Below are positions 1 to 64,000 of a DNA stretch of 64,000 nt, piece after piece. Position numbers and translations under genes: made by a program. The notes under the pieces are model-generated. The model made no database searches. It was given only the letters and a program-made list of their open reading frames with translations, and had not been told where the DNA came from. Each line of letters opens with the position of its first letter. Position 1 is the stretch's first letter. This stretch comes from an uncultured Kordiimonas sp. (GTDB lineage: Bacteria; Pseudomonadota; Alphaproteobacteria; Sphingomonadales; Kordiimonadaceae), in NCBI GenBank assembly GCA_947503575.1, contig CANNDZ010000001.1, forward strand, positions 2,170,001-2,234,000, read 5' to 3'.

Positions 1-336
1 GCACAACCTCCATTGTACCGTCTTGCCAAGGGCGGTACCGTTTTTTACGCCCGTGATGACGCCCACAAAGACGAATTGATGGCGTCAGAGTTCAAAGGCA
101 AATCCAATGTGGAACTAAGCCGTTTTAAGGGTCTTGGCGAAATGCCCCCTGCCCAACTGAAAGAAACAACCATGGCACGCGCGAACCGGACCTTACTGCG
201 TGTTACTTTACCGCCTGAGTATACTGACCGCGCTCATGTTACATCGCTGGTTGATGACCTGATGGGGAAAAAGCCAGAAAAACGGTTTGAATTTATTCGC
301 GATAACGAGGCCGACCTGGAAGCCTTGGATATTTAA
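1..336 (+). CDS. parE: DNA topoisomerase IV subunit B, C-terminal end (5' partial)
   Basis: This is the last 111 codons of a type IIA topoisomerase B subunit that continues to the left of the window; the reading frame is open from base 1. The visible part is the end of the TOPRIM/tail region, with the conserved SRFKGLGEM and QLKETTM blocks and a C-terminal MGKKPEKRFEFI block. That last block is the ParE form rather than the GyrB form, so topoisomerase IV (chromosome decatenation, partner ParC) is preferred over gyrase. The protein ends in LEALDI before TAA, close to the normal ParE end. The 138 bases after it show no clear terminator. Confidence 0.9.
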   Translation, partial: AQPPLYRLAKGGTVFYARDDAHKDELMASEFKGKSNVELSRFKGLGEMPPAQLKETTMARANRTLLRVTLPPEYTDRAHVTSLVDDLMGKKPEKRFEFIRDNEADLEALDI

Positions 337-474
337 ACCTTAGTGTCACATAAATGCGGCATTTTTCAGCGTTTTTTGAAACCGCAACCTGTGTGACGGC
401 GCACAAGCGTTGACTTTGGGTCTGTCCCGCCTATCCTGCGCCCAAACTGTGCTGATTAACAATTGGGATACAAT

Positions 475-1875
475 ATGGGTTTCGAACTATTAGGTCTTAG
501 CGACGCAACATTAAAGGCAGTTGCCGACGCAGGCTATACGGAACCAACTCCCATCCAGGCACAAGCGGCCCCACAGGTTCTTATGGGACGGGATGTTTTA
601 GGTATTGCCCAAACGGGAACCGGTAAAACCGCCAGCTTTACCCTGCCGATGATTGATATTTTGGCTGAGGGCCGCGCCCGGGCGCGTATGCCCCGATCGC
701 TTATCCTTGAACCAACGCGCGAGCTGGCAGCACAGGTCGCTGAGAGCTTTGAGAAGTACGGGAAAAACCATAAGCTTTCGATGGCGTTATTGATTGGCGG
801 CGTTAACTTTGCTGATCAGGAAAAAGCGCTTGACCGGGGTGCCGATGTTTTGATCGCAACACCTGGCCGGTTACTGGATCATTTCGAGCGCGGTAAGTTG
901 CTATTGAACGGCATCGATATTCTGGTGATTGACGAAGCGGACCGCATGCTGGACATGGGCTTCATCCCCGATGTCGAAAAAATCTGCGAACGCATAACTA
1001 AGAAACACCAAACGCTGTTCTTCTCGGCGACAATGCCGCCAGCCATTCAGCGGTTGACCAAAAAGTTTCTGGATGACCCGAAAAAGATAGAAGTTTCCCG
1101 CCCGGCGACCGCAGGCACCAATATCAAGCAGCTTTTGATCGCTGTGGGCCCTCGCGACAAACGCAAAGCGTTGAGACAGCTTCTGCGCAGTGAAGACATC
1201 AAAAACGCAATAATTTTCTGTAACCGCAAGCGTGACGTTAAAGAAGTCTATGCCTCGCTCGGACGGCATGAATTCAGTGTTGGCCAGTTACACGGTGATA
1301 TGGAACAGCGGGAACGCATGGAAACGCTGCGCCAATTCAAAGAAAATGAAATTCAGTTACTGGTTGCGTCCGACGTGGCAGCGCGGGGCCTTGATGTGCC
1401 CGACGTCAGTCATGTATTTAACTTCGATGTTCCTGGGCATGCTGACGATTATGTCCATCGGATAGGCAGGACGGGTCGGGCGGGACGGTCGGGTACTGCG
1501 TATACCATAACGACCAAATCCAAGATCGATTCTAAGCTGGTTGATGCCATTCAGGCCCTGACGAAAACTGATTTGCCCATCGATACAGACTTTCATTTGG
1601 AGCGCGAATCGCGTCCAAAGAAAGCCGTTGCAAAAACCGATGGAGCCGCAGAGCAGACACAGCCAGAACCTGAAAGCCGCACTAGGGGGAAACAAGACCA
1701 CCGCCGTGATCGCAGCACCGAACGTAGTCCACGCGGCGATCGCCGCTGGCCCCGTGACCGTGGTGACAGAAACCTGAACATGGCACCCGACGACATGCCT
1801 AAGGAGCCGTTTGTCGGTATGGGCCCGCACGTCCCTGCTTTCCTGCTGCAAGACCCGACCAAAAAAGCCAAGTAG
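475..1875 (+). CDS. DEAD-box ATP-dependent RNA helicase, RhlE-like
   Basis: A 466-residue superfamily 2 RNA helicase that unwinds or remodels RNA with ATP. All core motifs are visible: Q motif (TEPTPIQ), Walker A (AQTGTGKT), PTRELA, TPGR, DEAD, SAT and HRIGRTGRAG. After the two RecA-like lobes (about residues 1-370) comes a basic, Arg-rich, low-complexity tail of about 90 residues typical of the RhlE group, likely RNA-binding. An in-frame TTG lies at 463, but the ATG at 475 starts directly at the family N-terminus (FELLGLS) and is preferred. It is a single transcription unit between parE and an enoyl-CoA hydratase gene. The subfamily name is inferred from the tail and motif spelling. Confidence 0.92.
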   Translation: MGFELLGLSDATLKAVADAGYTEPTPIQAQAAPQVLMGRDVLGIAQTGTGKTASFTLPMIDILAEGRARARMPRSLILEPTRELAAQVAESFEKYGKNHKLSMALLIGGVNFADQEKALDRGADVLIATPGRLLDHFERGKLLLNGIDILVIDEADRMLDMGFIPDVEKICERITKKHQTLFFSATMPPAIQRLTKKFLDDPKKIEVSRPATAGTNIKQLLIAVGPRDKRKALRQLLRSEDIKNAIIFCNRKRDVKEVYASLGRHEFSVGQLHGDMEQRERMETLRQFKENEIQLLVASDVAARGLDVPDVSHVFNFDVPGHADDYVHRIGRTGRAGRSGTAYTITTKSKIDSKLVDAIQALTKTDLPIDTDFHLERESRPKKAVAKTDGAAEQTQPEPESRTRGKQDHRRDRSTERSPRGDRRWPRDRGDRNLNMAPDDMPKEPFVGMGPHVPAFLLQDPTKKAK

Positions 1876-1951
1876 TTTCCAAAATATTTTGCAGCCTTGT
1901 CAGCGCACTGACCCAGTCTAGATTCACCTTCAAAGAACTGGAGTAAATGAT

Positions 1952-2743
1952 ATGGCCGACTACGAAAATATTCTGTTTTCCTTGGAAGATGGGCTTGCAA
2001 CGATCACCCTCAACAGACCCGAAAGCCTGAATGCGCTATCAAGCGGCCTGAAGGCTGACCTGTTGCACGCAGTAAGACGTGTTGGCCAGAAGGGAAGTGA
2101 TGCAAGAGCCCTTCTGATCACCGGAACAGGTCGGGCTTTTTGTGCCGGGGCAGACCTGATGGAAGGTAATATGGGCAGTGCCGATCGGGATTTGGGCAAA
2201 AGCCTAATTGATGACTATCATCCCATATTACTGGAACTCGCGGATTTGGATGTTCCTGTGTTATCTGCTGTGAACGGCGTTGCGGCTGGGGCTGGTATGT
2301 CAATTGCCATTTCTGCCGACATCGTAATAGCCGCCCATTCTGCTTATTTTCTGCAGGCTTTTGTAAACATTGGCCTTGTCCCCGATGCAGGCAGCACATT
2401 TTTACTGCCCCGGCTGGTAGGCTCTGCTCGTGCTCGTGCCATGATGATGCTGGGAGAGCGTATCCCGTCTGACAAGGCCTTGGAATGGGGGCTGATCTAC
2501 GAAGTTGTTGATGATGATATGATCCAGTTACGGGCAAAGGAACTGGGGCATCAATTGGCCAACGGACCAACAAGAGCATTGTCTGGTATCCGGCACCTGG
2601 TTTCCCAGTCTCAGAAGAATAACTATGCAGAGCAACTTCAGGCTGAGGCTGGTATGCAACGCCAGATGGGCGGTACAGAAGATGCCATTGAAGGGGTGAT
2701 GGCCTTTGTCCAAAAACGGAAGGCAGACTTCAAGGGAAAATAG
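1952..2743 (+). CDS. Enoyl-CoA hydratase/isomerase family protein, PaaG-like
   Basis: A 263-residue crotonase-fold protein. The CoA/oxyanion segment reads FCAGADL near residue 60, and the second oxyanion segment is NGVAAGAGM. The segment around residue 135 reads GLVPDAGSTFLLPRLVG, carrying an Asp where true hydratases have a catalytic Glu. This is the pattern of PaaG-type double-bond isomerases, so an isomerase acting on an acyl-CoA is at least as likely as a hydratase; the substrate cannot be read from sequence. The start has a good ribosome site (CTGGAG) about ten bases upstream of the ATG. It is not clearly in an operon with its neighbours. Confidence 0.85.
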   Translation: MADYENILFSLEDGLATITLNRPESLNALSSGLKADLLHAVRRVGQKGSDARALLITGTGRAFCAGADLMEGNMGSADRDLGKSLIDDYHPILLELADLDVPVLSAVNGVAAGAGMSIAISADIVIAAHSAYFLQAFVNIGLVPDAGSTFLLPRLVGSARARAMMMLGERIPSDKALEWGLIYEVVDDDMIQLRAKELGHQLANGPTRALSGIRHLVSQSQKNNYAEQLQAEAGMQRQMGGTEDAIEGVMAFVQKRKADFKGK

Positions 2744-2855
2744 AAACCAATGGCTTGATTTCCCGGTCCCCATGAAATAGCCACTTTTCATTTCCATCAA
2801 GTATGGGTAAACAAGGCTGACGCTTGGAACAAAGCGGCAACAAATGGGAGCGCTT

Positions 2856-3638
2856 GTGAGTAATCCGTTGGCCATCATCGGCCGAGTTTTTCTGAATTCT
2901 CTTGCGGAAATTGGACGGTTGTCGCAATTCGCTGCTGTCGCTGTAATCCACATTGTGCGACCACCGATTTATTGGCGGCTGGCGCTACAGCAAATGTGGC
3001 TTATTGGCTATAACAGCCTTCCCGTTGTTGGCCTGACCGCCCTGTTCACCGGTGCAGCGCTGGCGCAGCAAATTTTTGTCGGTGGTAGCAGGTTTAACGC
3101 GGAGTCTGTTGTGCCAGGCGTTGTCGTTATCGCCATTGTGCGCGAACTGGGGCCTGTCCTTGGTGGGTTGATGGTTGCGGGGCGCGTCTCATCCGCAATG
3201 GCTGCGGAATTGGGGACAATGCGTGTTACAGAGCAGATCGACGCCCTGACAACGCTTTCGACCGATCCCATCAATTACCTTGTTGTGCCACGCCTTTTAG
3301 CCGCTGTGGTTACCCTACCCTTGCTGGTATTGGTGGCCAATATCATTGGTGTTCTTGGCGGATTTGTAATTGGCACAGAAAGACTGGGCCTCAACGCCGG
3401 GAGTTATTTGCAGGTCACTATCGAGTTTCTCGAAAATGCTGACGTGGTGTCTTCTATGGTTAAGGCCGCTGTGTTTGGTTTCTTCATTGCTTTAATGGGC
3501 AGTTATCATGGCTATAACAGCCGGGGGGGCGCACAAGGCGTTGGCAAGGCAACTACCAATGCCGTTGTTTCCGCATTTATTCTCATTCTACTGGCCAACC
3601 TGATCATTACTGTCATTGTGTTTGGAGACCAGGCATGA
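2856..3638 (+). CDS. mlaE: MlaE-type ABC transporter permease (phospholipid/retrograde lipid transport)
   Basis: About 260 residues; inner-membrane permease of the Mla-like lipid ABC transporter, with five to six hydrophobic segments and the conserved centre running through IVRELGPVLGGLMVAGR and AAELGTM. It pairs with the ATPase encoded next, whose ATG overlaps this stop codon (ATGA). Start choice: a GTG at 2856 sits six bases after a GGGAG ribosome site; an in-frame ATG at 2844 lacks one and would add four residues. The substrate-binding partner MlaD is not in this window. The role in keeping outer-membrane lipid asymmetry is family knowledge, not shown here. Confidence 0.9.
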   Translation: MSNPLAIIGRVFLNSLAEIGRLSQFAAVAVIHIVRPPIYWRLALQQMWLIGYNSLPVVGLTALFTGAALAQQIFVGGSRFNAESVVPGVVVIAIVRELGPVLGGLMVAGRVSSAMAAELGTMRVTEQIDALTTLSTDPINYLVVPRLLAAVVTLPLLVLVANIIGVLGGFVIGTERLGLNAGSYLQVTIEFLENADVVSSMVKAAVFGFFIALMGSYHGYNSRGGAQGVGKATTNAVVSAFILILLANLIITVIVFGDQA

Positions 3639-4411
3639 GCACTACCCCAATGATAGAAATGTCCGGCGTGACCAAGGCTTTTGGCGCTAAACAGGTTTTG
3701 CGTGGCGTCGATCTAAGCATTCCAAGAGGTAAGTCGCTGGTGATTATTGGCGGCTCGGGGACCGGCAAATCCGTTACGCTCAAATGCATTCTAGGCCTGC
3801 TCAAGCCCGACGCTGGGTCTATTAAGGTCGACGGTGTTGAAGTCACAAAACTCTCTGCCCGCCAACGCAAAAAGACCTTGTCTATGTTTGGCATGCTGTT
3901 TCAGGGCGCGGCTTTGTTTGACAGCCTGCCAGTATGGAAAAACGTCGCGTTTGGCCTTATTCAAGGTCGGGGCATGAAGCAGACTGACGCAAAAGAGATC
4001 GCATTGGAAAAATTGCGCCGTGTCGGCTTAACGCCTGATGTTGGTGACCTTTCACCATCAGAACTGTCTGGCGGCATGCAAAAGCGGGTTGGCCTTGCCC
4101 GCGCAATCGCCAGCGAGCCGGACATCATCTTTTTTGATGAACCCACCACGGGCCTCGATCCGATTATGGCAGATGTCATTAACGATCTGATTGTTGAATG
4201 TGTTCAGGATCTGGGCGCAACAACGCTTTCGATCACTCACGATATGGCCAGTGCGCGTAAAATCGCGGACCGGATTGCTATGATTTATGAAGGGCGTATC
4301 ATTTGGGAAGGCGACAAGGACACCATTGATATCTCTGGCAACGACTATGTTGATCAATTTATCCATGGGCGCGCGCATGGTCCCATTGAAATGCAGATTC
4401 TGAAACCATAA
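3635..4411 (+). CDS. mlaF: ABC transporter ATP-binding protein of the Mla lipid system
   Basis: A 258-residue cytoplasmic ATPase partner of the MlaE permease. Walker A is GGSGTGKS near residue 38, the signature is LSGGMQKRVGLARAI, Walker B is IIFFDEPTTGLDP, and the switch His lies in ITHDM. The GMQKR spelling of the signature region is typical of MlaF/Ttg2A-type ATPases. Its start overlaps mlaE by four bases, and its stop shares one base with the radA start, so mlaE-mlaF-radA are probably cotranscribed and translationally coupled. Confidence 0.92.
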   Translation: MSTTPMIEMSGVTKAFGAKQVLRGVDLSIPRGKSLVIIGGSGTGKSVTLKCILGLLKPDAGSIKVDGVEVTKLSARQRKKTLSMFGMLFQGAALFDSLPVWKNVAFGLIQGRGMKQTDAKEIALEKLRRVGLTPDVGDLSPSELSGGMQKRVGLARAIASEPDIIFFDEPTTGLDPIMADVINDLIVECVQDLGATTLSITHDMASARKIADRIAMIYEGRIIWEGDKDTIDISGNDYVDQFIHGRAHGPIEMQILKP

Positions 4412-5775
4412 TGGCCCGTACCCAAAAATCCTTTGCTTGTGGTGCTTGCGGCGCTGTTTACACCAAATGGCAAGGCAAATGTGACGATTGCGGCGAATGG
4501 AACACCATTTCGGAACAAGCTGCCTCTGTTTCGGGTGCGCCGAAGGGCTTGAGCCAAAAAAAGGGACGCGCCGTTTCCCTCGTCTCGCTTGATGAACCGA
4601 TTGAAGAAGCCCCCAGGCTTCTATCAGGCATCTCAGAGCTTGATAGAGCTCTGGGCGGTGGTCTGGTACCCGGCAGTGCCATCCTGATAGGCGGTGACCC
4701 AGGTATTGGCAAGTCCACCTTGTTGCTTCAAGCCATGGGCGCGTTTGCCCTTAAAGGTGAAGACTGCGTCTATATTTCCGGGGAAGAAGCGACAGCCCAG
4801 ATACAGATGCGGGCCAACCGTTTGGGCCTAAAGGGCGCGCCCCTCAAACTTGGATGCGAAACAAGCCTGCGTAATATCCTGACAACGCTGGATGAAGGCC
4901 CCGCCCCCAAAGCTGTCGTAATCGATTCCATTCAAACCCTGTTTGCGGATCATGTGGAATCAGCCCCCGGCACGGTAAGCCAGGTCCGCGTTTGCGCCCA
5001 TGAACTCATTAATTATGCAAAGCGGCGTGGCACTGTCGTCCTTTTGGTTGGTCATGTCACCAAAGATGGTCAGATCGCTGGTCCTCGCGTCCTGGAGCAC
5101 ATGGTTGATACCGTGCTCTATTTTGAAGGGGACCGGGGCCATCAATTCAGAATTTTGCGGGCTGTCAAAAACCGGTTTGGCGGCACCGACGAAATTGGTG
5201 TGTTTGAAATGACCGGCAAGGGGCTGAGAGAAGTCACCAACCCCTCAGAGCTGTTTTTGGCGGACCATAACATCCGGGAACCTGGCACATGTGTCTTCGC
5301 CGGCATCGAAGGATCAAGGCCTCTTCTCGTTGAAATTCAAGCACTTGTAGCCCGTTCTTCAGCTGCCAATCCAAGGCGCGCTGTTGTTGGCTGGGATTCT
5401 GGTCGCCTTGCTATGGTCCTTGCTGTGCTGGACGCCCGTGCAGGTCTGGGGCTAAGTGGCTGCGACGTTTATCTTAATGTTGCGGGTGGTCTAAAAATAT
5501 CAGAGCCTGCGGCAGACCTCGCCGTGGCGGCAGCGCTGATTTCCAGTCTGTCACAAACCGCACTGCCCGATGAAACGGTCGTCTTTGGCGAAATAAGCCT
5601 GTCGGGTGACGTGCGCAGTGTTTCCCAAAGCGATAACCGCCTAAAAGAAGCCGCAAAGCTTGGCTTCAGTCGTGCTATCATGCCAAAAAGCAAAAAAGCG
5701 GGAAAATCTGAAATGCAACAGCAGTCCGTTTCCCGTATTGGCGACCTTGTCAGCCAGTTTTTCCCGGAAGGCTGA
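4411..5775 (+). CDS. radA: DNA repair protein RadA
   Basis: A 454-residue RecA-related branch-migration ATPase used in recombinational repair. Visible parts in order: an N-terminal four-cysteine zinc finger (CGACG then CDDCGEW), a RecA core with Walker A GGDPGIGKST near residue 95, the RadA-specific KNRFG motif in the middle, and a C-terminal Lon-protease-like domain from about residue 280. The length is normal. It starts on the last base of the mlaF stop codon, so it is coupled to the lipid transporter genes by position, not by function. Confidence 0.95.
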   Translation: MARTQKSFACGACGAVYTKWQGKCDDCGEWNTISEQAASVSGAPKGLSQKKGRAVSLVSLDEPIEEAPRLLSGISELDRALGGGLVPGSAILIGGDPGIGKSTLLLQAMGAFALKGEDCVYISGEEATAQIQMRANRLGLKGAPLKLGCETSLRNILTTLDEGPAPKAVVIDSIQTLFADHVESAPGTVSQVRVCAHELINYAKRRGTVVLLVGHVTKDGQIAGPRVLEHMVDTVLYFEGDRGHQFRILRAVKNRFGGTDEIGVFEMTGKGLREVTNPSELFLADHNIREPGTCVFAGIEGSRPLLVEIQALVARSSAANPRRAVVGWDSGRLAMVLAVLDARAGLGLSGCDVYLNVAGGLKISEPAADLAVAAALISSLSQTALPDETVVFGEISLSGDVRSVSQSDNRLKEAAKLGFSRAIMPKSKKAGKSEMQQQSVSRIGDLVSQFFPEG

Positions 5776-5831
5776 CTTGTTAAACCGCCAACACGGCAAA
5801 TGACTAACCTGGCACTGACGGAGGAAAAAAC

Positions 5832-6488
5832 ATGGATGCCACCACGCTAACAGTTTTTGATATCGCCGTTCTTTTGTTCGTTGGCATCTCGATCGTTCTC
5901 GCCTTCAGTCGCGGGTTTGCCACTGTTGCCCTTAGCCTTGTGGCCTGGGTAGCAACGATATTCGCCGTTGTTTTTGCCGGGGAACTGATCACACCTTACC
6001 TGCGGCCCTATGTTGAACCCGAATGGCTTGCCGACACTCTTACTTATGCTGGCTTGTTCATCGGTGGTTTGTTTGTCCTTAAGTGGCTGGCGGGTCTTAT
6101 TGGCGGTGCCATCAAAAACAGCCCTGTCGGCTTCCTTGACCGCTCGCTTGGTGCCTTGTTTGGCCTGCTACGTGGCATAGTGCTCGTGTCAGCACTTTAT
6201 TTTGGGTTCACTAAGTTGGTGCCAGGCGACGAACCAGTGTGGATCGAAAAGGCACAGACACGCCCTCTCGTGGCCTGGGGGTCCGAAATGCTGGCTTCCG
6301 TTGTTGGTGGTGCCCTTGGCGAAGATCGCGGTGATTTTGGTGCCGACTATCTGGAGCGGGCCAAAGAAGCAGCAGCGAGCCAGTTTATCGACGAAGCCAG
6401 TGAAGAACTGGCTGGCAAATACGGCGAAGAAATGCGTCAAAAATTTGATGACCTTGTCGGAGAAGCCGAAAAAGACGACGAAACCTAA
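5832..6488 (+). CDS. cvpA: CvpA family membrane protein
   Basis: A 218-residue protein with four predicted transmembrane segments in the first 130 residues and a hydrophilic, acidic C-terminal tail. The family is named from colicin V production in E. coli, is often upstream of purF, and has been linked to envelope homeostasis; its molecular activity is not established. The start ATG has a strong ribosome site (GGAGGAAA) and lies 56 bases after radA. Its position directly before purF matches the arrangement in many proteobacteria. Confidence 0.88.
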   Translation: MDATTLTVFDIAVLLFVGISIVLAFSRGFATVALSLVAWVATIFAVVFAGELITPYLRPYVEPEWLADTLTYAGLFIGGLFVLKWLAGLIGGAIKNSPVGFLDRSLGALFGLLRGIVLVSALYFGFTKLVPGDEPVWIEKAQTRPLVAWGSEMLASVVGGALGEDRGDFGADYLERAKEAAASQFIDEASEELAGKYGEEMRQKFDDLVGEAEKDDET

Positions 6489-6625
6489 GCATCTTTCCAC
6501 CAGTATATTTTTATAAACTATTCCTATGCACCGTGGCGCTTTAGCGATATACGAAAAGGGATTTGGCAACGCCGCACCGTGAAGCCTGTCCCCTTCAATG
6601 GTGCCGACTGATCGAGGTTACATTC

Positions 6626-8104
6626 ATGGCCGACGCTTCACCATTTCCTTCGCATCCATTTGACGATGACAAATTGCGGGAGGAATGCGGTGTATTCGGC
6701 ATTTTTGGTAGCCAAGATGCCACTGCTCACACGGCATTGGGGCTTCATGCGCTGCAACATCGCGGGCAAGAAGCCGCAGGCATTACAGCCTTTGATGGCA
6801 ACGAATTTCACACAAAGCGTGTGCTGGGGCATGTGGCGGACAACTTCACCAATCAGTCCGTTATCGATAGCTTGCCCGGGCATACGGCCATTGGCCATGT
6901 ACGGTACTCGACAACAGGTGATACAGTACTGCGCAATTGTCAGCCTCTGTTTGCTGAATTTGCGTCGGGCGGGTTTGCTGTGGCGCACAACGGTAACCTC
7001 ACTAATGCAGCCCATGTCAGAAAATCGCTGGTGCAGCGAGGGTCGATTTTCCAGTCAACATCAGACACCGAAGTTATCATCCACCTCATCGCCACCAGCC
7101 GGTTCAGAACCCTGATGGAACGCATTATTGATACACTGCGTCAACTGGAGGGTGCCTACTCTCTGGTTGCCCTTACCCGGGAGGGATTAATTGGTGTGCG
7201 CGATCCGCTGGGCGTTAGGCCACTGGTATTGGGGAAGCTTGATAAGTCTTATATCATGTGTTCGGAAACCTGCGCTCTCGACATTATTGGTGCTGAATAT
7301 GTTCGCGACGTAGAGCCTGGAGAATTGATCGTCATCACCGACGAAGGCATCCAGTCTTCCAAACCATTCCCTGAAGAAAAAGCCCGACCCTGTATTTTTG
7401 AGCATGTCTATTTTGCACGTCCTGACAGCTATATGAACAGCATGAGTGTTTATGAGGTACGCAAACGGATTGGTGCCGAATTGGCACGTGAAAACAGCAT
7501 AGAAGCAGACTTGGTGATCCCCGTGCCTGACTCAGGTACACCAGCCGCGATTGGATACGCGCAAGAATCCGGTATTCCTTTTGAACTTGGCATCATCCGC
7601 AACCATTATGTCGGGCGCACTTTTATTGAGCCAAGCGACCAAATCAGACATTTTGGCGTGAAGTTAAAACACAATGCCAACCGTTGGCACATTGAAGGCA
7701 AGCGCATCATTTTGGTGGACGATTCGATTGTTCGCGGAACCACCTCCATGAAAATTGTTACCATGATGCGCGAAGCTGGGGCCCGTGAAGTTCATATGCG
7801 CATTGCATCGCCCCCAACGGCGCATAGCTGCTTTTACGGCGTTGATACGCCAGAACGTGGCAAACTTTTGGCGGCCCGCATGAATGTTGACGCAATGCGT
7901 GAACATATTAATGCAGATAGTCTGTCCTTCCTGTCGATTGACGGCCTTTACCGTGCAGTTAATCAACCAAAGGGCCGGGATAACAATACACCCGCCTACT
8001 GTGATGCGTGTTTTACCGGTGACTATCCGACTTTTTTAACGGATCAATCTGAAGACGATCAAAAGTCACCGCAACTTGATATGATCACCCCCATAAGCGC
8101 CTGA
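6626..8104 (+). CDS. purF: Amidophosphoribosyltransferase
   Basis: A 492-residue enzyme for the first step of purine synthesis: PRPP plus glutamine gives phosphoribosylamine. An N-terminal Ntn glutaminase domain has its nucleophile Cys in EECGVFG after a short propeptide. A C-terminal phosphoribosyltransferase domain has the PRPP loop ILVDDSIVRGTT. Four cysteines matching the B. subtilis-type iron-sulfur ligands are present (RPCIFEH, SCFYG, and CDACFTG near the C-terminus), so this is probably the [4Fe-4S], propeptide-processed class. Start: an upstream in-frame TTG is unlikely; the ATG at 6626 has a GAGG site and gives the family N-terminus. Confidence 0.96.
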   Translation: MADASPFPSHPFDDDKLREECGVFGIFGSQDATAHTALGLHALQHRGQEAAGITAFDGNEFHTKRVLGHVADNFTNQSVIDSLPGHTAIGHVRYSTTGDTVLRNCQPLFAEFASGGFAVAHNGNLTNAAHVRKSLVQRGSIFQSTSDTEVIIHLIATSRFRTLMERIIDTLRQLEGAYSLVALTREGLIGVRDPLGVRPLVLGKLDKSYIMCSETCALDIIGAEYVRDVEPGELIVITDEGIQSSKPFPEEKARPCIFEHVYFARPDSYMNSMSVYEVRKRIGAELARENSIEADLVIPVPDSGTPAAIGYAQESGIPFELGIIRNHYVGRTFIEPSDQIRHFGVKLKHNANRWHIEGKRIILVDDSIVRGTTSMKIVTMMREAGAREVHMRIASPPTAHSCFYGVDTPERGKLLAARMNVDAMREHINADSLSFLSIDGLYRAVNQPKGRDNNTPAYCDACFTGDYPTFLTDQSEDDQKSPQLDMITPISA

Positions 8105-8119
8105 ACGGAGTTTACTGAC

Positions 8120-8857
8120 ATGACTAAACAGTTGGAAGGGCGTCTCGCCCTGGTTACGGGTGCATCACGTGGTATTGGTCGTGCCGTTGCTTTGGCTCTT
8201 GCCAAAGAAGGTGCAGATATCATTGCCGTTGCACGCCCACGATCACAGGCGGCTCTGGAAAGTCTGGATGATGAGATTAAGGCACTTGGCCAAAATTGTA
8301 CCCTGGTGCCGTTTGACTTAAAGGATGGCGATGCAATCGACCGTTTGGGCGCGTCCATTTATGAACGGTGGGGCAAACTTGATATTTTTGTTGGTAATGC
8401 CGCTATTCTGGGGCCGTTGTCGCCGCTAGGCCATATCGCCCCAAAGGATTTTCAGGAACTGCTTGATATAAATGTTACAGCTAACTTCCGCATCATGCGC
8501 TCTCTTGATCCGCTTTTGAAAAAAAGCGACGCAGGCCGCGTTATCATTGTGTCATCCGGTAGCAATGGAAAAGCCAAAGCTTTTTGGGGCGGATATATGA
8601 TGAGCAAAGCTGCCGTCGAAAATCTGGCACTGACCTACGCAAACGAAAACCTGCAAAATGCAATTAAATCCAATGTGATTAACCCTGGGCCAATACGCAC
8701 CAGTATGCGGGCAAAAGCTGTTCCGGGAGAAGACGCAGCCTCTCTCCCTGCCCCTGAAGACATTGCAAAACTTTTTGTTGAACTTGCCTCTCCGGCGTGC
8801 CGCCATAACGGGGAAGTGATAAACTTCTATGACTGGGCGGGGCTTACACTGCCTTGA
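8120..8857 (+). CDS. Short-chain dehydrogenase/reductase (SDR)
   Basis: A 245-residue classical SDR. The N-terminal nucleotide-binding motif is TGASRGIG, the structural motif is NAAILG near residue 94, and the catalytic triad is Ser in VSSGS with Tyr and Lys in YMMSK near residue 160. It probably oxidises or reduces a carbonyl/alcohol with NAD(P)(H); the substrate is unknown. It follows purF by 15 bases with its own ribosome site (CGGAG), and an SDR after purF is a recurring alphaproteobacterial arrangement, so cotranscription is likely. Confidence 0.88.
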   Translation: MTKQLEGRLALVTGASRGIGRAVALALAKEGADIIAVARPRSQAALESLDDEIKALGQNCTLVPFDLKDGDAIDRLGASIYERWGKLDIFVGNAAILGPLSPLGHIAPKDFQELLDINVTANFRIMRSLDPLLKKSDAGRVIIVSSGSNGKAKAFWGGYMMSKAAVENLALTYANENLQNAIKSNVINPGPIRTSMRAKAVPGEDAASLPAPEDIAKLFVELASPACRHNGEVINFYDWAGLTLP

Positions 8858-8890
8858 CTGATCGAACATTGACGCGCAGCATACCCACAA

Positions 8891-8917
8891 GGGGAAACTA
8901 ATGGCTGATATTTCCCC
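8891..8917 (+). other. Perfect 7-bp inverted repeat enclosing a six-codon mini-ORF
   Basis: GGGGAAA and TTTCCCC flank a 13-base loop between the SDR and the amidohydrolase gene. There is no T-run after it, so a classical terminator is unlikely. A six-codon reading frame (ATG at 8901, TAG ending at 8921) begins in the loop, with the left arm acting as a purine-rich ribosome-site look-alike. It may be an RNA hairpin in the leader of the next gene, or chance. Confidence 0.35.
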
Positions 8918-8936
8918 ATAGTCAGGGGTGTATCAG

Positions 8937-10376
8937 ATGAAAACGTTCGGTTTAACGCTTATTATTTTCTTTGCTTTTGTCGGGTCAGTTACCGCTGTGT
9001 CACCGCCAAAAGACTTTTCAGATCAATCCAGTCAGTTTGTTGTTAGTAACACGGAAAGCTTGTTGCTGGTCAACGCACGTGTTGTTGACGGCACCGGAGC
9101 GCCCGCGCGAAATGATCAAACAATATACATACGCGGTGGCAAGATCGCTGCCCTTGGGAGCCGTTCTGAGATAAACGCTCCTGAAGATACGCCCGTGATG
9201 GACCTGATGGGGCAAACACTGTTGCCTGGTTTTGTAATGTTGCATGAACATATGTTTTATAACGCGAGCGACCCGGACTGGTTTATTCAAAGCACTCAAC
9301 CAGTTATCTTCCCCCGGCTGTATTTGGCGGGCGGAGTTACGACAGCCCGAACGGCAGGCAGCTTTGAGCCCTACACCGACCTGAAGGTAAAGCAATATAT
9401 TGGAAACGGTCGGCTGGTTGGGCCAAATTTTGATACAACGGCACCCTTCATCGAAGGTGCACCTGCTCAGTTCCTGCAAGCCCCCGAAATAGAGACCGAC
9501 ATTGAAGCCGTGCGCTTTGTCAACTATTGGGCGGATCGGGGCATGACCTCTTTCAAGGCCTACATGAATGTAAAACGCAGTGTTTTAAAGGCAGCAATTG
9601 ACGCGGCCCACGCCCGTGGTCTGAAAGTGGCAGGGCACCTGTGTTCTGTAACGTATGCCGAGGCGTCCGACATGGGTATTGATAATCTGGAGCATGGCTT
9701 TCTGCTCGCTACCGATTTTGTGAAGGATCGGCAGCCAGATGTATGCTCGGGGTTTCCGCTGGCTCGTTTCATGGAAATGGAACTCGACAGCCCGGAAGTG
9801 CAGGCATTGATGGATAAATTAGTCAAAAACAAAACGGCGATAACGTCCACGTTGGCAGTTCTTGCGCGTATTTCAGCGACAGTGAACCCACCAAACGAGG
9901 GTGCGGTTGAGGCCTTGGGGCATGGTGCCAAGGCGCACTATCTGGGTAATCATGCGCGTGGTTATGCACAGGCGCTCGAAAATGACATATGGGAACGCGC
10001 GGTGCGCAAGGAAATGGCCTGGGAAAAAGCCTTTCACGACAAAGGCGGGTTGGTGGTTACCGGGTCGGACACCACCGGCATTGGCGGCACCGTTGCAGGC
10101 TTTGCAAACCATGAATTATTGAAGTTGTTGGTGGAAGCAGGCTTTACGCCACTGGAAGCCATTCGTATTGCTACGCTGAATGGTGCAATATCTATGGATC
10201 GTGCCGATGAATTGGGCAGTATTGCTGTCGGTAAAAACGCTGATCTGATCGTGATAAACGGCAAACCTGATCAAGACATAGCTGACATCACGAATGTGGT
10301 AACCGTTTTCAAGGACGGTGTTGGCTATGATAGCCAAAAACTGATCAAATCATCGCGTGGCCGAGTGGAGAATTAA
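8937..10376 (+). CDS. Exported metal-dependent amidohydrolase
   Basis: A 479-residue amidohydrolase-superfamily protein with an N-terminal signal peptide (hydrophobic stretch at residues 4-19, likely cleavage after VTA), so probably periplasmic or secreted. Metal-site residues are visible: HEH near residue 100, a candidate carboxylated Lys in SFKAYM, His in AGHLC, His in NLEHGF, and Asp in TGSDTTG. This is the imidazolonepropionase-like/Xaa-Pro dipeptidase-like type, and a peptide or cyclic amide substrate is possible but not readable. A GTG at 8928 would add three residues; the ATG at 8937 has AGGGG correctly spaced. It converges on meaB with a 12-base gap. Confidence 0.85.
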   Translation: MKTFGLTLIIFFAFVGSVTAVSPPKDFSDQSSQFVVSNTESLLLVNARVVDGTGAPARNDQTIYIRGGKIAALGSRSEINAPEDTPVMDLMGQTLLPGFVMLHEHMFYNASDPDWFIQSTQPVIFPRLYLAGGVTTARTAGSFEPYTDLKVKQYIGNGRLVGPNFDTTAPFIEGAPAQFLQAPEIETDIEAVRFVNYWADRGMTSFKAYMNVKRSVLKAAIDAAHARGLKVAGHLCSVTYAEASDMGIDNLEHGFLLATDFVKDRQPDVCSGFPLARFMEMELDSPEVQALMDKLVKNKTAITSTLAVLARISATVNPPNEGAVEALGHGAKAHYLGNHARGYAQALENDIWERAVRKEMAWEKAFHDKGGLVVTGSDTTGIGGTVAGFANHELLKLLVEAGFTPLEAIRIATLNGAISMDRADELGSIAVGKNADLIVINGKPDQDIADITNVVTVFKDGVGYDSQKLIKSSRGRVEN

Positions 10377-10388
10377 TTCAACCGGGAT

Positions 10389-11393
10389 TTACTCCGAGGT
10401 ATCGCGATACGCCCGCAGGAGTTGCTCAACGCTCAGTGTCACAGTTGTTTTACCAGCGCGCAAGCGGTCTTGTGTTTCTGACAAAAGTGCCTTCACAGAG
10501 TCGTTTTTGTAGAAGTCATCAAGCAGTCTGTCTTGAAGTGACGTTTTGAGCCAAGTCAGGCGTTGATTTTCCCGCCGCGTTTGACGGTCCCCGTTTTCCG
10601 TCATAATGCGACGATGTTTTTCAATCCGCTCCCACAGCTCGGCAACACCCTGCCCTGTAAGGCCCGAGCAGGTCACAACCGGTGGGTGCCAGTCCGGGCT
10701 GGCATCGCTCATAATATGCAAAGCTGATTTATAGCCGTTTACCGCTTGTTTCAGCTTTTGCTGAAACACGTCAGCTTTATTGATGGCAACCATATCCGCC
10801 AGTTCCAAGATGCCTTTTTTGATGCCCTGCAATTCATCGCCCGCACCCGGCAACATCAGCACAAGAAAAAAGTCGACCATATCCGCGACCATGGTTTCAG
10901 ATTGACCGGTCCCCACTGTTTCAACCAGGACCGTGTCAAAACCAGCCGCTTCGAGCACGACAATGGTCTCCCGGGTGGCGCGCGCCACACCGCCCAATAC
11001 ACCGGCACTGGGGCTGGGGCGGATAAAGGCGTTTAATTCTGCCGACAGACGGTCCATGCGGGTTTTATCACCCAGAATTGACCCCCCTGTGCGCCCACTG
11101 GACGGGTCAACGGCGAGAACCGCCACTTTCTGACCCTGATCAATCAGCATCATGCCTAGATTTTCGATGAAGGTAGACTTACCAACACCCGGTACACCAG
11201 AAATTCCAACGCGTTGGCTGTTGCCTGCGTGCGGCAAAAGGCGGTGTAACAGGTCCTGCGCTTGTTTTTGGTGCTTTGGGTTGCGGCTTTCTACAAGTGT
11301 GATGGCGCGGCCAATCAACGCTCTGTCGCCCGCACGAACACCGGCAAACAATGCCTCCACGCTGGGCGTCTTATTTACCGGCCCTTCAGGCAT
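10389..11393 (-). CDS. meaB: Methylmalonyl-CoA mutase-associated GTPase MeaB
   Basis: A 334-residue G3E-family P-loop GTPase (MeaB/ArgK) that protects methylmalonyl-CoA mutase and gates cobalamin loading. Walker A is GVPGVGKST near residue 55; the switch region holds DPSSGRTGG and ETVGTGQSE; the guanine motif is NKAD. It overlaps the mutB stop by eight bases with the ATG at 11393. A TTG at 11420 would extend it by nine residues but has no better ribosome site. Last gene of a mutA-mutB-meaB operon, consistent with its chaperone role. Confidence 0.94.
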
Positions 11394-13530
11394 ACCCAAG
11401 ACGACTGTTAAGCTTGTCAATCAGCTCAATCGCGGCATCAGAGATTACGGTACCGGGCGGAAAAATCGCCTCTGCGCCGGCGGCATAAAGCGCATCATAG
11501 TCCTGCGGGGGTATCACACCCCCTGCGATAACCATGATGTCTTCCCTGCCCAATTTGGACAGCTCAGCCTTCAGCTCTGGTACTAGGGTTAAATGACCTG
11601 CTGCGAGCGACGACGCCCCAATAACATGGACGTCATTTTCTGCACCTTGTCGTGCAACTTCAGCCGGTGTTTGGAACAGCGGTCCAATATCAACATCAAA
11701 ACCCATATCAGCGTACCCAGACGCCACAACTTTTTGACCTCGATCGTGACCATCCTGACCCATCTTCGCGATGAGGATTCGAGGGCGTCGCCCGTCTTTT
11801 TCTTCAAATTCTCGTACTTTTTTGAGAAGTTTTTCGACTTTTTCTGACTTGCCCACTTCGCTTTTGTACACTCCGGTCACTGCTTTTATCTCTGCTTTGT
11901 GCCGACCATATACTTTTTCGAGCGCGAGGGAAATCTCGCCAACGGTCGCATGAGCCCGGGCGGCGTCAACGGCAAGTGCCAACAGATTGCCCTCTCCGCT
12001 GGTGGCTGCGCGGGTCAACCCATCAAGTGCTGACTGAACGGCAGTATCATCTCGGGCCTCTTTCAAAGCTGCGAGTTTCGCAAGTTGAGCAGCCCTTACC
12101 TGACTGTTATCAACCCTCAAAACGTCGATTTCTTCCGTTTCATCCAGCTGATATTTGTTAACGCCAACAACGGTTTGGCGGCCACTATCAATCCGGGCCT
12201 GCGTGCGCGCGGATGCATCTTCAATCTTCAGTTTGGGCAAGCCCGCCTCAATGGCCTTGGCCATACCACCTTCGGCTTCAACTTCCTGAATATGGCCCCA
12301 TGCTTTTTCCGCAAGGTCTGCGGTCAATCGCTCAACATAATAGCTGCCACCCCACGGATCGATAAGGTCTGTGGTGCCGGTTTCATGCTGGAGAAAGAGC
12401 TGTGTATTGCGCGCAATTCGCGCCGAGAAATCTGTTGGCAGCGCCAACGCTTCATCAAGGGCATTGGTATGCAGGGATTGAGTGTGACCATGGACTGCAG
12501 CCATTGCCTCAATACCCGTGCGGGCAACATTATTGTACACGTCTTGTGCGGTTAAAGACCAACCGGATGTTTGGCAATGTGTGCGCAGCGACAGTGACTT
12601 ATCGCTTTTCGGGTTAAATTGTTGCACCAGTTTGGCCCACAACAGCCGTCCCGCTCGCATTTTTGCGACTTCCATAAAGTAATTCATACCTATGGCCCAA
12701 AAGAAACTGAGGCGCGGTGCAAAGGAGTCGACGTCAAGCCCGGCGTTGATACCGGCACGAAGATATTCAACCCCGTCCGCAAGGGTATAAGCCAGTTCCA
12801 GGTCAGCGGTCGCACCCGCTTCCTGCATATGATAGCCGGAAATCGAAATACTGTTGAACTTCGGCATATTTCGCGAAGTGTAGGCAAAAATATCAGAGAT
12901 TATGCGCATCGAAGGAGCTGGCGGATAGATATACGTGTTCCGCACCATGAACTCTTTGAGGATATCGTTTTGAATTGTCCCCGCAAGCTGTTCAGGCTTC
13001 ACGCCCTGCTCTTCCGCAGCAACGATATACAGTGCAAGTATGGGTAAAACTGCACCATTCATGGTCATGGAAACGGACATCTGATCAAGCGGAATACGGT
13101 CAAACAAAGTGCGCATATCAAGGATGCTGTCAATCGCGACGCCCGCCATGCCCACATCACCTGAGACACGCGGGTGATCGCTGTCGTACCCGCGGTGTGT
13201 CGCCAGGTCAAAAGCGACAGACAGCCCTTTTTGCCCTGCTGCCAGGTTCCGGCGGTAAAAAGCATTCGAGTCTTCCGCTGTTGAAAAACCGGCATATTGG
13301 CGAATTGTCCAGGGCCGCGTTTTATACATTGTAGGATATGGGCCGCGCACAAACGGCGCAACACCCGGCATACCATCGATGAAATCCAGCCCGTCTATAT
13401 CCGCAGCAGTATAACGGGATTTTACCGCAATGCCTTCAGGCGTTAACCAAGGGTCTGCAAAGGTTTGTTCCGTTTCGACTTTGGATTCCATTATAAAGTC
13501 AGACGCTGAGAAATGAGGTATCCGGCTCAT
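11386..13530 (-). CDS. mutB: Methylmalonyl-CoA mutase large (catalytic) subunit
   Basis: A 714-residue adenosylcobalamin enzyme that interconverts methylmalonyl-CoA and succinyl-CoA in propionate and odd-chain or branched amino-acid metabolism. The TIM-barrel domain fills about residues 1-560 and a C-terminal B12-binding domain starts near 580. The latter has the base-off signature DGHDRG that supplies the lower axial histidine, then GASSLAAGH and GGVIPPQ. The ATG at 13530 lies in an ATGA overlap with mutA and follows a GGGGGA ribosome site, so longer starts are rejected. Confidence 0.95.
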
Positions 13531-15383
13531 GTGTTTTCCCCCGCAGTGCCTTGGTCCAAAACGGAATAAGCAGATTGAAGTATGGTAACCGCATCGCAAC
13601 CGAACGAGACATATGCGTCAATATTAGTAAGTCCAGGCACAGTTTTGGCTGAGCCCGCGAGAAAAACCCGCAAACAGCCCTGCTCTTTCAACGCATCTGC
13701 AATTATATCGGCGGAATTCATATACTGATCGTCGCTGCCACAGATAATAGCCAGTTTGGCGCCGCTATCAGCATACTGAGCAGCTGCGCTAGATGGTCCA
13801 TCTATGCCCGACCCCACAATTGCCTTGATACCTCCTGCCCCAAAGAAATTCTTTGCAAAAGTGGCTCTGGCTGTAAAATCTGTCGGCGATCCGATGTTGA
13901 TTAGGGCAACACGCGGCCTCGAACCTGTCGACGCCTTTAGTGCATCGCTGCGCATACGCAAAGCTTCGAACTCGGACGCAGATCTGCGCATAAGCAAGGG
14001 CTTTGCTGTATCAGCGGCGGGTGGTAACGCCGGCTGTTCCGGCATTGGTCCTGGGCTAAACCTCGGGCCATCCTCGGTGATATCCGGAAATTCAGAAACG
14101 CCAGTTATGGGGCGTTTTCGTGTCCGTATAAGGTTTGCCTGTTCCCCCGCAACTTTGTCGATGTCTTTTGCGAGTGCACCACTGCGCAGGCTTGCCAGAA
14201 TGCCGCCTTGCGCTTCGATGGATTTAAACTGTTCAGCGATCTTGTTCGTCATCTTTGATGTTAAGGTTTCCAGGGCAAAAGACCCTGCAGCCGGATCGGC
14301 TACCTTTCCTAGATTGCTCTCTTCCATCAAAACGATTTGGATATTACGCGCTACTCTGCGGGAAAAACTGTTTGTGGAGCCCAGCATCAGGTCATGCGGT
14401 AGCGTCGTTATTATGTCGGCCCCGCCGATGGCTGCAGCAAAACACTTGGCCGTTCCTCTTAAGATATTAACCCAGGGGTCATACATCGTGAATTGATGTA
14501 CGGCTGAAACCGCATTTAACCTCATCGGCACCCCTGAGACACCGCATGCCGTCAATATCCCTTGCCATACGCGCCGGGCCGCGCGGAACTTTGCGATTGT
14601 TAGCCAAAGGTTGGTATCCGCAGAGAGCGTAAACTGTATCTGTGTGGCTGCTGCTTCAACATCCAGGCCTTGTGCTTCCATACTACGCAGATACTGCACA
14701 GCTGCCGACAACGCAGCACCAGCCTCCATGGCTTCGGACCCACCTGCGTTGGCAACCACGGTGCCATCTGCATTGAACGTCGCCATGCCGGGATGCTGTG
14801 ATGACCACTCTTTTGCGATAGACGCACCCCGTGTGCAAAGGTCTTCGGCTTTTGTTGATAGCCGACCGGTTCGCGCGAGGTGTCCGACCGGGTCCACCCC
14901 AAGGCAACCGCTGAGAGTACCAGGCGCGTAGCTGCGACTGGACACCAAGGCGCTCAATTCCTTGATGGCAGGCTCAAAATCTTCGCCTTGAATTAACGTA
15001 AGCGGGACCATGTCCAGATATACACCCTCAAGCGCAACACAAAGCGTGTCAGGCATGATGCCCTGGCTACCTGTATTCATGGTTAAGGCGATGGAAGAGG
15101 CGCCGCGCAGCAAGTCTTCCAGAATATCAGCATTCACGGCTGTCGCGTCGGAGCCCCAATTAGCAGACGTCACAAGCCAATTTGAGCCATCTCGGGTTGG
15201 TTGTGGTTGAATAACAGCAGTATTGCGGATGGTAAGGGCATCAAACGCTATACCGTCTGCAGAATGAGACACCATCGCTTTAGCGAACGGCTTGCCCCTC
15301 AGCGTTTTTTCAACGAGGGCCAACCAGTCGCCCGTGTCAGGCGTTGGAAAATTGGTTGATACCGCTGCTGGCTGCTGAGGCAT
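13527..15383 (-). CDS. mutA: Methylmalonyl-CoA mutase small subunit
   Basis: A 618-residue paralogue of the large subunit that forms the non-catalytic half of a heterodimeric mutase. Its mutase-like barrel is diverged, and its C-terminal B12-like domain (from about residue 490, [14 protein letters not shown]) has lost the DxHxxG cobalamin-ligand motif, as expected for this subunit. An AAGGAGA ribosome site precedes the ATG. It is the first gene of the mutA-mutB-meaB operon, with a four-base overlap into mutB. The promoter presumably lies in the 66 bases upstream, but nothing convincing is visible there. Confidence 0.93.
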
Positions 15384-15449
15384 GGCGCCGGTCTCCTTTA
15401 TCAGTTTGGTGTGCGGAACCTACTCAAAGCAAAGGTATTTCGCAATGCT

Positions 15450-16265
15450 TTACACCGCATTGATCAACCGCAGGCTGGAGATCACCAAAAACAGGCCAAA
15501 TGCTATGCTGAGTGCGGCCTTTGGTAACTTATGCGCCACCTTGGCACCCAGCGGCGCCGTTAGAACAGACACAAGGCCAACCAGCAAAGCCGTTGGACCG
15601 TGAATGAATCCGATAGAGCCATCCGGGAGCCCAACAACACCTGACCCGATAATAAGATACCCAATTGCGCCAGTAATACTGATGATCAAACCAATAAATG
15701 CCGAAGTTCCCACTGCACGGTGGATGGGCACACCGTAAAGCGTCATGTAAGGCACCGAGAAGCTGCCCCCTCCGATACCCATGATGGCAGATAAAAACCC
15801 GATAATTGCAGGGTTAACGAAACGAAACATGCCCTTAGGCAGGGTGTTTCCCAGTTGCCATTTATCAAAGGGCAACAGCATTTTTATAGCAAGGAAAGCT
15901 GCCAGTGTTGCAAATATATATACTAGTTCCGCCGTTTTGAGCGTTGAGGCAAAAAGGCTACCAAGCGGCGTAAAAATGGCCACCGCAATCCCCCATTGTT
16001 TGGCGATATTCCAATCGACACCGCCCTTTTTATGGTGAGCACGCGTACTGGAAATATTGGTTGCAACGATTATCGCGAGTGACGTGGCAATGGCGGCATG
16101 CATGCGCCATTCTATAGGGGTACCCATTTCTGTAAAAACAACAAACAAAACGGGAATAGTCACAAAACCACCGCCTACGCCCAAAAGACCAGCAACAAAA
16201 CCAGCAATCAGCCCGGCGCCGACTAACAAAACTGCGTATGTGAGAAGCGGTTCCATTTGTGCCAT
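15450..16265 (-). CDS. TSUP/TauE-SafE family membrane permease
   Basis: A 271-residue integral inner-membrane protein with about eight hydrophobic segments. It has the family repeats near the N-terminus (FVAGLLGVGGGFVTIPVL) and again in the second half (SAIMGIGGGSFSVPYM). TSUP proteins export or import small sulfur- or carbon-containing anions such as sulfite or sulfoacetate; the substrate here is unknown. It lies between the tRNA-Pro terminator and mutA on the same strand, so readthrough into the mutase operon is possible. Confidence 0.87.
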   Translation of the reverse strand: MAQMEPLLTYAVLLVGAGLIAGFVAGLLGVGGGFVTIPVLFVVFTEMGTPIEWRMHAAIATSLAIIVATNISSTRAHHKKGGVDWNIAKQWGIAVAIFTPLGSLFASTLKTAELVYIFATLAAFLAIKMLLPFDKWQLGNTLPKGMFRFVNPAIIGFLSAIMGIGGGSFSVPYMTLYGVPIHRAVGTSAFIGLIISITGAIGYLIIGSGVVGLPDGSIGFIHGPTALLVGLVSVLTAPLGAKVAHKLPKAALSIAFGLFLVISSLRLINAV

Positions 16266-16274
16266 TCACTCCAT

Positions 16275-16310
16275 AAAAAACGCCGCATTCCTGTTGGAAC
16301 ACGGCGTTTT
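16275..16310 (-). terminator. Rho-independent terminator after tRNA-Pro
   Basis: Inverted repeat of nine bases (AAAACGCCG / CGGCGTTTT) with a loop that contains a further TTCC/GGAA pairing, followed on the minus strand by a run of T. It begins two bases after the CCA end of the tRNA gene and precedes the TSUP gene start, so it most likely ends the tRNA transcript. Confidence 0.8.
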
Positions 16311-16312
16311 AT

Positions 16313-16389
16313 TGGTCGGGAAGACAGGATTTGAACCTGCGACCCCTACACCCCCAGTGTAGTGCGCTACCAGACTGCGCCACTTCCCG
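16313..16389 (-). tRNA. tRNA-Pro (anticodon GGG)
   Basis: A 77-base cloverleaf on the minus strand with encoded CCA. The acceptor arms CGGGAAG and CTTCCCG pair fully, the D-arm contains GGTAGCGC, the anticodon loop is CTGGGGG (anticodon GGG), and the T-arm is the standard GGTTCAAATCC. The next base after the acceptor is the discriminator A. It sits downstream of merR on the same strand, with a terminator directly after it. Confidence 0.97.
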
Positions 16390-16466
16390 AAAACACGCTA
16401 ATTTTACTCAGCGCGGCGCACTATAACCAGCCTGTTATATCCACGCAATAGATCAAATAATGAAAG

Positions 16467-16889
16467 TCAGGCCAGACGATCCCTCATCGCTCTTAAGCGA
16501 GTGATAGCATGCTCCACTTTCGTTGTTTCCACAGACAATACGGTTGTTGGGTTTTGTTCCGCCTCTAGGTCACCAATGGGTGAGCCTGTCAGCACCTGAT
16601 CAATTGTCGCTTTAAGCCCCTGCGCTTTAAACAGTTTTTGAACACCGCGAATGGTATAGCCATCGGAATGCAACAGTTTCTTGATGGTGCGCAGTACCTG
16701 CACGTCATCTGGCCGGTAATAACGCCGGTTACCGCCGCGCTTTAGGGGTTTGATTTGATTAAATTTACTTTCCCAGAATCGCAGCACATGCTGCGGCAGG
16801 TCTAACTCGTCTGCAACTTCGGATATTGTACGAAAAGCTTCACGGCTTTTCGCGCCACGAACGCGTCCGTCACTTTCGCTGATGGTCAT
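16467..16889 (-). CDS. MerR family transcriptional regulator
   Basis: A 140-residue protein with an N-terminal MerR winged helix (ISEVADEL, then RFWE and RRYYRPDDV) and a short C-terminal part without the metal-binding cysteines of classical MerR sensors. The same protein type follows ihfA in most alphaproteobacteria; its signal and targets are not known. It starts 17 bases after ihfA and is probably cotranscribed with it, with the tRNA-Pro gene further downstream. Confidence 0.88.
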
Positions 16890-16906
16890 GAAAACTGGCT
16901 CCAGCG

Positions 16907-17194
16907 CTAGCTATTGATACGGTCTTTCATGACTTGGCTGGGGCGGAATACAAGTACACGTCGCGGCGCGATGGGTACTTCTTCACCGGTTTTTGGGTTA
17001 CGGCCCATACGACCGTTTTTTTGGCGAACCAGAAAACTGCCAAATGAAGAGACTTTCACATTCTCCCCATTAACCAAGCAGGACGCTACCTCTTCGAGGA
17101 CAGATTCTACGAGTTCCGCAGACTCATTACGGGAGAGACCAACCTCTTCATAAATAGCTTCGGTTAAATCAGCTCGTGTCAAGGTAGAACTCAC
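16907..17194 (-). CDS. ihfA: Integration host factor subunit alpha
   Basis: A 95-residue HU/IHF-fold DNA-bending protein. The family N-terminus ([18 protein letters not shown]) and the DNA-binding arm ([12 protein letters not shown] with the Pro that intercalates DNA) are complete. An ATG at 17218 is in frame and would add eight non-conserved residues (MHDRRGWP). The GTG at 17194 is preferred because it follows AAGGGG at normal spacing and gives the usual IhfA start. The partner IhfB is not in the window. fabH, which usually lies just upstream, is missing. Confidence 0.93.
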
Positions 17195-17236
17195 TGGCCA
17201 TCCCCTTCGATCATGCATAATTAATAGTGTTACCGA

Positions 17237-17265
17237 AAGCTACTTTAAGTCTGGGGCAGAGTCAA
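17237..17265 (-). promoter_or_regulatory. Candidate sigma-70-type promoter for ihfA-merR
   Basis: On the minus strand TTGACT is followed after 17 bases by TAGCTT, placing a transcription start a few dozen bases upstream of the ihfA GTG. The -35 match is good and the -10 match is weak. A separate promoter would be needed if ihfA is no longer in one unit with plsX. Confidence 0.3.
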
Positions 17266-17366
17266 TTGCCGCACATCGCACGGATTCCAGAATATGGCTT
17301 TTATAAAGGGCCTTAGAGCAATTTTTTACAGTAAAGTTTGCAGTCGGACCGCGTTGCAGGAGAGCC

Positions 17367-18407
17367 CTAGCCGATGGTTCCATCGTCTTCAAGCGTAATC
17401 TCTTGCAGGTTTTCGCTGATTAGGCGAGTTAAGTCGTTTTGAGCCATATCGATAGCTGAAGTCACCGCCGACGCAAAACCGTGCGCAGTTGCGCTACCAT
17501 GGCTTTTCATAACCAGCCCGTTCAGCCCCAGGAAAACACCGCCATTATAATTGTTGGGGTCAAGATGATCTTTCAGCGATCGCAAACCCGGGCGCGCCAT
17601 CAAGTAGCCTAGCTTTGTCATTGCAGTTGACCGAAAAGCCCTGCCCAGCAAATCTGTAACCAGCCTTGCAGTTCCTTCTGCTGTTTTCAGGGCAATATTG
17701 CCCGTAAAACCATCCGTAACAACCACATCGACTGACCCTGTGGCAATGTCGTTACCTTCCACGAAACCAACAAATTCCATTGGCAGATGAGGAGAAGACT
17801 TCAAGACATCTGCAGCCGCTTTTATGCTGTCTTTACCTTTCAGGTCTTCCACGCCAACGTTCAGCAAAGCGACTGTTGGCTTTGACAGACCCAGTACAGT
17901 ATTGGCGTAAGCCGCCCCCATAATGGCAAATTGCACCAGGTTATTGCTGTCACATTCAACATTTGCCCCCAGGTCAAGCATTACACTTTCGCCGCGTAAT
18001 GTTGGCATTGGTGCGATGAGCGCTGGCCTATCAATGCCCGGCATCGTCCGCAGCATAAACTTTGCCAGTGCCATCAACGCGCCGGTATTGCCGGCAGAAA
18101 TCGCCACATCAGCGTTGTCGTCTTTCACTGCCTGAATGGCGAGACCCATTGAAGATTGACGGCCCCGGCGCAACGCCTGCGATGGCTTATCATCGCTTGA
18201 AACAACAGAATCTGTGTGGAAAATCTCACTTGCGGCCCGCAACTCTGGATACACCTCCAGCATTGGTTTTAGCGTTTTCTCATCACCAAATACCTGGAAC
18301 TTGGTGTCTGGGAACAGCGTCCTTGCCTGCGCAATGCCGTCAATCACCATCTGGGGTGCGTGGTCACCGCCCATTGCATCAACAGCGATAGTTGTTCTTT
18401 TAGCCAC
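17367..18407 (-). CDS. plsX: Phosphate acyltransferase PlsX
   Basis: A 346-residue enzyme that turns acyl-ACP and phosphate into acyl-phosphate for the PlsY step of phospholipid synthesis. Conserved family blocks include AVDAMGGDHAP at the N-terminus, AISAGNTGA near residue 105, and VTDGFTGN near residue 230. The length is normal. It follows the DUF177 gene by 81 bases, the common alphaproteobacterial order. The 172 bases downstream contain no fabH. Confidence 0.95.
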   Translation of the reverse strand: MAKRTTIAVDAMGGDHAPQMVIDGIAQARTLFPDTKFQVFGDEKTLKPMLEVYPELRAASEIFHTDSVVSSDDKPSQALRRGRQSSMGLAIQAVKDDNADVAISAGNTGALMALAKFMLRTMPGIDRPALIAPMPTLRGESVMLDLGANVECDSNNLVQFAIMGAAYANTVLGLSKPTVALLNVGVEDLKGKDSIKAAADVLKSSPHLPMEFVGFVEGNDIATGSVDVVVTDGFTGNIALKTAEGTARLVTDLLGRAFRSTAMTKLGYLMARPGLRSLKDHLDPNNYNGGVFLGLNGLVMKSHGSATAHGFASAVTSAIDMAQNDLTRLISENLQEITLEDDGTIG

Positions 18408-18488
18408 TCTGTATCCTAATCTAATGTATTTGCTGGCAACAAGCAGGGTACTTCTTTCGGCCAGACAATAAAGATTTGTTGATTTAAC

Positions 18489-19037
18489 TCAAGATTTGTC
18501 GCGCAGTTTGGATAAAACCTCGAAAGGATTTGGCTTTTCTAGCGGGTCTTCGTTGACTGTCACGCCTTCGCCAGCGATCGGTTTTACCTCCGCACCCGGT
18601 GCCCTGGGGTAAGGATTCATCATCACAGCAACTGTTTGCACAACTATTTCGCCCAACGGTACGCTGTCGCCTTCAAAGGCGTCATAATCTGGTGCCTCAG
18701 GGTCGGCATATAGTTCGTCCTCATCAAATGCTGCCGCCGTTTCGGGTGATACCAACAGCAATTCAAAAGGTTCGTCGATGTTCTCAGGAACATCTTGCAA
18801 AGTAACGCCGCATTGCTGCACCAGACGAGAGTTAACCGTGCCAGAGATGTGAATAGCTTTCGGCTCAGACATCTTTTTGACCGTGACGTGTGCCTCAAGG
18901 TTTTCAAGAGAGACGATTTTAAACCGATCCACCAATTGAAGAAGCTCGGGAGCCTGCCCGGTCAGACGATACTCTCTGGGCTCTGCGTCAATATCGGCCA
19001 CATTCACGATTAAGGATAAATCTGTTTTTCGAGTCAT
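18489..19037 (-). CDS. DUF177 (YceD-like) domain protein
   Basis: A 182-residue, acidic cytoplasmic protein of the YceD/DUF177 family, whose members lie upstream of plsX (often with rpmF between) and have been linked to 23S rRNA accumulation. The beta-rich core (PREYRLTGQ, VTVKKMSEPKAIHISGTV) is present, and the QQCGVTLQ segment keeps one of the family cysteines. The C-terminus carries the NPFEVLSKL box found at the end of many family members. No rpmF is encoded next to it. Family placement is confident; function is not established for this branch. Confidence 0.82.
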   Translation of the reverse strand: MTRKTDLSLIVNVADIDAEPREYRLTGQAPELLQLVDRFKIVSLENLEAHVTVKKMSEPKAIHISGTVNSRLVQQCGVTLQDVPENIDEPFELLLVSPETAAAFDEDELYADPEAPDYDAFEGDSVPLGEIVVQTVAVMMNPYPRAPGAEVKPIAGEGVTVNEDPLEKPNPFEVLSKLRDKS

Positions 19038-19067
19038 AACCAGCTCCTTACACCGGGTTTTATCTGT

Positions 19068-19598
19068 TTAACCAACAAATATCGGGCTTTCTACGCTCCA
19101 GGCCTTAGTGTCCCGGCTATTAAGCTCTTGCAGCCCTGAATAAGCATATGCCGCGACCGTATTTGCGCCGTTTTCATCCAGGAAATTGGTGTTGCGCTGT
19201 AAGATATCCGCAAACTTCTGCTTAATGTCAGCCTCATCGGAGCCCACCAAAGCATGTTCATAGGCTGAGACCCGACCAAGCAAGGCAGCCCCGACTTGCT
19301 TCATCTGTTTTCCAACGCTCATATCGCCGATACCCATCTCCCTGAGGGATCGGTCCATGTCGGTAACGAGCAGTTCCCGGATAGCGCGGCGCAGCGGTAC
19401 GGTATTGTCAAGTCGTGACAAGAACTGATCTGCCATAAAAAGATGTAGCAGGATCATCTCAAAGCGCCCTTCAACGCTGTCTTCAACGCCGAAGGGGGCG
19501 GTGTAGAAACGCTCTTCTCTCGCTCTATCAACAATCATTTTGTAAACAGCGTGCGCTTGCCGATCCAATTTTCTGCCACCAAACAATTTGTTCAGCAT
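19068..19598 (-). CDS. Ubiquinol-cytochrome c (bc1) assembly chaperone, Cbp3-like
   Basis: A 176-residue protein with the Cbp3/UqcC-type chaperone domain. The segments YTAPFGVEDSVEGRFEMILLHLFM and DMDRSLREMGIGDMSVGKQMK (split here only by distance) are typical. Family members help assemble cytochrome b of complex III. A longer frame exists upstream, but the ATG at 19598 follows AAAAGGA and gives the usual N-terminus (MLNKLFGG). It precedes DUF177 by 30 bases on the same strand and is divergent from bamE. Confidence 0.85.
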   Translation of the reverse strand: MLNKLFGGRKLDRQAHAVYKMIVDRAREERFYTAPFGVEDSVEGRFEMILLHLFMADQFLSRLDNTVPLRRAIRELLVTDMDRSLREMGIGDMSVGKQMKQVGAALLGRVSAYEHALVGSDEADIKQKFADILQRNTNFLDENGANTVAAYAYSGLQELNSRDTKAWSVESPIFVG

Positions 19599-19692
19599 CT
19601 GTTTGTCCTTTTCCTGCCATAGTAATCTACAAAACTGCGCACAATATCGCATCAACATAAGAGAATGTGGCCGAAGGCTCTAACACGCAGGC

Positions 19693-19721
19693 TTGCACTT
19701 ATCAATGCTCGCAGGTATTAA
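19693..19721 (+). promoter_or_regulatory. Candidate promoter of bamE
   Basis: TTGCAC, a 17-base spacer, then TATTAA on the plus strand. The expected start of transcription near 19728 leaves a leader of about 36 bases before the ATG at 19764. This also argues against the in-frame GTG/TTG-type start at 19734. Confidence 0.42.
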
Positions 19722-19763
19722 GAACCGCCCCGTTTGGGCAGGCTATTAAGTAAGAGGCATTTT

Positions 19764-20261
19764 ATGCGGAAACGCCACCTTAGCAGTATATTGAAAGTTG
19801 GCTTAATTGGCGCTGCAGCCCTGTCGGTTTCAGCGTGCGGAAACGGACGTGCTGTGCGCGGGTACGTTTTTGACAAAGAGCTGGCCAATGCAATCCAACC
19901 GGGTGTTGATAACAGACTGTCTGTTGAATCAACGCTTGGAACGCCAACAATGACAGCCTCTTTCGACCCGTCAACATGGTATTATGTGTCAACAACCGTT
20001 CGGGTTCGTCCGGTTTTTTGGCCTGACGCAAAGGAACACCGCGTTCTTGTGGTTGCGTTCAACGACCAAGGTGTTGTGTCGTCTGTGGACAACCTTGGCC
20101 TGGATGATATGCGACAGGTCGATTCAGTGTCGGATAAAACGCTGACCCGCGGCCGGAAGTCGAACTTATTTGAACAGATTTTTGGTGCCATTGGCCGGTT
20201 TGGCGGCGGCGCACCTCCCGGTCAGGGTGGTGGGCAAGCCCCGCGCGGTCCGAACGGATAA
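19764..20261 (+). CDS. bamE: Outer membrane protein assembly factor BamE (lipoprotein)
   Basis: A 165-residue SmpA/OmlA-family lipoprotein. A type II signal peptide ends in the lipobox LSVSAC, so the mature protein is lipid-anchored, probably to the outer membrane as part of the Bam complex that inserts beta-barrels. The BamE fold spans about residues 40-110 (PGVDNRLSVESTLGTPT then STWYYVS). The C-terminal tail is Gly/Pro/Gln-rich and looks disordered. The ATG at 19764 has an AAGAGG ribosome site; the longer in-frame start lacks one. A hairpin terminator shared with hppA follows. Confidence 0.9.
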   Translation: MRKRHLSSILKVGLIGAAALSVSACGNGRAVRGYVFDKELANAIQPGVDNRLSVESTLGTPTMTASFDPSTWYYVSTTVRVRPVFWPDAKEHRVLVVAFNDQGVVSSVDNLGLDDMRQVDSVSDKTLTRGRKSNLFEQIFGAIGRFGGGAPPGQGGGQAPRGPNG

Positions 20262-20276
20262 ACTCTATGGTCCACG

Positions 20277-20310
20277 AAAAAAGCCCCGGCATGCCGGGGC
20301 TTTAGTTTTT
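20277..20310. terminator. Bidirectional terminator between bamE and hppA
   Basis: A perfect GC-rich palindromic hairpin (AAGCCCCGGC / GCCGGGGCTT) with A-run before and T-run after, located between the two convergent stop codons. Suitable for ending transcription from both sides. Confidence 0.88.
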
Positions 20311-20325
20311 AACATGTAGCGTTAC

Positions 20326-22413
20326 CTAATGAGCCAGCATGGCCAGTAACAGTAGCGCCACAATGTTTGTGATCTTAATCATCGGATTAACCGCCGGACC
20401 AGCGGTATCTTTATAAGGATCGCCTACAGTATCGCCGGTTACCGCTGCCTTATGAGCTTCGGAGCCTTTGCCACCATGATTACCATCTTCGATGTATTTC
20501 TTGGCGTTATCCCAAGCACCGCCGCCTGCTGTCATGGAAAGCGCCACGAAAAGACCGCTTACGATCACACCAAGAAGAAGCGCACCAACGGCTGAGAAAG
20601 CAGCACCCTGCCCTGCAATCGCATTAATCACGAAATATGTGACAATCGGCGCAGCAACAGGCAACAGGCTTGGTACAACCATTTCCTTAATGGCAGTTTT
20701 GGTCAGCAAATCAACAGAGCGGGCGTAATCGGGCTTGGATGTCCCTTCCATAATGCCAGGATTTTCACGGAATTGTGCCCGCACTTCCTCAACAACTTCA
20801 CCGCCAGCACGACCAACGGCCGTCATGCCCATTGCACCAAACAAGTACGGCAGCAATGCGCCAATCAAAAGGCCAACAACGACGTATGGGTTGGACAGAT
20901 CAAAGTCCACCGGCACATCAGAGAAAAATTTCTCCAAGTCGGCTGTATACGCACCAAATAGAACGAGTGCTGCCAGACCCGCTGAACCAATGGCATAACC
21001 TTTAGTTACAGCTTTTGTGGTGTTGCCAACAGCATCCAGAGCGTCCGTACGATCACGAACTTCCTGGTCCAGTCCCGCCATTTCGGCAATACCACCTGCG
21101 TTGTCCGTTACTGGGCCATAGGCATCAAGGGCTACGACCATACCAGCCAGAGCCAGCATCGCAGTTGCCGCGAAACCAAGACCAAGAACACCCGCAAGAT
21201 TGTAGGCAACAATAATGCCTGCACAAATGACGATTGCAGGCAATGCGGTTGCTTCGAGGGAAATAGCAAGCCCCTGAATAACGTTGGTTCCATGGCCGGT
21301 CTCTGAAGCTTTGGCAATAGACCGAACAGGACGGTATTCCGTGCTGGTGTAATACTCAGTAATCCAGATAATGACACCTGTGACCACTAAGCCTACAAGG
21401 CCGCAATAGTAAAGCGCACGTCCGGTAAATTCTGTTGCACCAGCAGTAAACACGGCATTCATGTCACCGCCGAGCGCCCAGTCCATTGCAAACCACATAA
21501 CAAAGGCAGATGTTACAGCCGTCACAACGAAGCCCTTGTATAGCGCGCCCATAATCGAGTTACTGGAGCCGAGTTTTACGAAATACGTACCGAGTATGGA
21601 TGTAATGATACACACGCCGCCAATAATCAGTGGCAGAGACATAATTTCAGCAGCACCATTTGTTATAAACAGAGCCGAAAGAACCATTGTTGCACCAACG
21701 GTCACAACATAGGTTTCAAACAAGTCTGCCGCCATACCGGCACAATCGCCTACGTTATCGCCCACGTTATCGGCAATGACAGCAGGGTTTCTGGGGTCAT
21801 CCTCGGGAATACCAGCTTCAACCTTACCAACAAGGTCTGCACCAACATCAGCGCCCTTAGTAAAAATACCGCCGCCAAGTCGCGCAAAAATGGAGATCAG
21901 CGACGCGCCAAAACCAAGCGCAACAAGCGCATCAATAACCGCCCGGGACGTCGGCTCTTGACCCATCGGACCAATCAGAATGGTGTAATAACCTGCTACT
22001 GCAAGCAGCGCCAAACCAGCCACCAACATTCCTGTCACGGCACCAGACCGGAAGGCAATTGTCAGTCCGGCTTGCAAACTGTTGCTGGCCGCTTCTGTGG
22101 TACGAACATTGGCGCGCACGGAAATCAACATACCGATGTAACCAGCGGCACCTGAAAGCACAGCACCAATTACAAAACCGATTGCGGCAAGCATACCAAT
22201 TGCAAAAAACAAACCTACAGCGACCACAACGCCAACGATGGCGATGGTGCGATATTGTCTGTTCAAGTAGGCTTGTGCACCTGCCTGAATCGCGCTCGCG
22301 ATTTCCTGCATTTTTTCATTGCCTGCACTTGCAGCCAAAATGGAACTGCGCGTAAACCATCCGTAGAGGACAGCGAGTACTCCACAGGCAATGGAAGCGT
22401 ATAAAACGTCCAT
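20326..22413 (-). CDS. hppA: Membrane-bound H+-translocating pyrophosphatase
   Basis: A 695-residue polytopic inner-membrane enzyme (about 16 membrane segments) that couples pyrophosphate hydrolysis to proton pumping. The substrate loop [11 protein letters not shown] and the acidic cluster [17 protein letters not shown] are intact. The GNTTKA motif carries Lys at the position that separates K+-independent enzymes from K+-dependent ones, which have Ala there, so this should be the K+-independent, proton-pumping type, as in Rhodospirillum. The gene has its own 179-base upstream region. Confidence 0.96.
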
Positions 22414-22514
22414 GGGAATCCCCCTCTAAACTTAAAAATAAGGCCGTGCCCTTGGAAATACCCCCCAACACATCAGCCAGCCCCTGTTCTCACGACATAA
22501 AAAGCCGCCGCGAC

Positions 22515-22543
22515 ACTCTAGGAAGCAAAATAGACGCTTGCAA
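22515..22543 (-). promoter_or_regulatory. Candidate promoter of hppA
   Basis: On the minus strand TTGCAA is followed after 17 bases by TAGAGT, about 100 bases upstream of the hppA ATG. The match is moderate and rests on spacing and hexamers alone. Confidence 0.32.
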
Positions 22544-22592
22544 CCCTGCAATCGCCTATTATTGAGATGGATTTAGTATGCAAAGCTAATTG

Positions 22593-23102
22593 CTAGTTGG
22601 GAATTCTCAAGGCTTCGATAACTGAAACGTTGGCAACAATATTATCAGTTAAAACAGAGTTGGCTCTGTCCTTTAGCAAGCGGGCTGTTTTATCAAGATC
22701 TAACTGCTGTGGTGAGTCTGGCCGCATCAGGTCAGCCGAGCTAATTGCAGAGATGAAAGCATGCTGAAGCTGAGGTTCTGATCGCCGGACCGCGATAACG
22801 TCGTCGTCGCCTTCAACAAGTACATCAATATTGATAAAGAAATTTCCGATGTAGCGTCTGGAACCACCAGTCTGGGCATAAATCGGAACAGTCAAACGTT
22901 CAAATCTGACAGCCTGCAAGGGTTTGCTTGGTTCCGCCGTTTGCTGCTCTGTTTCATCCTCATCCAAAGACGCAACCTGATCCTTCATGAAATAGTACGC
23001 TACACCACCCCCAATTAGTAATCCGCCGAGCAGACCAAGGACAAGAAGCCCCCTGGCGGAGCTACCACCTTCGACTTCGACATCAGTTGAATTTTGTGAC
23101 AT
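22593..23102 (-). CDS. FliL-like single-pass membrane protein
   Basis: A 169-residue protein with one transmembrane segment near residues 18-40 (LLVLGLLGGLLIGGG) and a periplasmic domain. The domain resembles flagellar basal-body protein FliL, with an early beta-strand block (RRYIGNFFINIDVLVEGD) and a C-terminal block (KDRANSVLTDN). No other flagellar gene is in the window. A FliL-like gene next to thiL is seen in other alphaproteobacteria, so a flagellar role is plausible but not shown. It starts 17 bases after thiL. Confidence 0.6.
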   Translation of the reverse strand: MSQNSTDVEVEGGSSARGLLVLGLLGGLLIGGGVAYYFMKDQVASLDEDETEQQTAEPSKPLQAVRFERLTVPIYAQTGGSRRYIGNFFINIDVLVEGDDDVIAVRRSEPQLQHAFISAISSADLMRPDSPQQLDLDKTARLLKDRANSVLTDNIVANVSVIEALRIPN

Positions 23103-23119
23103 TGACTTGTACCTCGCCT

Positions 23120-24073
23120 TTAAAAGTGCGTGTAACCCCCAGATGTAACCTGCACAATTTCGCCTTCACTATCAAGCAGATGAACACCGCTTCCGGTTTT
23201 CACTGTACCAATGGAGGTGACACGGGTGTTTGTGCGGGTTGCCAAATCCAAAATACTATTATGCTGTGATGGCCTGGCAGTGAAAACAATCTGATAGTCA
23301 TCGCCGCCACCCCAAATCATATTCTCGTCTAACTGGGTGGCCCCCATTAAATCGATCGCTTGCTGGCTGATGGGCAGTTTTTTTTGTTCTAGTTCCATCA
23401 AGACACGCGCGGCATCAGCAATATGACCGCAGTCAGCAATCAAACCATCCGATATGTCGGCAGAGGAGTTGGCGAAGGAAGCCAGATGTATTCCAAACTG
23501 CTCAGGCGGCAATGGCTTTTGATAAGCTGCGACCAGGCCGGGAAAGCGATGATCATCTTGTTGCAAGCACCACAGTCCGAAAGCGGCATCGCCTAGCGTG
23601 CCAGTTACATAGACATTGTCGCCGGGTTGCGCCCCATTGCGCTTAACCATGTCACCGGCCCTAACAAAACCCACCAGTGTTATAGTGATAACAACGTGTC
23701 CTGAGGATTTTGTTGTATCTCCTCCCGACAAACTACACCCAAAAAGGGTTTGAGCGCTCGATAGGCCAGAAGAAAATTCTGCTAACCATTGGTCGCAAAT
23801 CCCGTCAGGCAACGACAGGGACAAAAAATAGTGCGCTGGTTTTGCTGACTTTGCCACACAATCGGAAACACTTACTGCCAGCGCTTTGTGCGCAATAAGG
23901 TCAACCGGATCTTGCGGGCGAAAATGGACACCTTCAATAAGAGTGTCAGTTGTTACCACCATGTCATAACCCACAGGTGGCCTTATCAAGGCGGCATCAT
24001 CTATTAGCTCAAGCGCCTCTGGCCCGCATAGAGGGGCAAAAAAGCGTTTGATGATGTCAAATTCTCCAAGCAT
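23120..24073 (-). CDS. thiL: Thiamine-monophosphate kinase
   Basis: A 317-residue enzyme that phosphorylates thiamine monophosphate to thiamine diphosphate. The PurM/ThiL-type fold shows the N-terminal DDAALI, DTLIEGVHF and SVSDCVAKSA segments that bind Mg-ATP, and the GGDDYQIVF segment near residue 260. It follows nusB by 17 bases; nusB-thiL adjacency is common in proteobacteria. Confidence 0.94.
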   Translation of the reverse strand: MLGEFDIIKRFFAPLCGPEALELIDDAALIRPPVGYDMVVTTDTLIEGVHFRPQDPVDLIAHKALAVSVSDCVAKSAKPAHYFLSLSLPDGICDQWLAEFSSGLSSAQTLFGCSLSGGDTTKSSGHVVITITLVGFVRAGDMVKRNGAQPGDNVYVTGTLGDAAFGLWCLQQDDHRFPGLVAAYQKPLPPEQFGIHLASFANSSADISDGLIADCGHIADAARVLMELEQKKLPISQQAIDLMGATQLDENMIWGGGDDYQIVFTARPSQHNSILDLATRTNTRVTSIGTVKTGSGVHLLDSEGEIVQVTSGGYTHF

Positions 24074-24090
24074 TGAATCGCCGTAAAAGG

Positions 24091-24561
24091 CTAACTTCTG
24101 AGTTTCTTGGCAATCTTATCAAGAATACTGTTAACAAAAGACGCTTCAGAATTCTCATAAAAGCCGTGGGTTACATCAACATATTCATTGATGATCACAG
24201 CTGTTGGCACGTCAACCCGTGCTGCTAGTTCGTAACAGCCGGCATTAAGTACAGCGAGCAAAATCTTATCGATCCGCTCAAGCGTCCATCCGGATGATAA
24301 ATGATCTGCAATAAGCGCATTCCACTCTTCCTGACGGGACCAAGCACCTTTTAGAACATCGTCGAAAAGGCCAGCATCGGCCTCAACATATTGATCGCCT
24401 TCAATTTCTGCACCCAACCGATGTTCAATATATTCTGCCGCAACTTTGGCGACGTCTTTATCGTCGGCCATTAGCAACTGGTAAAACGCCTGAACAACCG
24501 CCAAGCGAGCCGCACTTCTGGGGCCGCCCTGACGCGCTGTCTTTTTGCCACCGGAAGCCAT
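24091..24561 (-). CDS. nusB: Transcription antitermination factor NusB
   Basis: A 156-residue all-helical RNA-binding protein that works with NusE/S10 in rRNA antitermination. Family blocks include RSAARLAVVQAFYQ at the N-terminus, the PTAVIINEYVDVTHGF block, and the terminal FVNSILDKIAKKLR. Its ATG shares one base with the ribH stop, giving tight coupling to riboflavin synthesis genes, an arrangement widespread in proteobacteria. Confidence 0.95.
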   Translation of the reverse strand: MASGGKKTARQGGPRSAARLAVVQAFYQLLMADDKDVAKVAAEYIEHRLGAEIEGDQYVEADAGLFDDVLKGAWSRQEEWNALIADHLSSGWTLERIDKILLAVLNAGCYELAARVDVPTAVIINEYVDVTHGFYENSEASFVNSILDKIAKKLRS

Positions 24562-25004
24562 CAGTCGGTCACCCCAAACTGTGACTTCACTTCGGCCATG
24601 CGTATAGCTGCGTTTGCCGCATCAGCGCCTTTATTTTTCTGCTTACGGTCTGCCCTCGCCCAAGCTTGATCATGATCTTCAACAGTCAGTATACCATTAC
24701 CCACTGCCAGTAAGTCCTGCACAGCGAGATCCTGCAGCGCGCGAGCTGATTCGCCGCAAACATAGTCATAATGCGAAGTCTCACCTCGAATAACGCAACC
24801 AAGAGCTACATAGCCGTCATATTGTTTTGTTTCTCCAGCGTCTGCCATCGAGATAACTGCGGGTATTTCAAGGGCGCCGGGTACATCGATACGGTCCCAA
24901 GTGCCACCAGCAGCCTCAACGGCCTCAATAGCGCCAGCGGCAAGTTCGTCGGCCAGGTCCGCATAAAAACGTGCCTCTACAATCAAAATATGAGGGTTAG
25001 CCAT
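24561..25004 (-). CDS. ribH: 6,7-dimethyl-8-ribityllumazine synthase
   Basis: A 147-residue enzyme for the penultimate riboflavin step, condensing the pyrimidine intermediate with 3,4-dihydroxybutanone phosphate. The segments GALEIPAV, GCVIRGETSHYDYVC and GNGILTVEDHDQAW mark the active site, with the catalytic His in the TSHYD segment. It lies between ribBA and nusB. The length is on the short side but complete. Confidence 0.95.
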   Translation of the reverse strand: MANPHILIVEARFYADLADELAAGAIEAVEAAGGTWDRIDVPGALEIPAVISMADAGETKQYDGYVALGCVIRGETSHYDYVCGESARALQDLAVQDLLAVGNGILTVEDHDQAWARADRKQKNKGADAANAAIRMAEVKSQFGVTD

Positions 25005-25041
25005 CTTGGCTCCAATCTGGGGTTAGGTGCTGATCAATAAG

Positions 25042-26139
25042 TTAGTCAGGAATTTTGCGCTGTTCTACTATGTCGAGGCCATACCCTTCAAGCCCAACAA
25101 TGTGGCTGGGTGAATTTGTCAGCAAAATCATATGCCGAACACCCAGTTCACGCAGAATTTGCGCTCCGATACCATAATCCTTAAGCGTTCCTTGCGCTTT
25201 GTCCGCTGCTGCAGCTTCCTCAACTTTTGAAGGTCGCATGCCAACAAGCCCCGGGAAAAGGACGACAACACCGGAGCCCGCATCCTCAATCGCTGAAAGA
25301 GCCCGCTGAAGTTGACCTGTACGAGGATGATCCATACCAAGAATGTCTTCAAACGGATTGAGAGAATGCATACGAACGCATACAGGATTTTCAGGCGTTA
25401 TATCACCCAATGATAACGCGACTGTTTCTCGCTGGTCTGCCGTTGATTGGAATACGGAAACGCGCCATTCTTGGCCGCTTTGGCGTTTAAGGGCGCTCTC
25501 ACGGACTTTTTCGATCAAAACATCATTTTTGAGTCTGTAAGCAATCAAGTCCCGAATGGTAGCAACTTTCAGGTCATGTTTTTGAGCAAACTCTACCAAA
25601 TCCGGCAGGCGTGCCATGGTTCCGTCTTCGTTCATGATTTCGCAAATGACTGCTGACGGATTGAGCCCCGCCAGCCTTGAAATATCTACAGCTGCCTCGG
25701 TGTGACCGGCGCGCACAAGCACACCGCCATCACGGGCTACCAGTGGGAACACATGCCCAGGCGTTGCCAGGTCCTCTTTCCCTTTGGCAGCATCAATCGC
25801 AACAGCGATAGTGCGCGCGCGGTCTGCGGCAGAAATGCCGGTTGTCACACCGGTTTTTGCCTCAATCGCGACAGTAAATGCGGTTTGATGGCGCGCCTGA
25901 TTGTTACTGCTCATTAATGGCAGTTCTAGTTCCTCAACACGGCGTTTGCTTAAAGGCAAACAAATCAGTCCCCGCCCATACTTTGCCATGAAGTTGATCG
26001 CATCCGGTGTTGCCATCTGCGCAGGAATAATAAGGTCGCCCTCGTTTTCACGATCTTCATCGTCAACAAGAATAAACATGCGACCGTTGCGAGCATCTTC
26101 GATAACATCTTCGATGCTGGATAAAAACCGATCCGGCAT
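25042..26139 (-). CDS. ribBA: 3,4-dihydroxy-2-butanone 4-phosphate synthase with degenerate GTP cyclohydrolase II domain (RibBA/RibBX type)
   Basis: A 365-residue two-domain protein. The N-terminal DHBP synthase domain (about residues 1-200) is intact, with [12 protein letters not shown] and HTEAAVD. The C-terminal part aligns with GTP cyclohydrolase II but has lost the zinc-binding GSxRCDCG segment; the equivalent region reads [12 protein letters not shown]. It is therefore probably inactive as cyclohydrolase, and a separate ribA would be needed. The ATG at 26139 follows AAAGG and begins just after the ribE stop; longer starts overlap ribE. Confidence 0.92.
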
Positions 26140-26143
26140 TGAT

Positions 26144-26743
26144 TTAGCCTTTGTCTTGGAGGCGCGCGACATATCGCGCAAGAATATCAAATTCGATGTT
26201 CACCGCATCACCCACTTTGCTGTTACTGAAACTGGTAACAGCCTGAGTATGCGGAATAAGGTTGATAGAGAATTGGGTTTTGTCCTCGGTGTCTTCAACC
26301 GTGTTTACGGTAAGAGAAGCGCCGTCAACGCAAACGCTCCCCTTTGGTGCGATGAGATGGCGAAAGTCTGCCGGGATAGAAATATCCATCCTGATCGACT
26401 GTCCAATATCGTCGAATTTTGTAATCTGGCCCAGGCAATCGACATGACCTGTCACGATATGACCGCCCAGTTCATCCCCGAGTTTCAACGATCTTTCCAG
26501 ATTGATTTGACTGCCTTTTTTCCAAGCACCTAAACCTGTAACACGCAATGTTTCTTGCGACACATCGACAGAAAAACTGTCTGTGGTTTTTTCAACAACT
26601 GTAAGACACACGCCCCCGCACGCAATGGAAGCGCCAATATCGACTGTTTTCAAATCGAATCCTGTCGAAATAACAAACCGAAGATCACTGTCTCCGCTTA
26701 CGCTCGTTACTTCACCAACATCAGTCACTATACCTGTAAACAT
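26144..26743 (-). CDS. ribE: Riboflavin synthase, alpha subunit
   Basis: A 199-residue enzyme that dismutates two lumazine molecules into riboflavin. It has the internal duplication of two barrel domains, with MFTGIV at the start, the GGVCLTVVE repeat near residue 43, and the matching GASLTVN repeat near residue 140. The GHIVTGHVD segment between them is conserved. Nine bases separate ribD from ribE. Confidence 0.95.
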   Translation of the reverse strand: MFTGIVTDVGEVTSVSGDSDLRFVISTGFDLKTVDIGASIACGGVCLTVVEKTTDSFSVDVSQETLRVTGLGAWKKGSQINLERSLKLGDELGGHIVTGHVDCLGQITKFDDIGQSIRMDISIPADFRHLIAPKGSVCVDGASLTVNTVEDTEDKTQFSINLIPHTQAVTSFSNSKVGDAVNIEFDILARYVARLQDKG

Positions 26744-26752
26744 GGCCTTGGG

Positions 26753-27838
26753 TTACTCTGCCTTGACGTAGGATGCAAGCATATCTGGCCCTACCTTTTT
26801 GACGCACGTGATCCTGAATTGGGGCGCATCCCCCAGTGAGGCAAGTTTTATATCGCCAACAGCATCAATACTGGCGCTTCCGAGCGCTTTTGCTGCGACA
26901 AAATGCTCCCACCTGTCCACCAACTCTGCTGACACGAAGCTGGCAGCAACCTGGGCCCCGCCTTCAATCAAAACTGAATTGATCGAGTTCTGCGCAAGCC
27001 TTTCCGCGACTGCCATGACATCACGCGTGTTTGCGACGTTCAGAACTTCTACGGAGGATGGATAGTTTCTACCCGTGGTGTTGCTGTTGCTGGTAACTAT
27101 TATGCTGGGTGCATCGCCGTTCAGAACTTTGGCATTTGCTGGTGTCTTCAAATGAGTATCCAAAATTATTCTGGTCGGGTTTCTGCCAGCAACACCATTT
27201 AAACGGCATGTAAGACTTGGATCATCCGCTAAAACAGTGCCGACACCAACAAGGATCGCGTCATGGGTCGCCCTTAGACGATGCCCATGCATCCGCGCGG
27301 ACGGTCCTGTAATCCATTTACTTTCACCGCTCGTCAGGGCGATCTTTCCATCCATGGATGTTGCAGATTTTAAGGTAAAACTCGGCCTGTTACGTGTTGT
27401 TCGTGTCAGAAAACCACGGTTTACCTCTGCCGCCTCGGCCTCGCATACGCCGTAAACAACCTGTATACCCGCGTCGGTTAACTGCTGAATACCCCGCCCG
27501 GCGACTCGCGGGTCTGGGTCTTTGAGAGCGACAACAACCTTGCTTACACCTGCAACGATAAGCGCTTGAGAACATGGCGGTGTTTTGCCGGTGTGTGCAC
27601 AAGGCTCTAAGGTCACATAAGCGGTTGCATCCCTGGCAGCGCTACCGGCTTGTTTTAACGCTTCAGTTTCAGCATGAGGGCGCCCACCGGGCTGGGTCCA
27701 GCCCCGACCGACAACGATACCGTCTTTCGCTAGAACACATCCGACCGCTGGATTGGGCGCAACAGAGCCCAAACCCCGACGCGCTAATCCGAGCGCCACG
27801 CGCATCCACTGTTCATCCTGGGAGCGCGCGCAAGCCAA
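26753..27838 (-). CDS. ribD: Bifunctional riboflavin deaminase/reductase
   Basis: A 361-residue protein. An N-terminal cytidine-deaminase-like domain has zinc ligands in HAETEAL and EPCAHTGKTPPC. A C-terminal reductase domain starts near residue 150 (SATSMDGKIA), with IEGG near residue 300. It catalyses the second and third pyrimidine-modifying steps of riboflavin synthesis. Start: a TTG at 27838 sits after GGGGAC with an in-frame stop just upstream; an ATG at 27805 is possible but would remove residues usually present. It begins three bases after nrdR. Confidence 0.92.
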   Translation of the reverse strand: MACARSQDEQWMRVALGLARRGLGSVAPNPAVGCVLAKDGIVVGRGWTQPGGRPHAETEALKQAGSAARDATAYVTLEPCAHTGKTPPCSQALIVAGVSKVVVALKDPDPRVAGRGIQQLTDAGIQVVYGVCEAEAAEVNRGFLTRTTRNRPSFTLKSATSMDGKIALTSGESKWITGPSARMHGHRLRATHDAILVGVGTVLADDPSLTCRLNGVAGRNPTRIILDTHLKTPANAKVLNGDAPSIIVTSNSNTTGRNYPSSVEVLNVANTRDVMAVAERLAQNSINSVLIEGGAQVAASFVSAELVDRWEHFVAAKALGSASIDAVGDIKLASLGDAPQFRITCVKKVGPDMLASYVKAE

Positions 27839-27841
27839 TCA

Positions 27842-28315
27842 TCAGTCCCCGGAATAATCTTCTTCAGGTCCAGTCATTTTGCCTAGGAACTTCTCGAAAT
27901 CTGAAGCTTCCCGGAAATTCCTGTAAACGGACGCATAACGCACGTAGGCAACCTGATCCAGGCTTTCTAGACCTTCCATAATTAAGCGTCCGACAGTTTC
28001 CGACTGCACTTCGCTCTCGCCCATCGATTCCAGCCTGCGGACGATGCCATTGACCATGCGCTCAACCTGTTCAGGATCGACGGGACGCTTGCGGAGCGCA
28101 ATATCAAGTGATCTTTCCAACTTATTGCGTTCAAAAGGAACTTTTCTGCCGCTTTTCTTAACAATTGTTAGCTCACGCAATTGAACCCGTTCAAATGTTG
28201 TGAACCGTGCACCACAAGCGGGGCAATAACGTCGACGGCGAATTGCCGCTTTATCCTCGGAAGGCCGACTATCTTTGACCTGAGTATCTTCGTTCTGACA
28301 AAATGGACAACGCAT
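27842..28315 (-). CDS. nrdR: Transcriptional repressor NrdR
   Basis: A 157-residue regulator of ribonucleotide reductase genes. The N-terminal zinc ribbon has CPFC near the start and CPACG about residue 31, followed by an ATP-cone domain ([19 protein letters not shown], split over the domain). The ATG at 28315 follows AGGGGA and gives the invariant MRCPFC start; an upstream in-frame start is rejected. It lies between glyA and ribD, a standard alphaproteobacterial position. Confidence 0.95.
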
Positions 28316-28388
28316 CAGTCCCCTGCTCCCTAATCCCAAATATGGTGTAGCGCCCCGAAAAAAATAGAATATATATGTAGCGGTAAGC

Positions 28389-29675
28389 TTAGCCCTCGTA
28401 AATGGGGAACCGTTCGCAAAGCTTCGCTACCTCACCCCGAACAGCCGCTTCAACCGCGGAGTTGTCATCAGGATTGGCAGCAAGCCCGTCTATCACTGTC
28501 GTGATCATATCAGCGATCTGTTCAAATTCAGCTTCGGCAAAACCACGCGTAGTGCCCGCAGGCGTTCCTAGCCTGATCCCGGACGTGATGAATGGTTTTT
28601 CTGGGTCAAAAGGAACACCGTTTTTATTGCATGTCATATAAGCGCGCTCTAGCGCCTCATCTGCCGCCTTACCGGTAATGCCCTTTGGCCGAAGGTCAAC
28701 AAGCACGACATGGGTATCTGTACCCCCGGAGACAATATCAAACCCATTTTTCTTTAATCTGGCCGCAAGGGCACGCGCATTTGCAATTACCTGTGCAGAG
28801 TATTTCTTAAATTCAGGCTGCAGGGCCTCACCGAATGCCACTGCCTTGGCAGCGATAACGTGCATCAGCGGGCCACCTTGCAGACCGGGAAAAACAGCAG
28901 AGTTTATTTTCTTTGCGATCGCCTCATTGTTGGTTAGCACCATCCCACCGCGGGGACCGCGCAGGGTTTTGTGCGTTGTTGTCGTAACAACATCTGCATG
29001 GTCCAGCGGATTGGCGTGAACGCCGCCTGCCACCAAGCCCGCAAAATGCGCCATATCGACCAGAAATGTTGCCCCAATCGAATCAGCGATTTGACGAAAC
29101 TTTGAAAAATCAATCGCACGCGGGTAAGCGGAGCCACCTGCAATAATCAGCGTGGGTTTATGCTCTTCCGCCATGGCAGCAACCTGATCATAATCAATCA
29201 AGGCATCTTCGCGGCGCACGCCATATTGTATGGCATTAAACCATTTGCCAGACTGAGCTGGCGCAGCGCCGTGCGTAAGGTGGCCACCAGCATCAAGTGA
29301 CATACCCATTATGGTATCGCCAGGCTGTGTTAGTGCAAGCATGACAGCGCCGTTTGCCTGAGCGCCTGAATGTGGCTGCACGTTGACATAGTCCGCGTTG
29401 AAAAGCATTTTTGCGCGTTCAATAGCTAGGCTTTCAGCAACGTCCACGTGATGACAGCCTTGATAATACCGCCGCCCCGGGTAGCCTTCTGCATACTTGT
29501 TCGTCAGAACAGAACCCTGTGCTTCAAGCACTGCACGGCTGACAATATTTTCGGATGCAATCAATTCGATCTGGTTTTGCTGACGCTCCAGTTCACCATC
29601 AAGCGAGGCCTGGAGGTCAGGGTCAGTGGCAGACAAAGAAGCCGAAAAGAAACCGTCTTGGGTAAAGTCGCTCAT
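28389..29675 (-). CDS. glyA: Serine hydroxymethyltransferase
   Basis: A 428-residue PLP enzyme that interconverts serine and glycine and makes methylene-tetrahydrofolate. The PLP lysine is in [14 protein letters not shown] near residue 240. Early blocks include LIASENIVS and [14 protein letters not shown]. The length matches the family. It follows rpiB by 26 bases and precedes nrdR by 73. Confidence 0.97.
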
Positions 29676-29701
29676 ATGAAAATGTCCTAAGGGCTGAAAA
29701 G

Positions 29702-30142
29702 TCAGGATTTAGAGAGTTTTTCAACACGGCGCTGATGACGGCCGCCTTCAAACTCGGTATTTAAAAATTCTTCCACGCAATCAAACGCGGTTTCCACACC
29801 AATAAGGCGGGCACCTAATGCCAAGACGTTTGCGTCATTGTGTTGTCGCGCAAGACGTGCGCTCAAGCCTGAATGGCAAACAGCCGCCCTGACTGTGGGG
29901 TTGCGATTCGCAGCAATTGAAATCCCAATTCCACTACCGCAAATCAGGATACCTTTATTGGCCTCGCCATGCTCAATGGCAGTTGCCATGGCGGCGCCAA
30001 ATTCTGGATAATCGACAGAATCGGTGCTGTTGGTCCCGAGATCAAGAACCTTTAAGCCTTTGTTTTCAAGAAATGAAATCAACTGAACTTTGAGATCAAA
30101 TCCACCATGATCACAAGCGATAGCAACCAAATTATCTGCCAA
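29702..30142 (-). CDS. rpiB: Ribose-5-phosphate isomerase B
   Basis: A 146-residue RpiB/LacAB-type sugar-phosphate isomerase linking ribose-5-phosphate and ribulose-5-phosphate. Visible motifs are [11 protein letters not shown] at the N-terminus, [15 protein letters not shown], the active-site Cys in [10 protein letters not shown], and [14 protein letters not shown]. It starts with TTG, supported by a strong AGGGGGC ribosome site seven bases upstream. It is the first gene of the rpiB-glyA-nrdR-rib unit, with its promoter presumably in the 176 bases upstream. Confidence 0.93.
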
Positions 30143-30318
30143 AAAAGCCCCCTGTTGAAGAGCGTCTATGAAATGAATTCACTTGCACGCAATCCACGAA
30201 AAATCGAATTTGGTCTTATCATATTCGATTGATCAACCCAAGAAATGAGTCGAACATTTTGTGTGTTAGTAGGCAGAACAAACAAGATTTAGACTATAAG
30301 CAACTAACGAGTGGTAAA

Positions 30319-30534
30319 CTATACTTTGATTCCACGGCCAGACGGCGCAGGCGGGTCATTTTTTGACATAACGTATTTCAGTTTTCGAACGGCAAGCGCT
30401 TGGAGCTCTGCCTTGCTTGCCCGCGGGTCGCCAACAAGCGACACTTCAAAACCTGTGTCCTCACAGATGGCACAGACTTTGACAACATTCCCAACGGGAA
30501 CAAATTCAACAATTATGTTTCTGGGAACCGGCAT
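30319..30534 (-). CDS. Small conserved-looking protein downstream of hemA
   Basis: A 71-residue soluble protein of unknown function, eight bases after hemA and probably cotranscribed. Its N-terminal half forms beta-like strands (IIVEFVPVGNVVKVCAI, then GFEVSLVGDP), followed by a helix rich in Ala and Leu and a basic end with GRGIKV. Similar short proteins occur in other alphaproteobacteria, but I cannot name the family with confidence. Two Cys lie close together (CAIC), without any clear metal motif. Confidence 0.7.
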   Translation of the reverse strand: MPVPRNIIVEFVPVGNVVKVCAICEDTGFEVSLVGDPRASKAELQALAVRKLKYVMSKNDPPAPSGRGIKV

Positions 30535-30542
30535 GCCGGATA

Positions 30543-31760
30543 TCAGGCCACTGACCGTACCAAATTGAGGCGCGACCAGACATCTGTCAACGCCACCATC
30601 AAACTATCCATGGCACTATCGTCATGCATCGGCCCCGGCGTAAAGCGTAAGCGCTCCGTGCCCTTAGGTACAGTTGGATAATTGATCGGCTGCACATAAA
30701 TACCGTACTCGTTCAACAGCATGTCCGAAACGTCTTTGCACAGCACCGGATCGCCAACAAATAGGGGGACGATATGGCTTTTGCTGTCCATCACAGGAAG
30801 ATTAGCCTCTTTCATCCTGGTCTTTAATTGTTCGGCGCGTTTTTGTTGGGCAATACGCTCTTCATCGCTCGCTCTCAGGTGTCGCACACTTGCAAGCACG
30901 CCCGCCGCAAGAACTGGGCTAAGCGCTGTCGTAAATATAAATCCTGATGCATAACTACGGACAACATCGACCAATGCTTTGGAAGAGGCAATATATCCCC
31001 CCATCACACCAAAAGCTTTACCCAAGGTACCCTCGATTATAGTGATTCTGTCGGCAACGCCGTCCCTCTCGGCAATACCGCCGCCCTGCTCCCCGTACAT
31101 ACCAACAGCATGCACTTCATCAAGGTATGTCATCGCGCCATATTTTTCTGCTAGGTCACAAATTGCCTCAATGGGCGCAATATCACCGTCCATGGAATAA
31201 ACAGACTCAAACGCAATAATCTTTGGCGCAGCCGGATCCGCCTGCTCCAATAATTCTTCCAAATGCTGAATATCATTGTGCCTGAAAATGAACTTGTTGG
31301 CCCCGCTGTTGCGAATACCCTGGATCATAGAAGCATGGTTAAGTTCATCTGAAAAAACAACACACCCAGGCAACAAGCGCGCTACAGTTGACAAGGTTGC
31401 TTCATTTGAAATGTAACCAGAGGTGAAGAGCAAAGCTGCTTCTTTGCCATGAAGTTCGGCTAACTCTTTTTCCAAAAGAACGTGATAATGGTTTGTGCCG
31501 GATATATTCCGCGTACCACCAGAACCAGCGCCTGTCTCGTCCAGCGCAGTGTGCATGGCATCAATTACTTTGGGGTGTTGCCCCATGCCTAAATAATCAT
31601 TACTGCACCAAACCGTTACAGACTTAGCGTTATCACCAGCATCGTGGCGGTGCGCACGCGGAAAACTGCCCCGTTGACGTGAAATGTCAGCAAATACGCG
31701 ATATCGCCCTTCTTCCCGAATGGCGTCTATCGCATCTGCGAATATCTTCTCATAGTCCAT
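30543..31760 (-). CDS. hemA: 5-aminolevulinate synthase
   Basis: A 405-residue PLP enzyme that condenses glycine and succinyl-CoA, the first step of the C4 haem pathway used by alphaproteobacteria. Diagnostic parts are [12 protein letters not shown] near residue 52, [21 protein letters not shown], and the PLP lysine in [13 protein letters not shown] near residue 245. The length matches the family. The 214-base upstream region separates it from a MarR-type gene on the same strand. Confidence 0.97.
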
Positions 31761-31933
31761 CAGACAGTCCGTTTGACTAATTGGTCTGCGTCAAAGCATC
31801 GTCCGCCACACACAGTGTTGCGGCGAACAGGCTGCTAATTAGCCCAATATGACATGTTTCGTCCAGCAACGAAATTGTCGCAGGTCAATTCCACAGTTAT
31901 CAGGATGACATTTAGCCTTTAATCAAACGTGAA

Positions 31934-31961
31934 TGACACAAAAAATTTACGATTAGTGTCA
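31934..31961. repeat. Inverted repeat TGACAC-N16-GTGTCA between marR-like gene and hemA
   Basis: Six-base arms with an A/T-rich spacer that includes six consecutive A. It lies 13 bases beyond the stop codon of the MarR-type gene and within the upstream region of hemA. It could be an operator for hemA or a weak hairpin ending the regulator transcript. Confidence 0.3.
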
Positions 31962-31974
31962 CCATACTTTTCGC

Positions 31975-32454
31975 TTATAGACCGAAGTGGATCTTATCTG
32001 ACCAGAAGCGTTCAAGATTCCTCAGGCTTTTACGCAGGTGCTTTAGTTCTTCATGAGAAATCAAATCATCGCGCATCAATTCCTGCAAATGCTGTTCGTA
32101 AAGCTGATCAATAAGGTCCCGAATCTCATAACCTTGATCGGTAAGAGAAATGCGTACCGCCCGCCGATCATAGTCCGACCTCTCGTGGCGCAAGTAACCC
32201 ATCTCTACCAATTTCTTGAGATTGTATGAAACATTGGAGCCTTGGTAATATCCTCTGGTTTTCAGCTCACCAGCGGTCATTTCGTTTTCGCCAATGTTGT
32301 GCAAAAGCAACGCTTGAACAGGGTTGACGTCGTTTCTGCCGATATGTTCAAGATGGTTTTTTAACACATCCAGCAAACGCCGATGCAATCGTTCAACCAG
32401 CGACAAAATGTCTAGAAACAAAAATTTGGGGTCATTAAAGTCGTATCCACTCAT
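31975..32454 (-). CDS. MarR family winged-helix regulator
   Basis: A 159-residue DNA-binding protein. A dimerising helix precedes the winged helix (about residues 45-115, with ELKTRGYYQGSNVSYNLKKL as the recognition region and ERSDYDRRAVRISLT as the wing) and a long C-terminal helix follows. The sequence resembles the LdtR-like MarR group of alphaproteobacteria. Ligand and targets are not readable. It sits between hemA and hemB and is divergent from hemB, so regulation of haem genes or of its own promoter is a reasonable guess. Confidence 0.82.
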   Translation of the reverse strand: MSGYDFNDPKFLFLDILSLVERLHRRLLDVLKNHLEHIGRNDVNPVQALLLHNIGENEMTAGELKTRGYYQGSNVSYNLKKLVEMGYLRHERSDYDRRAVRISLTDQGYEIRDLIDQLYEQHLQELMRDDLISHEELKHLRKSLRNLERFWSDKIHFGL

Positions 32455-32587
32455 GCCATGATACCTTTTTTACTATAATTTTGCTCGTATTTAGACCCGC
32501 TACTCATGTTTCATTCGGAAAATTTATAAAATTTTTCGGCGAATCTATGAATATGCAGTCTCCGTCAGAAGACCTAACGGTTCGTTA

Positions 32588-32600
32588 ACAATAAAATTGT
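32588..32600. promoter_or_regulatory. Short palindrome ACAAT-AAA-ATTGT in the marR/hemB divergent region
   Basis: A perfect 5+3+5 inverted repeat about 90 bases before hemB. Its size fits a MarR-type operator, but the region is A/T-rich and chance is possible. Confidence 0.3.
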
Positions 32601-32630
32601 CGCTAATTTGTTGCTTTTGGGGGTATTTCA

Positions 32631-32669
32631 ATGACAAAGAATGTATTCATGCCCATGACCAAAACGTGA
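32631..32669 (+). other. Possible 12-codon leader ORF before hemB
   Basis: ATG to TGA encodes the 12 residues MTKNVFMPMTKT, preceded at seven bases by a GGGGG ribosome-site-like run and ending ten bases before the hemB ATG. hemB has its own GAGGA site, so the leader could couple or modulate hemB translation. No attenuator-type hairpin is obvious. It is short enough to be fortuitous. Confidence 0.35.
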
Positions 32670-32679
32670 GGAATTACCG

Positions 32680-33663
32680 ATGCCTAGACAGTTTCCAGCA
32701 ACACGATTGCGCCGTCCACGGGGTCAGGACTGGTCTCGTAGACTTGTGAGTGAAACGAACCTGACGGTAAACGACCTGATCTGGCCGCTGTTTATTTGTG
32801 AGGGTAGCGACAGCGAACAACCCGTTGCATCCATGCCCGGTGTGTCACGGCTGAGCATTGATCTTGCAGTCAAGGCGGCGCGAGAGGCAGCCAGCCTTGG
32901 TATTCCTTGCATTGCGCTATTTCCGTCCACGCCGACTGACAAACGTTCAGAGCGCGGTGATGAAGCGTTGAATCGTGATAATCTGATTAACCGAGCCCTC
33001 GCAGAAATAAAAGCTGCAGTTCCTGATATCGGCCTTTTGGCTGATGTAGCGCTTGACCCCTATACTAGCCATGGCCAAGACGGCATTGTTGAGGACAATA
33101 TCATCCTCAATGATGAAACCGTTGGAGTGTTGATCCAACAAGCGGTTGTACAGGCCGAAAGCGGTGCAGATATTATTGCACCGTCAGACATGATGGACGG
33201 ACGCATCAGTGCCATACGCGCTGAACTTGACAAGGCGGGTTATCAAAATGTTCAAATCATGGCTTATGCCGCCAAATATGCGTCTGGTTTTTATGGTCCG
33301 TTTCGTGATGCTGTAGGCAGTGGCGGTGTCCTAAAAGGCGACAAACGGACATACCAAATGAACCCAGCCAACCGGTTGGAAGCTTTACGGGAAGTAGAAC
33401 TGGATATTGCGGAGGGCGCAGACAGTGTGATGATCAAACCCGGAATGCCCTACCTTGATATACTACGAGATGTAAAAGCGGCGTTTTCAATGCCAACTTT
33501 CGCGTATCAAGTCTCAGGCGAGTACGCAATGCTGACGGCTGCTAGTGATAATGGTTGGTTGGACCGCAACAGTGTTGTCGATGAAGCCTTACTTTCGTTC
33601 AAGCGGGCCGGAGCAGACGGTATTCTCACCTATTTCGCCCTTGAAGTCGCCAAACGTCTTTAA
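32680..33663 (+). CDS. hemB: Delta-aminolevulinic acid dehydratase (porphobilinogen synthase)
   Basis: A 327-residue enzyme joining two 5-aminolevulinate molecules into porphobilinogen. Active-site lysines are in AAKYASGFYGPFRDA and in VMIKPGMPY. The metal segment reads DVALDPYTSHGQDG, lacking the cysteines of zinc enzymes; this is the Asp-rich, Mg2+-dependent type seen in Pseudomonas and Bradyrhizobium. The ATG has a good GAGGA site. It converges with the next gene with a six-base gap. Confidence 0.96.
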   Translation: MPRQFPATRLRRPRGQDWSRRLVSETNLTVNDLIWPLFICEGSDSEQPVASMPGVSRLSIDLAVKAAREAASLGIPCIALFPSTPTDKRSERGDEALNRDNLINRALAEIKAAVPDIGLLADVALDPYTSHGQDGIVEDNIILNDETVGVLIQQAVVQAESGADIIAPSDMMDGRISAIRAELDKAGYQNVQIMAYAAKYASGFYGPFRDAVGSGGVLKGDKRTYQMNPANRLEALREVELDIAEGADSVMIKPGMPYLDILRDVKAAFSMPTFAYQVSGEYAMLTAASDNGWLDRNSVVDEALLSFKRAGADGILTYFALEVAKRL

Positions 33664-33669
33664 ACCAGT

Positions 33670-34269
33670 TTATTGACTCTGATCTGAGACAGCAGAATCT
33701 TCTGAAGCCTCAGTTTCTGTCTCACCTTCTTCAGGAACCGGGAATTCCACCATCATATGCCGGATATCAAGGGTTGGCGAACCCACTTCCCACCGAACGC
33801 CAAATTCTGTTGGGTCATAATAAATTGGCAAATCGATTCCAGACCCTTCACGTTTTTTACACTCGTCGCGGAAGCGTTTTTGGGCAACGGGACTCCAAGC
33901 ACGAAAACTTCCCTCTGAAAGGGGTGCTTCATCCAGCCATTTGAGGTCAGCTTGCTCATTACATTGAGCGCGGAGCCCTATCCACATCTTTTGCTCGCGC
34001 AATTTGTCAAAATTCAGCACCAGAAAGAAGTGTGTCGCACCGTCCTTGATGAACGCAAGATGCCCGTCCCGATCTTTGTGACGATAGCCCTTCACCATTC
34101 GTGCAGCATGCCGCCATGTGTGGGGTGGGCGTCCGTAGAATTCGAAAATCTGAAAATAGCTGCCTGAAATAGGTTCAAGAACGGCTTGTCCAATGGGCTG
34201 AGCCACAGCAATACCCGTATCATCAATGTTCTGAACCATCATCATGGCGGCAACAATTGTAGCCAGCAT
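33670..34269 (-). CDS. Exported protein with probable C-type-lectin-like domain
   Basis: A 199-residue protein of unknown function. The first about 15 residues are hydrophobic, suggesting a signal sequence or anchor. Residues about 36-180 show a pattern close to a C-type lectin-like domain: TWRHAARM, then GHLAFI, then WIGLR, LKWLDEAP, FRAW, and near the end VRWEV and MMVEFP. The disulfide cysteines of animal lectins are mostly missing. The C-terminal 20 residues are acidic and Ser/Glu-rich. It lies 80 bases after trmJ on the same strand. Fold call is pattern-based; ligand unknown. Confidence 0.6.
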   Translation of the reverse strand: MLATIVAAMMMVQNIDDTGIAVAQPIGQAVLEPISGSYFQIFEFYGRPPHTWRHAARMVKGYRHKDRDGHLAFIKDGATHFFLVLNFDKLREQKMWIGLRAQCNEQADLKWLDEAPLSEGSFRAWSPVAQKRFRDECKKREGSGIDLPIYYDPTEFGVRWEVGSPTLDIRHMMVEFPVPEEGETETEASEDSAVSDQSQ

Positions 34270-34349
34270 ACGAGTTTACTCCGTGTTTCTTGACGTGTGT
34301 CGTCGAACCAGTCTAGTCGTCTTGATAGCAAGGTCAAATGAAGGTGTGA

Positions 34350-35072
34350 TTAACAAGGTTTGCGTACAAGCGATTTAATCACACCGCGCAGGGTCTGCAC
34401 CTCCTGCGAAGAAAACCCAGCTTTTACAATTAGATTCCGTAAAGTTCGATCTTGATGAGCATGGCGGTCTTCGCTGCGGAAATACCCTCGACCCTTCAAT
34501 TCCGTCACCAATTGCTGATGCAGACCTTCAGTTTCCGACGCTGGGGCAACATTATGCTGATCGTGAAGTTGCACATCATCAGCCTGAGCTGTCGCCAGAA
34601 AGCACTCATATGCAACCAATATAACTGCCTGCGCTAAGTTGAGGCTTCCAAACGACGGGTTTACCGGTGCAGTTACAATTTTGTGTGCATGTGAAACATC
34701 ATCATTGGATAAGCCTGAAGCCTCCCGCCCAAAGAGAAACGCGGCGCGACGTCCGCTTCCATCCATTAACTTGATCTCGGACGCGGCATGTCGAGGTGTC
34801 ACAACGGTTTTGGGCATGTCCCTGCTGCGTACGGTTGTGGCATACACCATATGGCAGTCTGCGACAGCATCTGCCACAGTATTAAACACTTGCGCCTGAT
34901 CCAGAACACTGTCCGCTCCCGCTGCTGACGGCCCAGCATCAGGATTGGGCCAACCGTCACGTGGCAATACGAGCCGTAGATCAGTAAGGCCAAAATTGAG
35001 CATGGCGCGTGCGGTCTTGCCTATGTTTTCACCAAGTTGTGGTTGAACCAAGACAATTGCAGGGCCGCTCAT
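34350..35072 (-). CDS. trmJ: tRNA (cytidine/uridine-2'-O-)-methyltransferase TrmJ
   Basis: A 240-residue SPOUT (SpoU-class) methyltransferase that modifies position 32 of tRNA using S-adenosylmethionine. Knot motifs are visible: VQPQLGENIGKTARAMLNFGL at the start (N and R in conserved places), LFGREASGL in the middle, and SLNLAQAV near residue 140. A C-terminal helical extension is typical of TrmJ rather than TrmL. Its start overlaps the cysS stop by four bases (ATGA). Confidence 0.9.
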   Translation of the reverse strand: MSGPAIVLVQPQLGENIGKTARAMLNFGLTDLRLVLPRDGWPNPDAGPSAAGADSVLDQAQVFNTVADAVADCHMVYATTVRSRDMPKTVVTPRHAASEIKLMDGSGRRAAFLFGREASGLSNDDVSHAHKIVTAPVNPSFGSLNLAQAVILVAYECFLATAQADDVQLHDQHNVAPASETEGLHQQLVTELKGRGYFRSEDRHAHQDRTLRNLIVKAGFSSQEVQTLRGVIKSLVRKPC

Positions 35073-36412
35073 GATGTACTCACTTTACGCCATGTTGTTC
35101 CGCCAGAACTATCTTCTAAAATGACACCAAGATCTTTGAGTCGGTCTCTGATTCTATCTGATTCGGCAAAATCTTTATTAGTGCGAGCTTCCAGACGCGC
35201 TGCTATCGCCTCTTCAATTTCCTCGACACTGATGCCATCCGGCGTATCGCCTTGAAACCAATCTGAAGCATCTTTAAGCAACAATCCCATGAATTGGGCT
35301 CCTGCCTTGAGTTGAGTAGCCGTTTCTCTGGCAGCCAGTGCATCAAGTGCTGCAATAGCTTTGGGTGTATTCAGATCGTCTGAAAGTGCCTCAGTCACTG
35401 TTTCTGGAACTTTCGGAGAGGCTTCCACGCCATCGGTCAACCGGTACCAGCGATCCAATCGTCGTTTTTGTTCGTCAACGCTATCCAGCGAGAAGTCGAT
35501 TGGTTGGCGGTAGTGTGCTGTCAACAACGATAAACGCAAGGCCTCGCCTGGATGCTTTTGCACGAGGTCGTGGACAGTATGGAAGTTGCCAAGTGACTTG
35601 GACATCTTTTCACCGTCAACAGTGAGGTAGCCGTTGTGCATCCAGTAACGCACAAATTGAGTGCCATGCGCACATTCACTTTGTGCGATTTCATTTTCAT
35701 GGTGTGGAAATATCAAATCCTGGCCACCGGCATGAATATCTATCGTTTCGCCCAAGTGCTTTTCGATCATGCACGAGCATTCTAGGTGCCAACCTGGACG
35801 CCCCCTACCCCATGGGCTCCCCCAACCCGGTTGGTCATCACTGGATGGTTTCCATAAAACAAAGTCAGCGGGGTCTTTTTTATATGGCGCGACATCAACG
35901 CGGGCACCAGCAACAAGTTCATCGCGGCTGTGCCGCGATAGCTGGCCATAGTTTTCCATAGAAGGTACATGAAACATCACGTGACCTTCTGCTTCATAGG
36001 CGTGCCCATCATTTATGAGCTTTTGCATCATCCGTATCATATCTGGGAGATGCTCTGTCGCCCGCGGTGTCAGGCTTGGGGTTTGTGCACCAAGAAGCGC
36101 CATATCATCAGCGTAAACTTTTGCATACCGGTTCGATATGGTTTTGATACCCACACCCTCAGCCGCTGCTTTTTTCATGATTTTGTCGTCAATGTCCGTA
36201 ATGTTACGAGCATATGTGACGTTATTTTCGCCAAAAACATGCTTAAGCAGCCGGAAAAGCATATCAAACACGACAACAGGGCGGGCATTACCAATATGCG
36301 CATAGTCATAAACTGTGGGACCGCAGACATACATGCGCACATTGCTGGCATCTATTGGCTCAAAGCGCTGTTTTTCGCGTGCAAGTGTGTTGTATAGGCG
36401 AATATCGGTCAT
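35069..36412 (-). CDS. cysS: Cysteinyl-tRNA synthetase
   Basis: A 447-residue class I synthetase. The N-terminal zinc/active-site block is MYVCGPTVYDYAHIGN, the other zinc ligands are in WHLECSCM and FPHHENE, and the KMSKS loop is GEKMSKSLGN near residue 265. The anticodon-binding helical part follows. It is tightly packed, six bases after gltX and overlapping trmJ, so the three form one unit. Confidence 0.96.
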   Translation of the reverse strand: MTDIRLYNTLAREKQRFEPIDASNVRMYVCGPTVYDYAHIGNARPVVVFDMLFRLLKHVFGENNVTYARNITDIDDKIMKKAAAEGVGIKTISNRYAKVYADDMALLGAQTPSLTPRATEHLPDMIRMMQKLINDGHAYEAEGHVMFHVPSMENYGQLSRHSRDELVAGARVDVAPYKKDPADFVLWKPSSDDQPGWGSPWGRGRPGWHLECSCMIEKHLGETIDIHAGGQDLIFPHHENEIAQSECAHGTQFVRYWMHNGYLTVDGEKMSKSLGNFHTVHDLVQKHPGEALRLSLLTAHYRQPIDFSLDSVDEQKRRLDRWYRLTDGVEASPKVPETVTEALSDDLNTPKAIAALDALAARETATQLKAGAQFMGLLLKDASDWFQGDTPDGISVEEIEEAIAARLEARTNKDFAESDRIRDRLKDLGVILEDSSGGTTWRKVSTS

Positions 36413-36418
36413 CGTTGA

Positions 36419-37741
36419 TTATCCGTTCAGGCGCTCCAGCACACGCCCGCGGCCAATGAGCGGCAGCAAAACACCCATGTCGGGGCCATGGTCCTGACCG
36501 GTTATAGCCTGACGCAGCGGCATAAAAAGAGCACGGCCTTTTACGCCCAATTCTTCTTTGATGCGCCCTGTCCAAACACTCCAAGTTTCTGCGGTAATGT
36601 CGCCTTCAGGCAAAAGGTCTCTTACTTTTCCTATGTGCTCAGGGTCCTCAATTTTAGGTGTTACCGGGCCTTCAACAATTGCCTGCCAAGACGCCACATC
36701 AGATAACTTTGACAAATTTGGCTGTACGGCATTCCAAAAATCTTCAGACACACCCTCAAGGCGACTCTGAACTGCCTCAAATGGCAGCATGTGGAGAATT
36801 TTTGCGTTCAACATATCCAGATCAGCAGGGTCAAGTTTTGCAGTGGAACGGCTGAATTTGTCGAAGGAGAAGCCTTCTATAAGTTTTGTTGGCTCGATGA
36901 AAGCTTCCACTGGCTCACTGGTGCCAACGCGTGCCAAAAGAGACACAATTGCCATTGGTTCCAGCCCGGCATCCTCACGATATTCTTCGATGGCCATGGC
37001 ACCGTGACGTTTGGACAAGCCTTCACCGCCCTTGCCGGTCATCAAAGCAAAATGCGCCATTTGAGGTGCAGTACCGCCAACTGCTTCAAACACTTGAACC
37101 TGAACGGCAGAGTTTGTCACATGGTCTTCACCCCGGACGATATGGGTAATGCCATAATCCACGTCGTCTACTACACTTGGCAATGTATACAGAAAGCTGC
37201 CGTCTTCTCTGATCAAAATCGGGTCAGATAACGCCGCCAAGTCAATTGATACATCGCCGCGAATGAGGTCTGTCCAATCGGCGCGGGCTGGCGTATTTAA
37301 CTTGAAGCGCCAGTGTGGGCGACGACCCTCAGCCTCAAACGCTAGAATTTCTTCTGGCGTCAGGGATAACGCAGCACGATCATAAACTGGTGGCATACCG
37401 CGACCCATCTGGATTTTGCGCTTCATATCCAGTTCGTCAGCCGTTTCATAGCATGGGTAAAGGCGACCAGCCTGTTTTAAATCCTCGACAACTTCATTGT
37501 AGCGCTCGAAACGCTCACTTTGCCGAAAGGTTTCGTCCCACAACAGCCCAAGCCACTGTAGGTCAGCCTTGATGGCGTCTTCATTCTCTTTTGTGGACCG
37601 CTCGATGTCTGTGTCATCTATCCGTAACACAAACTTTCCGCCCTGCTGGCGCGCAAACAACCAGTTCACCAAAGCAGCGCGGATATTACCAACGTGCAAT
37701 TTCCCCGTGGGGGAAGGAGCAAAACGAACTTTTACAGACAT
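36419..37741 (-). CDS. gltX: Glutamyl-tRNA synthetase
   Basis: A 440-residue class I synthetase with the HIGH-type motif RFAPSPTGKLHVGN at the N-terminus and the KMSKS-type motif GLSKRHG near residue 250. A TTG at 37753 is in frame, but the ATG at 37741 (MSVKVRFAPSPTG) follows a GGATAAAG site and is the normal start. Many alphaproteobacteria carry two gltX copies, one able to charge tRNA-Gln for the amidotransferase route; which copy this is cannot be told here. Confidence 0.94.
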   Translation of the reverse strand: MSVKVRFAPSPTGKLHVGNIRAALVNWLFARQQGGKFVLRIDDTDIERSTKENEDAIKADLQWLGLLWDETFRQSERFERYNEVVEDLKQAGRLYPCYETADELDMKRKIQMGRGMPPVYDRAALSLTPEEILAFEAEGRRPHWRFKLNTPARADWTDLIRGDVSIDLAALSDPILIREDGSFLYTLPSVVDDVDYGITHIVRGEDHVTNSAVQVQVFEAVGGTAPQMAHFALMTGKGGEGLSKRHGAMAIEEYREDAGLEPMAIVSLLARVGTSEPVEAFIEPTKLIEGFSFDKFSRSTAKLDPADLDMLNAKILHMLPFEAVQSRLEGVSEDFWNAVQPNLSKLSDVASWQAIVEGPVTPKIEDPEHIGKVRDLLPEGDITAETWSVWTGRIKEELGVKGRALFMPLRQAITGQDHGPDMGVLLPLIGRGRVLERLNG

Positions 37742-37778
37742 ATCTTTATCCAAGTAAATGGCTTACGCGAGTAGGGCT

Positions 37779-39449
37779 TCAACCAGACCTCGCACTTCGA
37801 AAGCCATTGGTTATCGGGTAACGGCGGTCTCCGCCAAAATTCTTTCGAGTGATCTTTACGCCCGGAGAAGCTTGGCGTCGTTTATACTCAGCGATGTACA
37901 GCAGGTGTTCAATTCGCGCAACCACTGATGCCTCATGACCACGCGCCGCCGTTTCAGCAACTGACATTTCATTATCAACCAGGCACCGCAAAATATCATC
38001 AAGATCGTCATATGGCGGCAGACTGTCCTCGTCTTTTTGATCTTCACGCAGTTCTGCTGTTGGTGATTTGACAATAATGTTGGCTGGTATCACTTCACCT
38101 GAGGGCCCCAAGGCACCTTCTGGAACATTGTGGTTGCGCCAGTGAGACAAAGCAAAAACATCTGTTTTATACACGTCTTTCAGGGCGTTATATCCGCCAC
38201 ACATGTCACCATATAGTGTTGCGTACCCAACAGAAACTTCGGACTTGTTTCCTGTTGTTAAGACCATTTTGCCGAACTTGTTAGAGAGTGACATCAATAA
38301 TAAACCGCGAAGACGGGATTGGATGTTCTCTTCCGTTGTATCCGGTTCAGTCTCCACAAACGCATCGGATAACATTTCATCAAATGCTTCTATGCCGGGT
38401 TTGATTGCGATTACATCATACTGCACACCAAGAGCTCTCGCGCATGCTTCCGCATCGCCCAGACTTTCGCCTGACGTATACCGGGATGGCATCATGACGC
38501 AGTGCACTCTATCCGGCCCCATTGCATCGACAGCAACCGCTGCGGATAAGGCGCTATCTATGCCGCCGGAAAGACCAAGCACGACACCGGGAAACCTGTT
38601 TTTTCGAACATAGTCACCAAGGCCTAGAACCATAGCCTGATACATGCTTTCCATCGCATCGGGCTGATATCCGGCATAAGTGCTATCACACACCATAGTG
38701 CCGTTAACGCGTCGCCAAGTAGTGCAGTATTCCTGCTCCCTGAATGCATCCATTTGCACAGGTATTGAGCCGTCCAAGGCCATGGCATAACTGGCACCAT
38801 CAAAGACAAGTTCGTCTTGACCGCCAATTTGATTGCAAAAGACCAAAGGCAGGTTGCTCTCAGTAACGCGACTGCGAGCGTATGTCTGTCTCTCCGGGTG
38901 CTTGCCATTCTCGTATGGACTGCATGTTGGTACCAAAAGGATTTCAGCACCTGATTTCGTGAGAGCCTCCGCACAATCTGGAAACCACATATCTTCGCAA
39001 ATCATGACGCCGAGTTGGACCCCTTTGAACGGCATCGGCACGGGTAAATCGCCGGCATCAAACACCCTGATCTCGTCAAAAACACCATAGTTTGGCAGGT
39101 TATGCTTGAAACGGACCTCTTTAATTTCACCTTCATGCAAGAGGACAGCCGCATTGCGTAATTTATCGCCGTCTTTCAGCGGGCAGCCAACAATAAGGCC
39201 TGGTGCGCCCTCGTCTGAAGTCAAATCAGCCAAGCTTTCTAGCGCTTGAAGAGCAGTTTTGATAAAGAAAGGCTTTAAAACAAGGTCCTCCAGCGGGTAC
39301 CCCGTAATTGACAATTCTGGCGTAAGCACAAGGTCAGCACCAGCCAACATGCCGCGTGCGTAAGCAGCAGCCAGTTTTTGGCAATTCGCCTCAATCGCAC
39401 CGACAGTTGGATTCAACTGCGCAATATATATTGATATCGTATCGCTCAT
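37779..39449 (-). CDS. nadE: Glutamine-dependent NAD+ synthetase
   Basis: A 556-residue two-domain enzyme. The N-terminal nitrilase-type glutaminase has its Glu-Lys-Cys triad in TPELSITGYPLED, FKHNLPNYG and VMICEDMW. The C-terminal NAD synthetase has the pyrophosphate loop LGLSGGIDSALSA near residue 295. It converts nicotinic acid adenine dinucleotide to NAD+ in the cytoplasm. It is the first gene of the nadE-gltX-cysS-trmJ unit. Confidence 0.96.
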   Translation of the reverse strand: MSDTISIYIAQLNPTVGAIEANCQKLAAAYARGMLAGADLVLTPELSITGYPLEDLVLKPFFIKTALQALESLADLTSDEGAPGLIVGCPLKDGDKLRNAAVLLHEGEIKEVRFKHNLPNYGVFDEIRVFDAGDLPVPMPFKGVQLGVMICEDMWFPDCAEALTKSGAEILLVPTCSPYENGKHPERQTYARSRVTESNLPLVFCNQIGGQDELVFDGASYAMALDGSIPVQMDAFREQEYCTTWRRVNGTMVCDSTYAGYQPDAMESMYQAMVLGLGDYVRKNRFPGVVLGLSGGIDSALSAAVAVDAMGPDRVHCVMMPSRYTSGESLGDAEACARALGVQYDVIAIKPGIEAFDEMLSDAFVETEPDTTEENIQSRLRGLLLMSLSNKFGKMVLTTGNKSEVSVGYATLYGDMCGGYNALKDVYKTDVFALSHWRNHNVPEGALGPSGEVIPANIIVKSPTAELREDQKDEDSLPPYDDLDDILRCLVDNEMSVAETAARGHEASVVARIEHLLYIAEYKRRQASPGVKITRKNFGGDRRYPITNGFRSARSG

Positions 39450-39489
39450 GCGGCGGTTTTACTCTGCTTCACGTCACATCACAACCCAA

Positions 39490-39514
39490 GAAAAAGGCGG
39501 CTCAAGCCGCCTTG
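39490..39514 (-). terminator. Rho-independent terminator of aroG
   Basis: Nearly perfect GC-rich hairpin (AAGGCGG / CCGCCTT with a short loop) followed on the minus strand by five T. It starts about 20 bases after the class II DAHP synthase stop codon and precedes nadE. Confidence 0.85.
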
Positions 39515-39534
39515 TGTCCCAGGTTGAAAAACCA

Positions 39535-40908
39535 CTATGCTGCGACCGTTGCTCCCAAGGCTTCTCGCTCTTCCTTCAGTGCTTCCGCAATCAAAAATGC
39601 CAACTCTATCGCCTGATTTGCATTCAAACGTGGATCGCAGTGAGTATGATATCGTGAAGACAAGCCTTCCTCGGTAATTGCGGCAGCCCCGCCTGTGCAT
39701 TCGGTAACATTTTGGCCCGTCAATTCAAGGTGTATACCACCAGCATACGTACCTTCCGCCCTATGGACAGCAAAAACGCGCTTTACCTCTTGCAAAATAC
39801 GTTCAAACGGCCTGGTTTTCAGGCCATTGCCTGCCGACAGTGTGTTGCCATGCATGGGGTCACACGACCATACGACATGCCTGCCCTCAGACTGCACTTT
39901 ACGCAGAATTGATGGCAGGAAGGTTTCCACCTTATCTGCACCAAAGCGCGTGATAAGTGTAAGGCGACCCGGTTCGTTTGCTGGATTTAGGATATCAATC
40001 AGCCTGATTAAGTCATCAGGATCTGTCGTCGGTCCCACTTTAGACGCGATCGGGTTGCCAACACCGCGCAAAAATTCCAGGTGCGCTCCATTGGTTTGAC
40101 GGGTCCGGTCACCAACCCACAGCATATGGGCAGATGTGTCATACCAATCGCCAGTCGTGCTATCAACGCGTGTTAACGCTTGCTCGTAACCGAGCAACAG
40201 GGCCTCGTGCGATGTGTAAAAATCAGTGCCTTGCAACTGTCGCACGTCCGCCGGGTTAATGCCGCATGCTTCCATAAAGGACAGTGCTTCACCAATACGG
40301 TCTGCCAACTCACGGTACTTCTCGCCAGCACCGCTCTGGCTCACGAAATCAAGGTTCCACTTATGCACTGATAATAGGTTGGCATACCCCCCCTGCGCGA
40401 AAGCCCGCAAAAGATTTAGCGTTGCTGCAGCTTGGCTGTAAGCACGCTGCATCCGCCGCGGGTCTGGCACTCGCGAGGCTTCATCGAAAGCAATGCCATT
40501 GATGATGTCACCCCGGTAGCTTGGCAATTCAACGCCATCCTTTGTTTCCGTGTCGCTTGACCGTGGTTTAGCAAACTGGCCGGCCAAGCGACCGACTTTT
40601 ACAACAGGGCAACTCGCAGCAAAGGTCAGAACAACGGCCATTTGCAGCAGCACGCGAAACGTATCGCGAATGTTATTGGGATGAAACTCAGCAAAGCTTT
40701 CCGCACAATCACCACCCTGCAACAGAAACGCTTTACCGGCCGACACATCCGCTAATTGGGCTTTCAAATTGCGGGCTTCACCAGCGAAAACCAATGGCGG
40801 GTAACTGGAAAGTTCTTCCTCGACCTTTTTTAACTCAAGTTCATCAGGATAAGTGGGAACTTGCACAATCGGCATGTTTCTCCAGTTATCGGGGCGCCAT
40901 TCACTCAT
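39535..40908 (-). CDS. aroG: 3-deoxy-7-phosphoheptulonate synthase, class II
   Basis: A 457-residue plant/actinobacterial-type (AroAII) DAHP synthase, first step of the shikimate pathway from phosphoenolpyruvate and erythrose-4-phosphate. Conserved blocks are [10 protein letters not shown] near residue 65 with a metal-binding Cys, [11 protein letters not shown], and [10 protein letters not shown] near residue 355. The ATG at 40908 gives the usual [10 protein letters not shown] start; an upstream in-frame start is rejected. It is monocistronic, ending in a clear terminator. Confidence 0.95.
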
Positions 40909-41048
40909 TACACTGACCTTGCAAGCAGACAACACTACTTTCTTAATATTTCAAATACGCACCATAACGCGCAATTTCCTTAGCTACTATACGCACAAGT
41001 GCCTTGGCGCAAGAGTAAAGCAAATCACGGAGTACAAAAACATAAAAT

Positions 41049-42095
41049 TCATGGAGTTGGAAGCTGAGGCGGAGCACTGGAAGCAGGTCTCCATCGGATG
41101 GCTTTGCGCAGCAGATGCGGGAATAACAGATGTATGGGCATACGCAGGTAATGCCCCCGGAGATATAGGAAACCTTTGGCAAATATCGAAAAACGGCCAT
41201 TCACTGTCTTTGAAATTAAGGCGCGCTTTAGCATAATGTTGCGAGATGGATGCATAAGCCAACGAGCCTGTGCCGATGCTTTGGCGTCACCAAATACATT
41301 GCCAATCACCCACAATGCCATAGCAACCGCTTTATCCGCCCCTATTTCTTTCGCACGTTTTCCCAAAAAAGCCTTTTCATCCTCAGACAGATCGTCATAC
41401 AGAAGTTTCAATTCAACCAATGTCCTGGCTGGGACATCCAACTGTCCGTCAAAAAAAGCATGTACTGCAGAATGTGCAAAAATGTCTAACGGTTGGAAAG
41501 TCCACAATTCATGGTCGGAAATTGGCACAGCAGTCTCCAGCATCTTGTCGACATTCACCCTGTAACGCGCCGTTCTTGGCAACAAAGAATGGTGTACATC
41601 AATTACAGTGCCACGGGTTTTGTGCCTTAGAGGCGGCAATTCATGCATATGGTCACGGTAATATTGTTGATCATAGGCATTGTCTGTTTGCTCATCAGGC
41701 ACCCAATTTGCGGCCTTTAACAGATTTTCAGTTCGCGCTAAATCTTGACTTGCCACCAAAATATCAAGGTCGCTTACACGCCGCCCCATGGAGGCTTTAA
41801 ACCCTCTCGCAACATAAGCTCCCCCTTTCAGAATGACGGCTTTTACACCACTGCCTTGCAGCGCTCGACTAACTCTATCCATCTCAAAAAGCAGCATTGT
41901 ATGATCATGCTTCGCCCTTAACTTTGCATTGTTAAAAACATCCTGAACACCGATCATCGACGGCTGATTACAGCAGTGCGCCATTTGCCCCAAAATATGA
42001 TTGGAATCGGCATAATTTATAACACTGATGGCCTCCATCACATCTTGTGGTAACTCGCTTTCACCAACGATGCACCGAAGGACAGTCAACTTCAT
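41049..42095 (-). CDS. Nucleotidyltransferase family protein of the HPr-rel-A-type cassette
   Basis: A 348-residue protein of the family with a putative nucleotidyltransferase fold (NTP_transf_5 type). The core is near residues 90-120: AVILKGGAY then RRVSDLDILV, where the two Asp are likely metal ligands. Further conserved parts are IDVHHSLLP and an all-helical C-terminal half ending in a basic, Pro-rich tail. It overlaps the kinase-like gene by four bases (ATGA). Similar proteins occur with exosortase loci and lasso-peptide-type clusters. Substrate unknown; it might transfer a nucleotide to a peptide, protein or sugar. Confidence 0.75.
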   Translation of the reverse strand: MKLTVLRCIVGESELPQDVMEAISVINYADSNHILGQMAHCCNQPSMIGVQDVFNNAKLRAKHDHTMLLFEMDRVSRALQGSGVKAVILKGGAYVARGFKASMGRRVSDLDILVASQDLARTENLLKAANWVPDEQTDNAYDQQYYRDHMHELPPLRHKTRGTVIDVHHSLLPRTARYRVNVDKMLETAVPISDHELWTFQPLDIFAHSAVHAFFDGQLDVPARTLVELKLLYDDLSEDEKAFLGKRAKEIGADKAVAMALWVIGNVFGDAKASAQARWLMHPSRNIMLKRALISKTVNGRFSIFAKGFLYLRGHYLRMPIHLLFPHLLRKAIRWRPASSAPPQLPTP

Positions 42096-43021
42096 CGCCC
42101 CGCTCCACTGGCTTGTATATCGGCAATCAACTGCAGACTTTGTTCCGTCGTTCCATATGAAAGTTCATAAGCCTTTGCCTGCCGAACCAACTTCAAAACC
42201 GCTCTAAAAGCTGGCTCCCCCAACAAAGAATAGTTTGTTGACGCGGGGATAAGCTTCATCACGGCTTCTGCAGGGTTCAACTTTCGGGCCATGGGAGAAA
42301 CCCCGGCCTCGTAACGGGGAAACAAGATCAGCTTAGCGGCAGCTTTCTTATGCGCTTGCAAAAGGTCGTGTTCTGATACCCGACAATACGCAATATCACC
42401 CTTCGGCGTGCCTGAAAGTGGTGCGCTAATTCGGTCTGCCCCAACAATATCGCGCACTACTGCTATGGAGTCCTGTTTTAGCGAGATTGGCCTTGGGTAT
42501 GGATGCAGCATCGCATCCTCAAGGTCAATCAAGGCAAATTCATCGGAAAATAAACGGTACCCCTGGTCCGCTAACGCAGCCGACAGCGTACTCTTACCCG
42601 AACCGGATGCCGCGCTCATGATAATGGCGCCTTGCTCATTCGCAACGACGCCCGCATGCACCGTTACAAACCGACAACATTTAAGGGCAACGGACAAATT
42701 CATACCCATCTCGAACGCAAGGGGCGCCATCTTGAGAGGTAGCGGAATTGTAGGCACTTCAAAACCAGGGTCCGGCGAGACCTGAGGGCGAATGAACCGA
42801 CGCAAAATATTAGGGGCTTTTAGATTCAGGATAATTTCTGAAACATCAGTTGGTTTAAGTGCGACATCATAATCGCGGTACGTGTCATACAGATAATCAA
42901 GCAGTGGCGCACTAGTGCCCGAAACCAAATGCTTGAAAGGGCCAAGCGTCAGCGTGAACATACCCTTCTTTAGTGCTGAAGCGATATCCCGGCGGTTATG
43001 TTGAGCGAGCTTTACGGTCAT
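42092..43021 (-). CDS. HprK-related kinase A
   Basis: A 309-residue protein with a P-loop of HPr-kinase type, ASGSGKST at residues 138-145, followed by FSDEFALID as the likely Walker B/acidic element. The N-terminal 120 residues form a separate region without the HprK regulatory domain. No phosphotransferase-system genes are nearby, so HPr is an unlikely target. It overlaps both neighbours (PqqD-like upstream, nucleotidyltransferase downstream) as ATGA, showing translational coupling. It may phosphorylate a Ser on a partner protein or peptide, by analogy with kinases of lasso-peptide clusters. Confidence 0.78.
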   Translation of the reverse strand: MTVKLAQHNRRDIASALKKGMFTLTLGPFKHLVSGTSAPLLDYLYDTYRDYDVALKPTDVSEIILNLKAPNILRRFIRPQVSPDPGFEVPTIPLPLKMAPLAFEMGMNLSVALKCCRFVTVHAGVVANEQGAIIMSAASGSGKSTLSAALADQGYRLFSDEFALIDLEDAMLHPYPRPISLKQDSIAVVRDIVGADRISAPLSGTPKGDIAYCRVSEHDLLQAHKKAAAKLILFPRYEAGVSPMARKLNPAEAVMKLIPASTNYSLLGEPAFRAVLKLVRQAKAYELSYGTTEQSLQLIADIQASGAGR

Positions 43022-43323
43022 GATTGAACAACAGGCGTAAGCAAACCTGTTTCGTCCAATTGTTCTATGACAGTAGCAATCAATGATTCGGGTAATTCTG
43101 TTTCAGACAGATCAAACAGGTCTCTCAGAGCTGAAGCCAATTTTTCTTTGCTATGTGGCTGTTCAGAACACTTTGACAGCACTCCAAACGAGAGAAAGTT
43201 TAAAAAGTGGGTTTCCCCAGAGGGGCGAAAGAACACAAGAAATGTGTCATCGAACTCTTCAGACAACCAAAGTGAGGCGTCCGACTTCCAGTGAAACGTT
43301 TCTTTGAGTGGGCCCGCGGCCAT
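43018..43323 (-). CDS. PqqD-like small protein (HPr-rel-A-type system)
   Basis: A 101-residue protein resembling the PqqD/RiPP-recognition fold: strands at the start (SLWLSEEFDDTFLVFF), the LNFLSFGVLSKC segment, and a winged-helix-like end (IATVIEQLDETGLL). PqqD-like domains bind leader peptides and present them to modifying enzymes, so here it may recognise the substrate of the kinase and nucleotidyltransferase. The ATG at 43323 follows GGAAG; an upstream in-frame start is rejected. It lies 42 bases after the Tat-type exported protein gene. Confidence 0.72.
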   Translation of the reverse strand: MAAGPLKETFHWKSDASLWLSEEFDDTFLVFFRPSGETHFLNFLSFGVLSKCSEQPHSKEKLASALRDLFDLSETELPESLIATVIEQLDETGLLTPVVQS

Positions 43324-43365
43324 AGATACTTCCTGTAGCAACTGGAAGGAACAGAAGCGTTAGGT

Positions 43366-44103
43366 TTAACCCAGATAATTAAGGATGGAAACTATACACG
43401 AAATACCTGGCCAGTTACCCTGGTTTCCATACGAATTTGCGTATGTTAACGAGAGTGCAATATACAGCCCTTTTGCGTCGCTTGATGGATCCCAATTAGA
43501 GCCATTCAAATAGTCAGCTGGGGTAATTTCTGTATTTTTGTTGACGGTGTAAAGCGCGTATCCATTGTCCTGATAATCCGGATCACAATCGTCATCGTCG
43601 TCATCACTTCGGCTGCTGTTCACTGCAAAGCTCGCAATTTCGGCCGCGTTAGAAGGCATTGGCGCGTTTAGAAGAGCATCCAGTTCCGAAATCTGATTGC
43701 TGGAATTGTAGCTGTTATCATCGTCATCATCGTCGTCAGGATCACAAATTTCTTCAGGGCATGCTGATGGGCGAAAATCGTTAGGAACTGTGCCTGCCGG
43801 AAAGACATAATTTGCTCTGTCTTTAAACCTGACTATATCAGAAACCTTCCAACCTTTGCCGTTCACGTATCTAACGCGCCGTGTTCCCACCCAGGCGCGA
43901 CCATCACAGTCAACAAGGATACGAACACGTGAAGGAAGCACAAAAGCACATTGAAGCTGAGAAATAACAACTTGTTGTGCCGAAGCTTTCAGCGTCAATA
44001 CCATGGGCAGGCCACCAGCGCCAAGCTTGAGAAGCTGCCGCCTGTCAGATAGGCGTTTCAGGTGTTCGGGTGTGTCTTCGGAGTTCTCTGGCCGTTCAGT
44101 CAC
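43366..44103 (-). CDS. Tat-type exported protein with poly-Asp tracts and six cysteines, unknown function
   Basis: A 245-residue protein that I do not recognise. The N-terminus has a twin-arginine motif (SDRRQLLK, residues 19-26), a hydrophobic stretch, and a likely cleavage after ASA at residue 42. The mature part has Cys at 52, 66, 115, 120, 173 and 236. Two Asp runs lie at 123-129 and 167-172, each touching a CDPD motif. Such acidic clusters suggest calcium binding. Translation starts at GTG. It is the first gene of the cassette with the PqqD-like, kinase-like and nucleotidyltransferase genes and could be their substrate, but no direct evidence shows this. Confidence 0.7.
   Translation of the reverse strand: MTERPENSEDTPEHLKRLSDRRQLLKLGAGGLPMVLTLKASAQQVVISQLQCAFVLPSRVRILVDCDGRAWVGTRRVRYVNGKGWKVSDIVRFKDRANYVFPAGTVPNDFRPSACPEEICDPDDDDDDDNSYNSSNQISELDALLNAPMPSNAAEIASFAVNSSRSDDDDDDCDPDYQDNGYALYTVNKNTEITPADYLNGSNWDPSSDAKGLYIALSLTYANSYGNQGNWPGISCIVSILNYLG
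43588..43605 (-). repeat. GAY trinucleotide run encoding six Asp
   Basis: Alternating GAT/GAC codons encode Asp 167-172 of the Tat-type exported protein. Mixed codons reduce, but do not remove, the chance of replication slippage. Confidence 0.7.
43717..43737 (-). repeat. GAY trinucleotide run encoding seven Asp
   Basis: Encodes Asp 123-129 of the same protein, directly after its CDPD motif. Length could vary between strains by slippage. Confidence 0.7.
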
Positions 44104-44330
44104 GATTTTTCCATAATCAAACGAGCAAACAAAATTAATACTGGCGCCCGTTTCCGGACCAAAGCCCCAACCAGATACGTGTGTATACCCGACAATCGTA
44201 TATTTTTCCTAACAAAATATCAATAACTTCAAGTCAAAACTGTTAATGCGTTTGTAACTTTGCTGCTTTTTACTGATTACCCTTCATGTTAGAGGTTTGA
44301 AGCTGTATCCGGAGCAAAGTAATTAATTCC

Positions 44331-45608
44331 ATGAAATCAAAAAAACTGGAAACAACGGGCATTCAGGCTCTTTTGAGTGAACGTACAATTATTATTGTAC
44401 TATTGGCGCTCCTTGCTTTTTTCTGGTCTATCCAACTGATCGACACTCTCGCCGCCCTGCTTATTTTTGGTACCATTGCGGGACTTCTTGTCCGACTGGA
44501 GTTCAAGCGTCACCGAATGTCGCTACGTATGCGCATTGCCGAGACCAAAAAGCTGGAATTTAACAAAAGGGGCGGCATCAAGTCCGTCAGGGCGAACACT
44601 CTGAACGCAGTACCGTTGCCCATTCTTATTATAGGCGAAGATCATCGTATTTCTTTTGCCAACCATTCGGCCCTTGACCTGCTGGGCTCTGACATTGTGG
44701 GCAATGATGTCTATATTTATTTACGTCAGTCCAAAATTGTTGATGCAATCGAAAAAGTTTTTGAAGACGGTAAAAAGCACGCGGGTGTTGTTAGGTATAC
44801 TAATAAGCAAAAACGAAGCTTTGACGTAACTGTAGCACGCGTTTCTGGTACCGGCGGCGAGGATGTTCCCACTCAGGCGATGGCGTTCTTCTATGAAATT
44901 ACCAGCATGCTGCAAACCGAACAGATGCGTGTGGACTTTGTTGCCAACGCTAGCCATGAACTACGGACGCCGCTTTCGTCCCTGATCGGCTTTATTGAGA
45001 CATTACAGGGTCCAGCTAAAGACGATGTACCAGCCCGTGACAGGTTTCTTGGAATCATGCAGTCTGAAGCCGAGCGCATGGTCCGTCTTATTGATGATCT
45101 CTTGTCCCTGTCAAAAATTGAAATGTCGCGACATCAGGCTCCAGACACACAAGTTAATGTGGAAACCATGGTCCAGAGCGTTGCATTAACTGCTCAATCC
45201 GCAGGTAAAGAACGCGGTATCGACTTTAAAGTAAAAATTGCCAAGGGTGCGACCCGTGTAATTGCCGACCCGGATCAGTTGATGCAGGTACTTTTGAATT
45301 TGGCTGTTAACGCAGCAAAGTATGCGGATCGCGATTCGACGGTCCATATTTCAGCCGATTTGGTCAAAAACAAAAAGCACGTTCAACTGTCCATCCAAGA
45401 TGAAGGCCCCGGCATTTCCAATGAACACCTGGCCCGGTTGACCGAACGATTTTACCGTGTTGACAATGCACGCTCGAGGAAGATGGGGGGAACAGGCCTT
45501 GGTCTGGCAATTGTAAAACACATACTTCTTCGTCACGATAGTGTGCTGGACGTTACAAGTAAGGTGGGCAGCGGCACGACGTTTAGTTTCAAGTTGTTGC
45601 GTGCATAG
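44331..45608 (+). CDS. phoR: Phosphate regulon sensor histidine kinase PhoR
   Basis: A 425-residue inner-membrane sensor kinase. Two close hydrophobic segments lie within residues 15-55, then a PAS domain (about 90-200), a HisKA domain with the phospho-accepting His in NASHELRTPLSSL near residue 208, and a HATPase domain with DEGPGI and GTGLGLAIVK. The domain layout matches PhoR of phosphate starvation. phoB follows after 188 bases, which supports the name. No pst transporter or phoU lies between them. A PHO-box-like stretch upstream is too weak to call. Confidence 0.88.
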   Translation: MKSKKLETTGIQALLSERTIIIVLLALLAFFWSIQLIDTLAALLIFGTIAGLLVRLEFKRHRMSLRMRIAETKKLEFNKRGGIKSVRANTLNAVPLPILIIGEDHRISFANHSALDLLGSDIVGNDVYIYLRQSKIVDAIEKVFEDGKKHAGVVRYTNKQKRSFDVTVARVSGTGGEDVPTQAMAFFYEITSMLQTEQMRVDFVANASHELRTPLSSLIGFIETLQGPAKDDVPARDRFLGIMQSEAERMVRLIDDLLSLSKIEMSRHQAPDTQVNVETMVQSVALTAQSAGKERGIDFKVKIAKGATRVIADPDQLMQVLLNLAVNAAKYADRDSTVHISADLVKNKKHVQLSIQDEGPGISNEHLARLTERFYRVDNARSRKMGGTGLGLAIVKHILLRHDSVLDVTSKVGSGTTFSFKLLRA

Positions 45609-45796
45609 TGGTAGGCAAAACTGCATTAAGCGATGTAACAATAGCGACTTTTGCTCGCCTGCCGCGCCATTAAATTGTAACATAGCACCCGTATCAGTGT
45701 GCCCAGGCAAAGCAAGATACTACTGCTTATGGAATGCCACTATACCCAATTAAAAATGGGTTCGCGTTTCATGCAGGTCAATAGAGGAACACCGCT

Positions 45797-46483
45797 GTGA
45801 AAACTCGAGTCTTACTCATTGAAGACGATCTGAATATTACAGAACTGGTGCGTTACAATTTAGAGCGTGCTGATTATAAAGTAGACGCAGTTGCTGATGG
45901 GGAAGAAGGCTTGTATCTCGCGGCACAAGACACCCCTGATGTCATTTTGCTGGACTGGATGCTACCTAATTTGTCCGGATTGGAGATTTGCCGTCAGTTG
46001 CGCCGTAACGCCGAGACAGCGAATGTCCCAATCATAATGCTTACCGCACGCGCAGACGAACCCGACCGCGTACGGGGTCTTGAGACAGGCGCAGACGATT
46101 ATGTCGTTAAACCTTTCTCACCCAAGGAACTGATCGCTAGAATACAGGCTGTTTTGAGACGAGTACGCCCTGCCCTTGCCGGCAAGGAACTTACATTTGA
46201 AGATATTCGTCTTGATAATGTCTCCCATCGGGTGACACGAAACGATACCTCAATCCACCTAGGACCAACAGAGTATAGATTGTTACGTCATTTCATGGAA
46301 AACCCGGGCCGTGTCTTCTCTAGGGAACAACTGCTGGATTCAGTATGGGGACACGATGTTTATGTTGAGCCAAGGACAGTCGATGTACATATTCGTCGAC
46401 TTCGCAAAGCAATGAATGCTGGCGGTAAAGACTATATCCGCACAGTTCGCTCAGCAGGATACGCCTTAGACAACAATAGATAG
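45797..46483 (+). CDS. phoB: Phosphate regulon response regulator PhoB
   Basis: A 228-residue OmpR/PhoB-family regulator. The receiver domain has its acidic pocket (IEDD) and the phosphorylated Asp in ILLDWMLP near residue 54, with Thr and Lys in LTARAD and DYVVKPF. The C-terminal winged helix ends in DVHIRRLRKAM and RTVRSAGYAL. It starts at GTG after an AGAGGA site. It converges with the amidotransferase gene with a single base between stop codons, and no terminator is visible there. Confidence 0.9.
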   Translation: MKTRVLLIEDDLNITELVRYNLERADYKVDAVADGEEGLYLAAQDTPDVILLDWMLPNLSGLEICRQLRRNAETANVPIIMLTARADEPDRVRGLETGADDYVVKPFSPKELIARIQAVLRRVRPALAGKELTFEDIRLDNVSHRVTRNDTSIHLGPTEYRLLRHFMENPGRVFSREQLLDSVWGHDVYVEPRTVDVHIRRLRKAMNAGGKDYIRTVRSAGYALDNNR

Positions 46484-46484
46484 T

Positions 46485-48383
46485 TTAAGCTGTCGGAACT
46501 TCTAAATTCAGCTTTTTCATTGTTCTTTCCAGCATGATCAGCGCCCACAAGCTGGTATGATGATCCCGTGAACCGATAACATGCTCTTCGGCCATTTGTT
46601 GAATGCCAAACATGTTGAAAAGACCACTATCGCCAAAGACTTCGCTTTCCCCCAAAGACATCGTATCGTCAGCAAGCTCATTTCGCAGCCAGCTCACTGT
46701 TGGCACATCAAAACCCTTCTTAACGCGATCTAACGTCTCGTCAGGCAGGAAGCCCCTGAGTGCATTCCGAAAGACAGCCTTACCTTCGCCGTCAACAATT
46801 CTCTCGCGCGCAGGAACACGCAGTCCCCACTCCACAAACTTATGATCCAAAATTGGAACCCGAACCTCCAGGCTGTGGGCCATGCTGGCACGATCAACTT
46901 TTGTCAGAATATCACCGCAAAGGTAGGTTTTAAGGTCGATATATTGGATTACAGACAAAGGGTCAGCACCCTTCACTTCATCTGCAAGTTCAGTAAACCT
47001 GTCGTGCGGGTGATAGCCCGCTAGTAATTTTCTCATACGACGTGAATGCCACCGTTTGCGATCTCGGTCGGGCGTGCGGCTGACGCTCTGGCAATATGCT
47101 TGGGCTGATGATCGGGCAAGTGCCTCGAACGTAGATTTAGCCCTAAGAACCTGAGGCGCTCTGTCCAGCTTGGGATATAGCACACTTAAAGGACCAAAAA
47201 GGGCTCTCCGCATAACCATAGGCATCATGCCCCGAAGAGATTCTTCTGCCATATGAAAGCGATGTCGCCTGTAACCAGCAAATAGCTCGTCTCCTCCGTC
47301 CCCCGACAGAGCGACTTTCACTTTCTCTCGGGCCAGGCCACACACCCGATATGTAGGCAGTGCCGACGGGTCGGCAAAAGGTTCGTCATAGACGTCAACC
47401 AAGCGGTCAATAAGCGACCGATCTGTTGCAGAAACCAACCGCCAGCGATGACTTGTTTTGAAATGATCTGCAACAATTTGCGCATACCCACTTTCATCAT
47501 ACGCTGGATCCTCAGATCCTATGGCACAGGTTTCAACGGGGGATGTACCCAATTTGGACATCAATCCGACGACAGCACTGGAGTCTACGCCGCCCGATAA
47601 AAAGGCGCCGAGCGGCACGTCGGCAATCATTCGCATCTTTACGGCGTCCTCGAGCCTCGCCAGCAGGTCTTCGTTTCGAGAAACTGTTAGGCCGGCAATA
47701 CCAATTCCTGGTTGCCAGTAGCGGGTCATACGCGGTGTTTTCTGACCTTTCTCCAAGGTCATCGTAGTGGCAGGTTCTAGCTTTAATACGCCATCAATAA
47801 TGGACTTCGGATCAGGCACATATCCCAAGGTAAGATAGTCTTCCAGCGCATCAATTCGTAACTTTCGCGGCAAATTTGGGACTGCAAGCAGAGCTTTCAT
47901 TTCGGACGCAAAGTAGAAATCGCCGTTTGGCAGAAAAACATAGTGAAGCGGCTTAATGCCCAACCGATCCCTAGCCAGAAACAACTTGTTTTTAGGCCCA
48001 TCCCAGATAGCAAACGCAAACATACCGCGAAGCCGTTCTACACAGGCTTCGCCCCACTCCGCATAGCTTGTCATAAGGACTTCGGTATCGGATTGAGTGT
48101 AAAACTTGTGTCCCAACCCTTCCAGCTCGCGCCGCAATGACTGAAAATTATATATCTCGCCGTTGTAGGAGAGCACAAATTCCTTGCCTGGGCTGTACAT
48201 CGGCTGTTGGCCACCAGCGATGTCAATGATGGATAGTCGCTTGTGACCAAGAGCCACATCGCCACCAAAAAAATACCCCTCGCCGTCAGGTCCTCGATGA
48301 TTGATTGCGTCCGTCATCTTGCGTATGACAGCCTCATCAATCCCAGACCCGTTGTGCGTCATACAACCTGTTATTCCGCACAT
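46485..48383 (-). CDS. XrtA/PEP-CTERM system amidotransferase (asparagine synthetase-like)
   Basis: A 632-residue protein with an N-terminal Ntn glutaminase domain (Cys2 in MCGITG, NHRGPDG) and a C-terminal asparagine-synthetase domain with the ATP-pyrophosphate loop LSGGVDSSA near residue 265. The family form found beside exosortase A is thought to act in polysaccharide assembly, probably amidating an acidic sugar or similar group, rather than making free asparagine. It overlaps the end of xrtA by 13 bases and is the last gene of the long XrtA locus. Confidence 0.9.
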   Translation of the reverse strand: MCGITGCMTHNGSGIDEAVIRKMTDAINHRGPDGEGYFFGGDVALGHKRLSIIDIAGGQQPMYSPGKEFVLSYNGEIYNFQSLRRELEGLGHKFYTQSDTEVLMTSYAEWGEACVERLRGMFAFAIWDGPKNKLFLARDRLGIKPLHYVFLPNGDFYFASEMKALLAVPNLPRKLRIDALEDYLTLGYVPDPKSIIDGVLKLEPATTMTLEKGQKTPRMTRYWQPGIGIAGLTVSRNEDLLARLEDAVKMRMIADVPLGAFLSGGVDSSAVVGLMSKLGTSPVETCAIGSEDPAYDESGYAQIVADHFKTSHRWRLVSATDRSLIDRLVDVYDEPFADPSALPTYRVCGLAREKVKVALSGDGGDELFAGYRRHRFHMAEESLRGMMPMVMRRALFGPLSVLYPKLDRAPQVLRAKSTFEALARSSAQAYCQSVSRTPDRDRKRWHSRRMRKLLAGYHPHDRFTELADEVKGADPLSVIQYIDLKTYLCGDILTKVDRASMAHSLEVRVPILDHKFVEWGLRVPARERIVDGEGKAVFRNALRGFLPDETLDRVKKGFDVPTVSWLRNELADDTMSLGESEVFGDSGLFNMFGIQQMAEEHVIGSRDHHTSLWALIMLERTMKKLNLEVPTA

Positions 48384-49912
48384 ATAGCACCGTCCTTTTT
48401 AACAGGACCCCCATTTATGGTTAAATAGCTATCCAGCGGAAAAGTCGATACAAATTGTGAAAATATTTTCCGTACCGTTTCTTTTTCAGTCACCAATGGC
48501 GCACTTAATACAATGATATAGCCGTCTATTTCGTCCTTAAAAAGACTTTGCCGGGCGGTCGATATCTTCTCCTCTACACCATTGAACACAGTGTCTTTGC
48601 CTGCAAAATATGTGGACCAGGTCATCATGCTGTCCGCGCCACGCACAAAGACACTTTCCTGAAATGGAATAGAGCAGGTTTCAGTTTCGGTGATACTCCG
48701 GTCTACAAGGCGCCATTCTCCATTAACCAGACCATTGCCCGGTTGGAATATCCGCCGACCCGAAGATAAATCCTCTACTTGAGCTGTATATGCGTAAAAA
48801 ACTGATCCGTTTTTCCGCAGGAGCGACCCTTTTTGTCCGGTTGCAGAACGGAACTTTGGGCGCACCACTAGGCCGGTATCATTAAGCACTCTGTAGCCTT
48901 TCATATCTCCAGCAATAAGCGGTTCGAGTACTGTCTGACGTTGTAAGGATTCTTCAATGTTCACTTGGGTATTCGGAGCCAAAGCCAACCCTGCCAACGG
49001 AAGGCTTATCATGGCGATTGGAAGCCAAAGGCGTGGTTTGGTCATTTCGCTACGGCTGCTATTACTCAGTGTTACGGGGGCGTGATCGCTCGACAACGGT
49101 TTGTCAGAAAACCTGTAAGCTGTGGTTATCAGCAAAAGAAGGACAAATGATAGAAACACCCACCCGTAAACCAGGTGGTCAAACCCCTTAGCGAGCTTCT
49201 GGTCAGAGAGTTCAGCAATGAGAAGAATAAGCAAAACCCGCAATGCGTTAGCAATAATGGGCAACCCAATACTGAACAACACAAGAACAATTCTACTACG
49301 CCAGTTTTCGAAAACCAGATGAGCCAGCAGCACACCGGTAAAGAAACTGGTAAATAAGAATTTGACCCCGGCACATGCCTCTGCAACTTCATACAAGCCG
49401 CTGGGCAAAGAAATCAGCATGCCTTGCGATGTATAGTCAGCCCCGATGATATCGAGCACCTGCACAACAATACCGGCTGTCATAACCTGTAACGGGTAAA
49501 CCAGTTCATAACCAAACGGGACCATAAAAAAGAGCAAAAGCATTGGGAAAAGAACAGCCTGATATGCCCTTAGACCTAACATTCCAATTACGATAGCCTG
49601 TATAGCAGTAACGAGCCCGAAATGGCTTAACAGCGCAACATCAAACAGCTTGCCTCCAATCCAAAAAAAACAGGCCGCTAATAGGATGAGCAAACCGAAC
49701 CCGGAAAAGGTTAACGGCACCTGGTCAAACTGCTTGCGTCGTGACCAAATTAATGCCGCGCTAACAAATGGCGCTAGAAGCCCATGGGCAAATACATCAA
49801 CCGACCATAGGATTCCCATCATATGCACAAGGGTGGCGTTCCAGGCACTTAGTAAAACTAAAAGCCCAGTTGCCACGCAAGCATAGTGAATGTGACGATG
49901 TTCAATAGTCAT
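48371..49912 (-). CDS. xrtA: Exosortase A with fused EpsI domain
   Basis: A 513-residue transpeptidase of the inner membrane. The first about 265 residues contain some eight membrane segments and the exosortase catalytic residues: Cys180 in EACAGVKFL, Arg225 in ANALRVLLI and His246 in FDHLVYGW. After a further membrane segment near residue 295, the rest is a periplasmic EpsI-type domain (WSTYFAG and similar), a fusion common in class A. It is predicted to cleave PEP-CTERM signals and join the proteins to an exopolysaccharide-linked carrier. Its ATG overlaps the upstream glycosyltransferase stop. Confidence 0.94.
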   Translation of the reverse strand: MTIEHRHIHYACVATGLLVLLSAWNATLVHMMGILWSVDVFAHGLLAPFVSAALIWSRRKQFDQVPLTFSGFGLLILLAACFFWIGGKLFDVALLSHFGLVTAIQAIVIGMLGLRAYQAVLFPMLLLFFMVPFGYELVYPLQVMTAGIVVQVLDIIGADYTSQGMLISLPSGLYEVAEACAGVKFLFTSFFTGVLLAHLVFENWRSRIVLVLFSIGLPIIANALRVLLILLIAELSDQKLAKGFDHLVYGWVFLSFVLLLLITTAYRFSDKPLSSDHAPVTLSNSSRSEMTKPRLWLPIAMISLPLAGLALAPNTQVNIEESLQRQTVLEPLIAGDMKGYRVLNDTGLVVRPKFRSATGQKGSLLRKNGSVFYAYTAQVEDLSSGRRIFQPGNGLVNGEWRLVDRSITETETCSIPFQESVFVRGADSMMTWSTYFAGKDTVFNGVEEKISTARQSLFKDEIDGYIIVLSAPLVTEKETVRKIFSQFVSTFPLDSYLTINGGPVKKDGAICAE

Positions 49913-51138
49913 GATGCACTTGTCTGTGTCTCGGCATCCAATGTACGGGCAATGTAATCATCGAGTTTTTGAAACGCACTCTGCCAAGAAAAATGCCGTG
50001 CCACAAAGTTTCGTGCTTCCAGCCCCATGGCGCGTCTGCGTTGTTCAGAATATAAAAGACCTTCAATTACTGAAACAAAAGCATCTGACGTTTCCGCCAA
50101 AGCGATCGCTGTGCTATCGGGGGCGCCTATGCCTTCGTTGGCTGCACCCGTGCAGACAACGGGTTTGGCCATTGCCATGCCTTCCAGCACTTTATTTTGG
50201 ATGCCGCGAGCCGTTTTCAAAGGAGCGACAACAATTTCAGCCTTGGCGATTTCTGCGGCCATATCATTTACGCCGCCCAGCACCCGCACGCCTGGTAAGT
50301 TAGCGAGTCGCTCGACAACGGGTGAAACAGGTCTCCCGGCGATATGAAATTCTATATCGTTGTCGCGTTGTCTTAAGCTGCTAAGCACCTCTTTTACAAA
50401 CCATACAACTGCTTCAACATTTGGGGCATAGTCCATTGCGCCGGTGAAAATGATGCGCTTCGCTATTGGCGTATCACAGTGTTTTTCAGGTGAAAAAACA
50501 TCAATGTCCACGCCATTTTCGATGCCCTCGACTGGCACCAAAATGCCATGGTCACTAAGGCTCTTGCGCATAAATTCTGCTTCGTCCTTACTCACCACCA
50601 TAGACGCAGCACTCTCATGTGCGACTAACGCTTCAAATTTCGCGAGAGTTTCAGCTTCTCGACGGTAAAGCCACGACATCAGAAATGACGCAGTATTTGA
50701 ATAGGCTCGCCATTTAGCGGAATCAACATCAACGAAGTCCGTCAAAATTGGGGTACCCGATCTGTCAAACGGCAAAAAGGTAAAGCTGGCTGCCGAATAT
50801 AAGAAAATCAGATCGACTTCATATTCGTTGAGCAAAGCAGCAATTTTTCTCCGAAACACCCTCGAGGGGTATGCATTCTCGGTCAATGACCCTCCATTTA
50901 AAAAGCCAGAGAGCGAGGACAGTTTTTGCTTGAACGGCGTTGCAAAAGAATACTCAACGCTTTCACATAATGTTTGCAGGTAGCCGACGTGCTGAAGGTC
51001 CTGTTCATCATCGACAAAAAAGCCTGCATGAACTTTATGATACTCACACAAGTGTTTTAGAAAATGCCATGACCGGATTTTGTCGCCTTTATTCGGCGGG
51101 AACGGAATTCGGTGGGCCAAAAATAAAATGCGCGCCAT
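49909..51138 (-). CDS. XrtA-associated glycosyltransferase (GT4 family)
   Basis: A 409-residue GT-B-fold glycosyltransferase. The N-terminal FLAHRIPFPPNKGDKIRSW block marks the exosortase-associated subfamily. The C-terminal donor domain has FTGAMDYAPNVEA and the PLKTARGIQNKVLEGMAMAKP block, with the conserved Glu. It probably adds a hexose to the lipid-linked precursor on the cytoplasmic side. It lies between femAB-like and xrtA, with a four-base overlap into xrtA. Confidence 0.88.
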   Translation of the reverse strand: MARILFLAHRIPFPPNKGDKIRSWHFLKHLCEYHKVHAGFFVDDEQDLQHVGYLQTLCESVEYSFATPFKQKLSSLSGFLNGGSLTENAYPSRVFRRKIAALLNEYEVDLIFLYSAASFTFLPFDRSGTPILTDFVDVDSAKWRAYSNTASFLMSWLYRREAETLAKFEALVAHESAASMVVSKDEAEFMRKSLSDHGILVPVEGIENGVDIDVFSPEKHCDTPIAKRIIFTGAMDYAPNVEAVVWFVKEVLSSLRQRDNDIEFHIAGRPVSPVVERLANLPGVRVLGGVNDMAAEIAKAEIVVAPLKTARGIQNKVLEGMAMAKPVVCTGAANEGIGAPDSTAIALAETSDAFVSVIEGLLYSEQRRRAMGLEARNFVARHFSWQSAFQKLDDYIARTLDAETQTSAS

Positions 51139-51144
51139 ATCATT

Positions 51145-52185
51145 TTATCCCAAATGCCGGGCTAGTGGCGGACCCAATATTTTTGAAACACCCAGAGGCA
51201 ACTTCGTCCAGAGCTTGCTTAGTTTCGAGAAAGGACCTGATTGTTGTGATAGGTTTGGTGGCTCAATTCCCTTTACCGTTCGCACTTGATAACCAAGCAT
51301 TTCGGGTTCGAAGCCCCAGTTTTTCTTAAACTTATATGGACCACTGTCTATTTTACTGCGCCCAAAATCAAAACTTGCGGCCCCCCGTTCCCGTGCAGAC
51401 AACATAAGCTGATAATACATGAAATCATGAGCCCCAAGGGCACGAACTGATTTTGTACCCCCCGCATAATATGGCATTACTATATCATTAAAATAGAAAC
51501 TCATCAGGCTCGCTACAGGCGCTCCGTCACTATCACAAGTTATCTGAATTTGAGCGTCATCCCCGAAAACATCGACCAGTGCCTTGAAGAGTTTTTTGGG
51601 AAACACCGGCGTACCCAGTGACAAAACGCTTTGCGCATACAGGTCATAAAAGACGTTAACGTCACCATTCCAGTCCGTTTTAAGGTTGTTTTTCAAACTT
51701 TTACGAACGACGGCACGTTGCTTTCTGGGGATTGCAAGCAATTGTTTCTCATCATCTTCAGCAAGCGTCCGCCTAAAGGTTGCTGCAGCGCCAATAGTTG
51801 ACCAGTTATCATCATCCTCATGGTGCCTCGTAACACTTCGGTTTTCAAACACAGGCAAACCGAGCTGTTGGGCCATTTGCCACGCATGATCATACAATGC
51901 ATCGGCTACCAAAGGCTCTGAGGATAAAGCCCCTCCATAAACACAAAACATGTTAGAAATCAGTGCTTTGCCAAACAGAAAGTGCTTCTTTACGGTAAGC
52001 GGAAGCGCACCTACAAGTGCACCGTCCTGCTCCGCGACCAAATAAGGGCAGGTTTGCCCTGCTCCGTTTTCTATAACTTGCTTCCAGCCCGCCAAATGGC
52101 AAAAAGTGCCACCTGATGCCCTGCGCACATAACTGTCCCATGCATCAAAATGCTTTGGTTCTAGTTGTGAGATTTTAACCGGCAT
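51145..52185 (-). CDS. FemAB-like XrtA-system-associated protein
   Basis: A 346-residue protein of the FemAB/GNAT-fold superfamily. It has HFDAWDSYVRRASGGTFCHL at the start, IPRKQRAVVRKSL in the middle, and an acetyltransferase-like second half with FDFGRSKIDSGPYKFKKNWG near residue 275. Related proteins transfer acyl or aminoacyl groups; here a role in modifying the exopolysaccharide or its carrier is likely, the donor unknown. It overlaps the deacetylase gene by 11 bases. Confidence 0.87.
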   Translation of the reverse strand: MPVKISQLEPKHFDAWDSYVRRASGGTFCHLAGWKQVIENGAGQTCPYLVAEQDGALVGALPLTVKKHFLFGKALISNMFCVYGGALSSEPLVADALYDHAWQMAQQLGLPVFENRSVTRHHEDDDNWSTIGAAATFRRTLAEDDEKQLLAIPRKQRAVVRKSLKNNLKTDWNGDVNVFYDLYAQSVLSLGTPVFPKKLFKALVDVFGDDAQIQITCDSDGAPVASLMSFYFNDIVMPYYAGGTKSVRALGAHDFMYYQLMLSARERGAASFDFGRSKIDSGPYKFKKNWGFEPEMLGYQVRTVKGIEPPNLSQQSGPFSKLSKLWTKLPLGVSKILGPPLARHLG

Positions 52186-53098
52186 CTATACCACTCACAT
52201 CAAATTCAGCCTTCAGCATGCTATCCAGTCGGCCGTATGAGCCAGATCGCAGCATATGCGACACTTTTGCTGCCATTCTGGATTGGCCTGTATAGTGACG
52301 AAAACGCGATAGTGCGGGCGCGTTTTGAATATATGGCTGATCAGGATCGACCTCCCACGGATGCATATAAAAAATTGTACCGACCCCTGTCTGTCGATAT
52401 GCTTTCTTCATCAACCAGTATGAGAGTTGCAGCGGCAATAGCCTGAAATATCCGCCACCTGACGCAGGCACGGTCCGCGACCCAAACTGTGCGACGGTCA
52501 TCGGAATTTCAATGATACTTTTATTCTTCAGAGGAAAGAATGGAGTCCGGGGCAAACCTTCAGCACCGTAGTGGTCAGTTTTTGCTGGAACAACGCTGGA
52601 CGAATAATAAAAACCTGCCGCGACCAACTGTTCATACAAATGCCAACAGTCTGGTGACATAGAAAAACTGGGGGCACGGTAGCCTTTGACTGCTACACCA
52701 CTAGCGTCCTCTAGCAAAGCCTTGGCTCTGGAAATATCATCTAGGAATTCTTTTGCTGAAAACTCAAATATTCGTCTGTGGTCCATGCCGTGACAACCGA
52801 CCTCATGACCAGCATCGAATATCTGTCGAAGTAAGTTTGGATACCGCTCTGCTACCCATCCAAGACAGAAAAACGTCGCCTTGACATCGGCCTCACACAA
52901 TAGGTGCAGGATTTTTTCTGTCTGAAATTGGACCCTGCTCTCCAGAGAGCTCCAATCTTTCCTATCAAGGGTGTTTTCAAATGCTCCTACCTGGAACCAT
53001 TCTTCAACATCCACTGAGAAGGCGTTTAACGGATCAGTATTGTCTGCTTGCGGCTGATTAGGTACCAGACGAAATTCATCTGGACTGACGACAGGCAT
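52175..53098 (-). CDS. XrtA-system polysaccharide deacetylase
   Basis: A 307-residue NodB-fold deacetylase. The metal/catalytic motifs are visible: FSVDVEEWFQ near residue 27, GCHGMDHRR with two zinc-type His near residue 115, and YRAPSFS near residue 155. The sequence DVEEWF is typical of the exosortase-associated group. It probably removes N-acetyl groups from the growing polysaccharide. It sits three bases after the ATPase gene and overlaps the femAB-like gene. Confidence 0.92.
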   Translation of the reverse strand: MPVVSPDEFRLVPNQPQADNTDPLNAFSVDVEEWFQVGAFENTLDRKDWSSLESRVQFQTEKILHLLCEADVKATFFCLGWVAERYPNLLRQIFDAGHEVGCHGMDHRRIFEFSAKEFLDDISRAKALLEDASGVAVKGYRAPSFSMSPDCWHLYEQLVAAGFYYSSSVVPAKTDHYGAEGLPRTPFFPLKNKSIIEIPMTVAQFGSRTVPASGGGYFRLLPLQLSYWLMKKAYRQTGVGTIFYMHPWEVDPDQPYIQNAPALSRFRHYTGQSRMAAKVSHMLRSGSYGRLDSMLKAEFDVSGIDAG

Positions 53099-53101
53099 AG
53101 C

Positions 53102-54139
53102 CTATTCATCGTCCTTTTTGCTATTACTTGCAAGTTGGGTCATCAACTGTGTCAATTGCTGCAAGGTTTGGTCTTGCGACTTCATCATGTTTTCAAGCTG
53201 ACTTATCCGATTGTCCATTTCTTTAGATTCTTTCGCACCTCTCGGTGCTTCCAATGGAATCGTAGCGTCATTTTGAGAACTTGGTGGCGGCGCAGAAACT
53301 GCTGATGAAACAGGAGTAACAGGACGGGTATCGCTTGTCATATCAGCAACCACAGCGTCGATTGTATCGCCGTCAATAGTATGCAGTTCTTCCAATGACC
53401 CGTAGAGTAACACCCTTGAGCACAGTGTATTCAATCTACGAGGCACTCCAGCCGAGTGATTGAATATCGCTTCTACCGCATCAGCGGTAAAGCAAGGGTC
53501 ATTGTCCCACCCAACAAGGCTGAGCCTATGCTGTATATAATCAGCCAGCTCTTCCTTCTCCATAGGTTCCAGGTGATGCGTTGCAATCACACGCTGGCGA
53601 AGCTGCTCTAGTTCAGGAGCGGCAAATATGCGTTCGCGAAATTCAGGTTGTCCGACCAGAAAGCTTTGGACAAGCGCTCTGTCGCCTTCCTGGAAGTTCG
53701 ACAGCATACGCATTTCTTCAAGCGCTGCGTTGGACAGGTTTTGGGCCTCATCCACAACAAGAAGAGCACGTCGACCACGAGCAAATTGCTCACGCAAGTG
53801 CTTTTCCAAACGCGCCAACAGCTGCCCTTTATCCTCAGCTTGGGCATCCAAGCCAAATGCGGCCACCACACTACGTAGAAGGTCTTCGGCGCTCAACTGT
53901 GTGCTAACGATCATCGCCGCAATGAATTCGTTTCGATCTAATGTATCGAATAAATGACGAACAAGCGTTGTCTTGCCTGTACCGATGTCACCCGTGACAA
54001 TAATAAAGCCCTCACCCTGGTTCAAACCATAGGTAAGATACGCCATCGCCTTTTTATGTGTGCGAGAACTAAAATAAAAGCGTGGGTCCGGCGTTAGCTG
54101 GAATGGGCGCCCCTGGAGATTATAAAAACTTTCGTACAT
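53102..54139 (-). CDS. XrtA-associated AAA ATPase
   Basis: A 345-residue ExeA/GspA-like ATPase. Walker A is GDIGTGKTTL near residue 50, Walker B is LLVVDEAQNL near residue 127, and the N-terminus (MYESFYNLQGRPFQLTPDPRF, given by its ends) is typical of the family. The last about 80 residues are Pro/Ser-rich and then form a coiled coil, ending in an acidic tail. It may energise or organise secretion of the polysaccharide. It follows the outer-membrane protein gene's partner set in the usual exosortase order. Confidence 0.9.
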   Translation of the reverse strand: MYESFYNLQGRPFQLTPDPRFYFSSRTHKKAMAYLTYGLNQGEGFIIVTGDIGTGKTTLVRHLFDTLDRNEFIAAMIVSTQLSAEDLLRSVVAAFGLDAQAEDKGQLLARLEKHLREQFARGRRALLVVDEAQNLSNAALEEMRMLSNFQEGDRALVQSFLVGQPEFRERIFAAPELEQLRQRVIATHHLEPMEKEELADYIQHRLSLVGWDNDPCFTADAVEAIFNHSAGVPRRLNTLCSRVLLYGSLEELHTIDGDTIDAVVADMTSDTRPVTPVSSAVSAPPPSSQNDATIPLEAPRGAKESKEMDNRISQLENMMKSQDQTLQQLTQLMTQLASNSKKDDE

Positions 54140-54145
54140 ATAACG

Positions 54146-55645
54146 CTAGAATGTCCCTCTTACGTAGAACGTAATCGCATTTTCTTTCAGGTCCTCTCCG
54201 TCCTGGTTCGATAACCGGCGGGAGTGATCATAAGAAGCCGCTATACTGAAATATCTTGATACCCTTCTAGTCCAGGTCAAGTTACCCACAACAAATTCAT
54301 CTACTCTCACCCCATCTTCAAATAAACTTTGACGGAAGCTAAGTCGAGCATTTAGTGACGTTTTTTCGTTAATTTCGTGATCGATACCGGTTGTCACACC
54401 CCAAGCTCGGCCTGTGCCGGAGTCATCATCGAAAGTACGCCACTCGTAATTTCCGCTAATATAGCTTCTTGTCCTCTTTTGCTGAAGCGTCAGTGTACCA
54501 ACAGCAGACCGTTGACGGAAATCCACATCCGAGAACGAAAAAATCGGGTCAGTCTCGTCAATCGGTAGATTTTCAGTATTTACAATGCCAAATTCATCGT
54601 TGAATGAAAGACTGTTAAGATTATCGTTTGAAACAAGTGTGTTAGCAGTAATTCTGTCTGTATAACTTCCGGTAAAGTTTAGCCTTGCAGAGAAAAAATG
54701 TTGAACTGAAGCGTACCAAATATCCCGAGCACCCTGCTTTCCGTATGAAACCGAAAGATCCAATTTGCTACCTGGTGTCCAACGAAAACCACCCTCCCAG
54801 CCAAAGCCATCTTCAGCCAAAATGGCGTTCTGGAAGTCATTATTTGTTACGTTCAGATTACCAAAGAACTGCCAAAATCGATTCACTTTGAAAGTAATCT
54901 CGCCGCCAGCTCTCTCATTGCGGAAATCATTGACTTCCAACGAACGGGATACCCTTTGCGTGTCTGCAAACAACCGCCATTGGAAATTCCGGAAGCGGTC
55001 TCCCGAGTCTAGGTTTGCAGCAATTTCATGGCTTGTTGCATCAGAAAAATTAATTGGCAGCGTATCATCGTTAAGGTTATCTGCAGGGCTAAGTTGAAGG
55101 CCAAAACGATACGTAAGCCTGAAATCAGCATAGTCCTTTAGGCCAGTCTTAAATATCCCAGTGCCAGTGTATTCCTGAACCAAACGGCGGTTTTGAGTGC
55201 GGTTTGCTGCACTGCCAGAAATACTCCCGCGTTGATCAATGAATTGCTGACGCAAACTGGCCCGGCCATTTACAGTAAGATGATCTTCCCATACTTCTGC
55301 GTCAAGCGTACCAAACATATTCTGGCGAAAGTCATCAGTGCCATCAGATAAAAAGTAGAAATGATCCAGAGAATAATCCAACGCTACATTCATCCGGTTT
55401 CCAGAAATGCGTGCGTTCATGCCTACGGCATTGTTAAGAACCACATCATATATTCTATCGGTCGGAGACAGGTTGGCGTTATCTGTTCCGGTAATTCTAC
55501 TTTCTACCCTTGGGTCAATATAGATGTGTTGTGCTTGCGCTGTCCCATTGAAAGCAGCTGCGCAAACTGCTCCGCCCAAACCAAGCAAGAGAACTCGATT
55601 CAGACCAACAAAAGATGCTCTGTGTTCCGGAAATGAAAAAACCAC
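54146..55645 (-). CDS. XrtA-associated outer-membrane beta-barrel protein
   Basis: A 499-residue protein with a signal peptide (hydrophobic stretch, cleavage after AQA near residue 38) and alternating amphipathic strands throughout, ending in a terminal aromatic residue (YVRGTF), as expected for a barrel. It matches the outer-membrane protein family that accompanies exosortase A. It may form or support the secretion pore, but its function is not established. It starts at GTG just nine bases after the kinase stop. Confidence 0.85.
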   Translation of the reverse strand: MVFSFPEHRASFVGLNRVLLLGLGGAVCAAAFNGTAQAQHIYIDPRVESRITGTDNANLSPTDRIYDVVLNNAVGMNARISGNRMNVALDYSLDHFYFLSDGTDDFRQNMFGTLDAEVWEDHLTVNGRASLRQQFIDQRGSISGSAANRTQNRRLVQEYTGTGIFKTGLKDYADFRLTYRFGLQLSPADNLNDDTLPINFSDATSHEIAANLDSGDRFRNFQWRLFADTQRVSRSLEVNDFRNERAGGEITFKVNRFWQFFGNLNVTNNDFQNAILAEDGFGWEGGFRWTPGSKLDLSVSYGKQGARDIWYASVQHFFSARLNFTGSYTDRITANTLVSNDNLNSLSFNDEFGIVNTENLPIDETDPIFSFSDVDFRQRSAVGTLTLQQKRTRSYISGNYEWRTFDDDSGTGRAWGVTTGIDHEINEKTSLNARLSFRQSLFEDGVRVDEFVVGNLTWTRRVSRYFSIAASYDHSRRLSNQDGEDLKENAITFYVRGTF

Positions 55646-55653
55646 CTGTAAAT

Positions 55654-56754
55654 CTACCGGCCGCCATAACCGTAGTAGGTAGCAAACTTCTTGTTACTGC
55701 CATTGTAACGGGTTTTATTGAGAAGCAGATTAATATTCTCGCAAGCACTGATCATGCCCAGGCTTTCTTTGATCTGTGGCTCAGTTGTCTTTTCTGCTTC
55801 GATGACAAAAACTATTTGGCCCATATATAAAGCCAGCACTGACGCTGCCGAACTGGCTAAAACTGGCGGTGAGTCAAAAATGACAATCCTGTCCTTGTAA
55901 CGGCTGGAAATCTCAGTCACCATTTTGGCCATTCGATCACTTGCCAACAGCTCAGTAGTAAGGTTGTGTTGTCGGCCAGCAGGCAACAGCACCAGATTTG
56001 GTATGTTTGTTCGCACCAAACATTCACCGACGTCCATATTACCGTCAGCGACGACATCCATCAGTCCTCGTCCCCCTTTCACCCCCAACCGATTGAGAAT
56101 TTCAGGTTTAGAGAAGTCCGCATCTACAAGTAAAACCGTTACGTCCTGCTCTGTCGCGATCGACAATGCTAAGTTGATGGTACAAAAAGTCTTTCCCTCA
56201 CTGGGGTTGGAGCTAGTAACCAAAATAACATTGTCATTCTGCTCGCCACCACCGCCTTTTGGAAACGCATTCAAAAGCAGAGACCGTTTGATAATTCTAA
56301 ACTCCTCAGACATGAGGTTTGGCGGCATATCTGGCGTTATGTAGCCAGCTTCTCGCAAGGCTGCCAGGTCAATCTCTTCTGGTTCCCGCCTTTTGCGTGC
56401 AGGCTTATCAGTCTTAGACTTACCAAGTGGTACAGTATCCCCAATTGCCAACGATCTGGGCTGCGACGCATCAACATCGGGTGCAGTATCCTCATTAGCA
56501 GCCTTTGGTTTTTGCTTGGGCTTTGCCCCAGGCGAACCGATGCCCTTGAAAGACACACTAGCTGTGTCTTCTTCCGTCATTGCCGGATTTAGCGAAGATG
56601 GGTCAGGCTTACGCTTGTCCGGTGAACCAATACCACCTGAAGCGGACCGCTCAAAAGGGCTATCGCCAGCACTTTTGGCGGCTCGTTCTACAAGTGAACT
56701 GCCCTTCTCATCTTTCTTCTTGGCATTTTTAGCCGCGCGTTCAATCAGGTCCAT
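55654..56754 (-). CDS. XrtA-associated tyrosine autokinase (CpsD/Wzc-cytoplasmic type)
   Basis: A 366-residue BY-kinase. Residues 1-135 are charged and low-complexity with repeated short IGSPDK/GIGSP elements. The kinase part has Walker A in SSNPSEGKTF near residue 182 and Walker A' VLLVDADF. The C-terminus ends in a short Tyr cluster (YYGYGGR), the usual autophosphorylation tail. With the separate chain-length protein it should regulate polymer length through phosphorylation. It lies 38 bases after that gene. Confidence 0.9.
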   Translation of the reverse strand: MDLIERAAKNAKKKDEKGSSLVERAAKSAGDSPFERSASGGIGSPDKRKPDPSSLNPAMTEEDTASVSFKGIGSPGAKPKQKPKAANEDTAPDVDASQPRSLAIGDTVPLGKSKTDKPARKRREPEEIDLAALREAGYITPDMPPNLMSEEFRIIKRSLLLNAFPKGGGGEQNDNVILVTSSNPSEGKTFCTINLALSIATEQDVTVLLVDADFSKPEILNRLGVKGGRGLMDVVADGNMDVGECLVRTNIPNLVLLPAGRQHNLTTELLASDRMAKMVTEISSRYKDRIVIFDSPPVLASSAASVLALYMGQIVFVIEAEKTTEPQIKESLGMISACENINLLLNKTRYNGSNKKFATYYGYGGR

Positions 56755-56792
56755 GTTAGAAAACTCATCCAGAGCGTAACAAGACGCTCAGT

Positions 56793-58415
56793 TTAACCGG
56801 GCCCCCCAATCATATCGAAGACGACGAAACCAGCAAAAACCAAAAACAGCAAGGCTGTTGCCCCGGCAAACATAAGCAACTCAATGCTCCGTTGCCTTGT
56901 TTCTTCCTCCGACAGCGAGCGTGAAACGTTTCCAAGTATATTCAAATCAAACTGCGAGCGCAGCTGCTCTACAGTCAAAACAACAGGCCGCAACACCGAA
57001 AGAACCAAGGCAAAGCCAACGCCCGCCATCAAAGCGAAAACCAACATCCCGCCCATAAACAGAAGGCGATTGGGACCGCTCGGCTTCGTTGCCAAGCTCG
57101 GCTGCTCAATAACGCGAAGACTGACCGCACCATCTGCGTTTTCGACATCTGCCTGCAGATTCAGGTCCTGTTTACGATCCAACAGATCATTGTAGAAACT
57201 CCGCAACTGAGAAAAGTCGCGCTGTAGCTGGCTTTCTCTAGCTTGAATCTCAGGAACTCGCTTGGCCTTCTCCTCAAGCTCTGCAACGAGTTTTTGCTGC
57301 TCGACCTCTCGCTGCTCAAATGTCTTTATTTGCGTTCTGGTATCAATAATGTTGAACATCAACTGCTCGTACAGTCGGTTCGGCGTTTCGGTTGTATAAT
57401 TTGACTTTTTACCCGCTTCCGCGCTGTCAGAGAGTTCCTGAGCAATGGCTGCCTGCTCTTGCTTCATTTCCTCTTTAAGAAGTTCCAATTGCCTTGAAAC
57501 ATTGCGAACATCTGGATGCAGATCTTTGTAACCAAGGTTACGCAGGTTATCGAGTTTCTTTTGCTGCTCATTTATGCGCTCCTGGAGTGGGTCATCTGAC
57601 ACTGCACCACGACTTCTTGAAGACTTGGCCTCACGGATAGTTGCAGGAACATTTTGTATCTGCTCCTGCAATGTATCCAAGGCGACCCTGAATTCGCCAA
57701 GCTTATTACGTGTATCACGCAATTCTTCTTTCGCAGCGTCGCGGCGTGATAAAAACGCCCCTTCGCCACCGAGAAAGTCAATGTTTTCCTGCTTAAACTG
57801 AGCATGAAGTTGCTCTGCCGCACTTAAACGCTCTTCATAATCCTTGATTTGCTGATCCAGAAACTCAACAGCGTTCTCGCTGCCACCGTCACCACCATCC
57901 GAACCGCCTTCAAGAAAAATAGACAGTAGGTTATTCACAACATTGCGCGCGACCTCGGCCCGCTGCCTGTCGCTTAATCTACCATTACCATTTTCGTATT
58001 CTATGCTGTACCTGTTGCCTTGAAGTGCGACAATGCGAATATCGTCCTGCATATCAGCAACCAGTTGGTTCAGAGCAGCATCATTGTTTGCCAAACGCTC
58101 AAGATATTCAGATCGCCGGATAATTTTTTCGAGATTTGGGCGAGTAACCAGTTGGTTTTTCACCGCTTCGATACGCTTTGAGACGTCAATATCGATATTG
58201 AACCCGCGTACGATCGAGGGAAGGATAGTTTCTGTATTTACATAAATTTGAGCACTTGATTCGTAGCGGTATGGCATTGTGGACACTGCACCCCAACCAA
58301 CCAAACATATCAACCATGTCGTTGCCATCATGTACCAGCGTTTTCGCCAGATACCATAGGCAACAGACTTAACCTGTTGGTAGACCTCGTGTAATCCAAA
58401 ATTTGCAGACGCCAT
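56793..58415 (-). CDS. XrtA-system polysaccharide chain-length determinant (Wzz/PCP type)
   Basis: A 540-residue inner-membrane polysaccharide co-polymerase. An N-terminal membrane segment near residues 28-48 carries the WW/PYRYESSAQIYV boundary. A long periplasmic coiled coil covers about 180-430, and membrane segments follow near 455-475 and 515-535. It has no kinase domain, which is supplied by the next gene. Its likely role is to set chain length and couple polymerisation to the export lipoprotein. Confidence 0.92.
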   Translation of the reverse strand: MASANFGLHEVYQQVKSVAYGIWRKRWYMMATTWLICLVGWGAVSTMPYRYESSAQIYVNTETILPSIVRGFNIDIDVSKRIEAVKNQLVTRPNLEKIIRRSEYLERLANNDAALNQLVADMQDDIRIVALQGNRYSIEYENGNGRLSDRQRAEVARNVVNNLLSIFLEGGSDGGDGGSENAVEFLDQQIKDYEERLSAAEQLHAQFKQENIDFLGGEGAFLSRRDAAKEELRDTRNKLGEFRVALDTLQEQIQNVPATIREAKSSRSRGAVSDDPLQERINEQQKKLDNLRNLGYKDLHPDVRNVSRQLELLKEEMKQEQAAIAQELSDSAEAGKKSNYTTETPNRLYEQLMFNIIDTRTQIKTFEQREVEQQKLVAELEEKAKRVPEIQARESQLQRDFSQLRSFYNDLLDRKQDLNLQADVENADGAVSLRVIEQPSLATKPSGPNRLLFMGGMLVFALMAGVGFALVLSVLRPVVLTVEQLRSQFDLNILGNVSRSLSEEETRQRSIELLMFAGATALLFLVFAGFVVFDMIGGPG

Positions 58416-58461
58416 TTCTACTCTCCACCGTCACATTCCGTAATCGAAATGGTAAAACGGC

Positions 58462-59097
58462 CTACAAGAAACTCTCCGGTATGATTAAAACATCACCGGG
58501 AAGTATTTTTACATTTGCATTAATATCGCCGTCTTTGATCAAACTTTCAATCTTAAGGCGGTATTCCTTCTGCTCACCATCTTCAAATCGCACCAAAGTA
58601 GCGCGGTCCCCTGCTGCAAATTCAGTCAGGCCTCCGACCTGGATCATAACGTCAAGTAACGTCATGTTCGCCCGGTAAGGAATCGCTTGCGGCGTGCCTG
58701 CTTCACCCAGCACACGAACTTGTTGTGAAAATGGACCATTAAAGCCATTTACCACAACAGTGACGATAGGCTGCTGAATATAGACGCCTAATTCTTCTTC
58801 GATATCTCTTGCCAGGTCACTGGGCGTTTTACCCGTCGCCGGAAGATCGTCGATCAATGGCATAGACAACCTGCCGTCAGGACGCACTGTCACGCCAACG
58901 GTTAATTCGGGGTTACGCCAAACAAAAACATTCAGCCCGTCTAACGGGCCAATCAAGTAGCTGGGGCCGGGCCCCTCATCTGGCGGCACAAAAGGCGCCG
59001 GAGGTAAAGATTCATGTATCCTTAATAAGTCACAACCCGCTAAACCAACGCCCAAAAATACGCAGGTAAGGATACGAATACAAAGTTTGCGCGTCAT
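58462..59097 (-). CDS. XrtA-system polysaccharide export lipoprotein (Wza-like)
   Basis: A 211-residue outer-membrane lipoprotein with lipobox LAGC near residue 22. A poly-export (PES) domain follows (YLIGPLDGLNVFVWRNPELT in the usual place), then a SLBB-like domain (VRVLGEAGTPQAIPY) and an end VLIIPESFL. It probably forms part of the export channel with the co-polymerase. The 131 bases upstream could hold the promoter of the downstream part of the locus; only an isolated TATAAC element stands out. Confidence 0.92.
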   Translation of the reverse strand: MTRKLCIRILTCVFLGVGLAGCDLLRIHESLPPAPFVPPDEGPGPSYLIGPLDGLNVFVWRNPELTVGVTVRPDGRLSMPLIDDLPATGKTPSDLARDIEEELGVYIQQPIVTVVVNGFNGPFSQQVRVLGEAGTPQAIPYRANMTLLDVMIQVGGLTEFAAGDRATLVRFEDGEQKEYRLKIESLIKDGDINANVKILPGDVLIIPESFL

Positions 59098-59228
59098 AAA
59101 GCGTCACTCATATAAAAACCGCGACCCCCACGCGCTCTTTCCAAAGTACCATAGCTGTGTGTTATATGGTCACTTTTTACTCTGAAAATCAAGCAGTAAC
59201 AGGTCGCCAGGGAAAATTAAGGCAATAA

Positions 59229-59423
59229 TTACAGAAGATTAGCCTTGGGAGGTTCATCTTTTTCTTGCAAAGGCTCCAGATCTTTACTGGCTTTTGCATC
59301 TTTGAGAGAGAATTTTTTACTTTTCTGACCACCATTGAAATCCGCATGGTCGTCCTTGAAATAACCCCAAACAATGATCAAAGAGACAAAAACACAAAAG
59401 CCTGCAAAGTAAATGGTATCCAT
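59229..59423 (-). CDS. Small single-pass membrane protein in the XrtA locus
   Basis: A 64-residue protein of unknown function. One transmembrane segment lies at residues 3-20 (TIYFAGFCVFVSLIIVWG). The rest is a Lys/Asp/Glu-rich hydrophilic tail with proline near the end. The ATG follows a strong AGGAG site placed inside the end of galE; the stop of galE lies four bases upstream. Its position between galE and the export lipoprotein suggests a helper role in the polysaccharide pathway, but no family is recognised. Confidence 0.62.
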   Translation of the reverse strand: MDTIYFAGFCVFVSLIIVWGYFKDDHADFNGGQKSKKFSLKDAKASKDLEPLQEKDEPPKANLL

Positions 59424-59427
59424 GACT

Positions 59428-60423
59428 TTACTCCTGCATTTTAATCGTCCAGTCATATGCTGAACGCAGCATTTTGCGTAATTCTGCATATTTTGGGGTC
59501 CACTTTAACACATTTTGAAGCCGAGTGACATCAGCAACAACCGATGCAGCCTCCCCTTCCCGGGGGTCGCCAAACTCAAACGGAACCGGACAGCTAACCT
59601 CATGTTCCAGTTCCTTTACAACATCAAGGACGCTGCTCCCTCTTCCGTACCCAAGGTTTAGCAGATACGACGAACATTCAGTTTGCATTGCCTTCAACAA
59701 GGCAACATGCGCATTGGCTACATCTTGAACATGAATATAATCCCGAACACCAGTGCCGTCTTTGGTTGGTAAGTCGTTGCCAAAGACACTTAGAGCGGGT
59801 GCCTTTCCCAGCAATGCATTTATTGCTCGCCCAATAAGGTGTGACGGGTTTTTGGTGAATTGACCGTGCCGCAAATCATTGTCTGCACCTGCAACATTAA
59901 AATACCGGAAAATCCCATGTCTCATATCTGAAACATGGCACACATCCAATAATTGTCTCTCAGTGAACAGCTTTGACCAACCGTAGGGGTTTAACGGCTG
60001 GGTATCAGCGCTCTCGCTCACTGGTTGGTCGCCGGTTGTGCCATACACCGCCGCAGTTGATGAGAAAATGAAGTCCCGAACACCTGCACTTACTGCTTCG
60101 GCAATCAGTCTTCGGCTGCCTTCAGTGTTATTATGATAATATTTTAGCGGGTTTTCGACAGACTCATCGACACGGATTGATCCTGCGAAATGCATAATTG
60201 CGCGGATTTTATGGCGTTTCAGTATTGAAGCCACCAAAGCATCATCATGAATTGACCCTTCGTAAAACGTCACACTTTGGTGAAAAGGTCGTATGCGACC
60301 AGTGCTCAGATCGTCAATTACGCAAACATCAACACCAGCATCCAACAAGGCCAAAACTGTTTGGCCACCAATGTAGCCAGCACCGCCAGTAACAAGAACG
60401 GGACCATTAATTACATCACTCAC
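59428..60423 (-). CDS. galE: UDP-glucose 4-epimerase
   Basis: A 331-residue extended SDR. The NAD-binding motif is TGGAGYIGGQT at the N-terminus, and the catalytic Ser and YxxxK are in SSTAAVYG and YGWSK near residue 150. It supplies UDP-galactose (or the N-acetyl form) for the polysaccharide. Translation starts at GTG, overlapping the upstream glycosyltransferase stop as GTGA. Confidence 0.93.
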   Translation of the reverse strand: MSDVINGPVLVTGGAGYIGGQTVLALLDAGVDVCVIDDLSTGRIRPFHQSVTFYEGSIHDDALVASILKRHKIRAIMHFAGSIRVDESVENPLKYYHNNTEGSRRLIAEAVSAGVRDFIFSSTAAVYGTTGDQPVSESADTQPLNPYGWSKLFTERQLLDVCHVSDMRHGIFRYFNVAGADNDLRHGQFTKNPSHLIGRAINALLGKAPALSVFGNDLPTKDGTGVRDYIHVQDVANAHVALLKAMQTECSSYLLNLGYGRGSSVLDVVKELEHEVSCPVPFEFGDPREGEAASVVADVTRLQNVLKWTPKYAELRKMLRSAYDWTIKMQE

Positions 60424-61688
60424 GGCGCACTCCTCTGGCGGCGTTTTTCCTTATGGTTAGCAACAGCCGTCTGAAAAATATCCAGTTGCGCCAGTGATGT
60501 GGCCTTCCAACCAAAGTTTTTACTGTACTCTCGAATGAAGTGACGATCCATACCAGTGGCCAAAATATCGGATACCGCATAACTGTAATCCTCAGGATCA
60601 CTGCCTTCTACTAACCTCCCTACCCTCTGGTCGGTTATCAGTTCAAGAGCGCCGTCTACAGCCCGGGAAACCACTGGAGTGCCGCACGCCATAGCTTCAA
60701 GCATCACATTGGCCCATCCCTCTCTTTCTGAAGGCAGACAAAATATATCTGCCGCTGACATATAGGTTGCCATCTCTTCCGGCTTTTTTTGCCCGACCAA
60801 AACTACCCTGTCTTCAATACCGTGGTGCCTGACGAGAGCGGTAAGCTCACTTTTAAGCTCTCCATCGCCAACAATTACGCCCTGAACTTCCGTCAAATTT
60901 GCTAACGCATCGATAACAATATCGACCCGCTTGCGCGGGATAAGCCAGCCAGCAAATAAGACAATGGGCTTACTTTCTGCCAGTCCTGTTTCACTGCAAA
61001 CCTTTATTTTTGCGCCAATAACAGGTTTGAAACGTTCCGTATCAACACCATTTCGCAGGCTGGAAATTGAACTTTCAGGCACGCCCATACTGACCAACCG
61101 CTGTTTTAAAGAAAGACTGACCGTGATGATGTGACTAGCCAACGAGCTGGCCCATAATATTGATTTTTTTGGCGATGAAATTTGCGCAATTTGCGTCACG
61201 TCACTGCCGCGCGCCGTCATCACAAATGGCAAGTTATTTTTTCTTGCAAGTTTGGCGGCGGCAACGCCATCGGGATACAGATAGTGTGCATCAATCACAT
61301 CAAACTGATTGCCCTTTTGAGAGAGCCTTTTTACCTGATTTGTTGCACACCAGAACAAAAAAAAGGGCGTCACCCGCATGCCGATTTTGGGAATAACAAG
61401 ATACCTGGGATGATACACTGTATAGCGTTTTTCGTCAGATATTTTGGCTGCACAAGCTGCCCTGCCATAACGACCGAAAATCTTTGCTTTAAATGGGAAC
61501 CACGGCACTGGTGCTACTACCGTGACCTCAATACCCGTATCCCTAATCAAATGCTCCAACCGGTTTTGAACAAACACGCCCAATGTTGGCTCACCCTCAT
61601 GTGGAAACAAGGTGGAAAAAAGCAGAACCCTCAAGGGCTTAGAGCCGGCATCAGACTGCACAAGACACCTGCTTGTTTTCTCGTCCAA
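60420..61688 (-). CDS. Glycosyltransferase family 4 protein
   Basis: A 422-residue GT-B glycosyltransferase. The N-terminal domain starts with STLFPHEGEPTLGVFVQNR, and the donor-binding domain has the FCLPSEREGWANVMLEAMACGTPVV block with its conserved Glu. It is in the XrtA locus, so it likely adds a sugar to the exopolysaccharide repeat; the sugar cannot be told. The start is TTG with an ACAGGA site close upstream; no later Met fits the family N-terminus. It begins 21 bases after the TPR gene. Confidence 0.88.
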   Translation of the reverse strand: MDEKTSRCLVQSDAGSKPLRVLLFSTLFPHEGEPTLGVFVQNRLEHLIRDTGIEVTVVAPVPWFPFKAKIFGRYGRAACAAKISDEKRYTVYHPRYLVIPKIGMRVTPFFLFWCATNQVKRLSQKGNQFDVIDAHYLYPDGVAAAKLARKNNLPFVMTARGSDVTQIAQISSPKKSILWASSLASHIITVSLSLKQRLVSMGVPESSISSLRNGVDTERFKPVIGAKIKVCSETGLAESKPIVLFAGWLIPRKRVDIVIDALANLTEVQGVIVGDGELKSELTALVRHHGIEDRVVLVGQKKPEEMATYMSAADIFCLPSEREGWANVMLEAMACGTPVVSRAVDGALELITDQRVGRLVEGSDPEDYSYAVSDILATGMDRHFIREYSKNFGWKATSLAQLDIFQTAVANHKEKRRQRSAP

Positions 61689-61709
61689 ACGTCCTGTATA
61701 GCAGATACA

Positions 61710-64000
61710 TCAGAACGACAATTCTTGCAATTGACGTCGCGCCTCATCCGCACCATCGAAATTAGGGTCCAGGTTGATGGCTTGCTGTAAAACACGCCGT
61801 GCTTCACGCCGGTTACCCTTGGCAACATAGGCAATTCCTAGATGATATTTGAAAAGCGCTGAGCCAGGGGCTCTCCGTGTTGCCTTTTCCAAATACTCAA
61901 TAGCCTTACCAGTATCACGATCCGCCTGAAGCGAAATCCAGCCGGCAGCGTCCAGAATTGCCGGGTTCTCTGGGTCCATAAGAAAGGCACGTTCAGCAAG
62001 CTGCGTACTGGCACTGTTACCCAGCCGTAGGTAAACTATTGCCAATTTTGCGACAACGTTGGCGTCGGCAATGCCAGTTTGCAAGAGACGTTCATATTGC
62101 AACGCCGCGTCGGCAAAACGTTCTGTCTGTTCGTATCGCAGGGCAAGCTCTGTACGCGCAAGCCGCGCAACATCGACAGTCGCAACATATTGCTCCAACT
62201 GCTGGATAGCGGCCTCAGGCAACCCCATTGCATACATTGCCCGAGATAACCCGATGGCCAACCGATCTGTAGCCTTAACCTGCATTGCTTCCCTAAACGC
62301 GGTTGCCGCAAGTTCTGGCTCACCCTTATCCAGAAATACCTGCCCAATAAGGCTTGCAGGTATGTCTTCCGGTCGTTTGGAACGATTAAGAGTGGGCAAG
62401 CGTTGCTCTGCTTCGTCCAGCTTCTGACCCATCGCTTCAGTCGCAAATAAATACCAATCCAATACAGATGGGTCGATGGGGTCGATTTCCGCCAGCGCAG
62501 CTCTTTGGAATGCTAAACGCGCACCAGAATATAGACCAGTCAGAAGGAGAGAGCGGCCATGCAGAACGTGGGCTTCACCGCTATTATAGCGGTACGCAGC
62601 AAAGCGCGATAATGGCCGTTCGGCTGCACGCGGTTGATCAAGCGACAATAAAAGCACGCCCATACGTTTCAAAACATCTGGATTGTCCGCCGCGCGTACC
62701 GCAGTTGCCCGTGCTTCCTCGATAGCGCGTGTCGTGTTGCCGGATTCCGCCAGAGCTTGCGAGTAATCAGCCCAAAGAACAACTGACTGAGGCACCAACC
62801 GAACAGCTTCCCTAAAATATGGTACAGCTTCTTCTGCTTTGCCATTCTCCAAAAGCACTTTACCTAGTGCGGCTTTTGCACGGGTATCTGTTGGTTCTTC
62901 CTCAAGCAAACGTTCCAAATCTGTTTCTGCGCGATCATATTGTTTCAGGTTAAGCGCAGCCAAAGCCCGGTTCCTAAGGGCAGTATAGTAATCCGGTTTT
63001 CGGGTCAGTGCCTGCGTGTAAGACTGCATGGCACCTTCAAAGTTACCTTGTTGAAATTCAAGTGTACCACGCATATTATAGCCAAGCGCACGATCAGGCG
63101 CATCTCGCAATATCTTGTCAATAGTGATACGTGCACCCTCATAGTCTTTTGTCCGCAATTGCATACTACCCATTACGCCAAGATCGCGAAGTTGCGCCGC
63201 CTGGGAAGCCGTTACCACCGAAAGGGTATTTAAAGCATTTGCAGAGTCACCAGCAACAAACTGGGCAAGAGCGAGCTTTGTATCCAAGCCCTGGACCGCC
63301 GGGTCACCACCTTGCTGCCCTGAAATAACGGCAACCCTCTCATACATGGCTCTGCCACGCTCCGTCTCGCCCTGCGCAATAAGAGCAGCAGCTGCCATCG
63401 CCAGCACACCCGCATCCTCTTGCCCCTGATCGATTAAGGGTAAAAGCGTGTTGTATGCATTGGTGGGTTGTTGCAAGCGAAGGTATGAAGCAGAAAGTGC
63501 CAAGCGTGCAGTTCTGTTGGCTGGGCGCGCTTGCAGCACCTTTTCAAGGAGTTCAATGGCAACTTCGTTGTTTTCAAGTTGGTAAGCCACCAGACCGCGA
63601 ACATAAAGCGCAGGGAGATAATTTTCAGTAACAACCCTAGCCCTATTCAGAAGCGCTTCGGCCTCTACATATTCACCTCGGCTGGACAAAATTACGCCAG
63701 ATAAATATAGCGCCATGGGGTTTTTCGGATTGGCATTATAAACGGTATCCAAATACTGCTCTGCTTCAGCGTAGCGTTGCTGATTGATCCGTATACCTGC
63801 AACTTCCAGATTTGCCATAAGGTTGCCCGAAAACAAGCGAATAGCATCCAGAAAATACTCTTCTGCCTTGGCGTCATCACCAGCATATCGCGCCAACAAC
63901 CCGCGTGTATACTGAACCATCGTGTTATCTTGAGATCGTTCGTAGGCGTCATCTGCGAATTGCTTCGCCTCCACAAGGCGGCTCTCTTTCAACGCTAGCC
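61710..64000 (-). CDS. prsT: PEP-CTERM system TPR protein, PrsT-like (5' partial)
   Basis: The last about 763 codons of a large tetratricopeptide-repeat protein whose start lies beyond the right edge; the frame is still open at base 64000. At least 18 to 20 TPR units are visible (for example YTRGLLARYAGDDAKAEEYF and ALTRKPDYYTALRNRALAAL). The family accompanies exosortase A and is usually about 900 residues with a signal or lipid-anchored N-terminus, which cannot be checked here. It probably scaffolds periplasmic polysaccharide assembly. It is the first visible gene of the long minus-strand locus. Confidence 0.85.
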   Translation of the reverse strand, partial: LALKESRLVEAKQFADDAYERSQDNTMVQYTRGLLARYAGDDAKAEEYFLDAIRLFSGNLMANLEVAGIRINQQRYAEAEQYLDTVYNANPKNPMALYLSGVILSSRGEYVEAEALLNRARVVTENYLPALYVRGLVAYQLENNEVAIELLEKVLQARPANRTARLALSASYLRLQQPTNAYNTLLPLIDQGQEDAGVLAMAAAALIAQGETERGRAMYERVAVISGQQGGDPAVQGLDTKLALAQFVAGDSANALNTLSVVTASQAAQLRDLGVMGSMQLRTKDYEGARITIDKILRDAPDRALGYNMRGTLEFQQGNFEGAMQSYTQALTRKPDYYTALRNRALAALNLKQYDRAETDLERLLEEEPTDTRAKAALGKVLLENGKAEEAVPYFREAVRLVPQSVVLWADYSQALAESGNTTRAIEEARATAVRAADNPDVLKRMGVLLLSLDQPRAAERPLSRFAAYRYNSGEAHVLHGRSLLLTGLYSGARLAFQRAALAEIDPIDPSVLDWYLFATEAMGQKLDEAEQRLPTLNRSKRPEDIPASLIGQVFLDKGEPELAATAFREAMQVKATDRLAIGLSRAMYAMGLPEAAIQQLEQYVATVDVARLARTELALRYEQTERFADAALQYERLLQTGIADANVVAKLAIVYLRLGNSASTQLAERAFLMDPENPAILDAAGWISLQADRDTGKAIEYLEKATRRAPGSALFKYHLGIAYVAKGNRREARRVLQQAINLDPNFDGADEARRQLQELSF

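Follow-up and report, generated by a model that had tools for sequence, protein, structure and literature searches.

The locus studied here combines genes for a PqqD-like protein, an HprK-related kinase and a nucleotidyltransferase with a gene for an exported protein, and raises the question whether this exported protein is what the enzymes modify. The cassette lies on the minus strand at 41049–44103 of the window, by which we mean the whole analysed stretch of 64,000 nucleotides from an uncultured Kordiimonas sp. According to the ORF list and profile searches it comprises genes for a protein with a twin-arginine (RR) signal, a PqqD_rel_X protein, an HprK_rel_A kinase and an NTP_transf_5 nucleotidyltransferase. 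The original prediction had described four packed same-strand genes with two ATGA overlaps; the ORFs are found as listed below, and both overlaps read ATGA on the coding strand. The ORF list starts the pqqD-like ORF at TTG 43341 (43018–43341); judged from the AGGAAG ahead of it, the ATG at 43323 is the likelier start.

41049..42095, minus strand: nucleotidyltransferase NTP_transf_5 (PF14907) with the KGG...DLD active-site pattern (profile match, alignment)
42092..42095, minus strand: ATGA overlap of the kinase and nucleotidyltransferase genes (sequence read)
42092..43021, minus strand: HprK-related kinase A (TIGR04352; profile match, alignment)
43018..43021, minus strand: ATGA overlap of the pqqD and kinase genes (sequence read)
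43018..43323, minus strand: pqqD-like gene, PqqD_rel_X (TIGR04353), likely ATG start at 43323 (profile match)
43366..44103, minus strand: exported protein, 245 aa, GTG start (ORF list, alignments)
44104..44330, no strand: divergent intergenic region separating the PhoR-like gene from that of the exported protein; most loci of the order have retained this layout
44331..45608, plus strand: PhoR-like sensor kinase, divergent neighbour given as context and not as a proven part (TIGR02966 match under cut-off)
46485..63992, minus strand: XrtA exosortase/exopolysaccharide locus, context (profile searches)

The identities proposed earlier for the three modifying proteins stand, all of them exceeding the family cut-offs. 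The PqqD-like protein matches TIGR04353 with 50.5 bits (cut-off 35) and is the only such match in the genome, the kinase matches TIGR04352 with 244.6 bits (cut-off 200) and the nucleotidyltransferase PF14907 with 127.3 bits (cut-off 31.2). The P-loop of the kinase and its residues H122, K143, D160 and E161 are invariant among 40 aligned relatives; K90 and G91 of the nucleotidyltransferase are present in 122/122 aligned relatives, D109 and D111 in 120/122 each. XrtA is above its cut-off in the same window (250.4 bits versus 208), in a locus starting at 46485, about 2.4 kb from the cassette, which agrees with the suggested link between such gene sets and exosortase genomes. The PhoR-like gene reaches 307.5 bits with TIGR02966, under the cut-off of 334.2.

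A nucleotidyltransferase gene adjoining the kinase gene and a host genome with exosortase A are features of the HPr-rel-A set (TIGR04352, TIGR04353). Our cassette shares both, and its kinase and PqqD-like protein score above the curated cut-offs; the catalogued set, however, comes without an NCBIfam model for an exported protein, which is the fourth part here. The set is named in the protein-family database, and in the openly licensed literature we found neither a paper on it nor a stated substrate.

The tailoring enzymes of lasso peptides (paeninodin PadeK, pseudomycoidin PsmK/PsmN) are also similar, in that an HprK-like kinase, a nucleotidyltransferase and a PqqD-like protein occur together and the precursor has a conserved Ser at its C-terminus or close to it. 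In two reviews PadeK is described as phosphorylating the C-terminal Ser of its own precursor and PsmN as transferring a hexose onto that phosphate (PMC9266682; PMC8498205), and PqqD-like B1 proteins are said to bind the precursor leader (PMC8498205). A difference is the short lasso precursor there as opposed to an RR-signal protein of 116–298 aa in the order here. Lasso-peptide kinases are described with conserved His-Lys-Asp-Asp residues (PMC9266682); in the 40 aligned relatives of the cassette kinase H122, K143 and D160 are followed by E161 and not by Asp (40/40). As had been noted from the sequence, no lasso cyclase or leader peptidase is seen with the cassette. The nearby asparagine synthetase homologue scores 250.3 with the lasso cyclase model (cut-off 525) and is instead an XrtA amidotransferase (TIGR03108, 841 versus 816.9). 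No intact B2 protease was found in the genome, the whole of which yielded one sub-threshold PF13471 match (22.6 versus 26 bits); this lies on another contig and is interrupted by two stops. The SynChlorMet cassette shows a weak likeness, of the kinase to the HprK-like ScmC (E 0.035) and of the PqqD-like protein to ScmD (E 0.0026), but the family cut-offs are far from reached (13.4 of 125 bits and 17.9 of 100 bits, respectively).

The substrate idea had been made dependent on relatives of the exported protein accompanying homologous cassettes elsewhere. Across 196 genomes of the host's order this is what we find: the exported-protein profile matches 90/90 HprK_rel_A genomes (88 above the kinase cut-off and two just below) and 1/106 others, these being genomes with no kinase match above or just under the cut-off, many of which have weaker P-loop matches (Fisher p = 3e-56, a value that ignores kinship). 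The lone match is weak (E = 7e-4), and 11 of the 90 genomes had no sequence in the profile. At E <= 0.001 the kinase profile itself matches 184/196 genomes of the order and 199/398 outside it. Genera with both states (g26, g29, g40) agree on the co-occurrence, some of the genomes without both being incomplete. At 75 of the 79 compared loci of the order, no more than 250 bases separate the exported gene from pqqD; co-occurrence persists in five genomes of one genus with an unlinked exported gene, and also in G053, which has the exported gene beside a pqqD but away from the kinase. The window genome and seven relatives have a second, unlinked exported paralogue.

Outside the order an RR-signal protein is encoded beside 36 of the 40 fetched cassettes and elsewhere in the genome for the other four. 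A beta-type profile matches 37/48 genomes with a kinase above the cut-off and 0/337 without, the latter defined as above and again including many with weaker P-loop matches; 15 of the 37 are not represented in that profile. Eight of the 48 are not among the fetched cassettes, seven with a beta-type hit and one, G379 (57% complete), with none. As a control, the exported protein occurs at 0/42 loci of other HprK-like kinases as opposed to 31/38 HprK_rel_A-like loci. In 11/40 cassettes outside the order the exported protein agrees in position and signal type but has no recognisable mature domain in common, and one further protein (L178) lacks the tail. The exported protein is a near-invariant fourth component of the HPr-rel-A set, which is new here, and since it is found in nearly every sampled kinase genome and almost nowhere else, it is a likely and previously unrecognised target.

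Which residue might be modified? The exported protein of the window has an RR signal, an early Cys52, an Asp-rich linker and a C-terminal G-I-S-C236-I-V-S239 motif. The emphasis of the original prediction on Asp-richness was misplaced: the Asp runs form a variable linker, a run of at least four Asp occurring in 22/83 relatives of the order, whereas the RR pair, a Cys early in the sequence and a [ST]CxxS motif at the C-terminal end are conserved. This motif is present in 86/86 ORFs of the order and ends a median of seven residues from the C-terminus; in shuffled mature parts it appears in 189/4150. RR, both Cys, the [ST] before the second Cys and the Ser three positions after it are found in 83/83 aligned proteins of the order, even though mean column identity is only 15%; the alignment was drawn from profile hits, and the RR pattern removed three of the 86 ORFs (L054, L062, L084), that of L084 beginning downstream of the signal. 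For the alignment outside the order (A5) 21 of 22 rows were chosen by a pattern demanding the motif, and we therefore do not use it as evidence. Of the profile hits outside the order that were gathered without regard to the motif, 24/26 have it, the misses being L178 and L186. In 11/40 outside cassettes the RR protein in the same position differs in its mature domain and has no [ST]CxxS tail, and L178 shares the signal region but not the tail motif; this would imply modification of another residue in these proteins, or else a target other than the tail.

A hydrophobic stretch follows the RR pair, as in Tat substrates. Neither NCBIfam nor Pfam has a family model for the 77 members scanned; generic Tat models match 2/77 (NCBIfam) and 1/77 (Pfam), and no PEP-CTERM sorting domain was matched, all at E <= 0.01. 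Structure prediction places S239 inside a confidently predicted C-terminal helix, so that phosphorylation by the kinase might need to precede folding. Both conserved Cys could be kept simply for a disulfide.

We think it probable that the cassette makes one small protein, modifies it by the kinase and nucleotidyltransferase and exports it by Tat. The PqqD-like protein probably binds the twin-arginine signal region of the precursor as a leader and would present the precursor to the kinase. The kinase would phosphorylate a Ser or Thr, for which the invariant Ser in the [ST]CxxS tail is the best candidate, and the nucleotidyltransferase would extend this phosphate with a nucleotide or sugar. The modified protein would then leave by Tat and act at the cell surface, probably together with the XrtA-associated exopolysaccharide. 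What we observe is the order and family membership of the genes, the retained catalytic residues, the almost perfect association of exported protein and kinase and the invariant motif; the binding of a leader, both reactions, the modified residue, export by Tat and a role at the surface we infer. The most specific version, a phosphate-linked sugar or nucleotide set on the C-terminal serine of a whole protein under PqqD guidance before export by Tat, the protein then anchoring or priming the XrtA-associated exopolysaccharide, would amount to a new type of protein modification system and is tentative and rather doubtful.

The co-occurrence would also fit a partner that is not the substrate. Possibly, though we consider it rather doubtful, the exported protein serves at the surface as a partner or carrier that receives, binds or displays a product, the molecule modified by the enzymes being an unseen peptide or a glycan intermediate. 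The genus with the unlinked gene, in whose five fetched genomes pqqD stays with the kinase and nucleotidyltransferase genes, would suit such a carrier, as would the presence of XrtA above the cut-off in 75/90 HprK_rel_A genomes versus 52/106 others; the leader binding described for B1 proteins and the closeness of the exported gene to pqqD argue for a substrate instead. The cassette has also an adjacent, divergent PhoR-like gene in 64/89 loci of the order (68 counting four overlapping over-extended ORFs), and together with a PhoB-like neighbour it might form a phosphate-responsive module whose exported product, made when phosphate is limiting, is phosphate-linked. This is unlikely given that the PhoR-like gene is found in 0/40 stretches outside the order; it would in any case be compatible with modification of the exported protein. 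A Pho-box scan gave mean best scores of 9.37 versus 8.79, of 14. A role of the kinase in phosphorylating HPr or in controlling a nitrogen-type phosphotransferase system, its neighbours being loosely connected, we regard as very improbable. The kinase shares a P-loop kinase region with HPr kinase/phosphorylase and has a distant sequence relation to it (1jb1 and 1ko7 with E about 4e-4 to 5e-4), but stays below the Pfam cut-off for the HPr kinase C-terminal domain (12.0 versus 33.3 bits), and the genome has a separate canonical pair elsewhere, on contig 1, where 1.6 kb separate the Hpr_kinase_C gene and HPr.

With a near-obligate exported partner carrying an invariant C-terminal Ser, the substrate question of the HPr-rel-A set becomes a direct mass-spectrometry test. 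If modification of the exported protein is confirmed, PqqD-guided kinase/nucleotidyltransferase tailoring, described for lasso peptides, would reach whole exported proteins, and protein modification may be tied to exopolysaccharide assembly in many Pseudomonadota.

The original prediction of four tightly packed genes on one strand with two ATGA overlaps was borne out, and the families could be assigned by profile scores. The cassette, its surroundings and two related loci elsewhere in the genome are as follows.

41049-44103, minus strand: four-gene cassette
43366-44103, minus strand: exported-protein gene, first at the 5' end of the cassette
second from the 5' end, minus strand: PqqD-like gene (TIGR04353, 50.5 bits, cut-off 35)
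third from the 5' end, minus strand: HprK-related kinase gene (TIGR04352, 244.6 bits, cut-off 200)
fourth from the 5' end, minus strand: nucleotidyltransferase gene (PF14907, 127.3 bits, cut-off 31.2)
44104-44330: intergenic region between the exported-protein and PhoR-like genes
44331-45608, plus strand: PhoR-like sensor kinase gene, divergent from the exported-protein gene
46485-63992: XrtA exosortase/exopolysaccharide locus, about 2.4 kb from the cassette
elsewhere in the window's genome, contig 2 at 616299-616868 (minus strand): orphan second exported-protein copy (L189:7303-7923)
elsewhere in the window's genome, contig 1 at roughly 646.5-648.6 kb: HPr kinase/HPr pair (L285 and L286)

The overlaps at 43018-43021 and 42092-42095 link the PqqD-like, kinase and nucleotidyltransferase genes. 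The closest named relative of the kinase (locus L205, 70% identity) is from an uncultured Kordiimonas, which makes a host in or near that genus probable.

Within the host's order the kinase scored over the cut-off in 88 of 196 genomes and just under it in G090 and G006. Stretches of up to 17 kb were fetched for 88 of these 90 kinase genomes, leaving out the window's own genome (G000) and G023. An iterated profile seeded with the window protein found a relative of the exported protein in 82 of 89 loci, the window included. Five of the seven missed loci belong to one genus (L069, L070, L072, L077, L082), in which the exported-protein gene is unlinked to the cassette; the remaining two are L080, at a contig end, and L091, which is without a nearby pqqD. 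Within the order the co-occurrence of exported protein and kinase was confirmed when the whole genomes were searched with the exported-protein alignment: all 90 kinase genomes matched, including those of the seven missed loci and G023, versus a single one of the other genomes (G169, E = 7e-4). Because the search alignment held no sequence from 11 of the 90 genomes, this is more than self-recovery. In G053 the exported-protein gene adjoins a pqqD (profile E = 6.5e-16), both being away from the kinase.

For a negative control, named genomes were scanned separately, which yielded 80 kinase-like loci, 38 of which are HprK_rel_A-like (kinase-profile match at E <= 1e-72). The exported protein is present in the stretches of 31 of these 38 and in none of those fetched for the remaining 42, several of which carry nucleotidyltransferase, PqqD-like or asparagine-synthetase genes. 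The seven misses are L210 (contig end), L214, L216 and L217 (exported gene not nearby) and three cassettes from outside the order, those of Methylomonas koyamae R-45383 (L239), Alteromonas sp. KUL49 (L242) and a metagenome assembly of Methyloversatilis (L241); all three of the latter have a twin-arginine (RR) protein upstream. An asparagine-synthetase-like gene lies within the fetched stretch at twelve loci of other HprK-like kinases (L254, L258, L261, L263-L266, L271, L274, L275, L280, L282), which are possibly lasso-type clusters.

Mean column identity is 15% in the 77-row alignment of the exported protein. The RR pair, an early Cys and a C-terminal Cys are kept in all 83 aligned order proteins, as are a Ser (50) or Thr (33) before the C-terminal Cys and a Ser three residues past it. 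The resulting motif [ST]CxxS occurs in 86/86 exported-protein ORFs of the order, its end lying a median of 7 residues short of the C-terminus; when the mature parts were shuffled, it turned up in 189 of 4150 trials. No NCBIfam or Pfam family was found for the protein, the 77 members scanned giving stray matches and generic Tat-type signals only. Its description as an Asp-rich exported protein stands as regards the cassette partner but not as regards the Asp runs as a fixed feature: these sit in a linker that is variable in the alignment and of low confidence in the structure model, flanked by confidently modelled parts (residues ~52-115 and 176-244). The orphan copy in the window's genome, flanked by unrelated genes, lacks Asp runs but shares the signal type and has GISCIISI as its tail. 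Seven relatives likewise hold a second copy.

When 398 genomes from across the phylum were sampled, the kinase was over the cut-off in 61, of which 48 lie outside the order and none in other orders of the same class. For 40 of the 48 the loci were fetched. Reading of the sequences showed an RR-signal protein adjoining the cassette in 36, on the strand opposite the kinase in L164 and shortened in L174; in the other four genomes (G217, G263, G275, G318) the exported protein is on a different contig. A profile of the beta-type proteins matches 37 of the 48 kinase genomes, 15 of them not in the profile, with matches in G295, G319 and G371 that span barely more than the signal region; none of 337 genomes without the kinase over the cut-off was matched. 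Eleven of the 40 loci (L149, L151, L152, L165, L177, L182, L184-L188) encode a different mature domain that lacks the [ST]CxxS tail. These second-class proteins take the same cassette position, and the part following their signal often shows CSxSG and SPGxW-like motifs; the ten scanned (all but L149) matched no Pfam family.

The XrtA of the window reaches 250.4 bits (cut-off 208) and the amidotransferase TIGR03108 841 bits (cut-off 816.9). The family scan of this locus called an amidotransferase, an exosortase and a glycosyltransferase, the other ORFs being known from reading alone. XrtA is over the cut-off in 75/90 kinase genomes versus 52/106 others in the order (p = 5e-7); ten of the 15 kinase genomes without it have a weaker match and five have none. 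Linkage of the cassette to the XrtA locus, scored by eleven marker genes at E <= 1e-30, is patchy, with at least one marker in 23/88 order stretches and 27/40 outside stretches. A PhoR-like gene is the divergent neighbour at 64/89 order loci, which makes phosphate control a possibility; all 40 stretches from outside the order lack such a gene.

No publication on the HPr-rel-A system was found in the open-licence literature by name, family accession or component terms, and a look-up of six terms in two RRE-mining papers, kinase, HPr and exosortase being among the six, returned no occurrence of any. The kinase residues H122, K143, D160 and E161 are kept in 40/40 aligned sequences; for lasso kinases a review gives a His-Lys-Asp-Asp set (PMC9266682). 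In the nucleotidyltransferase K90 and G91 are kept in 122/122 and D109 and D111 in 120/122 sequences. The canonical HPr kinase and HPr genes of the window's genome, 1.6 kb apart, are separate from the cassette. The evidence on the mechanism extends no further than the co-occurrence, the conservation of the active sites and the invariance of the motif. A Ser target is not transferable from the order-type protein to the second class; in the order-type protein the Ser of the motif is a candidate for the modification target.
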